Shown one piece after another: positions 1-50,475 of a stretch of DNA of 50,475 bases (the stretch's first letter is position 1; the number at the start of each line of letters is the position of its first letter). The stretch lies in the NCBI GenBank assembly GCA_003251535.1, contig QKFD01000021.1, forward strand, positions 1-50,475. Reading direction: 5' to 3'. The stretch comes from Chromatiales bacterium. GTDB lineage: Bacteria > Pseudomonadota > Gammaproteobacteria > Thiohalomonadales > Thiohalomonadaceae. The notes beneath the pieces are model-generated. The model was not told the origin of the DNA. It ran no database searches and saw only the letters and a program-made list of their open reading frames with translations. A program made the translations under genes and the position numbers.

Positions 1-1
1 A

Positions 2-1357
2 GGGGTCGATGTGGTGCGCGTCAACTTCTCCCACGGCACCCCTGAGGAGCATATCGAGCGGGTGGAGCGGGTCCGTAACCGGGCCCGCGCCCACGGTCGG
101 CAGGTCGGCGTATTGGCCGATCTGCAAGGCCCGAAGATCCGCATCGATCGCTTCAAAGATGGCAAGAAGGTGGTGCTGGAGGAGGGAAAAACCTTCACTA
201 TTGACCCCGCCCGGGATCCCTTCAGCGGGGATGAGACCGGCGTTGGCACTGTCTACAAATCGCTGCCCAATGACGTCAAGCGGGGGGACACCCTGCTGCT
301 GGACGACGGCCGCTTGGTCCTCTGGGTAGACCAGGTGCAGGGCAGCGCCGTTGTCTGCCGAGTGGTGGTGGGTGGCCTGCTCTCCGATCGCAAGGGGATC
401 AACAAACAGGGTGGAGGTCTCTCCGCCCCGGCCCTCACCGACAAGGATAAGGAGGATATCAAGCTGGCGGCCCGCATCCAGGCCGACTACCTTGCCGTCT
501 CCTTCCCTCGCACTGCGGATGACATCAACGAGGCGCGGGAGCTGCTGCGGCTGGCCGGTGGCCACGGTGGGATCTGCGCCAAGATCGAGCGGGCCGAGGC
601 GTTGGATGTGGTGGATGAGATCATCGCCGCCTCCGATGCCATCATGGTGGCCCGTGGTGACCTTGGCGTGGAGATCGGCGATGCCTCCCTGCCGCCGGTG
701 CAGAAGCGTCTCATCCAGCGGGCCCGCTGCATGAATCGGGTGGTGATCACCGCCACCCAGATGATGGAGTCGATGATCGAAAACCAGATCCCTACCCGGG
801 CCGAGGTCTTCGACGTCGCCAACGCCGTGTTGGATGGGACCGACGCGGTGATGCTCTCCGCCGAGACCGCCGCCGGCAAGTACCCGGACAAGGCCGTGGC
901 CGCCATGGATCGCGTCTGCCGCGAGGCGGAGAAACACCCGCTGGCGATGCAGTCCGATCACCGTATCCACAGCCAGTTCACCCACACCGACGAGGCGATT
1001 GCCATGGCCACCATGTATGTGGCCAACCACCTCAACGTGAAGGCCATCGCCGCCCTCACCGAGTCGGGAACGACCCCACTGTGGATGTCGCGCATCAGCT
1101 CCGGCATCCCCATCTACGCCCTCACTCGCCACGTAGAGACCCGCCGCAAGGTGACCCTCTACCGCGGGGTCTACCCGGTCAGCTTCACCAGCGCCACCGC
1201 AGATCACGCCCAGGTGAACCGTGAGGCGGTGGAGGAGCTGATGCGGCGTGGTGCCGTGCGGGATGGTGACCTGGTCATCATCACCAAGGGCGACCTGATG
1301 GGGGTCCATGGCGGCACCAACGCCATGAAGATCGTCAAGGTAGGCGAGCTGGTCTGA
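2..1357 (+). CDS. pyk: Pyruvate kinase, type II (PykA-like), 5'-truncated by the window
   Basis: Catalyses phosphoenolpyruvate + ADP to pyruvate + ATP, the last step of glycolysis, in the cytoplasm. The frame is already open at base 2 and reads [12 protein letters not shown], so roughly 27 N-terminal residues lie outside the window; the first GTG at 11 is internal, not a start. Visible family motifs are the RVNFSHG substrate loop, LQGPKIR, the [11 protein letters not shown] signature after the catalytic Lys region (CAKIERAEA), and [11 protein letters not shown] followed by the [23 protein letters not shown] helix. The [18 protein letters not shown] stretch matches PykA rather than PykF. The C-terminal allosteric domain is complete. 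The order pyk then aldolase is typical of Calvin-cycle gammaproteobacteria, where both follow tkt-gap-pgk. Confidence 0.97.
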
Positions 1358-1479
1358 ACGCATCACAACCAACGCCGGACGGCGGCAGCGGGGCGGCACT
1401 GCATACATAATTAGCCGATACCCTCGCCGCCGCCGGCACCCCGAAAACCCAAAGAACCAAGACACCTAAGGAGTTTGCA

Positions 1480-2544
1480 ATGGCCCTGGTATCCATGCGT
1501 CAGCTTCTGGACCACGCCGCCGAGCACGGCTACGGTCTGCCCGCGTTCAACGTCAACAACATGGAGCAGGTGAAGGCGATCCTCGAAGCCGCCTCCGCCG
1601 TCGACGCCCCGGTGATCCTGCAAGGCTCCGCCGGCGCCCGCAAATATGCCGGCGAGCCGTTCCTGCGCCACCTCATCCTGGCCGCTGCCGAGGCCTATCC
1701 CCACATCCCCATCGCCATGCACCAGGACCACGGCGCCAGCCCCGCTATCTGCGCGCGCGCCATCCAGTCCGGTTTCACCTCCGTGATGATGGACGGCTCC
1801 CTGATGGAGGATGGCAAGACCCCCTCCAGCTACGACTACAACGTCGAGGTGACCCGCAAGGTGGCCGATATCGCCCACGCCTGCGGCGTGTCGGTGGAGG
1901 GTGAGCTGGGCTGCCTGGGCTCCCTGGAGACCGGCAAGATGGGTGAAGAGGATGGCCATGGCGCCGAGGGCGAGCTGGACCACTCCATGCTGCTCACCGA
2001 TCCCAACGAGGCGGCCGACTTCGTGAAGAAGACCGGCGTTGATGCCCTCGCCATCGCCATCGGTACCTCCCACGGTGCCTACAAGTTCACCCAGAAGCCC
2101 ACCGGCAAGGTGCTGCGTATCGACCGGGTGAAGGAGATCCATGAGCGCATCCCCACCGTCCACCTGGTGATGCACGGCTCCTCCTCCGTGCCGGAGGATT
2201 GGCTCGCCATCATCAACCAGTACGGTGGCGATATGGGCCAGACCTATGGCGTGCCGGTGGAGGAGATCGTCGAGGGCATCAAGCACGGCGTGCGCAAGGT
2301 GAACATCGATACCGACCTGCGGATGGCCTCCACTGGCGCCATCCGTAAGCACATGGCCGAGGATCGCAAGAACTTCGACCCGCGCAAATATTTCGCCGAG
2401 GCGACCAAGGCGATGGCTGGGATCTGCAAAAACCGCTACGAGGCGTTCGGCTCTGCCGGCCAGGCCTCCAAGATCAAGCCCATCTCGATGGAGACCATGT
2501 TTGCCCTCTATGCCAAGGGCGAGCTGGACCCGAAGGTGAACTAA
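1480..2544 (+). CDS. fba: Class II fructose-bisphosphate aldolase, Calvin-cycle subtype
   Basis: Zn-dependent aldolase that joins dihydroxyacetone phosphate with glyceraldehyde 3-phosphate to fructose 1,6-bisphosphate; Calvin-type enzymes often also make sedoheptulose 1,7-bisphosphate. It has 354 residues, normal for this subtype. Metal and substrate motifs visible: PAFNVNN near the start, HQDHGAS, the [20 protein letters not shown] loop, [22 protein letters not shown] and [11 protein letters not shown], with NIDTDLR at the phosphate site. The ATG at 1480 follows a good Shine-Dalgarno (TAAGGAG at 1467-1473). It lies 122 nt after pyk and is closed by a strong terminator at 2566, so it probably ends the gluconeogenic/Calvin operon that begins left of the window. 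Confidence 0.97.
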
Positions 2545-2565
2545 GCGGTAATCGCAGTGCCCTGT

Positions 2566-2603
2566 AACGACTCAGGCGGCCCTCGGGCCGCCTGGGTCGT
2601 TTT
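2566..2603 (+). terminator. Rho-independent terminator after fba
   Basis: A 16-bp stem (2566-2581 with 2586-2601, one G-T wobble) closes a 4-nt CTCG loop and runs into TTTT at 2600-2603. It starts 21 nt past the aldolase stop and lies just before the end of the convergent cbbR, so it may act in both directions (the minus strand reads AACGAC at the same foot). Confidence 0.85.
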
Positions 2604-2614
2604 GGGGGACGCCT

Positions 2615-3613
2615 CTATGGCGTTGGCTGCGCGGAGCTGCCCTGCTCCTTCTCCGTGTGTCCCCGCCGCGGCTTGCGCTCGCTACCAATGGCGGCCACCC
2701 CGTGGGCCGGGCTCTTGCCCAATAGCGGTGCGGCCTCATTCAGCAGGAAGTCTTTGAACGCCTGCGCCACCACCGAGAGCCGCTTACCGGAGCGGTGGAC
2801 CACATACCAGTGGCGCAGGATGGGGAAGTCCTCCACGTCGAGGATGGTGAGTCGATCGAGCGACAGCTCCATCTCCACCGTATCGCGGGAGAGTAGCCCC
2901 AGCCCTAGACCGGCCTGAACACTCTGCTTGATCGCCTCATTGCTCCCCACCTCCATGCCCGTTTGGATGTGGATCCCCCGCTCCTGGAAGAAGCGCTCCA
3001 TGGCGCTACGGGTACCAGAACCCAGCTCCCGCACCAGAAAGATCTCCTGCTCCAACCGTTTCAGCGGGACCCGCGGCTCCGATGCCAAGGCGTGGCCGGT
3101 GGGGGCGACGATCACCAGCGGATTCTCCATAAAGGCCCCCGCCTCTAGGTCCATATCGGTGGGGGGCTGGCCCATCACCACCATATCCACCTCGTTCTCC
3201 GCCAGCTGCTTGAGGAGGGTCTGCCGGTTGGTGACATCCAGACTCACGGTGACACCGGGGTAGCGCTGACAGAAGGTACCCAGCAGGGTGGGGGCGAAGT
3301 AGTTGGCGGTGGAGGCGACCGAGATGCGCAATTTGCCTTGATTGAGCCCCTTCAGGTTGGCCAGCACCGTCTCCAGCTCCTCCAGCTGTTGGGCGATCAC
3401 CTTGCTGTAGTGATAGACCTCTTCACCGGCATCGGTGAGGTAGATCCGCTTGCCCAGCTGCTCGAAGAGCGGCACCTCCAGCTGGTTCTCCAACTGTTTG
3501 ACCTGCATCGATACCGCCGGCTGGGTCAGGCACAGCTCCTCTGCCGCGCGCGTGAAGCTCAAATGCTTCGATACCGCAGCAAACACCTTGAACTGGCGCA
3601 GGGTTACATTCAT
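2615..3613 (-). CDS. cbbR: LysR-type regulator of the Calvin cycle, CbbR
   Basis: Transcriptional activator of cbb operons that senses metabolites such as RuBP, PEP or NADPH, depending on species. It has 332 residues: an N-terminal winged HTH (residues 1-60, MNVTLRQFKVFAAVSKHLSFTR then AAEELCLTQPAVSMQVKQLE), a linker helix, and the LysR effector domain from about residue 92 (GKLRISVASTANYFAP). The C-terminal tail after residue 300 is Lys/Arg/Ser-rich and looks disordered. The MNVTLRQFKVF start and the position divergent from RuBisCO are the hallmarks of CbbR. The start ATG (complement of 3611-3613) is only 12 nt from a palindrome at 3625-3640, which suits autoregulation. Convergent with fba on its other side. 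Confidence 0.95.
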   Translation of the reverse strand: MNVTLRQFKVFAAVSKHLSFTRAAEELCLTQPAVSMQVKQLENQLEVPLFEQLGKRIYLTDAGEEVYHYSKVIAQQLEELETVLANLKGLNQGKLRISVASTANYFAPTLLGTFCQRYPGVTVSLDVTNRQTLLKQLAENEVDMVVMGQPPTDMDLEAGAFMENPLVIVAPTGHALASEPRVPLKRLEQEIFLVRELGSGTRSAMERFFQERGIHIQTGMEVGSNEAIKQSVQAGLGLGLLSRDTVEMELSLDRLTILDVEDFPILRHWYVVHRSGKRLSVVAQAFKDFLLNEAAPLLGKSPAHGVAAIGSERKPRRGHTEKEQGSSAQPTP

Positions 3614-3844
3614 AGCGGAGTCCTATAAGGCAAACCTTATCCTACAAATAAAATGATCTAACTACTACTTATGAAAAGACTGACTATAATTCTCAACAAC
3701 TCGACCCGGAGCATCGAGTTTAGGTCATCGATGTCAGTAGCGTCAGACAGTTGATCAGCGCTCAGAGATCCCGCAGCCGATGGGACATACATCGCAGCGA
3801 CCGATCCCTTAAACCCAACAGTGTAGATAATCAGGAGTATCGTG
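3614..3844 (+). promoter_or_regulatory. cbbR-cbbL divergent control region with candidate CbbR operator
   Basis: This 231-nt intergenic region is clearly more AT-rich than the flanking genes. It holds a perfect inverted repeat ATAAGG-CAAA-CCTTAT at 3625-3640, a spacing that fits a LysR-type site, placed beside the cbbR start. A plus-strand TATAAT lies at 3685-3690 with no good -35 element 17 nt upstream (3662-3667), as expected for an activator-dependent promoter. That would give cbbL a leader of about 145 nt. The ribosome-binding site AGGAG is at 3833-3837. Confidence 0.6.
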
Positions 3845-5263
3845 ATGGCCAAGACCTACAACGCAGGCGTCAAGGAGTATCGCGAAACCTATTGGATGCC
3901 CGACTACACCCCTAAGGAGAGCGACTTCCTCGCCTGTTTCAAAGTGGTACCACAGGCGGGTGTGCCGCGTGAGGAGGCCGCCGCCGCCGTGGCGGCAGAG
4001 TCCTCCACCGGCACGTGGACCACGGTGTGGACCGACCTACTGACCGATCTCGACTACTACAAAGGGCGCGCCTACGCCATCGAGGATGTCCCCGGTGACG
4101 ATGAGGCGTTCTACGCCTTCATTGCCTACCCACTCGACCTGTTTGAGGAGGGCTCGGTGGTCAATGTGCTCACCTCCCTGGTGGGCAACGTCTTTGGCTT
4201 CAAAGCGGTGCGCTCGCTACGTCTGGAGGATGTACGCATCCCGGTGGCGTTTGTGGTCACCTGCGGTGGGCCACCCAACGGTATCCAGGTGGAGCGGGAC
4301 AAGATGAACAAGTACGGCCGCGCCCTGCTCGGCTGCACCATCAAGCCCAAACTCGGCCTCTCCGCCAAGAACTACGGCCGTGCCGTCTATGAGTGTCTGC
4401 GGGGCGGATTGGACTTCACCAAGGATGACGAGAACGTCAACTCCCAACCCTTCATGCGCTGGCGCCAGCGGTTCGAGTTTGTCGCCGAGGCGATCCACAA
4501 GGCCGAGGCGGAGACCGGCGAACGCAAAGGGCACTACCTCAACGTGACGGCACCCACCCCCGAGGCGATGTATGAGCGGGCCGAGTTCGCCAAAGAGCTG
4601 GGGATGCCCATCATCATGCACGACTACCTCACCGCCGGCTTCACCGCCAACACCGGCCTGGCCAACTGGTGCCGGCGCAATGGGATGCTGCTCCACATCC
4701 ACCGTGCCATGCACGCCGTCATCGACCGCAACCCCCGCCACGGGATCCACTTCCGGGTGCTGGCCAAGATGCTGCGCCTCTCCGGCGGCGACCACCTCCA
4801 CTCCGGTACCGTCGTGGGCAAGTTGGAGGGGGATCGGGCCGCTACCCTCGGCTGGATCGACCTCATGCGGGAGCGCTATGTCAAAGAGGATCGCTCGCGC
4901 GGCATCTTCTTCGACCAAGATTGGGCCTATATGCCGGGTCTGCTCCCCGTCGCCTCCGGTGGTATCCACGTCTGGCACATGCCGGCCCTGGTCTCCATCT
5001 TCGGTGATGACTCGGTGCTCCAGTTTGGTGGCGGCACCCTCGGTCACCCCTGGGGCAACGCCGCCGGCGCCGCCGCCAACCGTGTCGCCCTGGAGGCGTG
5101 TACCCAGGCGCGCAACGAGGGGCGGGAGCTGGAGAAGGAGGGGAAAGAGATCCTCACCGATGCCGCCAAGGCGAGCCCTGAGTTGAAGATGGCGATGGAG
5201 ACCTGGAAGGAGATCAAGTTTGAGTTCGATACCGTCGATAAGCTCGACGTAGCGCACCGCTGA
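3845..5263 (+). CDS. cbbL: RuBisCO large subunit, form IA
   Basis: Fixes CO2 onto ribulose 1,5-bisphosphate to give two 3-phosphoglycerates; works as an L8S8 complex with CbbS. Counted from the ATG at 3845 it has 472 residues. The GTG just before, at 3842, would add one residue, but AGGAG at 3833-3837 is 7 nt from the ATG and form IA proteins begin MAKTY. Active-site motifs: [11 protein letters not shown] (Lys167), [11 protein letters not shown] with the carbamylated Lys193 and metal ligands Asp195/Glu196, HIHRAMHAV, the [16 protein letters not shown] loop 6, and [16 protein letters not shown]. The sequence is form IA rather than form II. With cbbQ and cbbO downstream and no carboxysome genes, it belongs to the non-carboxysomal IAq type. 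Confidence 0.98.
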
Positions 5264-5314
5264 TCCCCCACCAGCCCCCCATCCGGCCTAAAACCGTCTT
5301 ACTAGAGGTGCCCC

Positions 5315-5671
5315 ATGAGCGAGATGCAGGACTACCACTCCAGCCTGAGCGACCCCAGCAGCCGCAAGTTCGAGACCTTCTCCTATCTGCAAGAGCTGGA
5401 TCCGGGACAGATCCGGCGCCAGGTGGAGTACATCGTGCGCCGCGGTTGGAACCCGGCGGTCGAGCATACCGAACCGGAGAACGCCTTCGACCACTACTGG
5501 TACATGTGGAAACTGCCGCTGTTTGGCGAGGCCGATGTAGATCGCATCCTGGCGGAGGCGGAGGCGTGCCATAAGGCCCACCCTAACCACCATGTGCGGC
5601 TCATTGGCTACGACAACTACAAGCAGTCCCAAGGCACGGCGATGGTCATCTATCGCGGGCCGACGGTCTGA
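5315..5671 (+). CDS. cbbS: RuBisCO small subunit, form IA
   Basis: Small subunit of the L8S8 holoenzyme, 118 residues, the normal length for form IA. It begins [20 protein letters not shown] and contains the conserved [21 protein letters not shown] region, [10 protein letters not shown], and the C-terminal [20 protein letters not shown] segment seen in proteobacterial small subunits. The ATG follows AGAGGTG at 5304-5310. The 51-nt gap from cbbL and the hairpin after the gene suggest cbbLS is the most abundant part of a longer transcript. Confidence 0.97.
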
Positions 5672-5675
5672 TGCC

Positions 5676-5704
5676 GTGGGGGCGCCCGAGGTGGGCGCCC
5701 CCAC
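5676..5704 (+). terminator. Hairpin after cbbS (attenuator or 3'-stabiliser)
   Basis: A perfect 12-bp stem, 5676-5687 with 5693-5704, and a 5-nt loop starts 4 nt after the cbbS stop. There is no T-run, so it is more likely a partial terminator or a processing/stability element that keeps cbbLS mRNA above cbbQO than a full stop. It sits in the 167-nt gap before cbbQ. Confidence 0.55.
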
Positions 5705-5838
5705 CGCTACGGCTGGGGCAGCCGGTGGTGCCAGCGGTCGCAGTGCGCCACCTCTGCGAGAGTAGAACCCCCCTGGAGATAGCGTGACTGGAGCGCCGCC
5801 CAGCGCTGCGTCGGTCACGGCGGATAAGGGCATACAAG

Positions 5839-6639
5839 ATGAGCGCACAAGAGCAGTATCAGGTTTCGGAGCGCCCCTACTACCGCCCGGTGGGTGAGGA
5901 GGTGGAGCTGTTCAGCGCCGCCTACGCCGCCCGGATGCCGGTGATGTTGAAGGGGCCTACAGGGTGCGGTAAATCCCGCTTTGTCGAGTACATGGCGTGG
6001 CATCTGGGCCGCCCCCTCATCACCGTTGCCTGCAACGAGGATATGACCGCCTCCGATCTGGTGGGGCGCTACCTGCTCGATGCCAGCGGCACCCGTTGGC
6101 AGGATGGTCCCCTCACCGCCGCCGCCCGTATCGGCGCCATCTGCTATCTGGATGAGGTGGTGGAGGCGCGCCAAGACACCACGGTGGTGATCCACCCCCT
6201 CACCGACCACCGTCGCACCCTGCCGCTCGACAAGAAGGGGGAGCTGGTGGTGGCCCACCCCGACTTCCAGCTGGTCATCTCCTACAACCCCGGCTATCAG
6301 AACCTGATGAAGGACCTGAAACAGTCCACCAAACAGCGCTTTGGTGCCCTCGACTTCCACTATCCGGCAGCGGCGGTGGAGGCGGAGGTGGTGGCCCACG
6401 AAGGGGGGATCGAGCTGGCCGTGGCGGAGAAGTTGGTGCAGGTGGCGCACCGCTCACGCAACCTGAAGGGGCACGGCCTGGATGAGGGGATCTCCACCCG
6501 GCTGCTGGTCTACGCCGCCAGCCTCATCGCCAAGGGGATCGCCCCCCAGGCGGCCTGTGCCATGACCCTGGTGCGCCCCATCACCGATGACCCCGATATG
6601 CGCGAGACCCTGGACGCCGCCGTCGCCACCTATTTCTGA
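5839..6639 (+). CDS. cbbQ: RuBisCO activase subunit CbbQ (MoxR-type AAA+ ATPase)
   Basis: With CbbO it forms the Rubisco activase of form I-bearing chemoautotrophs: the CbbQ hexamer hydrolyses ATP to strip inhibitory sugar phosphates from RuBisCO. It has 266 residues with Walker A GPTGCGKS at 39-46, the VACNEDMTASDLVGR segment, Walker B AICYLDEVVEA, the HPLTDHRRTLPL insert, sensor 1 ISYNPGYQ and a C-terminal EGISTRLLVYAASLI region. These match the CbbQ/NirQ/NorQ clade; the position after cbbS decides for CbbQ. The ATG lies 167 nt beyond cbbS. Confidence 0.95.
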   Translation: MSAQEQYQVSERPYYRPVGEEVELFSAAYAARMPVMLKGPTGCGKSRFVEYMAWHLGRPLITVACNEDMTASDLVGRYLLDASGTRWQDGPLTAAARIGAICYLDEVVEARQDTTVVIHPLTDHRRTLPLDKKGELVVAHPDFQLVISYNPGYQNLMKDLKQSTKQRFGALDFHYPAAAVEAEVVAHEGGIELAVAEKLVQVAHRSRNLKGHGLDEGISTRLLVYAASLIAKGIAPQAACAMTLVRPITDDPDMRETLDAAVATYF

Positions 6640-6693
6640 GGCGGTGGGCGCTACCGCTATACTGCGCCCCTTTGCGTACTGGAGAGAGGGGCC

Positions 6694-7281
6694 ATGTTGG
6701 ATCGGGAGTACATCGAAGGGCTGCGGCGGGACATCGTATTCGATACCACCCTGCGCGGATTTCCACTCAGGTTCCACTCCACCTGGGGGATCTTCTCCCC
6801 ACGGGAGATCGATGCCGGTACCCATCTGCTGCTGGACCACATCGAAGTCGGGGAGGCGGACCGCTGTTTTGATCTCGGCTGCGGCTACGGCCCGCTCGGC
6901 ATCGCCCTGGCCAAGCTGGCGCCCCAAGGCCACAGCCTGATGGTGGACCGCGACTTCATCTCAGTGGAGTACGCCCGCAAGAACATCGCCGCTAACGCCC
7001 TCGGCAACGCCGAGGCGCTGCTCTCCAACGGTTTTGATCAGATCGGCGAGCGCCGCTTCGACTGCGTAGTCTCCAACATCCCGGCCAAGGTGGGTAAGGA
7101 GATGCTGCACCTGCTGCTGTTTGATGCCTGGCGCCACCTGGAGCCGGGGGGGCGGATCTGGGTGGTCACCATCACCGGTCTGCGCCGCTTCATCGAACGC
7201 AACTTTAAAGAGGTGTTCGGCAACTACGACAAGGTGAAGCAGGGCAAAGACTACACCGTGGCGATGGCCGTGCGGGAGTGA
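6694..7281 (+). CDS. Class I SAM-dependent methyltransferase (MTS/RsmC-like) inside the cbb operon
   Basis: A 195-residue Rossmann methyltransferase: motif I DLGCGYGPLG (about 60-69), VDRDFISVEYARKNIAANAL as the acidic-ribose motif, and FDCVVSNIPAK (122-132) where RsmC/RlmG/HemK relatives have NPPF or NPPY. The motif IV sequence SNIPAK is a conservative variant, so the target may be RNA, protein or a small molecule; I cannot tell which. It lacks the extra N-terminal domain of RsmC. It is set between cbbQ and cbbO with 54-nt and 73-nt gaps and the same codon use, so it is probably co-transcribed with them. A role in modifying RuBisCO or its activase is only a guess from position. Confidence 0.8.
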   Translation: MLDREYIEGLRRDIVFDTTLRGFPLRFHSTWGIFSPREIDAGTHLLLDHIEVGEADRCFDLGCGYGPLGIALAKLAPQGHSLMVDRDFISVEYARKNIAANALGNAEALLSNGFDQIGERRFDCVVSNIPAKVGKEMLHLLLFDAWRHLEPGGRIWVVTITGLRRFIERNFKEVFGNYDKVKQGKDYTVAMAVRE

Positions 7282-7354
7282 ACCCGCTCCGGCGGCCAGC
7301 GCGCTAATGCGATCAAGGGGGCGCGGATGATTCGCGCCCGCGCGGAGGCAGCCC

Positions 7355-9703
7355 GTGAGCATTCAACTCGAAGAGTACCGCGACTATCTGGAGCAGGCCG
7401 ATCCCCACCTGCACGACACCCTCACCGCCAGCTTTGCCGAGGCGGCGCGGAGCATGTCCCCCCGTGGCCTAGTCCACTGGCTGGAGGGGGCCAAGGCGCT
7501 CGGTAAGCTGGGGCGGGGCCGCGACCTAGTGATCAACTACGTCGAGGCGATGCCGGCGGTGGTCAAGGAGGTGGGGGAGGAGGCGATCCCGGAGGCGGTC
7601 AGTGCGGCGATGAAGCTCGCCTCCATGGTCAGCGGCGAGGTGATCGCCCTGATGTTTGCCAACCTGCCGGTGGCGGCGCGGCGGTTGGGGGATATCGAAC
7701 TCTATAAGCAGTATCTCCAGCTGCTGCATCAGCTCTCCGCCAAGGCGCCGCGTGGCCTGCGCCCCATGCTTGGTCGGCTCGACCAGCTCTTCGCCAAGCT
7801 GACCCTGGGTGGCCTGCGGCGCTGGGCGCTATGGGGCGCCCAGGCCCACGCCCGCGACTTCCTCGCCTTGGCCCAGTACTTCGCCCTGGAGACCCAAGAT
7901 AGCCTGGCGGTGCTGCAACGGGAGCGGCGCGGCACCCTGTTTGTCGATCAGCAGCGCAAACTCAACTTCTACCTGCGGGCGCTCTGGGGGCGTGACTTCT
8001 TCCTCCGCCCCACCTCGGGCGATATCGAGTCCCGCGTTGGCACGCGGCCATTCATCGAGGAGCGGGTGATCCACCTGCCCGATGCCTACGACGATCTGCA
8101 CGGCCTCTCCGGCAAGGAGCTTTATCGCGCCAGCGCCTGCCATGCTGCCGCCCACCTTGCCTACACCCTGCGCCCCCTCTCGGCCGAGGCGCTCACCCCG
8201 GTGCAGATGTTCATCATCGCCCTCGTTGAGGATGCCCGCATCGAGGCGCTGGCGATCCGTGACTTCCCCGGGTTAAAGGCGCTCTGGCTGCCGTTCCATC
8301 AGGCGGTCGCCGCGGCCCCGGGCGAGCGGCATGAGGTGGTGCGGCTGCTGGAGCGGCTCGCCCATGCCCTGCTGGCAGGGCGGGCGGAGGCGGCCGATGG
8401 CGCGCTCATCGCCGAGTGGGTGGCCCTGTTCCAGGCCGAGCTGGCGCAGCGGCCGCAGGCGGTCCAGCTCTCGTGGGATCTCGGGGTGGGGCTCTACAAC
8501 CGTCTGTTGGCGCACAGCCACCTGCCGAGCTTGCGGCTGCTGGAGCAGCAGTTTGCCGTCCCCTATCGGGACGATAACCGCTACCTCTGGGCCTTTGACG
8601 AGCAGCAGTGGCAGGAGGCGGACTACCTGGCCAGCTTGGCCGGTCAGGTGCGGCGTCAGGTCAACGTGATGGAGTTGGTCAATGAGCTGGACTGCGAGCT
8701 GGCCGGTGACGATGCGCAGGAGATCTGGCACCTGGAGTCGGAGTTCTTCCGCGATGGTGATCCACTCGGGGTCTCCCTCAACCAACTGGAGGGCAAGCCG
8801 CCGGTGAGCGAGCCGTTCCACTATCCGGAGTGGGACTACGCCGTGCAGCTCCACCGCCCCGACTGGGTGACGGTGCTGGAGCGGCGCCCAGAGGCAGGGG
8901 ATCCACAGCAGGTGGAGGAGACCCTGATCGAGTACCGCCCCATCGCCAACCGGCTGCGCCATATCATCGACGCCGTACAGCCACAGGGGGTGATCCGCCA
9001 GCGGCGGCAGGAGGAGGGGGAGGAGATCGACCTCGACGCCGCCATCCGCGCCATGGTGGATCTCCGCATGGGGCAGACCCCGGATCCGCGCATCGGCATC
9101 CGCCTGAAGCGCACCACCCGCGACCTCGCCGCGCTGGTGCTCATCGATCTCTCCGAATCCACTAACGACACCCCACCCGGTGCCGATCGTCCCATCGTCC
9201 AGCTGGCGCGGGAGGCCACCACCCTCCTGGCCTGGGCGCTGGAGGCCATTGGGGACCCCTTTGCCATCCACGGCTTCGCCTCTGACGGCCGCCACGACCT
9301 GCAATACTTCCGCTTCAAGGAGTTTGACCAGCCGTGGGATGAGGGCGCCAAGGGGCGCCTCGCCGGGATGCGGGGCGGCCTCTCCACCCGCATGGGGGGG
9401 GCACTGCGCCACGCCGCCCACCACCTCCAGCGGCAACCGCGCCAGAAGCGGCTCATCCTGCTCATCACCGACGGTGAACCGGCCGATATCGACGTGCGGG
9501 ATCCCCAATACCTGCGCCACGACACCCGCAAGGCGGTGGAGGAGCTGGCCGCCCAGGGGATCCACACCTACTGTCTCACCCTCGATCCGCAGGCCGACAG
9601 CTATGTGGCCCGCATCTTCGGCGCCAACCGCTACACCGTGCTGGATCGGGTGGAGCGGCTGCCGGAGCAGCTGCCGCAACTCTTCTTACAGTTGACCCGC
9701 TGA
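7355..9703 (+). CDS. cbbO: RuBisCO activase adaptor CbbO (von Willebrand A protein)
   Basis: Partner of CbbQ: the vWA domain docks the activase onto RuBisCO while the N-terminal region sits on the CbbQ hexamer. It has 782 residues, normal for CbbO. The N-terminal helical part starts MSIQLEEYRDYLE. The vWA domain lies near residues 590-782, with the MIDAS motif DLSES at 598-602, the ARLSTRMGGA-like GGLSTRMGGALRHA stretch and LILLITDGEPADID completing the metal site. Start is GTG at 7355. It is 73 nt after the methyltransferase gene and closes the cbb operon; the next genes are on the other strand. Confidence 0.94.
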   Translation: MSIQLEEYRDYLEQADPHLHDTLTASFAEAARSMSPRGLVHWLEGAKALGKLGRGRDLVINYVEAMPAVVKEVGEEAIPEAVSAAMKLASMVSGEVIALMFANLPVAARRLGDIELYKQYLQLLHQLSAKAPRGLRPMLGRLDQLFAKLTLGGLRRWALWGAQAHARDFLALAQYFALETQDSLAVLQRERRGTLFVDQQRKLNFYLRALWGRDFFLRPTSGDIESRVGTRPFIEERVIHLPDAYDDLHGLSGKELYRASACHAAAHLAYTLRPLSAEALTPVQMFIIALVEDARIEALAIRDFPGLKALWLPFHQAVAAAPGERHEVVRLLERLAHALLAGRAEAADGALIAEWVALFQAELAQRPQAVQLSWDLGVGLYNRLLAHSHLPSLRLLEQQFAVPYRDDNRYLWAFDEQQWQEADYLASLAGQVRRQVNVMELVNELDCELAGDDAQEIWHLESEFFRDGDPLGVSLNQLEGKPPVSEPFHYPEWDYAVQLHRPDWVTVLERRPEAGDPQQVEETLIEYRPIANRLRHIIDAVQPQGVIRQRRQEEGEEIDLDAAIRAMVDLRMGQTPDPRIGIRLKRTTRDLAALVLIDLSESTNDTPPGADRPIVQLAREATTLLAWALEAIGDPFAIHGFASDGRHDLQYFRFKEFDQPWDEGAKGRLAGMRGGLSTRMGGALRHAAHHLQRQPRQKRLILLITDGEPADIDVRDPQYLRHDTRKAVEELAAQGIHTYCLTLDPQADSYVARIFGANRYTVLDRVERLPEQLPQLFLQLTR

Positions 9704-9835
9704 ATCCCCAAGGCCCTTTTGCCGACGGGGCGGATGAGATAGCCGTCTAAATCGGCCCAGGCCACGCGGGCCAGTGGTGTCGCCATCCAGGCAGAGCGAC
9801 CGGCCCGTTACATTTCGTCAGGGGCCGGGCGGGGT

Positions 9836-10150
9836 TCAAAATATCCACGCCACCAGCAGCCAGATGATGACGAAAAATAGAAAGAAGCTGCCAAGAATGA
9901 ATTGAATCTCCCCCAACAACCCATCGCCAGAGGCCACGGCAAAGAGGACCATGATAAAGGTGGTCACAAAAAATGAGATGACGGCCGCCCCTTTCAGATC
10001 AATCCCGGGCGACAGCTGGGTGGTGATCAGCTCAGAGAGCATGGGGAGTAACAGGAGAACGGCGGCGCCCAGGAGGAGGATCAGAACAAGGAGCAGGGCC
10101 GCGACTTTTCTTGACTCGTTTTTATTTTTGTTGTCGGTCTCGCCGATCAT
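9836..10150 (-). CDS. Small three-span membrane protein of unknown function
   Basis: A 104-residue protein with a hydrophilic Lys/Asn/Glu-rich start (MIGETDNKNKNESRK) followed by three hydrophobic spans (about 16-38, 55-76 and 80-103), so nearly all of it is in the membrane. I do not recognise the family. Its start overlaps the stop of the PH-domain gene in an ATGA (10147-10150), so the two are translationally coupled and probably work together. AT-rich codons such as AAA and AAT at the N-terminus differ from the very GC-rich neighbours and may indicate a more recent arrival. Confidence 0.7.
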   Translation of the reverse strand: MIGETDNKNKNESRKVAALLLVLILLLGAAVLLLLPMLSELITTQLSPGIDLKGAAVISFFVTTFIMVLFAVASGDGLLGEIQFILGSFFLFFVIIWLLVAWIF

Positions 10151-10536
10151 GACATCGGCTCATCGTTTTGCCGCGCACCGATGAGTTCGCTGATTTTGTT
10201 TGGGTCAGGGAGGCCATGGGCGGAGATCTCAGGGGCATCGCCCGCGGTATATATCTCGATCGAACCGACGCCAAAGAGACGGTTAAAAAACGATTGCGTC
10301 ACCTTGGTGGTTCGGACGCTATTGATGTTGATTTCAGAGCGCTCTTTGCTCAGCAGTCCCTTTTCGTAGATGATCTCATGTTCATTGACGGTTAACTTTG
10401 AAGACTTATTGCGCAGATGCCAGTTGAGCAGGATCAGCAGGCCGATGCCAAGGACTGGGATGAGCAATATCGCCGCAATGAACCCAAGGGGATTATTTTT
10501 AAACATGACTGGGTGTTCTGAATAGAGCGTGCTCAT
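10147..10536 (-). CDS. Bacterial PH-domain membrane protein (bPH2/DUF304-like)
   Basis: About 129 residues from the second ATG of an ATGATG pair, chosen because GGAGA at 10543-10547 lies 6-7 nt before it (10536) and only 3-4 nt before the first (10539). An N-terminal transmembrane span (about 15-40, NPLGFIAAILLIPVLGIGLL) is followed by a cytoplasmic bacterial PH-like domain: LTVNEHEIIYEKGLLSKERSE, ININSVRTTKVTQSFFNRLFG, VGSIEIYTAGD. The pattern 'I.Y..G.L......I....I......Q....RLFG.G.I.I.TAG' is typical of the bPH2 family. An open frame continues upstream to 10806, but that part is low-complexity Arg/Pro-rich and looks non-coding. Confidence 0.8.
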   Translation of the reverse strand: MSTLYSEHPVMFKNNPLGFIAAILLIPVLGIGLLILLNWHLRNKSSKLTVNEHEIIYEKGLLSKERSEININSVRTTKVTQSFFNRLFGVGSIEIYTAGDAPEISAHGLPDPNKISELIGARQNDEPMS

Positions 10537-11091
10537 CATCTGTCTCCAGTGGGATGCGTGGGCGGGTCTCCGGCGGGTGCCCCTCTCTCCCCCGCATTCT
10601 GCTTGGGGGTTAGGGGGCGAGCGGGCGGCAGCGGACCCCACGGTGTCTGTGTCGGGGCGGGCAGTGGCCCCAAGGCGTGAGTGGCGCCATCCCGTTAGCG
10701 GTGCCAAGGGGGGAGCCGGCGGACCACAATCTAGCCGTAAATGGCGCCTGGATCCAGTGGTCGGCGCGGGATGAACAATGCCCACGGTGGGAACGTAGCG
10801 GTTCACCTAAGCGGTGAGTCTAAAAAGGGAACTTGATCCATTACTTTGACTATTGAGTGTGGTAGTCCTCCCGTGCGCTCTGCCAAGGTCCCTTTTCTAT
10901 CTCATTCCGTTGGAGGGCTCTCCAGACGGATGGCGGGTGCTCGCCTGCGGCCATCCCAGCCATGCCTGGCCCAACACCCAAGCGAGGGCAGTAATCACTA
11001 AATAGGCCATGGCGACTTCACGACCTTGTGGATTTATTAGACGGTGGCCCCGCCTGGACATCAAACCAGATAATCAGTCGCCAGGCGCCCC

Positions 11092-11304
11092 CTAGCCAGG
11101 TGAGTATGAGACGCCAACCCCGTCGCCCAATCTCGGGGGCTGGGCATGAAATGGGCGGAACGCCAGGAGAGAAAATATACCTATCACCACGGCGGTGATG
11201 GTGAGGGCGGCCGTTCCCACCCACACGCCCCCAGCCCTGTTGATCAAATAAGCGTATAGGTGCTGGGTAGATTGGGTCAGCTGCGATGTCGTCGTCGCCA
11301 CCAT
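11092..11304 (-). CDS. Doubtful small membrane ORF (possibly a gene remnant)
   Basis: Seventy residues beginning MVATTTSQLTQSTQHLYAYL, with one clear hydrophobic span (VWVGTAALTITAVVIGIFSLLA, split here by position about 29-50). Its start overlaps the end of the upstream ORF by 28 nt. A neighbouring frame (to 11018) continues with another hydrophobic stretch, WRLILTWLGGAWRLIIW, so a single frameshift could have broken a longer membrane protein. No homologous family is recognised and the Shine-Dalgarno is weak. Confidence 0.3.
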   Translation of the reverse strand: MVATTTSQLTQSTQHLYAYLINRAGGVWVGTAALTITAVVIGIFSLLAFRPFHAQPPRLGDGVGVSYSPG

Positions 11305-11498
11305 CGAGCGCCCACCAATAGGCCCCATATTCCAACAAAATAGGGGGCCCAATAGAGGTAAACCGCAGGGCTCAGGGGGAGGCAGGGACCCCAGTCAGTG
11401 CGACACCCTGCACTGTGGAAGAGGGCCACCAAGCCATAGGAGAGTACGGCGGCGATTAGCCCTGAGAGCAAGGGATAAGGGAGCGTGCTACGGGGCAT
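11277..11498 (-). CDS. Doubtful small two-span membrane ORF
   Basis: Seventy-three residues from the ATG at 11498, MPRSTLPYPLLSGLIAAVLS onward, with two hydrophobic spans (about 7-28 and 43-65) and a positive tail RWWRRRHRS that would be cytoplasmic by the positive-inside rule. This is a plausible small membrane protein but I see no strong ribosome-binding site and no family signature. The frame is open further upstream without a better start. Confidence 0.35.
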   Translation of the reverse strand: MPRSTLPYPLLSGLIAAVLSYGLVALFHSAGCRTDWGPCLPLSPAVYLYWAPYFVGIWGLLVGARWWRRRHRS

Positions 11499-11798
11499 GG
11501 CGCACCGACTTCTCTGGGGGCAGCGGGATTGGTCGCGGCTTAGTGTGGATCGCCTGGGGATGGCTGGCCAGCGATCCGTTGAGCAGGGGATTGCCGGAAC
11601 GCATGAGACCAACCGGGCGATGACTTGGGCAGAGTGGCTGGGATCGCGTAGGTCACGTCGATATGTTCTGGGTCATCCGCTGTCTCTGACCGCAATTTGC
11701 CAATAGGTGCCCTGTCGTTATCCTGGCAGCGGCTAGTGCCCAGGTGGCCGGTAGTCGTCAAACTCTGGGGAATCATCCGTGGCATTGGCTAGGAACGA

Positions 11799-13322
11799 CT
11801 ACTGAGGCCCTATACCTAGGCCCCTGAGCCGCCGCCTGGCGAGTCGGCGCTGGAGGCGAAAGTAGAGCCGTTGGGCGGCCGCGAGGCCGTAGGTAGCGGC
11901 CCCTAGCAGGGTGCATAGACCGAGTAGTTGGGCGGCGACCACTCCCCCCTCCACCGGCAGCCATAGGCTCGCCAAGGTGAGCGGCAGACCATAGATAAGA
12001 TTGGCATTCGCTAACGGTCGGGTGCGCTGGGGCCGGAGCACGAGCGCCAAGCCGTTGAAGAACAGGATGGCCAAGGCAACGGCACCCCAGAGCGCTGGCG
12101 GTGGGGCGAACCAGAGGGCTGTCGTGGTGCCTATAAACAACAGCGCCAGCCCCACTTGGCGCCAGGGTCCGGCGATAGAGCTGAGGAGATCCCATAACAG
12201 TAGCCGTCCAAAATCGAGGGTGATGGCCGTCATGTAGAGCCAGGTGAGTCCGGCGAGCAGATACAACGGCGCCCCAAACATGACCATGAGGATCTCCTGG
12301 GGTTCCAGGTGATTCCGGTAGGCGATGAAGCCCCCCGTCCCCAGCCACATGAGTAGCAGCAGGGTGGTAAAAAGGGCGTTGCGCTTCAACCAGGCACTGA
12401 GCAGGAACTGGGCGGCGCCACTGCTAGCCAGATTCTGGGTGGCGATATAGCGCCGCATGAAGAACGGGTAGAGGCCGCCAAGGAGGAGGGGCAGACCCAC
12501 AAAATAGATAAACCCAGCCGTGGCACGTTGGGGATCGGGTGCGAGATAGAGGAGCAACCCTCCTAAGGCGGCATAGAGCAGGAAGATCCCCGTCAGCCAG
12601 AGACCCACCGCTCCTAGGCGGGTGCCTGGGCCGCCGCGCAGATGGTGGGTCTTCAATAGGTGGCTGAGCAGCTGCTGTCCGGCGGCGGAGCTGGGATCGT
12701 TTTGCAGGAGTTGTGAGGTGAGTTGAGCGGCACTGTCGATGGCATCTTGGTCCGCCAGGACTTCAGCCAGGCGGTTGGTGAGATAGGGGTCGCTAGGGGT
12801 TAATCGCAGCCCCTCTTTATACCAGTAGGCCGCCTCCGGCAGCTGTTGGCGTTGCACTGCCACATCGCCTTTGAGCGCAAAGCCGTAGTTTATCCCGGGA
12901 TAATTTTGCAGCAGGGTATCGGCAATGAGATCGGCCTCGGCCGCTTTGGCGTTGGGAAGATATAACGCTGCCCAACCGCGTAGATAGAGCGGGCGTGCCG
13001 CGCTGGGATCGATCTTCAAGGCCGTTGCCGCAGAGCGGTAGGCCTCCATGGCGCGGGAGAGGTAGACGTAGATTTCGGTCTGGAGGGTGTACCCCCCCAC
13101 CTGGCTGGGATCGAGGGCTATGGCCTTTTTGGCCCACTGCAACGCCTCTTTGAACTGCTCAAGCTGGTTATAGACCTGCGCCATCATGCAGGTGGCACGG
13201 TAGTGGTCCGGCTGCTGGGCAAGGATGCCATGGAGCAGTTGCTGTGCATCCGTTGTGCGTTGCCGCTGCAAAAACTGGCTGGCCAACTCCAGCCGGGTGG
13301 CGATGGGGACCTCCGTGTGCAT
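11799..13322 (-). CDS. TPR protein with multi-span C-terminal membrane domain
   Basis: A 507-residue protein in two halves. Residues 1-230 are tetratricopeptide-like helical pairs (AQQLLHGILAQQPDHYRATC, ALQWAKKAIALDPSQVGGYT, AYRSAATALKIDPSAARPLY, AAYWYKEGLRLTPSDPYL). From about residue 237 to 490 there are seven or eight hydrophobic spans, followed by a very basic tail (RLQRRLARRRLRG). It begins 3 nt after the stop of the TPR-AAA gene, so the two are certainly one unit. TPR domains usually hold protein partners, so it may anchor the AAA protein at the inner membrane. Function unknown; no specific family recognised. Confidence 0.85.
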   Translation of the reverse strand: MHTEVPIATRLELASQFLQRQRTTDAQQLLHGILAQQPDHYRATCMMAQVYNQLEQFKEALQWAKKAIALDPSQVGGYTLQTEIYVYLSRAMEAYRSAATALKIDPSAARPLYLRGWAALYLPNAKAAEADLIADTLLQNYPGINYGFALKGDVAVQRQQLPEAAYWYKEGLRLTPSDPYLTNRLAEVLADQDAIDSAAQLTSQLLQNDPSSAAGQQLLSHLLKTHHLRGGPGTRLGAVGLWLTGIFLLYAALGGLLLYLAPDPQRATAGFIYFVGLPLLLGGLYPFFMRRYIATQNLASSGAAQFLLSAWLKRNALFTTLLLLMWLGTGGFIAYRNHLEPQEILMVMFGAPLYLLAGLTWLYMTAITLDFGRLLLWDLLSSIAGPWRQVGLALLFIGTTTALWFAPPPALWGAVALAILFFNGLALVLRPQRTRPLANANLIYGLPLTLASLWLPVEGGVVAAQLLGLCTLLGAATYGLAAAQRLYFRLQRRLARRRLRGLGIGPQ

Positions 13323-13325
13323 GGT

Positions 13326-14618
13326 TCAGAACCGATGGCGGCGTAGGAACTCGGCTACTTCGTTGTATTCGCCGCTGCTATTGGCAAACATGACGTAGTT
13401 ATTGGCTGCTTCAAACCAGGTCTTGGTGGTCGCCTTGGTCTCCCCGAGCGCCTTGCTGAGATCGCGTTGGGTGACCGGTTCGGTGGTACCCGAGCGCAAC
13501 GCCCGCTCCATGGCGTACTCCGTGGCTAGCTCGCAGATGAGGCGGAGATCGGCCCCAGAGAAGCCGCGACTCTTCTTGACGATGCTATCGAGATCGAGCT
13601 TCTGCGTGGGGCGGTCCTGTAGATGGAACTCCATGATCTGGCGGCGGGCGGGGTCGTCAGGGGGCGGAATAAACAGGGTGCGATCAAAGCGGCCTGGGCG
13701 CCGGAGGGCCGTATCCACATCCCACGGCAGATTGGTGGCTGCCAGTACAAAGACGGAGTCTCGTTTGCCATCGACACCATCCAGCTCCACCAGCAGCTGG
13801 TTGACGATATTACGCGAGGCGGAACCACCAAGATTGCTGCGCTTGTGGCCGATGGCATCCAGCTCATCGAAAAACAGCATTGCGGGTGCCGTGCTGCGGG
13901 CGTACTCAAACAGCCCATGCAGGCGCTTCTCGCTCTCCCCCAGCCACATATCCATAACGTCATGCAGACCTACGGAGACGAAGCTAAACCCCAGCTCACC
14001 CGCCAGCGCCTTGGCGATGTAGGTCTTACCGCAACCCGGTGGACCGTAAAGTAGCAGCCCTCCCGCCGCCCCCTTACCGTAGGTGCGGGAGAGCGCGGGA
14101 TTACGGATGGGACCAAGGAATGCCATATCTAGGCGGCGTTTGACCTCTTCTAGGCCCGCAACATCATCCAAGGTGACCGAGGGACGGATAAACCCCCGGC
14201 CGGGCTCTGTTGGGTCATCCGTAGCGCCACCGTCGATGACCTGAAAACGTCCCACTTGGCGGCGTGTTGCGCCCTCGGTTGAGGCGGCGGGGGCGGGATC
14301 GGTGGGGGGTGGGCTCGGCCTCTCTGAAGGGATTGGCTTCGTGCCGATCTCCTCCACAGGGAGATTGAGGGCGGCCAGGATCTGGTTGTAGGCCTGGGCC
14401 AAGGTGGGTTGATTGCAGGCCAGGGCAGCCTGGGCCGCGCCCCGTAGCGCCTCAGGATTGACGGGATCGATGGCCAGGAGGGCGCTGTATTGGGCGAGGC
14501 CATCGGTTGGGCGGCCTGCCTCCAGATAGGTACGGGCGAGATGGAGCTGGAGGGCGGGGTTGTTGGGGGTGCTGACTAGCGCCTGTTCTAGCGCCGCGAT
14601 AACGGGGTTTAGATCCAC
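13326..14618 (-). CDS. TPR-AAA fusion ATPase (classic AAA family)
   Basis: A 430-residue protein. Residues 1-85 form two or three TPR-like hairpins (LARTYLEAGRPTDGLAQYSA, LLAIDPVNPEALRGAAQAAL), then a Pro-rich linker (95-115) and one classic AAA module from about 145: DVAGLEEVKRRL, Walker A GPPGCGKT (192-199), pore-loop region MWLGESEKRL (224-233), Walker B LFFDELDAIG with Asp251/Glu252, sensor 1 VLAATNLPW, arginine fingers in RRPGRFD (307-312), and the FSGADLRLICELA lid. All catalytic residues are present, so it should be an active hexameric ATPase of the FtsH/Cdc48/Vps4 type without a protease. The start is GTG at 14618 with a weak ribosome site. It is followed 3 nt later by the TPR/membrane gene. 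Confidence 0.9.
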   Translation of the reverse strand: MDLNPVIAALEQALVSTPNNPALQLHLARTYLEAGRPTDGLAQYSALLAIDPVNPEALRGAAQAALACNQPTLAQAYNQILAALNLPVEEIGTKPIPSERPSPPPTDPAPAASTEGATRRQVGRFQVIDGGATDDPTEPGRGFIRPSVTLDDVAGLEEVKRRLDMAFLGPIRNPALSRTYGKGAAGGLLLYGPPGCGKTYIAKALAGELGFSFVSVGLHDVMDMWLGESEKRLHGLFEYARSTAPAMLFFDELDAIGHKRSNLGGSASRNIVNQLLVELDGVDGKRDSVFVLAATNLPWDVDTALRRPGRFDRTLFIPPPDDPARRQIMEFHLQDRPTQKLDLDSIVKKSRGFSGADLRLICELATEYAMERALRSGTTEPVTQRDLSKALGETKATTKTWFEAANNYVMFANSSGEYNEVAEFLRRHRF

Positions 14619-14972
14619 TGCTGACTCACTCTTGGCGGAGGGCCGTGGGCAGGAATCAACACTCGCCCATCGATCTTAAGAAAAACTTAATATTGCACCC
14701 ATTGCCTGGTGATGTCGAGGCGTGCATCCCCCTACTGTTGCCCAGCTCTCCCGCCTCGCCATGCGCCTAAAAAGGCTACGGCAGGGGGGGGATGGAGCGA
14801 TAGCCCTGGAGGTGGTGGCTGTCGTCTCGGTCCGGCAACGGCGCCGTTGTCCCCCCCTTTCTGCCGTGGTCACCACGTCGTCTCACTGCCCTAATTGACA
14901 GTGAGCCCACGATGTTTAGGCGATGGCTGTCGGGGTTGTTCCGCCCATCACTGGTGGGCGGGCAATGGGGCG
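14619..14972. other. 354-nt intergenic region within the PspA-AAA cluster
   Basis: Between the GyrB-like gene and the TPR-AAA gene. It contains a perfect 14-bp palindrome CAACGGCGCCGTTG at 14836-14849 and an AT-rich patch near 14678-14695 close to the TPR-AAA start, which could carry a separate promoter for the last two genes. No coding frame with family features was found. Confidence 0.45.
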
Positions 14973-15902
14973 TTAGCGGTGGCGAATCGCCTCTTGGATC
15001 TGGGCGGCGTGGTACCACAGCTGCTGGTAGACGTAGCCCTCCAGGTCGCTGCCCAGCGTCTTCTCCCGGATGCAGCCGGCCCACTCTGGATTGGGGGTTC
15101 GGATGGCGATGGCGAGGTAGAAGCCGTGCTGGCAGTCGCCCTCGGCCAGGATCTGACGTAGCGCCCGTATCGCCCCATCTACGTGGGCGCCGCCGGCCAG
15201 GGTGCGCTCCTGGTTGAGGAAGGAGAGGCACTGGATGGCATCTCCGTAGAGTGAAATGAAGGCGAGGTCCAGCTCCCATTGAGGCGAGTAGGCGGCAAAC
15301 TGCACCGGCTCTATCGGCGGCAGGGTGCGCCCCGCGGTCTCTTCCGCAATACGCTGGGCGAGGCCGCTGGGGTAGAGGTAGGTGCTCTCCCCCAGTTGGT
15401 GGTGGGCCACGGTGATGGCTACCCCCGGGTGGAGGGCGGCGAAGTCCCGTAGCCAGCCGCGCAGGGAGAAGGGTTCTACCGCCGTGACACCGTTGAAGAG
15501 GCCGGGATCGAGGTGCAGGGTGATGTGGTTGCGCTCTTGCTCGCGCGCCTCCCGCGCCCCCTTTAGTTCGCCGCTGTGGGCTTGCACATACAAGCCGCGG
15601 GCGGTGGCATGCAGCTGTTGGGCCGCTGAGGTGATCATGAAGAGATCGACCAGCCGCGGCTGGCAGCGGGGGAGGGGACGTTTGGGCTCCTCAAAATCGG
15701 TGAGCAGTAGGGGGCGGCCGTTATCTTCCAGGGTGATGGCGTCGTTCTCGCCCAGCTCGATGCGTACCCAGTCGGCCCCCCGGGCAAGCACCGCCTGGGC
15801 GGCCAGCGAGCGGGCGGCATAGGTGGGGGCGGCGGAGGTGCCGACGTTGCCGAAGTACATCCCCGGCCGTCTCCTGATGGACTCCTTGAAGCTCATATTC
15901 AC
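14973..15902 (-). CDS. Stand-alone GyrB/ParE-like protein lacking TOPRIM and ATPase motifs
   Basis: A 309-residue protein related to the N-terminal half of type IIA topoisomerase B subunits. Residues 6-18 (KESIRRRPGMYFG) match the KRPGMYIG arm; LEDNGRP (59-64) stands where GyrB has VDNGRGIP; SFLNQERTLAGGAHVDG (227-243) matches the SFVNNINTxEGGTH transducer motif; RTPNPEWAGCIREKTLGS (268-285) matches the VPxPxFEGQTKxKLGN strand. The catalytic Glu/Asn N-box, the second Gly of DNGRG and the Gly-rich GGLHGVG lid are not visible, so ATP turnover is doubtful. No TOPRIM, C-terminal winged helix or zinc module follows. The start GTG at 15902 is 6-7 nt after AGGGAG. It lies inside the PspA-AAA cluster. 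Confidence 0.8.
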   Translation of the reverse strand: MNMSFKESIRRRPGMYFGNVGTSAAPTYAARSLAAQAVLARGADWVRIELGENDAITLEDNGRPLLLTDFEEPKRPLPRCQPRLVDLFMITSAAQQLHATARGLYVQAHSGELKGAREAREQERNHITLHLDPGLFNGVTAVEPFSLRGWLRDFAALHPGVAITVAHHQLGESTYLYPSGLAQRIAEETAGRTLPPIEPVQFAAYSPQWELDLAFISLYGDAIQCLSFLNQERTLAGGAHVDGAIRALRQILAEGDCQHGFYLAIAIRTPNPEWAGCIREKTLGSDLEGYVYQQLWYHAAQIQEAIRHR

Positions 15903-15921
15903 TGCAATCTCCCTCCTTGGT

Positions 15922-15945
15922 CAGGGGGGCGTGGCGCCCCCCCTG
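15922..15945 (-). terminator. GC-rich hairpin between the SBP-OmpA and GyrB-like genes
   Basis: Arms CAGGGGGGCG (15922-15931) and CGCCCCCCCTG (15935-15945) close a 3-nt loop in the 96-nt gap. On the minus strand there is no following T-run and the Shine-Dalgarno of the GyrB-like gene comes right after, so it could be an attenuator or RNase barrier separating the first four genes of the cluster from the last three. Confidence 0.45.
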
Positions 15946-15998
15946 GGTTTATTGTCGGTTGCTGCCTAGCCCCCTGGCCTCGCCCATGTTCGGGAACC

Positions 15999-17669
15999 CT
16001 ACTCCAGGGTGAACCACTGGACCTCTACCCGCCGGTTCATGTCAGAGTCGCTGCCGGCCGGCTCCTCCCAACCCCGCCCGACCACCTCCAGGCGATTCTT
16101 TTCGATGGCAGGGTACTTCTCTAACAACGCCTTGAGAACCGCCTGGGCGCGCTCTTTGGATAACTCCATCGCCTTGAGGGCCATGGAGCGGACGAGCCCC
16201 TCTCCCCCCTTCTGGCGGAACTCGTCCACACGGGCGTTATCGACATGGCCGCGCAGCACCACCACCGAGCCGGGGGAGACCTGGAGGAAGCTCCGGATGG
16301 TCTCCAGATACTCCTGGTTCTGCGGGGCCTTTTTATCCAGCACAGAGGAGTTGGGCTCAAAGAAGAAACGGATATCCTTCGAGAGCAGCGGATCCCCCTC
16401 AATGGCCTGGCGGTTGCCATGGCGAATGGGGGCGATGGCCACCTTCTGATTGGCATATTGGGTTTGCAGCGCCTCCAGCGGTTGCAGATCGGCAAAGCGA
16501 TCGGCATCGGCCGGATTGGGGATGATGCTGGGGCCGTAGGCCAGCACCGAGGATTGGAATATGCCGCTGAACGAGCCGGCGGCATCGATGGTGCCGTTGA
16601 AGAAGGCGAGGCTCTCCGGCAGGTTGACCAGGTGGACCTTGGTCAGCTCTTGGCGGGTCTCCGCCTCGTCCCAGTTGAGCGCCTTGGCCACCAGGGCGGT
16701 GTAGGCCGCGGGCTGTTCCCGCACCAGGCGATTGCCCTCAATGAGGCCGTGGACCAGGCCCTTGACCATCTCCGGGTGGGCTTGGGCAAACCCCTTATTG
16801 ACGGTGAGGATGTCAGCGATCACCAAGAGGTTGCGGTTGGAGGTGAGGATCTTGGCGGCGCCGTTGGAGTTGGCCACCACCTCATCGGTGCGGGGTGACC
16901 AACCGACGCAACCGGCCAGCCGGTGGCTACCGTTCAGCTCTGCCTGGTAGCCGTCGCAGGCGACAAAGGCATCCTGGTAGAAGACCAGGTTGACCGCATC
17001 GGCCGCCGGTGGGGTGTCGAGATCGCGCAGGATGTGGACCGGCAACCCCGCCTCCTGGGCGAGATAGCGGATGAAGAATTCGCTCTCGTTGAACTGGGCG
17101 GCGGCCAGGACCTTCCCCTTCAGCTGGTTGACCGAGGCGATGGTGCTATCCACCACCACCATGTCGGCGCCGCGGGAGAAGCCGATCTGGGCCGGCACGA
17201 CGACCTGGAACTGGCGGCCGAGGGCGGCCAGCACGTCCGTGGTGGTGGCACTGGCGGCAAACTGGCCGTTGTTGAGCTGTGACCAGTTCTCCCCCTCGGA
17301 GAGGGTGAGCTTCACCTGAAAGCCGTAGTGCTTGGCGAAGAAGGAGTCTGGATTGGGGGCCAGGCCGCCGTTGGCGACAATGAGCCCGGCGTAACCGGCG
17401 TACTCGCTGATATCCATCTCCACCACCCCATTCTTTGGCTCGTAGGGGGCGGCTGGGGCGAGGGTTGGCATCCCGCTGGCCGGTTCGATGGGTTGGGGGG
17501 CGCGGCCGGTGGTCGTCGCTGAGCTGCCGGTGGGGGCGCCGGACGAGAGGATGCCGAGGTCACTGCCACCTGGCTTGAAGACGAGCCAGCCACCCAGCCC
17601 CACCAGGGCGAGGACCAAGAGGATGGTGATGATAAGACCCGCGGCGTTGCCGCGCTGTTGCTGGTTCAT
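15999..17669 (-). CDS. Membrane-anchored substrate-binding protein fused to an OmpA domain
   Basis: A 556-residue envelope protein. An N-terminal transmembrane anchor (about 10-31, AAGLIITILLVLALVGLGGW) is followed by a Ser/Thr/Pro/Gly linker, then a periplasmic binding domain of the NMT1/TauA/phosphate-binding type (about 85-410; MDISEYAGYAGLIVANGG, VNKGFAQAHPEMVKGLVHGL). The C-terminal 130 residues are an OmpA peptidoglycan-binding domain: IRFFFEPNSSVLDKKA, VVVLRGHVDNARVDEFR, ALSKERAQAVL-like helix and VVGRGWEEPA then NRRVEV, with the conserved Asp and Arg present. No ABC permease or ATPase is nearby, so it is more likely a sensor or tether than a transporter part. Its ATG overlaps the stop of the upstream coiled-coil gene (ATGA, 17666-17669). 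Confidence 0.9.
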   Translation of the reverse strand: MNQQQRGNAAGLIITILLVLALVGLGGWLVFKPGGSDLGILSSGAPTGSSATTTGRAPQPIEPASGMPTLAPAAPYEPKNGVVEMDISEYAGYAGLIVANGGLAPNPDSFFAKHYGFQVKLTLSEGENWSQLNNGQFAASATTTDVLAALGRQFQVVVPAQIGFSRGADMVVVDSTIASVNQLKGKVLAAAQFNESEFFIRYLAQEAGLPVHILRDLDTPPAADAVNLVFYQDAFVACDGYQAELNGSHRLAGCVGWSPRTDEVVANSNGAAKILTSNRNLLVIADILTVNKGFAQAHPEMVKGLVHGLIEGNRLVREQPAAYTALVAKALNWDEAETRQELTKVHLVNLPESLAFFNGTIDAAGSFSGIFQSSVLAYGPSIIPNPADADRFADLQPLEALQTQYANQKVAIAPIRHGNRQAIEGDPLLSKDIRFFFEPNSSVLDKKAPQNQEYLETIRSFLQVSPGSVVVLRGHVDNARVDEFRQKGGEGLVRSMALKAMELSKERAQAVLKALLEKYPAIEKNRLEVVGRGWEEPAGSDSDMNRRVEVQWFTLE

Positions 17670-18535
17670 GCCTTCTCTCCCAGGCTGCGTCGGCCGGCGC
17701 TCGCTGACGGCACCGGCTGCATGAATGTGGCTATGGGTGGTTGATCGGTGAAGTCGTCGATGGCGGCGAAGATCTCCCCCTGGTCTTTGATCCAGCGGTT
17801 GGTCTCACCGAGGGAGGCGGATAGCACATCCACCGAGCGGGCGAGGCTGCTGGCGTCGGTGGAGAGGAGGGTCTGCTCATGCACCAGGGCCAGCTGTTGA
17901 CGGATCCGCTCCAGTTCGGCATCGACGATGGCGAGGCGGCGGCCAGCATCGCTATGGGTGCGCTGGCGTTCGTTGATGAGCCGCTGCTGGTCCTCCAGGC
18001 TATCCCGTAGCTGGGGGTCGATATCGTCCACGGCCAGCCGCCTCTCCAGCTCCGCCAGTTTGTCTTGGATGTTCTCCCGCTCCCGCTCGCCCACCTGCAC
18101 CACCGCCTCTAGCGCGCCGCGGGCGGCCAGTAGCTTCAGATGGAGCCAACAGAGTTGGGCGAGTTGGCCGGCCTGGAGGCCGGAGGGATCGACCCGGGTC
18201 AGCTCCTGGGCCACCGCGGCGCACTGCTCCTCCATCGCCGTCTGGCGCCGGCGCTCCTCGGGGGGGATCTGGCGGATAAGGGCGGCGCGGCGGGCCGGCC
18301 AGGGGTCGGGTTGGGGCGGTGGGTTGTATTTGAGATCCACCACTGCGCGGAAGCGGCGATTGTTGGCCAGGAAGGTGAGGTAGGCTACCTCCAGCCCAGC
18401 GCCGATGAGCAGAAAGCCGGGATTGAGCAGCGTCCCCAAGAGGCCGAAGGCGGCAAGGCCGAGCCAGTTGGGGGGGATCGGCATCCCTAGCGGTCGGGCG
18501 TTGAAGGCGGCTGAGAGGTAGCGCTGGGCGCTCAC
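17666..18535 (-). CDS. Membrane hairpin/coiled-coil protein of the PspA-AAA cluster
   Basis: A 289-residue protein read from GTG at 18535, whose GTGA overlaps the stop of the AAA gene; the longer open frame to 18796 is antisense-like Pro/Arg/His-rich sequence overlapping the AAA gene and is rejected. Residues about 23-57 form one or two membrane spans (NWLGLAAFGLLGTLLNPGFL). The rest is soluble and strongly helical, with coiled-coil heptads about 150-245 (ENIQDKLAELERRLAVDD, QQRLINERQRTHSD, AELERIRQQLALVHEQ). No known family recognised. The overlaps on both sides couple it tightly to the AAA ATPase and the SBP-OmpA protein, so it may link the cytoplasmic AAA/PspA layer to the membrane. Confidence 0.85.
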   Translation of the reverse strand: MSAQRYLSAAFNARPLGMPIPPNWLGLAAFGLLGTLLNPGFLLIGAGLEVAYLTFLANNRRFRAVVDLKYNPPPQPDPWPARRAALIRQIPPEERRRQTAMEEQCAAVAQELTRVDPSGLQAGQLAQLCWLHLKLLAARGALEAVVQVGERERENIQDKLAELERRLAVDDIDPQLRDSLEDQQRLINERQRTHSDAGRRLAIVDAELERIRQQLALVHEQTLLSTDASSLARSVDVLSASLGETNRWIKDQGEIFAAIDDFTDQPPIATFMQPVPSASAGRRSLGEKA

Positions 18536-20202
18536 CGACGGTTCTCCGGCAGGTTGGCGAGGTGGCGTAACGGCTCGGGGACGAAGTTGAGATCGGTCGC
18601 CTCGCGGATGGCGATGCGCATCTGGAACTCCAGCACATCCCGCGGTACCGGCGGCTGATACCCCTCCAGCGCCTCGGTGACGGCGGCGATGAAGGTGAGC
18701 GACCGGGTGCGCATGAGGCGGTAGGCCTTGACCGCCAGCGCCTCGGCCGCCCCCGGGGTGAGCAACACCGGCATCTTCGACTTGAGGCTCTTCCACGCCT
18801 CAGCGGAGAGGATGATTCCGCGCCGTTTGCAGAGTGCCCCCAGCAGGGCGGCGCTCTCGTCGGTGTTGGTGGTGGGCATCAGCGGCACCTTCACATCGAC
18901 TCGGCCGGGGCGCTTGAGATCCACCTCAATGAGATCGGGGCGGGAGGAGGCGAGCAGCCAGAGGATGCGCCCGCGGTTTTTGCTGTTACCCATCTCCTCG
19001 GCAATCATGGCGTAGAGGCGGCCGGAGAGGCCGGAGTCACCACTCCCTGCGTCGCGCTTGCCTAGGGTCTGGTCCGCCTCGTCGATGAAGACGATGGCGC
19101 GGCCGAGGCCGTGGACCAGGCGGAAGATCTTCTCCAAATTCCCCTCGGAGGAGCCGACCCAGCGGTCACGGAAGTTCTTCAGCCGCACCACCGGGACCCC
19201 CGCCTCGCCGGCCAGACACTCCACCAGGAAGGTCTTGCCGGTGCCGACTGGACCGCACACCAGGTAGCCCATGGGCAGGGCGGCGAGATCGCCGCTCCGC
19301 CAGAGGCTGGCGTCCTGACGCAGCCAGCGCTTCAACGCCTCCTGGCCGTGGTAGTGGCTGAGGTCTTTGGTGGACTCGATGAACTCCACCAGCCCCTCGC
19401 TCTCGGTCTCCACCAGCCCCTTCTTGATGGTTACTAGGTCGCTGTTGGCGATCGCCTGCTGGTGGTAGGCGCGGCGTCGCACCAGGCTCTCCAGGGCGGC
19501 CACCCCCACCCCAGCCAGTGCCTCGCCCAACGCCTTGGGGTTGCTCTCGCTGGGGAAGGCGCTGGGGTGGCTGGTGGCCAGCTCACTGAGCGCCTGGGTC
19601 AGGGTCTCGGCATTGGGGAGCGGGAGGCGCACCCGGGAGACCCGCGGGCTCATGGCCACCAGCGGGTGGACATCGTGCAGGTTGTCGGCAATCAGCAGGC
19701 TGGCAAACGGCATCTCGGTGAAGGGGGCCTCGCTGGACCACTCCCGCACCAGGCTGGCGAGGCTGCCCATGTCATGGCCCCAGTTGGGGCTACTCGGCAG
19801 CACCTGATCGGCCGCCAGCATGAGGAAGGCCACCTGCGGCGGCTCCCCTCCCTGGCCAAGGGCGCGCAGGTTGGCGAGATACTTGATGTAGTGGCTGACA
19901 AACTCCACCGCCGGCAGGGGTTGGCGGGAGAGGGTGTGGAGCGCCTCGGCACCGGGCCAGTGGGCCACCAGCTCGCCCCCCCGCTCGACTCGCAGACCGT
20001 TACCCAGGTCATAGCGGAACAGCACCTGGAATGGTGCCAACAGGGTGGCCTCGATGAAGCCAGTCAGGTTGCCTAGGCCACCGCCGGGTAGCGGCATACG
20101 ATCATGGACATTGCCGTAGAGCAGGAACTGGCCATGGGCACCGCTCTCAAAGGCGGTGGCTACCTCCTCGGCCCAGGTGGGGCTGCCGTTGGGGAGCGTC
20201 AT
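18532..20202 (-). CDS. AAA ATPase with a degenerate N-terminal half, next to pspA
   Basis: A 556-residue protein. The C-terminal half is a full classic AAA module: Walker A GPVGTGKT (317-324), RDRWVGSSEGNLEKIF pore region (345-360), Walker B IVFIDEAD (370-377), sensor 1 LWLLASSRPDLIEVD, arginine fingers in LKRPGRVD (429-436), and a helical lid. The N-terminal half (1-270; FLLYGNVHDRM, FLMLAADQVLPSSPNWG, RVSRVRLPLPN) resembles an AAA-like fold without Walker motifs, as in Ycf46-type or two-tier AAA proteins. It starts 3 nt after pspA. By analogy with Vps4 acting on ESCRT-III it may disassemble or remodel PspA polymers; this is inference from order and fold. Confidence 0.88.
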   Translation of the reverse strand: MTLPNGSPTWAEEVATAFESGAHGQFLLYGNVHDRMPLPGGGLGNLTGFIEATLLAPFQVLFRYDLGNGLRVERGGELVAHWPGAEALHTLSRQPLPAVEFVSHYIKYLANLRALGQGGEPPQVAFLMLAADQVLPSSPNWGHDMGSLASLVREWSSEAPFTEMPFASLLIADNLHDVHPLVAMSPRVSRVRLPLPNAETLTQALSELATSHPSAFPSESNPKALGEALAGVGVAALESLVRRRAYHQQAIANSDLVTIKKGLVETESEGLVEFIESTKDLSHYHGQEALKRWLRQDASLWRSGDLAALPMGYLVCGPVGTGKTFLVECLAGEAGVPVVRLKNFRDRWVGSSEGNLEKIFRLVHGLGRAIVFIDEADQTLGKRDAGSGDSGLSGRLYAMIAEEMGNSKNRGRILWLLASSRPDLIEVDLKRPGRVDVKVPLMPTTNTDESAALLGALCKRRGIILSAEAWKSLKSKMPVLLTPGAAEALAVKAYRLMRTRSLTFIAAVTEALEGYQPPVPRDVLEFQMRIAIREATDLNFVPEPLRHLANLPENRR

Positions 20203-20205
20203 CGA

Positions 20206-20943
20206 TTACTGGCCCTCACTGCCCATGGTGCGTTGGCCCGGTGCGCTGGCATTGGCGCTGGGTTCGATGGCGATCCCTTCGCGGGCGGCGAAGTCGGCCA
20301 GCGCCTGGTCGGCCAGGGCGTCCATCTCCGCCTCTTTGAGGTGGATATCGGTCATGTCCACAGAGTCCTTGGCGACGCGGGCGCGGCCAGCGGCCTGGGT
20401 GCGCTCCTCCTCCACCATCTCATGCAGTCGATTCAGGGTGTCGCCGGAGCTGCCGATCTCGGAGACCATCCCAGAGGCCATCTCGTGCATCTCGGCCATG
20501 GCGGTCTGCATCTTGACGTCGGCGATGGCCCCTTTGAGGGCGTCGATCTTGGCCCGGGCAGAGTTGACCGCCACATCCCGAGCCTTCACCAGGTTGTGAT
20601 AGGTCTCCTCCGCCTGCTCCAGCTGGCGCCGGTTCTCCTCCAGCTCCCGCTGTACGGTCTGTAGCCGCAGGGCGTACTGGGCGGCCGCCTCACGGGTACC
20701 GGCCCGCAGCAGGGCAGTGGTCTTGGCCCGTACCTCCCGCTCCTCTGACTCCAGTTTGCGCACCTGGCCCATCAACCGCTCCGCCAGTCCGGCGTGGGAG
20801 GCGAGGCCTTGGTTGAAGCGGGCGATCTGCTCGCGCAGATTCTCCTTCTCCACCTCCAACAGCGCCTCCGGGTTATTCCGCTCCATGTCGCGGATGAAAA
20901 GACTCAGGATGCCTTTGAACAGATTGACGATACGCGCGTACAT
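20206..20943 (-). CDS. pspA: PspA/IM30 (VIPP1) family membrane-stress protein
   Basis: A 245-residue member of the PspA/IM30 family, bacterial relatives of ESCRT-III that bind stressed inner membranes and form rods and rings. It begins MYARIVNLFKGILSLFIRDM, the amphipathic helix 0/1 typical of the family, then long charged helices (NPEALLEVEKENLREQIARF, YALRLQTVQRELEENRRQLE, VNSARAKIDALKGAIADVKM) and a C-terminal helix DALADQALADFAAREG as in VIPP1/PspA helix 6. The start at 20943 has GGGGAG six nt upstream; the frame is open to 21135 but that extension has no family features. No pspF/pspBC lies in the window, and I found no convincing sigma54 promoter. It heads the AAA/coiled-coil/SBP-OmpA operon. 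Confidence 0.92.
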   Translation of the reverse strand: MYARIVNLFKGILSLFIRDMERNNPEALLEVEKENLREQIARFNQGLASHAGLAERLMGQVRKLESEEREVRAKTTALLRAGTREAAAQYALRLQTVQRELEENRRQLEQAEETYHNLVKARDVAVNSARAKIDALKGAIADVKMQTAMAEMHEMASGMVSEIGSSGDTLNRLHEMVEEERTQAAGRARVAKDSVDMTDIHLKEAEMDALADQALADFAAREGIAIEPSANASAPGQRTMGSEGQ

Positions 20944-21195
20944 GTTTTCTCCCCAGTGGCCGCCCGCTGCGGCCGGCCCATTATCCTGAAATCCTCGCCT
21001 TATCGCTGCCCCGCCGGGGTTAGGGAGGGCGATGCGGGAGAAATTTCCCACTTTTGCCCCAGCTGCGAGGCGCTTTAGACCGGGGCAGCGGGGATTATGA
21101 CCGCCTTGCCACCCCATCGGCCAACCCGTCCTCATACCGCATCGATTTTTCAGCTACTATCCCGGGCATTGGGTGGCTAGAAATGGAGCAAGCTC

Positions 21196-21663
21196 ATGAG
21201 TGGCTGGGTCCTGGAGCAGGTGGCGGATAAGCGCGCCCAGGTGCAGGCGGTGGAGAGCGATGCCGACCTCTTGCGCAGTTATGCGGTGATGCGGCAGCTG
21301 CGTCCCCATCTGGGGGTGGCCGAGTTCATCGAACGGGTGCGGCGGCAGATGGCGGGCGGCTATCGCTTGGTCTGCCTGCGGGAGGAGGAGGGGGGCGATA
21401 TGGTGGCGGTGGCCGGCTACCGCATCGCCGAGAATCTCGCCTGGGGTCGTTTCCTCTATGTGGATGACCTGGTGGTCGATGAGGCGCGTCGAGCCACCGG
21501 CTTTGGTCGCATCCTCATGGATCACCTGGTGGAGGCGGCCTGGAATGCCGGCTGTGTACAGCTCCACCTCGATAGCGGCGTACAGCGCTTTGATGCCCAC
21601 CGTTTCTACTATGGGCGCGGCCTGCACATCAGCGGCTACCACTTTGTGATGGAACTGATCTAA
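21196..21663 (+). CDS. GNAT-family N-acetyltransferase
   Basis: A 155-residue acetyltransferase that uses acetyl-CoA to acetylate an unknown amine. The core fold is visible: VAVAGYRIAENLAWGRFLYV (beta 3), DDLVVDEARRATGFGRILMD (beta 4 and the R/Q-x-x-G-x-G/A acetyl-CoA loop, here RATGFG), then VQLHLDSGVQRFDAHRFYY and the C-terminal RGLHISGYHFVMEL. It is divergent from pspA with about 250 nt between the two starts; nothing in the sequence links it to the PspA system. The GNAT family is clear, the substrate is not. Confidence 0.88.
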   Translation: MSGWVLEQVADKRAQVQAVESDADLLRSYAVMRQLRPHLGVAEFIERVRRQMAGGYRLVCLREEEGGDMVAVAGYRIAENLAWGRFLYVDDLVVDEARRATGFGRILMDHLVEAAWNAGCVQLHLDSGVQRFDAHRFYYGRGLHISGYHFVMELI

Positions 21664-21716
21664 CCGGCGGCCCTCTCCGGTGCGCCCTCCCCTGGAGGGG
21701 GCGGGGCCCGGAGAAG

Positions 21717-21737
21717 CTGTGGATAACTCTGTGGATG
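21717..21737 (+). repeat. Direct repeat copy 1: tandem DnaA boxes
   Basis: Twenty-one nt repeated exactly at 22024-22044. It is made of a perfect DnaA box TGTGGATAA, the spacer CTC, and a second near-box TGTGGATG, giving a 12-bp box-to-box spacing. Such tandem boxes are common at gammaproteobacterial origins. Confidence 0.75.
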
Positions 21738-22023
21738 GGCGCGCCAGCGGGGCGGCTTGGCGGGCGCCAATGGCCCCTTCGGATGGCCTGGTAAAGCCTG
21801 GCAGGATGCCGCAACGCAATGATATTAAAAGATCTCTATGGGCCGCTTGGCCGCCCCCTGGGGCCTCTCAGGTCGCCCCGCCCAGGGCAACCACTGGCTG
21901 TGCAAAAAGTGGTGATGCGCCTTGCTGGATGCAAAACGGTATGCTAAATGCATACCCCCGCCTGCCGACCCCGCCCCGTTAACTCGTTGTCCATCAAGGT
22001 AAAGTGGGGCTTATGCACAGTCT

Positions 22024-22044
22024 CTGTGGATAACTCTGTGGATG
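22024..22044 (+). repeat. Direct repeat copy 2: tandem DnaA boxes
   Basis: Exact copy of 21717-21737, in the same orientation 307 nt away. It is preceded at 22011-22019 by TTATGCACA, an oppositely oriented relaxed DnaA box, so three boxes lie within 35 nt. Confidence 0.75.
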
Positions 22045-22225
22045 AGTGGCTGAAAAACTCCCTGAAGTACCGCCGGCCGAGGGGCTGGGGTGGATTGGCG
22101 GAATTTTGTTCAGCCCAATAACTCATTGATTTTTATGTTGTTAATAAAACGGTTTGCGGTACCGGCAGGGGATTGCAGTTGGACTACAGGGCGGCGTGCG
22201 GGCTGTGAGTAAGCCGTGAGGGTGA

Positions 22226-22257
22226 CCCCGCCCTCGGTGGGGTTGCCGAGGGCGGGG
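22226..22257 (-). terminator. Hairpin after hslU
   Basis: A perfect 12-bp GC-rich stem (22226-22237 with 22246-22257) and 8-nt loop begins 7 nt beyond the hslU stop on the minus strand. There is no T-run directly after it, so it may be an inefficient or Rho-assisted terminator. Confidence 0.55.
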
Positions 22258-22264
22258 AGGGGGG

Positions 22265-23605
22265 TTAGAGGATGTAGCGGGAGAGGTCCTCATCCTGGGC
22301 GAGCGCCCCCAGCTGGTCATCGACATAGGTGGCGTCGATGGTGAGCTGCTGGCCGGAGTGGTCGGGGGCCTCAAAGGAGATCGCCTCCAGGAGCCGCTCC
22401 ACCACTGTGTGGAGGCGGCGGGCACCGATGTTCTCGGTCGTCTCGTTGACCCGCCATGCCACCTCCGCCAGGCGACGGATACCGTCGGCGGTGAACTCCA
22501 CCGTGACCCCCTCCGTGGCGAGCAGCGCCCGGTACTGCTCCGTCAGACAGGCGTGGGGCTCGGTGAGGATGCGGACAAACTCCTCCACTCCCAGGGCATT
22601 CAGCTCCACCCGGATGGGGAAGCGGCCCTGTAGCTCCGGGATAAGATCGGAGGGTTTGGCCAGATGGAAGGCGCCGGAGGCGATGAAGAGGATGTGGTCG
22701 GTCTTGACCATACCGTACTTGGTGGAGACGGTGCTCCCCTCCACTAAGGGCAGCAGGTCCCGCTGTACCCCTTCACGGGAGACGTCGATCCCGCTCCCCC
22801 CCTCACTGCGGCGGGTGATCTTGTCTATCTCATCGAGGAAGACGATGCCGTTCTGCTCCACCGCCTTGACCGCCTCGGCGCGCAGCTCCTCCTCGTTGAC
22901 CAGGCGCCCGGCCTCCTCCTCGGTGAGCAGCTTAAACGCCTCTGCCACCTTGAGTTTGCGCCGCTGGGTCTTGCCACCACCGATGTTTTTAAACAGGTTC
23001 TGGAGCTGAGAACTCATCTCCTCCATGCCCGGCGGGGCCATGATCTCCACCCCGACATTGGGCTGGGCCAGATCCAACTCGATCTCCCGCTCATCCAGCT
23101 CCCCCTCGCGCAACTTCTTGCGGAATTTCTGGCGGGTGGCGGAGTCGGCCTCGCTGGGGGGGGTTGGGGTGCCAAAGCCCCCGCTGCGGGCCGGTGGCAA
23201 GAGGATGTCGAGGATCCGCTCCTCCGCGGCATCCTCGGCGCGGTAGCGCACCTTGCGGGTCTCCTGCTCGCGCATCATCTTGATGGCCATCTCCACCAGG
23301 TCGCGCACGATGGACTCCACATCGCGTCCCACGTACCCCACCTCGGTGAATTTGGTCGCCTCTATCTTGATGAAGGGGGCGTTGGCCAACTTAGCGAGAC
23401 GGCGGGCGATCTCGGTCTTGCCGACGCCAGTGGGGCCGATCATCAGGATATTTTTGGGGGTGATCTCCGGGCGCAGCGTCTCTTCTACCTGGCTGCGGCG
23501 CCAGCGGTTACGCAGCGCCACCGCCACCGCACGCTTGGCGGCGTTCTGGCCGATGATATGTCGGTCCAACTCCTCGACGATCTCGCGGGGGGTCATCTCT
23601 GTCAT
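22265..23605 (-). CDS. hslU: ATP-dependent protease ATPase subunit HslU (ClpY)
   Basis: AAA+ unfoldase that forms a hexamer and feeds substrates into the HslV peptidase. It has 446 residues (E. coli 443). It begins [20 protein letters not shown]; Walker A GPTGVGKT at 57-64; the [20 protein letters not shown] pore segment with the GYVGRD motif; the intermediate domain (about 110-240, coiled and charged); Walker [12 protein letters not shown]; sensor region ASGAFH; and the C-terminal SRYIL tail that inserts into HslV. It follows hslV by 47 nt. Heat-shock control is known for the family, but no clear sigma32 promoter was identified here. Confidence 0.97.
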
Positions 23606-23652
23606 GGTGATATCCGGGGATGGCGTTATGCCGAAGTGGGGGGCTGGGCGCC

Positions 23653-24189
23653 CTAACCCAACTCCTCAATGGTGAGGTTGCGGTTGGTGTAGATGCAGAT
23701 ATCGGCGGCGATGCCGAGCGCCCGCTCGACGATCTCCCGCGCCCCTAGCTCGGTGCTCTCCACTAGGGCACGGGCCGCTGCCTGGGCAAAGGGGCCGCCG
23801 GAGCCGATGGCCATCACCCCCTGCTCGGGCTCCACGACATCGCCGTTGCCGGAGAGGATGAGGGAGGTGGTGCGATCGGCCACCGCCAGCATCGCCTCCA
23901 GCCGGCGCAACATGCGATCGGTGCGCCAATCTTTGGCCAGCTCGACCGCGGCCCGGGTGAGGTTGCCTTGGTGTTTCTCCAGCTTGCCCTCGAACCGCTC
24001 GAAGAGGGTGAAGGCATCGGCGGTGCCACCGGCGAAGCCGGCGATGACGTTGCCGTTGTAGAGGCGGCGTACCTTGCGGGCATTGCCCTTCATGATGGTG
24101 TTACCGAGGCTCACTTGGCCGTCGCCGCCGATCACCACCTGGTCGTTGCGACGGACGGAGAGGATAGTCGTCCCGTGAAACTGCTCCAC
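23653..24189 (-). CDS. hslV: ATP-dependent protease peptidase subunit HslV (ClpQ)
   Basis: Proteasome-like threonine peptidase, dodecameric, activated by HslU. It has 178 residues. The GTG start at 24189 is backed by AGGAG 7-8 nt upstream. The sequence [14 protein letters not shown] shows that Thr7, after the His-Gly of a six-residue propeptide, should become the N-terminal nucleophile; E. coli HslV loses only Met. [38 protein letters not shown] and [16 protein letters not shown] are the conserved blocks (catalytic Lys in the KVRRL segment). First gene of hslVU, 72 nt downstream of the methyltransferase gene. Confidence 0.97.
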
Positions 24190-24261
24190 ATTCTGCTCCT
24201 ATGGCGAAGGGGGCCATGTTACCACCGCGCCCGCGGGGAGGGGGCCCGGCCAGGCGGCTGT

Positions 24262-24837
24262 TCAGTGGGGTTTGCGGGCCACCAGCAGCGCCTCACCCCG
24301 TAGCCCGCGGTTGATATCGCCGATAAGCGCCTCGTCGCGGTAGACCACCGGGTGCAGTTCAGGAAAGAGGCCGAGCAGCTCCCCCTCTGCCAGGAGATAG
24401 TGGGGGTTATTGGGGCCGCTGCCGCCGACTCGGGTGCGGGTGAAGGTCTGGTAGAAGAGTAGCCCGCCGGGGCGGAGGCTGGCGTTGATGGCGGGGCAGA
24501 GGGCGCGCTCCAGGAAACGGCTGACCAGCACCACATCAAAGCTGCGGGGCGGTGGTGGCTCGGCCACTACGTCGCGCACCGCGGCGGTGAGGGGGCGGGC
24601 GGCGGCCTCGGCGGCGGCGGTGAGCCGGGCAATGGCCACCGGCGAGAGATCCCAGGCGGTGACCTGGAGCCCTTGGGAGGCGAGCAACAGGGCGTTGGCC
24701 CCTAGACCACAGGCGAGATCCAGGGCGCTACCAAAGCGGGGTAGCAGGTGGATATTCTGCTCCAAGACCTGTACCGGCTGCCCCGGTCCACGGGCCTGCC
24801 GATAGCGTTCATCCCACTTTGCTGCCTCTGCACTCAT
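24262..24837 (-). CDS. Class I SAM-dependent methyltransferase (TehB-like)
   Basis: A 191-residue methyltransferase with KWDERYRQ at the start, motif I ALDLACGLGANALLLASQG (38-56), the acidic motif VTAWDLSPVAIARL, and a C-terminal LRPGGLLFYQTFTR segment. W-D-x-R-Y at the N-terminus plus the 'GGLLFYQTF' post-motif is typical of the TehB/thiopurine-methyltransferase-like group near hslVU in several gammaproteobacteria. The substrate is not known. It lies upstream of hslV on the same strand and may share its transcript. Confidence 0.85.
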   Translation of the reverse strand: MSAEAAKWDERYRQARGPGQPVQVLEQNIHLLPRFGSALDLACGLGANALLLASQGLQVTAWDLSPVAIARLTAAAEAAARPLTAAVRDVVAEPPPPRSFDVVLVSRFLERALCPAINASLRPGGLLFYQTFTRTRVGGSGPNNPHYLLAEGELLGLFPELHPVVYRDEALIGDINRGLRGEALLVARKPH

Positions 24838-24977
24838 CGACGTTGCTCCCCCTTAAGGTACCGGCGCGGGCGATCCGGCAGGGGCCAGATCGGCATCGCC
24901 GCATTGAAGCAGATCGACCGCCGTAGGGCCACTCACCCGCTATGTGAGGTTCCGCCAGAGGCGCGGGGCGACGGTGG

Positions 24978-26351
24978 TTAAAGGAAGGTGACCCCCACCT
25001 GGAAGAGCCGCTCTACCTCGGGGATGCGGCGCTTGTCCACCAAGAAGAGGATGACGTGGTCCTCTGCCTGGATCACCGTATCGCGGTGGGCAATGATCAC
25101 CTCATTCCCCCGCACCACGGCACCGATGGTGGTGCCGTGGGGGAGTTTGATCTCCTCCACCGCCCGTCCCACCACCTTGGAGGAGCGTTCGTCGCCGTGG
25201 GCCACCGCCTCGATCGCCTCGGCGGCGCCACGGCGGAGGGAGTGGACCATCACTACGTCGCCACGCCGCACGTGGGCCAGGAGCGATCCGATTGTGGCCT
25301 GCTGCGGCGAGACGGCGATGTCGATCTCCCCCGACTCCACCAGATCGACGTAGGCGGTGCGGTTGATCAGCGCCATCACCTTGCGTGCGCCGAGTCGCTT
25401 GGCCAGCATGGCGGAGAGGATGTTGGCCTCATCGTCGTTGGTCACCGCACAGAAGACATCGGTATCCTCGATGTTCTCCTCCATCAACAGCTCTTCATCG
25501 GCGGCGTCGCCATGCAGCACGATCGATTCAGTCAGCTCTTCGGCGATAGTGCGGGCGCGGGTGGCGGTGTGCTCCACCACCTTCACCTGATAGCGCCCCT
25601 CCAGTGCCTTGGCGAGCCGTTTGCCGATGTTGCCACCGCCAGCGATGATGACCCGCCGCACCGAGTGCTCTAGCCGCCGCAGCTCCCCCATCACCGCCCG
25701 GATATCCTTTTTGGCGGCGATGAAGAACACCTCGTCATCCGCCTCGATGATGGTGGTGCCCTCGGGGATGATGGGGCGGCCGCGTCGGAAGATGGCGGCG
25801 ACCCGCGTCTCCACCCGCGGCAGCTGGTCGCGCAGCGCCTTGAGCTGATGGCCCACCAGGGGGCCGCCGTAGTAGGCCCTCACTGCCACCAGCTGCACCC
25901 GACCGCCGGCAAAGTCGAGCACCTGGAGGGCCCCGGGGTGTTCGATGAGGCGATAGACATAATCGGTGACCAGCTGCTCTGGGCTTATCAGGACATCGAT
26001 GGGCAGCGAGTCTTGGGTGAAGAGTTGGGGGTGGGCCAGGTACTCCAGGGCCCGCACGCGGGCGATCTTGGTGGGGGTGTGAAACAGGCTATAGGCCACC
26101 TGGCAGGCGACCATGTTGGTCTCGTCGGAGTTGGTGACGGCGATGATCATGTCGGCATCCTCCGCCCCGGCGCGGAGCAGTACATCGGGGTGGGAGGCCT
26201 GGCCGGTGATGGTGCGTAGGTCGAGCCGGTCCTGGAGCGCCTGGAGGAGCTGCGGGTTGGTGTCGACAACCGTGATGTCGTTGGCCTCGTTCACCAGATT
26301 GGCGGCGAGGGAGGAGCCGACCTGGCCGGCACCGAGGATGATGATCTTCAT
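24978..26351 (-). CDS. trkA: Trk potassium uptake system peripheral NAD-binding protein TrkA
   Basis: Cytoplasmic regulator that binds the TrkH/TrkG potassium channel and gates it with NAD(H). It has 457 residues, the usual length. It consists of two tandem RCK units: Rossmann motif 1 [14 protein letters not shown] (3-16), a first TrkA-C domain around 140-225, Rossmann motif 2 [19 protein letters not shown] (about 233-251), and a second TrkA-C domain with [20 protein letters not shown]. No trkH is present in the window. It follows ntrX by 92 nt on the same strand, the order ntrYX-trkA being common in gammaproteobacteria. Confidence 0.97.
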
Positions 26352-26443
26352 GGCATCTCGTCTCGCAGCCGCGCCGGGCGCGGCAAGATCCTCTTTAGCG
26401 CCTTGCGGGGTCGCTTGACGACCCCGCGGCCGGGCGGTGGGGG

Positions 26444-27814
26444 CTACTTATCACTGTGCTTATAGTCGATGCCGAGGGAGCGCAGTTTGCGATAGAGGTG
26501 GGTCCGCTCTATCCCGGCGTGCTGCGCCACCTTGTTGATGGCCCCCTCATATACCTTGAGCTGGTGCTCCAGATAACCCTTTTCGAACAGCTCCCGCGCC
26601 TCGCGCAACGGCAGCTCAAAGGCCATCGGCGCCGCCCCGGTGGTCACCGGTTGGGTGCCAAGGGCGCGCTCCACCTCCTCCATGCCGATCTCCGGGCCAG
26701 ACCCGACGATCAGCAGACGTTGCACCAAGTTCTTGAGTTCCCGCACATTGCCCGGCCAGTGGTAGTTGCGGAGTCGGTTTTGGGCGCCGACGCTGAAGGT
26801 GCGCAGCGGCAGCCGATCGTGGCTGGCAAAGAAATCGACATAGAAGCTGAGTAGGTCCGGCACATCCTCGCTATGTTCCCGCAGCGGCAGCAGGTGCAGC
26901 GGCACCACATTGAGGTGGTAGAAGAGGTCGTTCCGCAGGCGCGCCTCTTTGACCCGCAGGGTGAGGTCGTAGTGGGAGGCGGCGACCACCCGCACGTCGA
27001 TCTTCACGGTCTCGCTGCCACCCACCCGGTGATAGCTGCCGGTCTCCAGCGCCCCTAGCAGGCGGGCCTGGGTGGCGAGATCCATATCACCTACGTCATC
27101 GAGGAAGAGGGTGCCGCCATTGGCCTGCTCCAGGAGGCCAAACTGCACCCGGTCGGCCTCCTCGCTACCAAACAGTTCGTTGGTCTGGTTCTCACTCACC
27201 AGGGAGGCGATGCTGACATCGATGAAGGGGCCATCACGGCGCGGGCTGATGCTATGCAGGTAGCGGGCGATGGTCCCCTTGCCCGCCCCTGACTCACCGC
27301 TGATGAGCACCGAGGTATCGTGCTGGGCGATGCGCTTGACCTGCTCCTTGAGCTGGGTCATGGCGGGGCTGTGGCCCACCGGCTCGTCCAGCGGCTGGAG
27401 CTGGTGGCGCAGGCCGACATTCTCCCGGTAGAGGTTGTAGGCCTCCAGTCCCCGTTGGACTGTCACCAGTAGCTTGGCCAGGGAGATGGGCTTTTCGATG
27501 AAGTCGTAGGCGCCGAGGCGGGTCGCCTCCACCGCGGTCTCTACGGTGCCGTGGCCCGACATCATCACCACCGGCGTGGTGAGGGCCCCTTCAGCGGTCC
27601 ACTCCCGCAGCAGGCTGATGCCGTCGATATCGGGCATCCAGATGTCGAGCAGCACCAGATCGGGGCGGCGCGCCTTGCGGGTGCGGCGGGCGCTGGCCCC
27701 ATCTTGGGCTACCTCCACCTCATAGCCCTCGTCTTCGAGGATCTCCTTGAGTAGGCTGCGGATGTCGGGTTCGTCGTCAACGACGAGGATATAGGCGTTG
27801 CCTTGCGCGCTCAT
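26444..27814 (-). CDS. ntrX: NtrX-type response regulator lacking the GAFTGA loop
   Basis: A 456-residue NtrC-like regulator paired with NtrY. The receiver domain (1-125) keeps the acidic pocket (Asp13/14), phospho-acceptor Asp57 in LVLLDIWMP and Lys108. The AAA domain has Walker A GESGAGKG (173-180), but the segment [14 protein letters not shown] (213-226) has no GAFTGA, and Walker B reads TLFLDDVGD with Asp240 in place of the usual Glu. The C-terminal Fis-type HTH ends [20 protein letters not shown]. NtrX proteins often lack GAFTGA and act as sigma70 regulators or repressors; this one probably does not activate sigma54. It starts 5 nt after ntrY. Confidence 0.93.
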
Positions 27815-27819
27815 GTGGT

Positions 27820-30039
27820 CTATTCCGCTTGCTTGGGATCGCCCAGAGGGTGAGTGGTGCCGCCGGTGGGGTGTGGATGGCGGGTCTTGACCGGCAGCCG
27901 GATGAGCATTCGCGCCCCACGGGGGGAGGCGTTTGAGGCCCAGATCATACCGCCGTGCTCTTCGATGATCTTCTTTACGATGGCCAGGCCGAGTCCAGTC
28001 CCTTTGACCTTACTGGTGACATAGGGCTCAAACAGGGTGCCGAGCATCGCCTCGGGGAAGCCGGGGCCATCATCCATCAGGTCGATCTCCACAAACTGGC
28101 AGGCCGACTCCTGCACACAGTGGCTGTTGACCTGGAGCTGCACCAGCTGCTCCGGTTCCCCCGCCTCCAGGGCGTTTTTGATGAGGTTGATGAGCACCTG
28201 GCGCATCCGTCCGGGATCGGCCTCCACCATCGGTAGCTCGGGGTCCAGCGCCAGCTCCACCTGGAGACGGGGCTCCCCTTTGTATAGCTCCAGCGCCTCA
28301 TGGAGGAGACCGTTGAGATCCAGCGGACGCGGGTTGAGTTTGGGGGTGTTGGCATATTCGGAGAAGGCCTTGACCATCTCCTTCATGGTCTCCACCTGCT
28401 GGACGATGGTGTGGGTGGCGCGATCCAGTATGTCCGCCTGCTCTGGCAGCAGGATGGCGAGGAATTTGCGGCGCAGCCGCTCGGCGGAGAGCTGGATCGG
28501 GGTGAGGGGGTTCTTTATCTCGTGCGCCAGGCGGCGCGCCACCTCACCCCAGGCGGCGTCGCGCTGGGCCTGGATGAGGGCGGTGACATCATCCAGCACC
28601 ACCACCCGATCCCCTTCGATCTCCCCCACCCCTGGCAGCATGGCACCTTGGCAGCGCAGCAGTTGGCGGCCACGGCTGCCGAAGAGGATCACCTCATCAC
28701 GCCAATCGGGCTCGTGGTCATGGGCCGCCAGGGTGCTCACCAGCGGCTCCAGGGAGGGGTGGGCCTCACTCAGCGCCGTCAGTGGTTGGCCGATGGCAAA
28801 GCGGAGATCGCTCCCCAAGATCTGGGCTGCCGCCTCGTTGGCGGTGCGTAACATGCCGTCATCACCCACGGTGATCACCCCGGAGGAGAGGCGGGTGAGT
28901 ACGGCGGAGAGGTAGGCGCGCTGCTCCTCCTGGGCCTGTTGGCTCCGACTCGCCTCATCCCGTGCCTGGGCCAGCTTGCGGGTCATCTCATTGAAGGAGC
29001 GCACCAGGAAGCCCAGCTCGTCCCGCGAGGGGGTGGGGAGACGGGTGTCGTAGTCACCCGCCGCCACCGCCCGGGTCCCCTCCGCCAGGTCGCGGATGGG
29101 GGCCACCAGCCGCCGTGCCGACCAGAAGGCGGCCCACACCGCCGAGAGCAGGGTGAGTAGCAGGACCAGGGAGAGGGTGAGGATGAAGCTGAATTTGAGC
29201 GGTTCGCGCAGGTAGGATAGCTCTTTGTAGTGGCCGAAGGCGTTTTGCACGCTGTCGGCCAGGCGGCTCACCCGATCGGCCACTGGATAGATGGCGTGTA
29301 ACACCCGCGCATCACCGCTGGCATCGGGGGGGGTGATGGTGATGGCGATGCGTACCATGAGGCCGTTCTCCCCCGGCTCCAGGCGGGCGTAGTCGAGCCC
29401 CTGCTGGAGTTGGAGCAGCACCCCGTCCGCCGGCATGGCCGGGACGATATCGGCCGGATCGGCACTGCTCATGGCGATGACCCGCCCCTTCTGGGTCAAT
29501 AGCGTCATCTCTGACGCCTCTGAACTGGCGCGCAGGTCGTTCAGCTCCAGCGCCGCGCTCCCCTCCGGCACCGGCCCCAACACGCTACCGAACTGGCGCG
29601 CCTGGCGTAGCAGCTCCCGCATCCGGCCATCCAGCGCCGTCCGCCCCAGCTCCAGCGCATCCTCCAGGGCCTGCTGGGTACGCAGGTCAAACCAGCTATC
29701 GATTCCGCGCTGCAAGAACTGGAGGGAGAAGTAGTAGACCACTGTCACCGGCGCCACCGCCAACAGCACAAACATCACCATCAGGCGGGCGGTGAGGCGG
29801 GCCCCCGGCGCCCTGCGTTTGAGCTGCCGTACCAGGCGCCAGAGATGGCGCAGGATGAGCCCCACCAGCAGGAAGATGGCCAGCAGGTTGACGCCTAGCA
29901 GGAGCGAATAGAGCTGGCCGAAGCGGGCCGAGTTCTGGGTGGCGCCGCTCATTAGATAGAGCGAGGAGAGCAGCAGCAGGAAGAGCACAGCCACCAGGTA
30001 GGGGCCGGTCAGGAGCCGCTTTAGGGTTGTAGTGGCCAT
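27820..30039 (-). CDS. ntrY: NtrY-type sensor histidine kinase
   Basis: A 739-residue membrane sensor kinase. Two N-terminal spans (about 12-34 and 43-66), two more (about 85-108 and 280-305) flanking a periplasmic loop, then HAMP (RRLVAPIRDLAEGTRAVAAG), a PAS-like domain (about 370-480), and the kinase core: H-box RRLAHEIKNPLTPIQLSAER with His506, N-box INLIKNALEAG, G1 DDGPGFPE and G2 GTGLGLAIVKKI. It phosphorylates NtrX; the pair is tied to nitrogen, redox or envelope control in other bacteria. The start overlaps the end of the DUF4390 gene by 19 nt, so the upstream rsmB cluster and ntrYX are co-transcribed. Confidence 0.95.
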   Translation of the reverse strand: MATTTLKRLLTGPYLVAVLFLLLLSSLYLMSGATQNSARFGQLYSLLLGVNLLAIFLLVGLILRHLWRLVRQLKRRAPGARLTARLMVMFVLLAVAPVTVVYYFSLQFLQRGIDSWFDLRTQQALEDALELGRTALDGRMRELLRQARQFGSVLGPVPEGSAALELNDLRASSEASEMTLLTQKGRVIAMSSADPADIVPAMPADGVLLQLQQGLDYARLEPGENGLMVRIAITITPPDASGDARVLHAIYPVADRVSRLADSVQNAFGHYKELSYLREPLKFSFILTLSLVLLLTLLSAVWAAFWSARRLVAPIRDLAEGTRAVAAGDYDTRLPTPSRDELGFLVRSFNEMTRKLAQARDEASRSQQAQEEQRAYLSAVLTRLSSGVITVGDDGMLRTANEAAAQILGSDLRFAIGQPLTALSEAHPSLEPLVSTLAAHDHEPDWRDEVILFGSRGRQLLRCQGAMLPGVGEIEGDRVVVLDDVTALIQAQRDAAWGEVARRLAHEIKNPLTPIQLSAERLRRKFLAILLPEQADILDRATHTIVQQVETMKEMVKAFSEYANTPKLNPRPLDLNGLLHEALELYKGEPRLQVELALDPELPMVEADPGRMRQVLINLIKNALEAGEPEQLVQLQVNSHCVQESACQFVEIDLMDDGPGFPEAMLGTLFEPYVTSKVKGTGLGLAIVKKIIEEHGGMIWASNASPRGARMLIRLPVKTRHPHPTGGTTHPLGDPKQAE

Positions 30040-30605
30040 GTGTACCAGGGGCTGGTCAGACGCCAGCTGGGCGAGACGTAGGCGAGGGGACGCAGAGGGG
30101 AGGGTAGCTCCTCAATGTCGAGACGGGCGCGCAGTGAGACCTCGTAGCGCTGCCGGCGATCCACCAGCTCCTCATCCAGTAGCGGCAGGTGTTCGATGGT
30201 CCCAAGGGCCTCAAGGGCGCGCCCCAGGGATTGGAAGCCGTAGTGGGCGGAGCTGTTGAGGTTGCGTAGCAGGTACTGGTCGGAGAGGGCGTGGTACCAG
30301 ATGCGGTAGCGCTGCTCCAGGTGGGCGACGGTCGCATCGAGCCACCAGCGGCGTTGGCGCGTCACCTCAATATCTAACACGACGGTGAGGGGAACCCCGT
30401 TGCGCAGCGCCTCTAGTGCCTCCTCGGAGAAGGCCATATCGATGCGGGCGTCGAGGGTATAGACCGATTGTGTCAATGTTGTGGCGGCCTGCTCCACCTG
30501 GAACTCCGCCCGTACCGGCCAGGCGAGGATAAGGGCGAGCCAGAGCCAGCCGGTCAACCGGCGGTGTCGCCTAGGGGTGTGCGATGCGCGCGTAGAAAAA
30601 ACCAT
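30021..30605 (-). CDS. DUF4390 protein, exported
   Basis: About 194 residues from the ATG at 30605, where MVFSTRASHTPRRHRRLTGW is the basic n-region followed by LWLALILAWPVRA, a signal peptide with likely cleavage after VRA. The mature part matches the DUF4390 family found between rsmB and ntrY in gammaproteobacteria (VYTLDARIDMAFSEEALEAL, GVPLTVVLDIEV, RYRIWYHALSDQYLLRNLNS). It overlaps rsmB by 35 nt; the frame is open further upstream (to 30764) but lies inside rsmB. Periplasmic; it may be the signal partner of NtrY, which is inference from constant linkage. Confidence 0.85.
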   Translation of the reverse strand: MVFSTRASHTPRRHRRLTGWLWLALILAWPVRAEFQVEQAATTLTQSVYTLDARIDMAFSEEALEALRNGVPLTVVLDIEVTRQRRWWLDATVAHLEQRYRIWYHALSDQYLLRNLNSSAHYGFQSLGRALEALGTIEHLPLLDEELVDRRQRYEVSLRARLDIEELPSPLRPLAYVSPSWRLTSPWYTWPLQP

Positions 30606-31878
30606 CCATTCCGTTCTCGCCCGGGAGGATTTGGCGCCCCGGACCGCTCTCGCGGCCCCAGGTTGCCACGATGGGCAGGGGTTGGGCGTCCCGCTGCGTG
30701 CGCAAAAAGGCGGCAATCTGACGTGAGTTTTCGGCCGGTAGTATCGAGCAGGTGGCGTAGACAAGCAAACCCCCCGGCGCCAGTAGCGGCCAGAGTGCAG
30801 CCAGGAGCTGCGCCTGCTGTGTCTCCAGGGCGGGGATGTCGGTGGCGCGCCGTAGCCACTTGATATCTGGGTGGCGTCGGATCACCCCAGTGCCGGAGCA
30901 GGGGGCGTCCAGCAGGATGCGATCAAAGGGGCGGCCATCCCACCAGCTACTCGGGTTGGCGCCATCGCCCACCTGGAGTTTGGCTTGGAGCTGGAGGCGG
31001 GCCAGGTTGTCGCCCACGCGCGCTAGGCGGCTGGCGTCGAGGTCGAGGGCAGTCAATTCAATGCCCGGCGTCAGCTCTAATAGATGGCCGCTCTTGCCGC
31101 CGGGGGCGGCGCAGGCATCCAGCACCCGCATCCCGGGGGCCGCCTCCAGGAGTGGGGCGGCGAGCTGGGCCGCCTCATCTTGCACCGAGACATCACCGTC
31201 GCTGAAACCGGGTAGCCGCTCCACCGCCAGCGGGCGCTCCAGGGTGATACCACTCGGGGCGTGGCAGGTGGCCTGCGCGGCGATCCCCGCCTGCTCCAGG
31301 CGGGTCAGGTAGTCGGCCCGGCTGCCCCGGCTCAGGTTGACCCGGAGGGTCATCGGCGGGCGGTTATTGGCCTGGGTGGCGATCTGCTCCCAATCATCCG
31401 GCCACGCCTCGGTCAGCTGGGTGAGCAGCCAGCGGGGGTGGTTGAGGCGGGTGGTGGGGTCGTTATCGCCTTGGGCCAGTAGCTCCTCTCGACGGCGCTG
31501 GAAGCCGCGCAACACGGCGTTGACCAGGCCGCGGGCCCACTGGCGCTCTAGTAGTACGCTGGCCTCCACCGTGGCTGAGACCGCCGCGTGGGGGGGGATA
31601 TCGAGATACTCCAGTTGGTAGAGGCCCACCAGTAGCAGGTGGTGGATCGGCCGCTCTTTCCTTTTGATGGGGCGCTCCAGGAGCGCCTTGGCGTAGCCCT
31701 CCAGGCGGGGCAGCAGGCGCAGGACGCCGTAGCAGATCTCCTGGACCAGGGGGCGATCTTCAGGGGCTAGACGTGCGCCCTCAGTCGGCAGGGCGGTGGC
31801 CAGTGACTCGCCCTGATCCAGCACCCGACCGAGGACCCGCGCAGCGGCGGCCCGGGCCTTCCCACCGCTCTCAGTCAT
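30571..31878 (-). CDS. rsmB: 16S rRNA (cytosine-967-C5)-methyltransferase RsmB
   Basis: Methylates C967 of 16S rRNA using SAM. It has 435 residues from the ATG at 31878, which overlaps the fmt stop by 8 nt; a longer frame reaching 32139 lies within fmt and is rejected. The N-terminal NusB-like domain (1-150; AAARVLGRVLDQGESL, LVNAVLRGFQRR) is followed by the m5C methyltransferase core: ACAAPGGKSGHLLEL (motif I), DLDASRLARV, catalytic motif IV DAPCSGTGVIRRHPDIKW and motif VI VYATCSILPAENS, with the two family cysteines present. Confidence 0.96.
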   Translation of the reverse strand: MTESGGKARAAAARVLGRVLDQGESLATALPTEGARLAPEDRPLVQEICYGVLRLLPRLEGYAKALLERPIKRKERPIHHLLLVGLYQLEYLDIPPHAAVSATVEASVLLERQWARGLVNAVLRGFQRRREELLAQGDNDPTTRLNHPRWLLTQLTEAWPDDWEQIATQANNRPPMTLRVNLSRGSRADYLTRLEQAGIAAQATCHAPSGITLERPLAVERLPGFSDGDVSVQDEAAQLAAPLLEAAPGMRVLDACAAPGGKSGHLLELTPGIELTALDLDASRLARVGDNLARLQLQAKLQVGDGANPSSWWDGRPFDRILLDAPCSGTGVIRRHPDIKWLRRATDIPALETQQAQLLAALWPLLAPGGLLVYATCSILPAENSRQIAAFLRTQRDAQPLPIVATWGRESGPGRQILPGENGMDGFFYARIAHP

Positions 31879-32809
31879 CGCCGAACCGTACCCCATCCAG
31901 TGAGTGGGCATTGAGGAAGTCGGCGGCGCTCTGCTGTTTGCCGCCGGGTAGCTGGAGGCGAGTGATGCGCAGCAAGCCCGCACCGCTGGCGACATCGATC
32001 CCCTCGCGCCCACAGGCCACGACTCGCCCCGCCTCCCCGCTGCCGGGGAGTGGTTGGGCCGCCCAGATCCGCAGCGCCTCGCCCCGGTAACGGGTCTGGG
32101 CCACCGGCCAGGGATTGAAGGCGCGTATCTGGCGATCAAGGGCGGCGGCCGGTTGACTCCAATCCAGCTCCGCCTCCCCCTTCTCCAACTTCTTGGCGTA
32201 GTTGGTTAGGGTGTCGTCCTGCGCTTCCGGGGCCAGCTCGGGCAGCCGATCGAGGGCCTCCACAATGGCCTCGGCCCCCAGTTGGGCGAGGCGATCATGT
32301 AGTGTCTCGGCGGTATCTTGGGGCTCGATGGGGATGGCCCGCTTGAGCAGCATGTCGCCGGTATCGAGGCCGATGGCCATCTGCATAATGGTGATGCCGG
32401 TCTCGGCATCGCCGGCCAGGATGGCCCGTTGAATGGGGGCGGCACCACGCCAACGCGGTAGCAGCGAGGCGTGGATGTTGAGACAGCCGAGGCGGGGGGC
32501 GTCGAGCACCGCCTGGGGTAGCAGTAGGCCATAGGCCGCCACCACCATCACGTCGGCCGCCATGGCGGCCAATTGGCTCTGCTCGCTCGGCTCCTTCAGC
32601 GACAGCGGTTGGTGGACCGGCAGGTCATGCTGTTGGGCGAGCTGTTTGACCGGGCTGGGGGTCAGCTTGCGGCCGCGTCCAGCGGGGCGGTCGGGTTGGG
32701 TATAGACCGCTACCACCTGGTGTGGCCCATCCAGTAGGGCGGCCAGGGCGGTGGCAGCAAATTCGGGGGTGCCTGCGAAGATAATGCGCAGGGGGGCAGT
32801 GGCGGCCAT
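31871..32809 (-). CDS. fmt: Methionyl-tRNA formyltransferase
   Basis: Formylates initiator Met-tRNA for translation start. It has 312 residues from the ATG at 32809 (MAATAPLRIIFAGTPEFAAT); an upstream in-frame GTG at 32854 would overlap def but has no ribosome site. Conserved parts: FAGTPEFAA, HASLLPRWRGAAPIQRAILA with the catalytic His and Arg, GDAETGITIMQM, DTGDML, and the C-terminal OB domain (AFNPWPVAQTRYRGEALRIW). Sits in the classic def-fmt-rsmB unit; it overlaps rsmB. Confidence 0.97.
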   Translation of the reverse strand: MAATAPLRIIFAGTPEFAATALAALLDGPHQVVAVYTQPDRPAGRGRKLTPSPVKQLAQQHDLPVHQPLSLKEPSEQSQLAAMAADVMVVAAYGLLLPQAVLDAPRLGCLNIHASLLPRWRGAAPIQRAILAGDAETGITIMQMAIGLDTGDMLLKRAIPIEPQDTAETLHDRLAQLGAEAIVEALDRLPELAPEAQDDTLTNYAKKLEKGEAELDWSQPAAALDRQIRAFNPWPVAQTRYRGEALRIWAAQPLPGSGEAGRVVACGREGIDVASGAGLLRITRLQLPGGKQQSAADFLNAHSLDGVRFGDD

Positions 32810-32850
32810 GGTAGCTCTATATTCGGTTATGGGTGCCGGGTCGGGCACTG

Positions 32851-33354
32851 TCACAGGGTTTGGCGGCGCTGCTTCTCCAACTTTTTGCGGATCCGCTGGC
32901 GCTTCAGGGAGGAGAGGTAGTCAACAAAGACCTTGCCATCCAGGTGATCCAGCTCATGCTGGATGCAGACGGCGAGCAGTCCGTCGGCCTCTAGTTCGAA
33001 CGGTTGACCGGTGCGATCCAGGGCGCGCACCTTAACCCGTTCGGCCCGCTCCACCCGTTCGTAGATGCCGGGGACCGAGAGGCACCCCTCATCCATCTCC
33101 TCAACCCCTTCCCGGCTGAGGATCTCGGGATTGACGAGGGTGAGGGGCTGGTCCTTCTGTTCGGAGATATCGATCACCACCACCCGCTGGTGGACGTTGA
33201 CCTGGGTAGCGGCAAGGCCGATCCCCGGGGCGTTGTACATGGTTTCAAACATGTCGTCGATGAGACGGACGACTTCGGCGTCAACCTGGGCGACCGGCTG
33301 GGCGATGGTACGCAGCCGTTCGTCAGGGAAATGGAGGATGTTGAGCAGAGGCAT
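32851..33354 (-). CDS. def: Peptide deformylase
   Basis: Iron/zinc hydrolase that removes the N-formyl group from nascent proteins. It has 167 residues with all three motifs: [16 protein letters not shown] (metal Cys) and QHELDHLDG (HExxH metal His and catalytic Glu). The start ATG at 33354 is divergent from the LysM gene, with 150 nt between them that must hold both promoters. Confidence 0.98.
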
Positions 33355-33504
33355 CGGCGTCGGTTTAGGTCAGATGGCAGCTTTCGCCGCTAAGGCGATG
33401 ATCATACTGATTTCTCATTTTCGAGTTCCACACTTTGAGTGGCCTGGGATTTTCGCTAAACTCGCGGCAGCGCCCCGGTTGCGCCCAAAACATAAGGGAA
33501 GCCT

Positions 33505-34623
33505 ATGAGCAAGCACCGTAATCTCACGCCGGCGATGGTGCCGGTGCTCCTCGCCGCCCTGCTCGGCGGGTGTGCCTCGACCCCTGACCAGGAGACAGCG
33601 GCTACCCAAGAGGGGCAGTCCGCCTCCAGGGGTATGGCTGAGGCCCAGCCTGCCCCCTACCCCTCCGAGCCGTTGGCGGTGCGTCCCGATCACCCAACCC
33701 GTTATGTGGTGCAGCCCGGTGACACACTGTGGACCATCGCGTCGCGCTTCCTCCGGGAGCCGTGGCGCTGGCCGGAGCTGTGGCAGGATAACCCTTCGGT
33801 CCGCGATCCCCACCGTATCTATCCAGGCGATATTCTCTCCATCGTCCATATCGATGGTAAACCCCAGCTGCGGGTGCAGAAGGGGGGCGATATCAACCTC
33901 TCCCCCAAGGTGCGGGTGGAAGAGCTGGATCAGGCCATCCCCACCATCCCCTATGAGGCGATCCACCAGTTCCTCGCCGGCCATCGCGTGCTGTCAGAGC
34001 AGGAGTTGGATGAGGCGGCCTATGTCCTGGCCTTCTCCGATGAGCATATCGGGGGCGGGGCCGGTGATCGGATCTACGCCCGTGGCATTGAGGGGGATGA
34101 GCCGGCCTCCTGGGTGATCCTGCGTCGGGGCCAGGCCTACCGCGATTTCGATAGCGAAGAGGTGTTGGGCTATGAGGCGACCTTTGTCGGCAATGCCCGC
34201 CTTGTGCGCAGCGGTGATCCGAGCACCCTCGACCTGACCTCCACCGGCCGCGAGGTGCTGCTTGGTGATCGGCTCTTCCCGGCAGAGGAGGAGCAGTATC
34301 TCAGCTTCCTGCCACGGGCGCCGGAGCAGGAGACCGAGGGGCGGATCTTGGCGGTGGTGGATGGCGTCAGCCAGATCGGCCAGTATCAGATCGTTGCGCT
34401 GGATCTCGGTGCGGAGGATGGCATCGAGCGGGGCCACGTCCTGGCGACCGAGCGTAGCGTCCGCGATATCCGTGACCTGGAGCGGGGTGGCGAGGTGGTG
34501 ACCCTGCCGCGGGAGCGTTCCGGTGTCGCCATGGTGTTCAAGGTGTTCGATAAGATGAGCTATGCCCTGCTGATGCAGGCGACCCGTGCCATCCACGTCG
34601 GTGACCACGTTACCCGTCCCTGA
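33505..34623 (+). CDS. LysM peptidoglycan-binding lipoprotein
   Basis: A 372-residue exported protein. The signal peptide ends in the lipobox LLGGC with Cys23, so it should be a lipoprotein; Ala-Ser follows, which does not signal inner-membrane retention. A single LysM domain spans about 66-113 (RYVVQPGDTLWTIASRF then RIYPGDILSI). The remainder matches the conserved LysM protein that precedes dprA in Pseudomonas and relatives (DHVTRP end, ILAVVDGVSQIGQYQIVALD). Precise role is unknown; peptidoglycan binding in the envelope is likely. DprA begins 8 nt after its stop. Confidence 0.92.
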   Translation: MSKHRNLTPAMVPVLLAALLGGCASTPDQETAATQEGQSASRGMAEAQPAPYPSEPLAVRPDHPTRYVVQPGDTLWTIASRFLREPWRWPELWQDNPSVRDPHRIYPGDILSIVHIDGKPQLRVQKGGDINLSPKVRVEELDQAIPTIPYEAIHQFLAGHRVLSEQELDEAAYVLAFSDEHIGGGAGDRIYARGIEGDEPASWVILRRGQAYRDFDSEEVLGYEATFVGNARLVRSGDPSTLDLTSTGREVLLGDRLFPAEEEQYLSFLPRAPEQETEGRILAVVDGVSQIGQYQIVALDLGAEDGIERGHVLATERSVRDIRDLERGGEVVTLPRERSGVAMVFKVFDKMSYALLMQATRAIHVGDHVTRP

Positions 34624-34631
34624 GTCTGGGG

Positions 34632-35786
34632 GTGACTGCATTGGCCACGGAGGGGGCCTTTGGCGCAGAGGAGGAGCTGCGGGCGGCCCTCGCCTTGGGG
34701 CGAGTGCCGGGCCTCGGCCCCCAACGCTACGCCATGCTCATGGAGCGGTTTGGCTACGCGGCGGAGGCGCTGCGTCAGGGTGCCCCGCTGCTGCCCGCTC
34801 GGGTAGCTGCGGGGCTGCGCAACCCCGATTGGGGCGGGGTCGATAGCGATCTCGCCTGGCGGGACGCCAGCCAGGGGCGTGTCATTCTGTTGCGTGGCGA
34901 GGCCGGTTATCCTCCCCTGCTTGCCTCCATCGATAGCGCCCCCCCGCTCCTCTTCGTGCAGGGGCGGCTCGCATTGCTGGCTGAACCGCAGCTCGCCATT
35001 GTGGGCAGCCGGAGTGCCAGTGCCTTGGGCGGCGAGACCGCCTTCGCCTTTGCCCGCCATCTCTCGGCTGCCGGCCTTGCCATCACCTCTGGACTCGCCC
35101 TGGGCATCGATGCCGCGGCCCACCGGGGGGCCCTGGCCGGGGGTGGGGGCACGATAGCGGTACTAGGTACCGGGCCCGATCGGGTCTACCCCGCCCGCCA
35201 CCGCGAGCTGGCCCACGCCGTGGTGGCTCAAGGGGGGGCGTTGGTGAGTGAGTTTCACCCCGGCACCGGGGTGCGGGCCGAGCACTTCCCGCGCCGTAAC
35301 CGCATTATCAGTGGCTTGGCGTTGGGGACCCTGGTGGTGGAGGCGGCGCCCCATAGCGGCTCCCTCATCACCGCCCGCCTGGCTGCCGAGCAGGGGCGTG
35401 AGGTGTTTGCCATCCCCGGCTCCATCCACAATCCGCTGGCGCGGGGGTGCCACCGACTCATCAAAGAGGGGGCCAAATTGGTGGAGACTGCCACCGATAT
35501 CTTGGAGGAGTTGGCACCCCATCTCCTGCCGCTGCTGGCGGCGCTGCCCCCTTTGGCGGCAGAGGAGCGGGCCGAGTCACCTCTCCCCATGGAGGCACGG
35601 CAGCTGCTGGAGGCGTTGGGGCACGCCCCGGCGAGCGTCGATCAGCTGACCCAGAGGTGCGGATTGACGGCCGATAACGTTTCCTCCATCCTCTTGTCCC
35701 TGGAGCTAGAAGGGTATGTGACCTCGGCGGGAGGTCAATACGTCCGTACTGGCAAGAGAGCCGCCGATGAAACAGAACGTGTTTGA
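34632..35786 (+). CDS. dprA: DNA-processing protein DprA (Smf)
   Basis: Binds incoming single-stranded DNA and loads RecA during natural transformation. It has 384 residues from the GTG at 34632: an N-terminal SAM-like region (RAALALGRVPGLGPQRYAML), the Rossmann DprA core (AIVGSRSASALGGETAFAFA, SGLALGIDAAAHRGAL, EFHPGTGVRAEHFPRRNRII, APHSGSLITARLA) and a C-terminal winged helix (LLEALGHAPASVDQLTQRCG). Translated after the LysM gene with an 8-nt gap, and its end overlaps smg by 20 nt. Confidence 0.96.
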   Translation: MTALATEGAFGAEEELRAALALGRVPGLGPQRYAMLMERFGYAAEALRQGAPLLPARVAAGLRNPDWGGVDSDLAWRDASQGRVILLRGEAGYPPLLASIDSAPPLLFVQGRLALLAEPQLAIVGSRSASALGGETAFAFARHLSAAGLAITSGLALGIDAAAHRGALAGGGGTIAVLGTGPDRVYPARHRELAHAVVAQGGALVSEFHPGTGVRAEHFPRRNRIISGLALGTLVVEAAPHSGSLITARLAAEQGREVFAIPGSIHNPLARGCHRLIKEGAKLVETATDILEELAPHLLPLLAALPPLAAEERAESPLPMEARQLLEALGHAPASVDQLTQRCGLTADNVSSILLSLELEGYVTSAGGQYVRTGKRAADETERV

Positions 35787-36246
35787 TGTATTGATGTTCC
35801 TGTTCGAGAACTATATGTCCGAAGAGGCCGAATTGGCCGAGGACCGGGAAGCACTGAGGGACACGTTGCAGGAGGCTGGCTTCAAGCAGGGCGAGATCCG
35901 TAAGGCGTTCGACTGGCTGGAAGGGCTGGCCGAACTCAAAGAGGATGAGACTGCCGGCGTTCTGCGTTGCCCCCACTCGTTCCGCATCTACTCCGAGCAG
36001 GAGGCCGAGAAGATCGGTGTTGAGGGACGGGGTTTCCTACTGTTCTTGGAGCAGATGGGGGTGCTCGACCACGCCGCCCGCGAGATGGTGATCGACCGGG
36101 TCATGGCGCTAGAGGGTGATGAGGCGGACCTGGACCAACTCAAGTGGGTGGTGCTGATGGTTCTGTTCAATCAACCCGGACGCGAGGCCGCCTTTGCCTG
36201 GATGGAAGATCTGGTACTGGATGAAATGGATAACGTCCTGCACTAA
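35767..36246 (+). CDS. smg: Smg family protein (DUF494)
   Basis: A 159-residue acidic, helical protein beginning MKQNVFDVLMFLFENYM, the diagnostic start of the Smg/DUF494 family, with LQEAGFKQGEIRKAFDWLEG and a C-terminal LDQLKWVVLMVLFNQPG stretch. Function unknown; it always follows dprA (smf) in gammaproteobacteria. It overlaps dprA by 20 nt and is followed by a terminator at 36275. Confidence 0.95.
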   Translation: MKQNVFDVLMFLFENYMSEEAELAEDREALRDTLQEAGFKQGEIRKAFDWLEGLAELKEDETAGVLRCPHSFRIYSEQEAEKIGVEGRGFLLFLEQMGVLDHAAREMVIDRVMALEGDEADLDQLKWVVLMVLFNQPGREAAFAWMEDLVLDEMDNVLH

Positions 36247-36274
36247 CATCGTTCCGCAGGCAACTTTGAGGCCG

Positions 36275-36305
36275 ATGCCCGCGTCATAGCGGGCATTGCT
36301 TTTTT
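36275..36305 (+). terminator. Rho-independent terminator after smg
   Basis: ATGCCCGC (36275-36282) pairs with GCGGGCAT (36289-36296) around a 6-nt loop and is followed by TGC and six T (36300-36305). It should separate the LysM-dprA-smg transcript from topA, whose start is 18 nt further. Confidence 0.85.
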
Positions 36306-36322
36306 CAGGGTCAAGGAATTTC

Positions 36323-38635
36323 ATGAGTAAACAACTGGTCATCGTGGAATCGCCGGCCAAGGCGAAGACCATCAAGAAATATCTGGGGAAGGGCTTCGAT
36401 GTCCTCGCCTCTTACGGGCATGTGCGTGATCTCCTGCCTAAAGAGGGGGCGGTCGATCCCGAACACCACTTTGCGATGAAGTATCAGGTCATCGACAAGA
36501 ACCAGCGCCACGTCGACGCCATCGCCAAGGCGTTGAAGGGGGCAGATGCCCTGCTCCTCGCCACTGACCCGGACCGCGAAGGCGAGGCCATCTCCTGGCA
36601 CCTCTATGAGTTGCTGAAGGAGCAGCAGCTGCTGGAGGGTAAACAGGTGGGGCGGGTGGTGTTCCATGAGATCACCAAGCGGGCCATCCAGGAGGCGATA
36701 GAGCAGCCGCGCGCCCTCTCCATGGAGCTGGTCAATGCCCAGCAGGCGCGCCGCGCCCTCGACTATCTGGTGGGCTTCAACCTCTCGCCGCTGCTGTGGA
36801 AGAAGATCCGCCGCGGCCTCTCCGCCGGCCGGGTACAGAGCCCGGCGCTGCGCATGATTGCGGAGCGCGAGGAGGAGATCGAGCGCTTCATCACCCGCGA
36901 ATACTGGACCATCGCCGCCGATGCCAGCACCGAGGGGCAGCCGTTTAGCGGCAAGTTGACCCACTTCAACGGGGAGAAGCTGGATCAGTTCTCCATCTGC
37001 GAGGAGGGGCGTGCCAGCGAGGTACAGCAGGCGCTGGAGCTGGCCGCCAATGGGCGGCTCAGTGTCGATAAGGTGGAGAAGAAGCAGCGCAAGCGGAATC
37101 CCGCGGCCCCCTTCACCACCTCGACCCTGCAACAGGAGGCGTCGCGCAAGCTCGGCTTCTCCGCCCAACGCACCATGCGCACCGCCCAGCAGCTCTACGA
37201 GGGGATCGATATCGGCGGTGAGACGGTGGGTCTCATCACCTACATGCGTACCGACTCGGTCAACCTGGCCCAGGAGGCGGTGGAGGAGATCCGCAACTAC
37301 ATCGGTGAGCGCTACGGCCAGGCAAAGGTGCCGAAGCAGCCGCGGCAGTATAAGACCAAGGCGAAGAACGCCCAGGAGGCGCACGAGGCGGTGCGCCCCA
37401 CCTCGGTCTACCGAGAGCCGGAGTCGATCCGCGGCCACCTCTCGGCCGACCAATACAAGCTCTATGAGCTGGTGTGGAAACGCACCCTCGCCTGCCAGAT
37501 GATCCACGCCACCATCGATACGGTGGCGGTGGATCTGGGGGCCGGGGCCGGCAATACCTTCCGGGCCACCGGCTCCACCATCGTCGATCTCGGCTTTATC
37601 GCCGTCTACCAGGAGGGGGTGGATGACGCCAAGGTGGAAGACGACGAGGGGACTATGCTGCCGCCAATGCAGGAGGGTGACAGCGTAGATCTGCTGGCGA
37701 TCCGCGGCGAGCAGCACTTTACCGAGCCCCCTCCGCGCTACTCTGAGGCGAGCCTGGTCAAGGCGCTGGAGGAGTACGGTATTGGCCGTCCCTCCACCTA
37801 CGCCAGCATCATCTCCACCCTCCAGCAGCGTGAATATGTGGAGATGGACAAGAAGCGCTTCATCCCCACCGATGTCGGGCGCATCGTCAACCGCTTCCTT
37901 ACCGAACACTTTGAGAAGTATGTTGACTACGACTTCACCGCCAATCTAGAGGATGAGCTGGACGCCGTATCCCGTGGTGAGCAGGAGTGGGTGCCCCTCA
38001 TGGACCGCTTCTGGGCCCCCTTCAGCCAGCTGGTGGAGGAGAAGGAGAAGAGCGTCACCCGCAAAGAGGTGACCTCCGAGGAGCTGGAGGAGGCGTGTCC
38101 CAAGTGCGGTAAGCCACTGGCCATTCGCCTCGGTAAGCGGGGGCGTTTTGTCGGCTGCACCGGCTATCCCGAGTGCGACTACACCCGTAATCTCACCGAC
38201 TCCGGGGAGGAGGCGCCAGCGGCCCCAGAGGTGGTGGAGGGGCGTACCTGTCCCAAGTGCGACTCCCCTTTGGTGATCCGCGCCGGGCGCTACGGCAAGT
38301 TCATCGGTTGCAGCAACTATCCCAAGTGCAAGCATATTGAACCGCTGGAGAAGCCGGCCGATACCGGAGTCACCTGCCCGGAGTGCAACAAAGGGGTACT
38401 GCTCCAGCGTAAATCGCGCTACGGCAAGTTGTTCTACTCCTGTTCTACCTACCCCACCTGCAAATACGCGGTGTGGAACGAGCCCATTAACGAGCCGTGC
38501 CCCAAGTGCCACTGGCCTATCCTCACCCTCAAGACCACCAAACGGCGAGGGACAGAGAAGGTCTGCCCACAGAAGGAGTGCGGCTATGCGGTGCAGGTGG
38601 AGAGTGCCGATAGCGAAGAGCCGGCCGCCGAGTGA
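36323..38635 (+). CDS. topA: DNA topoisomerase I
   Basis: Relaxes negative supercoils by single-strand passage. It has 770 residues from the ATG at 36323, preceded by AAGGA at 36313-36317; an upstream in-frame start at 36296 lies in the terminator and is rejected. TOPRIM at the N-terminus (LVIVESPAKAKTIKKYLG, DPDREGEAISWHL), the RRALDYLVGFNLSPLLW gate, and the active-site Tyr in ITYMRTDSVNLA. The C-terminal end carries four Cys4 zinc ribbons (CPKCGKPL..., CPKCDSPL..., CPECNKGV..., CPKCHWPI...). Confidence 0.98.
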   Translation: MSKQLVIVESPAKAKTIKKYLGKGFDVLASYGHVRDLLPKEGAVDPEHHFAMKYQVIDKNQRHVDAIAKALKGADALLLATDPDREGEAISWHLYELLKEQQLLEGKQVGRVVFHEITKRAIQEAIEQPRALSMELVNAQQARRALDYLVGFNLSPLLWKKIRRGLSAGRVQSPALRMIAEREEEIERFITREYWTIAADASTEGQPFSGKLTHFNGEKLDQFSICEEGRASEVQQALELAANGRLSVDKVEKKQRKRNPAAPFTTSTLQQEASRKLGFSAQRTMRTAQQLYEGIDIGGETVGLITYMRTDSVNLAQEAVEEIRNYIGERYGQAKVPKQPRQYKTKAKNAQEAHEAVRPTSVYREPESIRGHLSADQYKLYELVWKRTLACQMIHATIDTVAVDLGAGAGNTFRATGSTIVDLGFIAVYQEGVDDAKVEDDEGTMLPPMQEGDSVDLLAIRGEQHFTEPPPRYSEASLVKALEEYGIGRPSTYASIISTLQQREYVEMDKKRFIPTDVGRIVNRFLTEHFEKYVDYDFTANLEDELDAVSRGEQEWVPLMDRFWAPFSQLVEEKEKSVTRKEVTSEELEEACPKCGKPLAIRLGKRGRFVGCTGYPECDYTRNLTDSGEEAPAAPEVVEGRTCPKCDSPLVIRAGRYGKFIGCSNYPKCKHIEPLEKPADTGVTCPECNKGVLLQRKSRYGKLFYSCSTYPTCKYAVWNEPINEPCPKCHWPILTLKTTKRRGTEKVCPQKECGYAVQVESADSEEPAAE

Positions 38636-38665
38636 TGGGGCTGTTGCGGCCAGTGGTCAGGGCTC

Positions 38666-39220
38666 ATGGGTGAGTGGCAACTACGCCGGAGCGGTATAGC
38701 GCTTCGGCGCGGCGCCGTGATTGCCTACCCAACGGAGGCGGTGTGGGGACTCGGCTGCAATCCCTTCGATGGGGCGGCGGTGGAGCGGATCCTGCGCCTC
38801 AAGGGGCGCCCCATCGGCAAAGGGCTCATCCTGATTGCCGATGACTTCTCCCGTTTGGCGGATCTCATCGCCCCCCTCTCCCCGGCCGAGCTGGCCCGAG
38901 TGTTTGCCAGCTGGCCCGGTCCTGTTACCTGGTTGCTACCGGCCCGGCCTGCTGTACCCTACTGGCTGTGTGGGGATCACGCGACTCTGGCCGTGCGGGT
39001 GACGGCCCACCCCGTCGCCGCGGCACTCTGTCGCTCCTTTGGGGGGGCCCTGGTCTCCACCAGCGCCAACCGGGCGGGTCACCCAGCCGCCCGCTCTGCC
39101 TACGCGGTGCGGCGGGAGTTTGGTCAGGCGATCGATCAGGTGGTGGCTGGTCCCTTGGGTGGGCGCGCGATCCCCAGCGAGATCCGCTCCCTGGATGGTC
39201 GCGTCGTGCGGCCCGGATAA
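38666..39220 (+). CDS. tsaC: Threonylcarbamoyl-AMP synthase TsaC (YrdC)
   Basis: Makes threonylcarbamoyl-AMP from Thr, bicarbonate and ATP for the t6A37 tRNA modification. It has 184 residues, the short single-domain TsaC rather than Sua5. Motifs visible: [72 protein letters not shown] and the end [10 protein letters not shown]. The ATG has AGGG 3-6 nt upstream. hemF follows 10 nt later, as in Pseudomonas and E. coli relatives. Confidence 0.96.
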
Positions 39221-39230
39221 GAGACGAACT

Positions 39231-40130
39231 ATGGAACCGAACGTCGAGAAGGTCAGCGAATATCTGCGCACCCTCCAGGGGCGCATCTCCATCGTACTGG
39301 AGGCCGAGGAGCTGCGCGGCCGATTTATGGAGGATACCTGGGAGAGTCCAGAGGGCGGGGGCGGGGTGACTCGTGTGCTGTCAGAGGGGCAGCTATTCGA
39401 GCAGGCGGCGGTCAACTTCTCCCATGTTCGGGGGGCCACGCTGCCCCAGAGCGCCAGCGAGCAGCGGCCAGAGCTGGCGGGACGCTCCTTCGAGGCGGTG
39501 GGATTATCGTTGATCATCCACCCACGGAGCCCCTTCATCCCGACCACCCACATGAATCTGCGCCTCTTTTTGGCCAGCGGTGAGACGCCGGTCTGGTGGT
39601 TTGGTGGTGGGCTCGATCTCACCCCCTACTACCCCTATCGAGAGGATGTGGTGAGCTGGCATCGCCAGGCGCAGGGCGCCTGCGAACCGTTTGGGGCCGA
39701 CATATATCCCCGCTTCAAGCGCCAGTGTGATGAATATTTCTACCTGCCCCATCGTGGTGAGGCGCGCGGGGTGGGGGGGCTGCTGTTCGATGACCTGGCC
39801 AGCCCCGATTTCGATACCTGCTTCCAGTTGGTGCGGAGCATCGGCGAGGCGTTTCTGCCGGCCTATCTACCCATCGTACAGCGGCGGCGGGACCACGCCT
39901 GGGGAGAGCGGGAGCGGCAGTTCCAGCTCTATCGCCGCGGTCGCTATGTCGAGTTCAACCTGCTCTACGATCGTGGCACCCTCTTCGGCCTGCAAGCGGG
40001 CGGACGCACCGAGTCGATCCTGGTCTCCATGCCACCCCAGGCAACCTGGCGCTATGACTGGCACCCGCAGCCGGAGAGCCGCGAGGCTGAACTGGCGGAC
40101 TATCTCAAACCCCAGGAGTGGTTGGGCTAA
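39231..40130 (+). CDS. hemF: Oxygen-dependent coproporphyrinogen III oxidase
   Basis: Oxidative decarboxylation of coproporphyrinogen III to protoporphyrinogen IX using O2, in heme and (if present) bacteriochlorophyll synthesis; it implies that the organism meets oxygen. It has 299 residues from the ATG at 39231. Motifs: [62 protein letters not shown], and [17 protein letters not shown] then [13 protein letters not shown] longer frame from 39039 overlaps tsaC and is rejected. Confidence 0.98.
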
Positions 40131-40175
40131 AGCCGTGTGGCGGGGCCGCCGAGGGGGGCTCCGCCGAGAGGGGGG

Positions 40176-40595
40176 CTAGGAGGGACGGGAGTTGGATAGC
40201 GCCCCTGCGGCCTCTGCGCAGGCGCGGCAGACCAACCGGTGCAGGGTTGGCAGGAGGGGGCCGATCTGCTGCCGCTCGCCATCACTGGCATGGGACTCCA
40301 AGGTCCGTGCCGTCTGCCCCAGCTCACTGAAGCCGTAGGACTCGCAGGCGCCTACCAGGTTGTGCAGCTCCCGCTTTAACAGCTCGTTACTGGCGAGATC
40401 ACCCCGATAGAGCCCTCGCCATGCGCGCTCAATACGATCGACGCGCGCCACCAGCCCCGCGGCAAACTGCCGGCGCAGGTGGCGGAACTCCTCATCAATG
40501 TTGCGTACCCGAGCGTCCACAGTCGCACGATCAAAGTCAATTCTGAGAATACATTTTAACCGCTCCTTTTCTGCGCCATAGCGGCAGTTCTGCAA
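40176..40595 (-). CDS. HPt-like phosphotransfer domain protein
   Basis: About 139 residues, mainly helical, with RELHNLVGACESYGFSELGQ around His78, matching the HPt pattern H-x-L-x-G with a following Gly-Phe-x-x-L. Such stand-alone domains relay phosphate between a hybrid kinase and a response regulator, but no partner is nearby. The start is unclear: the TTG at 40595 has AGAGG with almost no spacing, and GTG at Val26 is possible. Convergent with hemF, divergent from uvrD. Confidence 0.65.
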   Translation of the reverse strand: MQNCRYGAEKERLKCILRIDFDRATVDARVRNIDEEFRHLRRQFAAGLVARVDRIERAWRGLYRGDLASNELLKRELHNLVGACESYGFSELGQTARTLESHASDGERQQIGPLLPTLHRLVCRACAEAAGALSNSRPS

Positions 40596-40724
40596 CCTCT
40601 GTCACATTGTGTCCTTTACATTTTCCAAGCATAGCGTTCAATTTTCTCCTCCTCTTGGGACGGGCTGATCCCGCTCCTCCTCACTGGATAGCGTCGCAGG
40701 ATGGCCGGCCTCTCCCGTCGAGCT

Positions 40725-40732
40725 GTTAAAAT
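40725..40732 (+). promoter_or_regulatory. Possible -10 element directly before uvrD
   Basis: GTTAAAAT sits 6 nt before the uvrD ATG at 40739. If TAAAAT is the -10 hexamer, transcription would begin about at the start codon and the mRNA would be leaderless. No Shine-Dalgarno is visible before the ATG and no LexA box (CTG-N10-CAG) was found, unlike E. coli uvrD. Confidence 0.35.
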
Positions 40733-40738
40733 CCGGCG

Positions 40739-42910
40739 ATGGACGTCACTGATCTGCTCGATACTCTCAACGATCGCCAGCGTGAAGCGGTCGGCTCTCC
40801 CCCAGGTAACCTCTTAGTTCTCGCCGGTGCTGGTAGCGGTAAGACCCGGGTCTTAACTCACCGCATCGCCTGGCTTATACGCACTGGGCAGGCCTCCCCC
40901 TATCATCTGTTGGCGGTTACTTTCACTAATAAGGCGGCGCGGGAGATGCGCGGGCGGCTGGAGACGCTGCTCGGTGCCCCAGTCGGGGCCATGTGGGTGG
41001 GCACCTTCCACGGTCTGGCCCATCGCCTATTGCGGGCCCACTGGCAAGAGGCGGGGCTGCCGCAGCAGTTCCAGATCCTCGACTCGGAAGACCAATTGCG
41101 CCTGGTGCGGCGCATCCTGCGGGAGATGCAGCTGGATGAGGCCGATATCCAGCCCAAGCAGGTGCAGTGGTACATCAACGCCCGCAAGGATGAGGGGCAG
41201 CGCTCCCGCCACATCGATCCGGCCGGTGATCCCCTGGTGGCCCGTCTGGTGACCATCTACCAGAGCTACGAGGCGGCCTGCCAACGGGGGGGCTTGGTTG
41301 ACTTCGCTGAGCTGCTGCTGCGCAGCCACGAGTTGTGGTTGCAGCACCCCGACCTCCTGGCCCACTACCGCGGCCGTTTTCGCCACATCTTGGTGGATGA
41401 GTTCCAGGACACCAACGCCATCCAATACGCATGGTTGAAGTTGCTGGCGGGGGGCAGCGGGCAGCTATTTGCCGTGGGGGATGATGACCAATCCATCTAT
41501 GGCTGGCGCGGGGCCCGCATCGAGAATATCCACCGCTTTTGCGACGACTTTGCCGACGTCGCCCTAGTGCGGCTGGAGCAGAACTACCGCTCCACCAGCA
41601 CCATCTTGGCGGCGGCCAACGCCCTCATTGCCCACAATACCGATCGACTCGGCAAAGAGCTGTGGACTGCGGGCGAGAAGGGGGAGCTGATTAAGCTCTA
41701 TGCCGGCTTCAACGAGGTGGATGAGGCGCGCTACGTGGCCGAACGCATCTCGGCCTGGGTCGCCCACGGCGGTCGGCGCTCCGAGGTGGCGGTGCTCTAC
41801 CGCTCCAACGCCCAGTCCCGGGCGCTGGAGGAGGCGCTCATCTTGGCGGGGCTCCCCTATCGGGTCTACGGCGGCCTGCGCTTCTTCGAGCGGCAAGAGA
41901 TCAAGGATGCCCTGGCCTATCTGCGGCTACTCACCCTGCGCGATGATGACCCCTCTTTTGAACGGGTGGTCAACACACCCACTCGCGGGATCGGTGAGCG
42001 TACCGTGCAGCAGGTGCGCGACCTCGCCCGGGCGCTGGGGATCTCGCTATGGGCGGCGGCAGAGCGGATCTTGGCGGAGGGGGGACTCGCCAGTCGGGCA
42101 GCCAGCGCACTGCGCTCCTTCCTCATGCTGATCGAGCAACTGGCCATCGATACCGAGGGTAAAGAGCTGTTTCGTCTCACCGAGCAGGTGATCCAGGGCT
42201 CCGGCCTCATCGAGCACTACCGCAAGGAGAAGGGGGAGCGGGGCGAGGCGCGCATCGAAAACTTGAACGAACTGGTGACCGCCGCCCGCCAGTTTGCCTA
42301 CGACGAAGGGCAGCACGCTGGCATGGACGCCCTCTCCGCCTTTCTCGCCCACGCCGCCTTGGAGGCGGGTGAGGGGCAGGCCGATGACTGGCAGGAGGCG
42401 GTGCAATTGATGACCCTCCACTCCGCCAAAGGGTTGGAGTTTCCCCTGGTGTTTCTCTGCGGCATGGAGGAGGGGTTGTTCCCCCACAAGCTCTCCAGTG
42501 AAGAGCCAGGTCGATTGGAGGAGGAGCGACGCCTCTGCTATGTGGGGATGACCCGCGCTCGCCAACTACTCCATCTCACCTACGCCGAGATGCGTCGCCT
42601 CTACGGCGAGGAGCGCCGCGGTCGCCCCTCCCGCTTCATTGCGGAGATCCCCGCCGAGCAGCTGGACGAGGTGCGGCTGCGCCAAAGTGGTGGTGGCGGC
42701 GGGCGTGAGGTGGGCACTGCGTGGCGTCCAGTCCAAGCACCTGCCAGCCACGGATTGCGCCTAGGGCAGCGGGTAACGCATCCAAAATTTGGTGAAGGGG
42801 TGGTCCTCAACTATGAGGGGAGTGGTCCCCAAGCGCGGGTACAGGTCAACTTTGATGCCGTTGGGAGTAAGTGGCTGATGGTGACCTACGCCAACCTGGC
42901 CCCGGCATGA
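40739..42910 (+). CDS. uvrD: DNA helicase II UvrD
   Basis: Superfamily 1A 3'-5' helicase for mismatch and nucleotide excision repair. It has 723 residues (E. coli 720). MDVTDLLDTLNDRQREAVGS, motif I VLAGAGSGKTRVLTHRIA (27-44), Ia AVTFTNKAA, MWVGTFHGLAHRLLRAHW, motif II HILVDEFQDTN, motif III VGDDDQSIYGWRGA, motif IV RLEQNYRSTSTILAAAN, motif V VQLMTLHSAKGLEFPLVFL, and motif VI LCYVGMTRARQLLHLTYAE. The distinct UvrD C-terminal basic tail binding UvrB/MutL is short here, ending KWLMVTYANLAPA. Confidence 0.97.
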   Translation: MDVTDLLDTLNDRQREAVGSPPGNLLVLAGAGSGKTRVLTHRIAWLIRTGQASPYHLLAVTFTNKAAREMRGRLETLLGAPVGAMWVGTFHGLAHRLLRAHWQEAGLPQQFQILDSEDQLRLVRRILREMQLDEADIQPKQVQWYINARKDEGQRSRHIDPAGDPLVARLVTIYQSYEAACQRGGLVDFAELLLRSHELWLQHPDLLAHYRGRFRHILVDEFQDTNAIQYAWLKLLAGGSGQLFAVGDDDQSIYGWRGARIENIHRFCDDFADVALVRLEQNYRSTSTILAAANALIAHNTDRLGKELWTAGEKGELIKLYAGFNEVDEARYVAERISAWVAHGGRRSEVAVLYRSNAQSRALEEALILAGLPYRVYGGLRFFERQEIKDALAYLRLLTLRDDDPSFERVVNTPTRGIGERTVQQVRDLARALGISLWAAAERILAEGGLASRAASALRSFLMLIEQLAIDTEGKELFRLTEQVIQGSGLIEHYRKEKGERGEARIENLNELVTAARQFAYDEGQHAGMDALSAFLAHAALEAGEGQADDWQEAVQLMTLHSAKGLEFPLVFLCGMEEGLFPHKLSSEEPGRLEEERRLCYVGMTRARQLLHLTYAEMRRLYGEERRGRPSRFIAEIPAEQLDEVRLRQSGGGGGREVGTAWRPVQAPASHGLRLGQRVTHPKFGEGVVLNYEGSGPQARVQVNFDAVGSKWLMVTYANLAPA

Positions 42911-42955
42911 GCCGGGGCGAGCCAATAATAAATTCCACCAGGAGAGGATGAGTAG

Positions 42956-44023
42956 ATGAAACGGCGTGATTTTCTCAAGGGGGCCGCTGTCGGTGGGGCG
43001 CTGGCGGCCGCGCCATCGGTACGGGCTGAAACACAGTTTAAGTGGAAGATGGTGACCACTTGGCCAAAGAACTTTCCGGGCATGGGGGCCGGGGCCAACT
43101 TCCTCGCCCAGACCATCGGCGAGATGAGTGGCGGGCGGATCGAGGTGAAGGTGTATGGCGGCAAAGAGCTGGTCCCGGAGATGGAGATCTTCGATGCCGT
43201 CTCCCGCGGTACCGCCGAGATGGGCCATGGTGCCGCCTATTACTGGAAGGGCAAGAGCGAAGCGGCACAGTTCTTTGCCGCAGTACCATTTGGTCTTACC
43301 GGACAGGAGATGAACGCCTGGCTCTACCACGGTGGTGGTATGAAGCTGTGGGAAGAGGTCTACGCCCCATTTGGCCTCATCCCCACCGCCGCCGGTAACA
43401 CGGGCGTGCAGATGGGCGGCTGGTTCAACCGCGAGATCAACGCCCTGAAGGACCTGGAGGGGCTCAAGATGCGCATCCCCGGCCTCGGCGGCGAGGTGCT
43501 AAAACGGCTGGGGGGCACGCCGGTCAACCTCCCCGGCGGGGAGATCTTTACCTCACTGAAATCGGGGGCGATTGATGCCACTGAGTGGGTCGGCCCCTAT
43601 AACGATCTCGCCTTTGGTCTCTACAAAGCCGCCAAGTACTACTACTACCCTGGTTGGCATGAGCCGGGGACAACGCTGGAGTGCTTCATCAATAAAAAGG
43701 CCTTTGAAGCACTACCGAAGGATCTACAGTCCATCGTGCTAAACGCCTGCCGCGTCGCCAACCAAGACATGTTGGCGGACTATACCGCCCGCAACAATGA
43801 GGCGCTGCACGCCCTGGTGAAGCAGCATGGTGTTGACCTGCGTCGCTTCTCCGATGAGGTATTGAAGAAGTTGAAAGCCATCTCCGATGAGGTCGTCGCC
43901 GAGGTGGCGGCCAAGGATCCGCTCACCCAAAAGGTGTTCGACTCCTTCCGCGCCTTCCGCGAGCAGGCCGTCGCGTGGCACGACGTGTCGGAGCGTGCCT
44001 ATCTTAACGCCCGCGCCCTCTGA
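42956..44023 (+). CDS. TRAP transporter periplasmic binding protein (TakP/DctP-like)
   Basis: A 355-residue periplasmic solute-binding protein with a twin-arginine leader (MKRRDFLKGAAVGGALAAAP, cleavage near SVRA). The mature part resembles TakP, the sodium-dependent alpha-keto acid binder: KMVTTWPKNFPGMGAGANFL, GGKELVPEMEIFDAVSRGTA, GAAYYWKGK, NTGVQMGGWFNREI, GLKMRIPGLGGEVL, IDATEWVGPYNDL and YYYYPGWHEPG. Likely substrates are 2-oxo acids, but this is not certain. Its permeases are probably the DctQM pair at 47.5-49.5 kb on the other strand. Confidence 0.92.
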   Translation: MKRRDFLKGAAVGGALAAAPSVRAETQFKWKMVTTWPKNFPGMGAGANFLAQTIGEMSGGRIEVKVYGGKELVPEMEIFDAVSRGTAEMGHGAAYYWKGKSEAAQFFAAVPFGLTGQEMNAWLYHGGGMKLWEEVYAPFGLIPTAAGNTGVQMGGWFNREINALKDLEGLKMRIPGLGGEVLKRLGGTPVNLPGGEIFTSLKSGAIDATEWVGPYNDLAFGLYKAAKYYYYPGWHEPGTTLECFINKKAFEALPKDLQSIVLNACRVANQDMLADYTARNNEALHALVKQHGVDLRRFSDEVLKKLKAISDEVVAEVAAKDPLTQKVFDSFRAFREQAVAWHDVSERAYLNARAL

Positions 44024-44276
44024 GTCTGGGCGGAGGCGGTGGAGGAGGTCCACCACCGCCTCTGGAGAGGGTTGTTGTCGTGACTTCTGTAGGTCCATGG
44101 ATAAATGGGGGAGGGGGATGCACACGAAGGAGGAGTGGATTCAGCATGTGTCGTGCTCATCGATTCGCGCCCCAGCAAGCGTGGGTCAGGGTGAGTACCC
44201 CTCTGTGGGGGTGGATCGAGAGAAGGCAACAGGTGGGTAGGATGAAGACCTATTGTGTCGTTCGCTGGGGGCGAGG

Positions 44277-44513
44277 ATGAAGGGGTTGATTTTGGGGGCG
44301 ATAGCAGGCTTTGCCATCGTTCATAGTTTGTTTCTGAACCTGTTTGAGAAGGCCGCCTGGGAGATCTTTTGGGCCGGCCTTGAGCACGGGAAATTTCTTT
44401 TTAATACCGAGATTCTCAAACACTCATCGACCTTCTGGAAGTTGTCGATGGGGGGGGTGGTGGGGGCGGTGGTGGGCTACTCCATTGAGCGCTCACTGAA
44501 ACAGAAAAAGTAA
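44277..44513 (+). CDS. Small membrane protein of unknown function
   Basis: Seventy-eight residues from ATG 44277 (MKGLILGAIAGFAIVHSLFL), with one hydrophobic N-terminal span (3-22) and a Gly-rich hydrophobic segment near the C-terminus (56-70, KLSMGGVVGAVVGYSIERSL) before a basic KQKK end. The codon use fits the neighbours, and GAGG lies directly before the ATG. No family recognised. It is convergent with the LuxR gene. Confidence 0.6.
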   Translation: MKGLILGAIAGFAIVHSLFLNLFEKAAWEIFWAGLEHGKFLFNTEILKHSSTFWKLSMGGVVGAVVGYSIERSLKQKK

Positions 44514-44638
44514 ATGGTTCGTGGCCCTGCGTGGGCAGACGCCCCAGGGTCTCCTCTTCCAATGAGGTGGGGCGGTGGCGCTGTTGACGCCACCGTCCCA
44601 TTGGCTATCTGTCCTGGCCCAAGGTCACAACGCCCCGC

Positions 44639-44713
44639 GACACAGCGGCTTGGATGGTTTCAGGGCGACTCCCTGCGCCGACTTCCCACTGAAACCATCG
44701 AAACCGCTGTGTC
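44639..44713. repeat. Long imperfect inverted repeat between convergent genes
   Basis: Two 25-nt arms (44639-44663 and 44689-44713) are complementary except at two positions and enclose a 25-nt loop. The right arm ends 7 nt before the LuxR stop codon. There is no T-run, so the structure could be a bidirectional terminator, a processed RNA or a remnant of a small mobile repeat. Confidence 0.75.
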
Positions 44714-44719
44714 TAGGGG

Positions 44720-45574
44720 TTAGTAAGCACAGTGGCTGCGCGGCTGCGGATGACGCGGTTGGTGGAGTTGGTGATAGAGGGTTGCCAGCTCCCCCTTGTC
44801 GTGCACGCCGAGCTTGCCGTAGATCCGGCTCAGATGGTTACGCACGGTGGCGGGGGAGATCCCCAGTTTGTTGGCCACCGCTTTATAGGAGAGGCCACGG
44901 GTAAAGTGCTCGGCGATCGCCTGCTCGCGGCGGGTGAGATGCTCGATGGGGGTGGTGGCGCGCGCCCATACCAGTAGTTCGTGGCCTAGCGGCTCAACCC
45001 GGAGTTGAAGGGTCTTGCCGGTGAAGGGTTCACTGCCGGCCTCGCGCCCCATCGCCGCTGGCGGCAGCCGGATGTCGAAGCTGGGCCACTCTTGGCGCGC
45101 CAAGCTCTCGAACTCAGGGGTGGCCAGCTGGATCTGGCCGCGGTTGTCGCACAGCGCTACGGACTCCCCCGAATGTTTCAGTTCAGTGAGGCGTAGCCGA
45201 CGGTTGATGGCCAAGGCCTCTGCCAGGTGGGGAAGTAGCAGATTGACCAATTTCTGCTCCTCGCCATCGAAGTTGGCCGCCCCAGCGCGGAACAGGTTGA
45301 GATAGAGCGTTGGCATCCCGCTGGCACGATGGGAGCCGGCGAGTAGCTGTCCCCGTTGGCCCTCCTGCTGGAAGGGGAGCAGGGAGATCCCCGCATCATC
45401 CAGGCCGAAGTGGGGCCGGGAGAGGGAGTATGGGTTGGGATCTGCGGTGGTGCCCCAGGCCCCGTGGTCGTGGGGCAGTTGTCTCTTGATCTGCCCAAGC
45501 ACCCAGCCTTGAAAATCATCAAGTGAGCGGGTGCGGGCCCCCTGGTACAGCTCTACGAGTAGTTCGCTCAGCAT
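44720..45574 (-). CDS. LuxR-family transcriptional regulator
   Basis: About 284 residues from the ATG at 45574 (MLSELLVELYQGARTRSLDD). The N-terminal 200 residues are a GAF-like or PAS-like sensing region without a clear family signature (LNLFRAGAANFDGEEQKLVN, NLLLPHLAEALAINRRLR). The C-terminal HTH is typical LuxR/GerE: LTRREQAIAEHFTRGLSYKA, ANKLGISPATVRNHLSRIYG, LGVHDKGELATL. A longer open frame to 45940 is Pro/Arg-rich and non-coding in character. Divergent from the Crp gene with about 380 nt between the two. Confidence 0.85.
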   Translation of the reverse strand: MLSELLVELYQGARTRSLDDFQGWVLGQIKRQLPHDHGAWGTTADPNPYSLSRPHFGLDDAGISLLPFQQEGQRGQLLAGSHRASGMPTLYLNLFRAGAANFDGEEQKLVNLLLPHLAEALAINRRLRLTELKHSGESVALCDNRGQIQLATPEFESLARQEWPSFDIRLPPAAMGREAGSEPFTGKTLQLRVEPLGHELLVWARATTPIEHLTRREQAIAEHFTRGLSYKAVANKLGISPATVRNHLSRIYGKLGVHDKGELATLYHQLHQPRHPQPRSHCAY

Positions 45575-45954
45575 TTTTTGTATCTCAGGTTTAACAATCC
45601 CCGGTTTCCGGGTGGGTTTGACCCATGGGTAAAATGCGTCATCCCCCTCCCGCCCTCGGAAGCTAAGATCCCATCTCTCCCGGGTGGCGGCAGTTACGTT
45701 CTTCACAGGCAAAAATTGCCTAATGCCGCAGCCACCGAGGCGATACTCCTTCTCGGGGGGAGCGGTTGGTGCAGGAGGGGGGCGTAAGCGGGTGTCGATG
45801 GAACCACCGATGGTGGGGGGCAGGCTACTGCCTATCTGGTTGGCACCCTCACATGGTGGCGCGACACCTAGCACAGGCCTGATACTGCGAGATCGGGTTT
45901 GTGAAGTCCCAGGCACCCTTCGCCGCTTGAGCGCGGTCAACCGAGGATCTCAGG
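45575..45954. promoter_or_regulatory. Divergent control region between the LuxR and Crp genes
   Basis: 380 nt without a gene. A perfect palindrome AGGCAA-AAA-TTGCCT lies at 45707-45721 and could be an operator. No FNR/CRP half-site pair of the TTGAT-N4-ATCAA or TGTGA-N6-TCACA type was seen. Confidence 0.4.
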
Positions 45955-46614
45955 ATGATCGATAAGATCGCCTTCTTACAGCGTGTACCCATTTTTGCCG
46001 GATTGGGGGTCTCTCAGATCGAGACCATCGCGCGTTTCACCGTCACTCGTCGTTTCCCCAAGAATGTCACCATCTTCCAGGAGGGCGATCAGGCCGATGC
46101 CCTCTATGTGCTGGTGAACGGCAAGATCAAGGTCATGCTCTCCGACGAAGAGGGGCGGGAGGTGATCGTCTCTATCCTGGGGGAGGGCGAATATTTCGGT
46201 GAGATGGCCCTGTTTGGCTCGGGCCAGCGTTGCGCCCGGGTGGAGGCGATGACCGGATGCGAGGTGCTGCTGATCGGCAAAGGTGATTTCAACAGCTGGC
46301 TCGGGAGTCAGCCGGAGATCGCCTTTGCCATCATCAAGGAGCTGTCGCGGCGGCTACGCAAGGCCAACCGTACCATCAGCAACCTCGCTACCCTTGATGT
46401 ACAGGGGCGGGTGCTGCGGGTGCTGCTCGACAGCGCCGAGCGCCAGGGGGAGGCGCTGGTGGTGGAGGCGCCGCTCACCCAGCGTGACCTCGCCGCCATG
46501 GTGGGGGCATCGCGGGAGCGGGTGAACCGTGCTATCCGTGATCTCATCAACGAAGGGATGGTGCGCGCCGATGGTACCAAGCTCATATTGAGCCCCGAGG
46601 TTGACTACTACTAG
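45955..46614 (+). CDS. Crp/Fnr-family transcriptional regulator
   Basis: A 219-residue regulator: cyclic-nucleotide-binding beta-roll (1-125; IFQEGDQADALYVLVNGKIK, GEGEYFGEMALFGSGQRCAR) and a winged HTH near the C-terminus (LTQRDLAAMVGASRERVNRA). The phosphate-binding cassette region FGEMALFGSGQRCARVEA has GEMAL and R as in cAMP-binding members. It lacks an N-terminal cysteine cluster, so it is not an oxygen-sensing Fnr. Regulated genes are unknown; the small periplasmic protein follows 42 nt later. Confidence 0.9.
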   Translation: MIDKIAFLQRVPIFAGLGVSQIETIARFTVTRRFPKNVTIFQEGDQADALYVLVNGKIKVMLSDEEGREVIVSILGEGEYFGEMALFGSGQRCARVEAMTGCEVLLIGKGDFNSWLGSQPEIAFAIIKELSRRLRKANRTISNLATLDVQGRVLRVLLDSAERQGEALVVEAPLTQRDLAAMVGASRERVNRAIRDLINEGMVRADGTKLILSPEVDYY

Positions 46615-46656
46615 CGCCCATCACGACCATCCATTGGAACATCAGGAGCTGCCGCT

Positions 46657-46950
46657 ATGCGTCATCTAGCCGTCCTATTGCTGTCCGCCCTATGTCTGCT
46701 CTCCCCCCTCACCTCTGTGGCTGAAGAGGAGACCTCGACGGAGGGGGGTGGAGTGAAGTCCACCATCAAAGAGACCGCCACTACGGTGGGTCATGGGGCG
46801 CGTGAGACCGGTGGGGAGATGAAGGAGGGGATCAAGGATTTTGGCCGTGGCATGAAGGGGGCCGGTAAGGAGGTGGGCCACGGATTTGTGGAAGGGGCGG
46901 GTGAGGTGAAAGATACCGCCAAGGGGTTGTGGAACCAGATCACCAACTGA
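46657..46950 (+). CDS. Small exported amphipathic protein (LEA-like repeats)
   Basis: Ninety-seven residues with a clear signal peptide (MRHLAVLLLSALCLLSPLTS, cleavage after VAEE or SVA). The mature part is a low-complexity Gly/Lys/Glu helix with about 11-residue periodicity (IKETATTVGHGARETGGEMK, EGIKDFGRGMKGAGKEVGHG, VKDTAKGLWNQI), similar in style to LEA or apolipoprotein-like amphipathic helices. It probably lies on a membrane or protects against stress in the periplasm; no family assignment. Same strand as the Crp gene and 42 nt after it. Confidence 0.75.
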   Translation: MRHLAVLLLSALCLLSPLTSVAEEETSTEGGGVKSTIKETATTVGHGARETGGEMKEGIKDFGRGMKGAGKEVGHGFVEGAGEVKDTAKGLWNQITN

Positions 46951-47009
46951 TGAGCCCCAGCGCCCTTCTCCTGCCCCGGTGACCCGGCAGGGTAAACCAC
47001 CGCTTGGTA

Positions 47010-47029
47010 TCCCACCCACACGGGTGGGA
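47010..47029. terminator. Hairpin between convergent small-protein gene and greB
   Basis: TCCCACCC (47010-47017) and GGGTGGGA (47022-47029) form an 8-bp stem with loop ACAC, in the 85-nt gap between convergent genes. A bidirectional terminator is likely although T-runs are weak. Confidence 0.5.
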
Positions 47030-47035
47030 AACGCC

Positions 47036-47545
47036 TCAGCCCTCTGGTGGCGCCCCGTAACTCACGGCGACGACGTAACAGAGGGCTGGCCCCCCGGGGC
47101 GCTGCACCTCAACCTCATCATCCAGCGCCTTGCCCATTAGCGCCTGCGCCATGGGGGCGTCGATACTGATGTAGCGGGGATCGAAGTCCCACTCATCGGG
47201 CCCAACAATCCGATAGAGCGCCTCGCTGCCATCCTCCTCCTCCACCCGTATCCAGGCGCCGAAGTAGATGCGATGGCGCTCACTGGGCAGGGTGGTGACC
47301 ACCTTCAGCTCCGGTAGCCGCTTCTGTAGGTAGCGGATGCGCCGATCCAACTCCCGCAGCTCCTTCTTACGGTAGATATATTCGGCATTTTCCGAGCGAT
47401 CCCCTTCGGCGGCCGCGGCAGCCAACGCCTTCACCACCTCGTTACGGCGCTGCCACAGCCCCTTCAGCTCCTGCTGGAGGGTGTCATGCCCCTCTGGGGT
47501 GATGTAGGGCGAGCGCTGCTCCGCTGGTGGCCGCCAACGCCCCAT
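47036..47545 (-). CDS. greB: Transcription elongation factor GreB
   Basis: Rescues backtracked RNA polymerase by inserting its coiled coil in the secondary channel. It has 169 residues beginning MGRWRPPAEQRSPYITPEGH, with the coiled coil (LQQELKGLWQRRNEVVKALA, then the acidic tip EGDRSENAEYIYRKKELREL) and the C-terminal FKBP-like domain (YRIVGPDEWDFDPRYISIDA). The basic N-terminus and the GDRSENAEY tip mark GreB rather than GreA. It starts 1 nt past the DctM stop, so it is in the TRAP operon. Confidence 0.96.
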   Translation of the reverse strand: MGRWRPPAEQRSPYITPEGHDTLQQELKGLWQRRNEVVKALAAAAAEGDRSENAEYIYRKKELRELDRRIRYLQKRLPELKVVTTLPSERHRIYFGAWIRVEEEDGSEALYRIVGPDEWDFDPRYISIDAPMAQALMGKALDDEVEVQRPGGPALCYVVAVSYGAPPEG

Positions 47546-47546
47546 C

Positions 47547-48935
47547 TCAGCCGCCGTAGACGACGTTGGGCAGCCAGGTGGCCAGCTGGGGGAGGGCGGC
47601 TACCAGGGCGAGGGCGATGAGCTGGATGATGATGTAGGGCAGTACACCGCGATAGATCTGCGGGGTGGTCACCTCGGGGGGGGCGACACCGCGTAGGTAA
47701 AATAGGGCGAAGCCGAAGGGTGGAGTCAAGAAGGAGGTCTGGAGATTCATGGCGATCATCACCCCCAGCCAGACCGGATCGACCCCCATGGAGAGCAGGA
47801 TGGGGGCGACGATGGGTACCACGACAAAGGTGATCTCGATGAAGTCGAGGATAAAACCCAGCAGGAACATCACCGCCATCACCACCAGCATCGCCCCCAA
47901 CACCCCACCGGGGAGTTGCAGTAGGGCGTGCTCGATCATCACATCACCGCCAAAACCACGGAAAACCAGTGAGAAGAGGGAGGCGCCGATGAAGATGAGG
48001 AACACCATCGCCGTCACTTGGGTGGTCGCACGGACCACCTCCTGGAGCCGTGCCAGGGAGAGTTGCCGCTGCATAGCCGCCAGCAGGATGGCCCCCACTG
48101 CCCCCACCGATGCCGCCTCAGTAGGGGTGGCGAAGCCGCCGATGATGGAGCCGAGTACCGCTATGATGAGGGTGAGCGGCGGCACCAGGGCGGCGCTGGC
48201 CCGCTTCAGCAGCGGCCAGCCGAATGGTGTGCGCTCTTCCACCGGAATGGCTGGGGCGGCACTGGGGACCAACAGTGCTACCCCGCCCAGGTAGAGGAGG
48301 TAGAGCGCCACCAATAGGAGCCCCGGGAGCAGGGCACCGATGAACAGATCGCCCACTGAGACCGTATCCGGGCTCCATATCCCCATGTTGAGCTGCGCCT
48401 GCTGATAGGCGGCGGAGAGGACATCACCAAGCAGCACCAGGATGATGGAGGGCGGGATGATCTGCCCCAGGGTCCCGGAGGCACAGATGGTGCCGCAGGC
48501 GAGGGCCGGGCTATAGCCGCGGCGCAGCATGGTGGGGAGCGATAGCAGCCCCATGGTGACCACCGTGGCGCCAACGATGCCGGTGCTAGCCGCCAATAAC
48601 ATCCCCACCAGGGTGACCGAGAAGCCGAGGCCGCCACGCAGGGGTCCAAACAGGCCCGCCATGGTGTCCAGCAGGTTCTCCGCCACCTTCGAGCGCTCCA
48701 GCATCACCCCCATGAAGATGAAGAGCGGGACGGCGATCAGGGTCTGGTTGCTCATCACGCCGTAGAGGCGGTTGGGCATGGCGTCGAGGAATGAGGGATC
48801 GAAGGTGCCAGTGGCCTCGCCGATGAAGGCGAATAGCAGGGCACTGCCGCCCAAGGTGAGGGCGACCGGATAGCCCATCAGCAGGACGACACAGACCGCC
48901 AAGACTAGGGCGATGGCGAGTAGCTCTGGGGCCAT
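47547..48935 (-). CDS. dctM: TRAP transporter large permease (DctM family)
   Basis: A 462-residue polytopic membrane protein, the Na+-coupled translocating subunit of a TRAP transporter. Many hydrophobic spans (about 12), with FIGEATGTFDPSFLDAMPNR, PLFIFMGVMLERSKVAENLL, GATVVTMGLLSLPTMLRRGY, ASGTLGQIIPPSIILVLLGD and FILDFIEITFVVVPIVAPIL typical of DctM. The DctQ stop is 1 nt upstream. It most likely serves the TakP-like binding protein 4 kb away on the other strand. Confidence 0.95.
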   Translation of the reverse strand: MAPELLAIALVLAVCVVLLMGYPVALTLGGSALLFAFIGEATGTFDPSFLDAMPNRLYGVMSNQTLIAVPLFIFMGVMLERSKVAENLLDTMAGLFGPLRGGLGFSVTLVGMLLAASTGIVGATVVTMGLLSLPTMLRRGYSPALACGTICASGTLGQIIPPSIILVLLGDVLSAAYQQAQLNMGIWSPDTVSVGDLFIGALLPGLLLVALYLLYLGGVALLVPSAAPAIPVEERTPFGWPLLKRASAALVPPLTLIIAVLGSIIGGFATPTEAASVGAVGAILLAAMQRQLSLARLQEVVRATTQVTAMVFLIFIGASLFSLVFRGFGGDVMIEHALLQLPGGVLGAMLVVMAVMFLLGFILDFIEITFVVVPIVAPILLSMGVDPVWLGVMIAMNLQTSFLTPPFGFALFYLRGVAPPEVTTPQIYRGVLPYIIIQLIALALVAALPQLATWLPNVVYGG

Positions 48936-48936
48936 C

Positions 48937-49482
48937 TCAGATCTCCCGCGGGGCGTCGTGCTGGGCCGCCGCTTCAGGGTGACCCAACAGGATCAGCAGG
49001 CTGCGGGCCGCCTGGGAGAGGCCCTGGAGGATGAGCAGCAGCGGGAAGACCAGAAGGGTCGATTTGAGCAAGAACAGGCCCGCTAGGCCGCCGGTCTCGC
49101 TGGACCCCTCCCACAACGACCAAGAGGTGGCCACGTAGTCCCAGCTCACCCAGAGTAGGAAGCCCATGAACGGCAGCAGCAGCAGGAGGGCGCCAAGGAG
49201 GTCGATCACTGCCTGGGCGCGGGGCTGGAGGCGGGCGTAGAGGATATCGACCCGGACATGGCCGTCATGTTTGAGGGTATAGGCGGCCCCGAGGAGGAAG
49301 ACCACCCCATGCATCCAGACCACCGACTCCTGCACGGCGATCGAGCCGGCCTCGAAGGCGTAGCGGGCGACAACAATGCCAAAGGTGGTGAACACCATGG
49401 CCAGGGTGAGCCAGGCGACGGTGCGGCCAATCCATTCGTTCAACCCGTCCAGGAGGCGGGCAATCCGTTCGAGGGGGTGCAT
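48937..49482 (-). CDS. dctQ: TRAP transporter small permease (DctQ family)
   Basis: A 181-residue, four-span membrane protein from the ATG at 49482 (MHPLERIARLLDGLNEWIGR); the open frame upstream to 49536 is less likely. Motifs include FEAGSIAVQESVVWMHGVVF, AAYTLKHDGHVRVDILYARL (the conserved H-D/G-x-V-R-V-D of DctQ), and the last two spans LGALLLLLPFMGFLLWVSWD and FLLKSTLLVFPLLLILQGLS. First gene of the dctQ-dctM-greB unit. Confidence 0.92.
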   Translation of the reverse strand: MHPLERIARLLDGLNEWIGRTVAWLTLAMVFTTFGIVVARYAFEAGSIAVQESVVWMHGVVFLLGAAYTLKHDGHVRVDILYARLQPRAQAVIDLLGALLLLLPFMGFLLWVSWDYVATSWSLWEGSSETGGLAGLFLLKSTLLVFPLLLILQGLSQAARSLLILLGHPEAAAQHDAPREI

Positions 49483-49587
49483 CGGGCGGTGAGATCCAGC
49501 AGATTGGGGCGGCGTACCGCGAGACAAACGCGGCACGCATGTTACCGGCTCGCCGCCACGGAGGGAACCTCCGGTGGTCGGCGCCCC

Positions 49588-49911
49588 TTACCAGCGGAAT
49601 AGGGTCCACTGGAAGGTGCTGGGGTCCTGTAGGCCGTCGCTGCGGGTCTCTAGCAGGCCGTCACCATCGGTGTCGATGAGGTAGTAGGGGACCCCTCCAG
49701 CCGGGGTGATCTTTACCATCCGCAGCTGCCCCGCCACCCGATACTCTTCGATGACGTTGTTTCCCTGTTGGGTGATGGTCACCTCCGGCTCCAGCTGATC
49801 TTCAGCGGGGGGAAGCTCACCTTCAGCGGGGAGGGGGGGCGGGGAGGCGGCCTCTTGGGCAAACAGGGCTGCCGGGGCGAGGAGGGCGAGGAGTAGGGCA
49901 AAGCGGTACAT
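49588..49911 (-). CDS. DUF2782 exported protein
   Basis: A 107-residue protein with a signal peptide (MYRFALLLALLAPAALFAQE, cleavage after FAQ). A Pro/Glu-rich segment is followed by the DUF2782 core: EVTITQQGNNVIEEYRVAGQ, LRMVKITPAGGVPYYLIDTD, then the C-terminal FQWTLFRW. Function unknown; this family is widespread in gammaproteobacteria. Confidence 0.85.
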   Translation of the reverse strand: MYRFALLLALLAPAALFAQEAASPPPLPAEGELPPAEDQLEPEVTITQQGNNVIEEYRVAGQLRMVKITPAGGVPYYLIDTDGDGLLETRSDGLQDPSTFQWTLFRW

Positions 49912-49922
49912 GGCGCAGGTCC

Positions 49923-50474
49923 TTACAGGTCCAGGAGGATCTCTTGTTCTTCTGCCGACGGCTCGAAGCCGCGATGTTCATAGTGGCTGAAGATAGCATT
50001 CACCACCTCCTGGGGGTTGTCGAGCACTTGGAATAGATCCAGGTCCTCGGCTGAGATGGTCCCTTCACTTACCAGGGTCTGCCGGAACCACTCCACCAGC
50101 CCGTTCCAGAAGGGGGAGTGGACCAAAATAATGGGGATGCGGCGGGTCTTGCCGGTCTGTACCAGGGTGAGGATCTCGGCCATCTCGTCCAAGGTGCCAA
50201 AGCCGCCTGGCATCACCACATAGGCGGCGGCGTACTTGACGAACATCACCTTGCGGGAAAAAAAGTGGCGAAAGGTGAGGGAGATATCCTGGTAGCCGTT
50301 GCCCGACTGCTCGTGGGGGAGCTGGATATTGAGGCCGATGGAGGGGCTCTTGCCGGCAAAGGCCCCCTTATTGGCCGCCTCCATGATGCCTGGGCCGCCA
50401 CCACTCACCACCGAGAAACCGGCATCGGAGAGGGCGCGGGCGACCTCTTCCGTGAGTTGATAGTAGGGGTGATC
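49923..50474 (-). CDS. LOG family protein (TIGR00730 group 2), 5'-truncated by the window
   Basis: A Rossmann-like protein related to cytokinin riboside 5'-monophosphate phosphoribohydrolases (LOG) and lysine-decarboxylase-like proteins. The nucleotide-binding motifs are visible: SVVSGGGPGIMEAANKGAFA, then VMPGGFGTLDEMAEILTLVQ (the PGGxGTxxE motif). The frame continues to the window edge as DHPYYQLTEEVARALSDAGF, so the GTG at 50411 is internal and the N-terminus is missing. The C-terminal EILLDL is complete. Confidence 0.9.
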   Translation of the reverse strand, partial: DHPYYQLTEEVARALSDAGFSVVSGGGPGIMEAANKGAFAGKSPSIGLNIQLPHEQSGNGYQDISLTFRHFFSRKVMFVKYAAAYVVMPGGFGTLDEMAEILTLVQTGKTRRIPIILVHSPFWNGLVEWFRQTLVSEGTISAEDLDLFQVLDNPQEVVNAIFSHYEHRGFEPSAEEQEILLDL

Positions 50475-50475
50475 C

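Follow-up and report, generated by a model that had tools for sequence, protein, structure and literature searches.

A conserved operon of PspA and a tandem AAA ATPase, with a shared PspA tail motif, as a possible bacterial ESCRT-III/Vps4-like pair

The window analysed here is the whole 50,475-nucleotide stretch of contig QKFD01000021.1 from the Chromatiales bacterium assembly GCA_003251535.1. Seven minus-strand open reading frames run within it from 20943 down to 11799, and all are present as an earlier note, made from the sequence alone, had placed them (Table 1). The tight spacings given in that note were likewise recovered: a 3-nt gap at the pspA/AAA1 junction, 4-nt overlaps at the AAA1/CC and CC/SBP-OmpA junctions, and a 3-nt gap between TPR-AAA and TPR-membrane. 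Its description of a single block holds insofar as the genes share a strand and are contiguous, but the block falls into three pieces, namely four coupled genes, a GyrB-like gene on its own and the TPR pair; the GyrB-like gene is separated from SBP-OmpA by 96 bp and from TPR-AAA by 354 bp. The HslUV genes are found about 1.3 kb upstream of the pspA core.

Table 1. Features of the gene block, with their positions in the window and the evidence for each assignment
Feature	Position	Strand	Evidence
PspA/IM30 (ESCRT-III superfamily), 245 aa	20206..20943	-	PF04012; homolog identity; tail alignment
PspA C-terminal tail GQRTMGSEGQ* with [R/K]x[M/L]G motif	20206..20238	-	52/52 linked PspAs vs 1/29 controls
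AAA1, tandem AAA ATPase	18532..20202	-	PF00004 on D2; invariant motifs; structure model; fold matches
CC, N-terminal membrane hairpin and cytoplasmic coiled coil	17666..18535	-	Hydropathy; 48 loci; 4-nt overlap
SBP-OmpA, TM anchor, SsuA-type solute-binding domain and OmpA domain	15999..17669	-	Domain matches; 47 loci
GyrB-like GHKL and transducer pseudo-ATPase (predicted), neighbour not core	14973..15902	-	TIGR01059 and PDB GyrB matches; motif loss
TPR-AAA, CDC48/FtsH-like single AAA, neighbour not core	13326..14618	-	Domain matches; neighbourhood count; GC3
TPR-membrane, TPR and about 6-7 TM, neighbour paired with TPR-AAA	11799..13322	-	TPR matches; hydropathy

PspA is a bacterial membrane-repair protein related to the ESCRT-III proteins of human cells, and ESCRT-III-type polymerization is established for its family. 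The window's PspA belongs to this family by its match to PF04012 (PspA_IM30; 37.7 bits against a curated cut-off of 33.9), and features an N-terminal amphipathic helix and a C-terminal linker with an R-T-M-G motif. The domain assignments of the earlier note hold for the block, except that the first AAA protein, taken there for a single classic AAA, is a tandem protein comprising a degenerate first domain (D1, residues about 1-270) and an intact second domain (D2, about 290-550). D2 matches PF00004 and contains GPVGTGKT, FIDEAD, an RWVG pore loop and KRPGR. Across 40 homologs this second domain keeps the Walker A GPVGTGKT, the Walker B DEAD, the KRPGR arginines and the WVG pore loop, with G317-T324, D374-E375, R431/R434 and W348 invariant. 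Judged by these motifs, AAA1 has the Walker A/B, arginine fingers and aromatic pore loop of an active classic AAA ATPase. The first 270 residues match no Pfam family, and D1 lacks the catalytic residues as well as the P-loop GKT, the absence of which marks it as dead. In the structure model of AAA1 (pLDDT 85), D1 nonetheless folds as an AAA domain, and residues 1-429 match the tandem AAA proteins Rix7 (Z 18.1), NSF (15.7) and Cdc48 (15.4). D2 alone matches Vps4 (Z 15.2), and FtsH and PAN score as high or nearly so. Vps4 differs in binding ESCRT-III through an MIT domain, which is absent from AAA1: Pfam finds AAA only, and the N-terminus is occupied by the AAA fold. AAA1 also scores 28.4 bits against the CdvC model, where the cut-off is 650, and is not a full-length match. 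Lacking an MIT domain, AAA1 is therefore not a member of the Vps4 family, though it may work like Vps4. An anti-phage role was rejected: PADLOC gave generic AAA matches only, the IetA models match generic AAA regions, and no IetS-type subtilase occurs among the genes scanned, which leaves the locus outside the IetAS definition.

Two membrane proteins complete the coupled genes. CC comprises an N-terminal membrane hairpin (2TM) and a long cytoplasmic coiled coil, and matches no Pfam family. SBP-OmpA has one transmembrane segment, a periplasmic SsuA-type solute-binding domain and a C-terminal OmpA domain in which the peptidoglycan-binding residues D477 and R507 are conserved.

A profile scan of 84,980 GTDB species identified 53 true AAA1 loci, found in Pseudomonadaceae, Lysobacterales, Steroidobacteraceae, some Rhodospirillales, four Verrucomicrobiota and one Acidobacteria; one of the loci (L058) is a contig of Pseudoxanthomonas beigongshangi, like the window's genome a gammaproteobacterium. 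Adjoining AAA1 are PspA in 51 loci, CC in 48 and SBP-OmpA in 47. CC is present in all 48 proteobacterial loci, and each proteobacterial locus whose contig permits checking features all four genes; where core genes are missing, the cause is a contig end (L051, L057) or a non-proteobacterial genome. Verrucomicrobiota and Acidobacteria have a bare PspA-AAA1 pair without CC or SBP-OmpA, seen most clearly in L081 and L086, and in one Verrucomicrobiota locus (L077) the immediate neighbourhood of AAA1 contains no PspA. The window's PspA shares 62-77% identity with its homologs in the 51 loci, and the AAA1 and CC genes share 4 nt in 36 of 47 loci. Between the four core proteins, pairwise distances correlate at 0.58-0.87, against a permutation maximum of 0.27, and the highest value is that of CC with AAA1 (0.87); the window's row has a long branch in this comparison. 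The same four genes in the same order are met again in distant genomes, so the arrangement is well beyond chance. Together, the adjacency counts, distance correlations, overlaps and pair-only loci define a unit of four genes with the PspA-AAA1 pair as its minimal form, and PspA-AAA1-CC-SBP-OmpA is a conserved four-gene operon. Within the window's own lineage its distribution is patchy, since a search for AAA1 in 75 close and class-level relatives gave no ortholog-like match, only FtsH and further generic AAA proteins, and no core genes lie downstream of hslU in six same-family genomes. Of 397 other genomes sampled from the phylum, 2 encode a homolog of the N-terminal part of AAA1.

No transporter family directly adjoins the core among the families common to at least 7 of the 53 loci, so the solute-binding domain of SBP-OmpA probably serves as a sensor or tether rather than as part of a transporter. 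The proposal that the system extends to the periplasm through an OmpA/peptidoglycan domain holds, by way of CC and SBP-OmpA, in Proteobacteria, and fails in Verrucomicrobiota and Acidobacteria, where both proteins are absent.

The remaining three genes of the block are neighbours of the core. The GyrB-like protein matches TIGR01059 and GyrB structures in the PDB, the transducer domain giving a weak GyrB match, and is a free-standing protein that aligns with the N-terminal region of GyrB (GHKL and transducer). Its catalytic Glu, Mg-binding Asn, GGLHGVG ATP lid and QTK loop are replaced or deleted, and it keeps only the DNG motif and the transducer signature. This motif loss rules out an active ATPase or topoisomerase, and the protein is predicted to be a dead GHKL protein; its single-sequence fold (pLDDT 35) was unusable. 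Searches of viral contigs, plasmids and phages returned either no homologs of it or distant gyrase-like matches of about 20-25% identity. TPR-AAA combines TPRs with a single CDC48/FtsH-like AAA domain. The transmembrane part of TPR-membrane was matched in its own genome and, weakly, in one of 398 genomes of the phylum, and had no match in 195 Verrucomicrobiota-centred genomes. The earlier note took all seven genes for one system, which could hold in the window's lineage only; the shared strand, the contiguity with no opposite-strand gene between, and the presence of AAA proteins with membrane partners in both halves would agree with this. However, none of the three genes lies beside the core in any of the 53 loci (0/53), and for these three this is the outcome that the earlier note had named as refuting its proposal. 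Moreover, in 25 genomes that have the core, nothing beyond true GyrB/ParE matched the GyrB-like protein, both spacers interrupt the block (the 96-bp one contains a G+C-rich hairpin), and the TPR pair has a GC3 of 0.72-0.74 (0.715 for TPR-AAA) against 0.83-0.88 in the four core genes. A seven-gene system is thus very improbable, and we take the GyrB-like, TPR-AAA and TPR-membrane genes for a set of their own that adjoins the PspA core without being part of it.

A further link between PspA and AAA1 is found in the PspA tail. After the last helix, the tail features a variable Ala/Pro/Ser linker, an [R/K]-x-[M/L]-G motif and then a few variable residues. The motif occurs in 52 of 52 AAA1-linked PspAs from three phyla (RSMG in 32, RTMG in 12, other variants in 8); its columns are conserved in 50, 33, 50 and 52 of the 52 sequences, and linker columns in at most about 32. 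Among 29 ordinary PspAs picked by HMM as controls, a single chance match was found, in a non-equivalent place. The closest AAA-less PspA of the subfamily (L171, 41% identity) has a tail without the motif; AAA1 is absent from its neighbourhood, where an SBP-VWA fusion and a coiled-coil protein predicted to lie in the membrane are encoded. Further AAA-less relatives of it were sought and none was found, which leaves L171 as the one such member found in the subfamily, and plasmids and viral contigs yielded no PspA relatives. Loci with the bare pair retain the motif in the absence of CC and SBP-OmpA: the motif thus follows AAA1, which is its likeliest reader. The same handle on CC is ruled out, as a look-alike occurs in 1 of 49 CC proteins, the window's own copy.

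Alternatively, the motif might be bound by a partner other than AAA1, or be a degron. In the latter case it would mark PspA for degradation or processing by a general protease, for instance ClpXP or FtsH, independently of AAA1; short C-terminal signals are typical of ClpXP degrons, and HslUV is encoded near the core. Such proteases are widespread in bacteria, yet the motif is missing from AAA1-less PspAs including the closest relative, and it is followed by variable residues whereas many degrons stop at the C-terminus; we consider this explanation quite unlikely. A second alternative reverses the relationship. PspA inhibits PspF in enterobacteria, an established case of its acting on an AAA ATPase, and AAA1 might likewise be a regulator or quality-control unfoldase for CC or SBP-OmpA, with PspA as its inhibiting adaptor. 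The frequent CC/AAA1 gene overlap and their leading distance correlation would suit such an arrangement. Nevertheless, in Verrucomicrobiota and Acidobacteria PspA and AAA1 occur as a pair from which CC and SBP-OmpA are missing, and the conserved motif sits in the PspA tail rather than in CC. AAA1 is also a tandem classic AAA protein and not a sigma-54 activator, and no sigma-54 (-24/-12) site was found upstream of pspA, which rules out sigma-54/Psp regulation. The adaptor arrangement is therefore unlikely, if somewhat less so than a degron. The system has a PspA protein in common with enterobacterial pspFABC, but AAA1 is not PspF-like and a scan of the neighbours revealed no PspB, PspC or PspF, in agreement with the earlier note that this is not the enterobacterial Psp system.

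That note also suggested that the full gene set may be undescribed, but both associations are already in print. Passages of Ravi et al. 2024 (PMC11237479) describe PspA with a tandem AAA protein bearing an inactive N-terminal copy and a PBPB-OmpA protein, and, as a second association, the pairing of a VPS4-like AAA and a TPR/6TM protein (e.g. ACB74714.1), and predict ATP-dependent remodelling for PspA-AAA pairs. The core described here shares with theirs PspA, the two-domain AAA with a dead first copy, the solute-binding-OmpA fusion and the ESCRT/Vps4 analogy; the TPR-AAA/TPR-membrane pair is, set beside their second association by description, similar in kind. The two accounts differ in that their longer operons may optionally carry an ABC ATPase and permease, whereas no transporter family common to at least 7 of the present loci was seen beside the core, of which the 2TM coiled-coil protein is a fixed member. 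The idea of PspA-AAA remodelling is thus sound and, on those passages, already published as a prediction; the same passages make no mention of a PspA tail motif. Relative to that prediction, the new and testable parts are the AAA1-specific tail motif and the bare PspA-AAA1 pair across phyla; the recognition of the GyrB-like protein as a dead GHKL protein is also new.

As in ESCRT-III/Vps4 (CdvB/CdvC), an ESCRT-III-superfamily polymer protein is here coupled with an AAA protein with a Trp pore loop, and the substrate's tail bears a short conserved motif, like the MIM; in the present loci the AAA gene adjoins the substrate gene. The systems differ in that AAA1 is tandem with a dead D1 rather than a single AAA cassette, and in that [RK]x[ML]G shows no sequence relationship with the MIM elements, which are helical. 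The linkage, the congruent divergence, the intact D2 with its Vps4-type Trp pore loop and the co-occurrence of the tail motif with AAA1 nevertheless bear out the analogy drawn by the earlier note, and a predicted ESCRT-III/Vps4-like pair of PspA and AAA1 is well supported. Mechanistically, PspA would polymerize on the stressed inner membrane, as its ESCRT-III-type PspA relatives do. The dead D1 ring of AAA1 probably docks substrate or other subunits, while the active D2 ring, with its Arg-Trp-Val-Gly pore loop, may grip the flexible PspA C-terminus by [R/K]-x-[M/L]-G. ATP would then drive the extraction or unfolding of PspA subunits from the polymer, such that PspA coats could turn over. In Proteobacteria, CC and SBP-OmpA may connect the remodeller across the inner membrane with the cell wall, and probably place or trigger it. 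We favor the view that the four-gene core is a membrane-remodelling operon in which AAA1 acts as the dedicated remodeller of PspA via the tail motif. The broader proposal stands at about even chances: a bacterial ESCRT-III/Vps4-like pair, comprising a PspA subfamily marked by the C-terminal [R/K]x[M/L]G handle and a tandem AAA, with dead D1 and active D2, which recognizes the handle and disassembles PspA coats. Both would have arisen independently of MIM/MIT, in a pair that spans three phyla with an optional SBP-OmpA link to the cell wall.

Whether an equivalent of Vps4 exists is a question raised in structural work on bacterial PspA/Vipp1, in which PspF or chaperones are the only candidates offered (PMC8281802, PMC11746142). 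A PspA with its own AAA protein and a conserved tail handle makes the question of a bacterial ESCRT-III/Vps4 pair testable. Such a test is feasible with two proteins and a four-residue mutation, and the system occurs in culturable bacteria, including Pseudomonas benzenivorans, Pseudoxanthomonas and relatives of Steroidobacter.

The gene adjoining the pspA/AAA1/CC/SBP-OmpA operon encodes a free-standing, dead GyrB-type GHKL and transducer protein. Its nearest solved structures are GyrB itself and the 'truncated GyrB' 3cwv, and close homologs were not found in the sets searched.

The tandem ATPase AAA1 is present in a Verrucomicrobiota locus (L077) at 54% identity, where it follows a small lipoprotein-like gene; PspA was not found adjoining it within the locus neighbourhood. 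A relative of the operon without the AAA gene was observed in another genome (L171), in which a solute-binding/VWA fusion occupies the place held by SBP-OmpA in the window.

Features of the window and of the AAA-less relative L171
Location	Coordinates	Features
Window	3842-9703	RubisCO large subunit, CbbQ, CbbO-like VWA protein
Window	9836-10806	Bacterial PH-domain membrane protein and small membrane protein, downstream of the seven-gene block
Window	14973-15902	GyrB-like protein
Window	26447-30039	NtrY/NtrX-like two-component pair with sigma-54 activator
L171 (G392:C43)	7058-11320	PspA, solute-binding/VWA fusion, predicted membrane coiled-coil protein, another membrane protein

The DNA encoding the PH-domain and small membrane proteins has a lower GC content (0.576). 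PspF was ruled out as the identity of the sigma-54 activator, because the latter carries a receiver domain. The RubisCO, CbbQ and CbbO-like genes, which adjoin pyruvate kinase, class II aldolase and a LysR regulator, comprise an autotrophy cluster.
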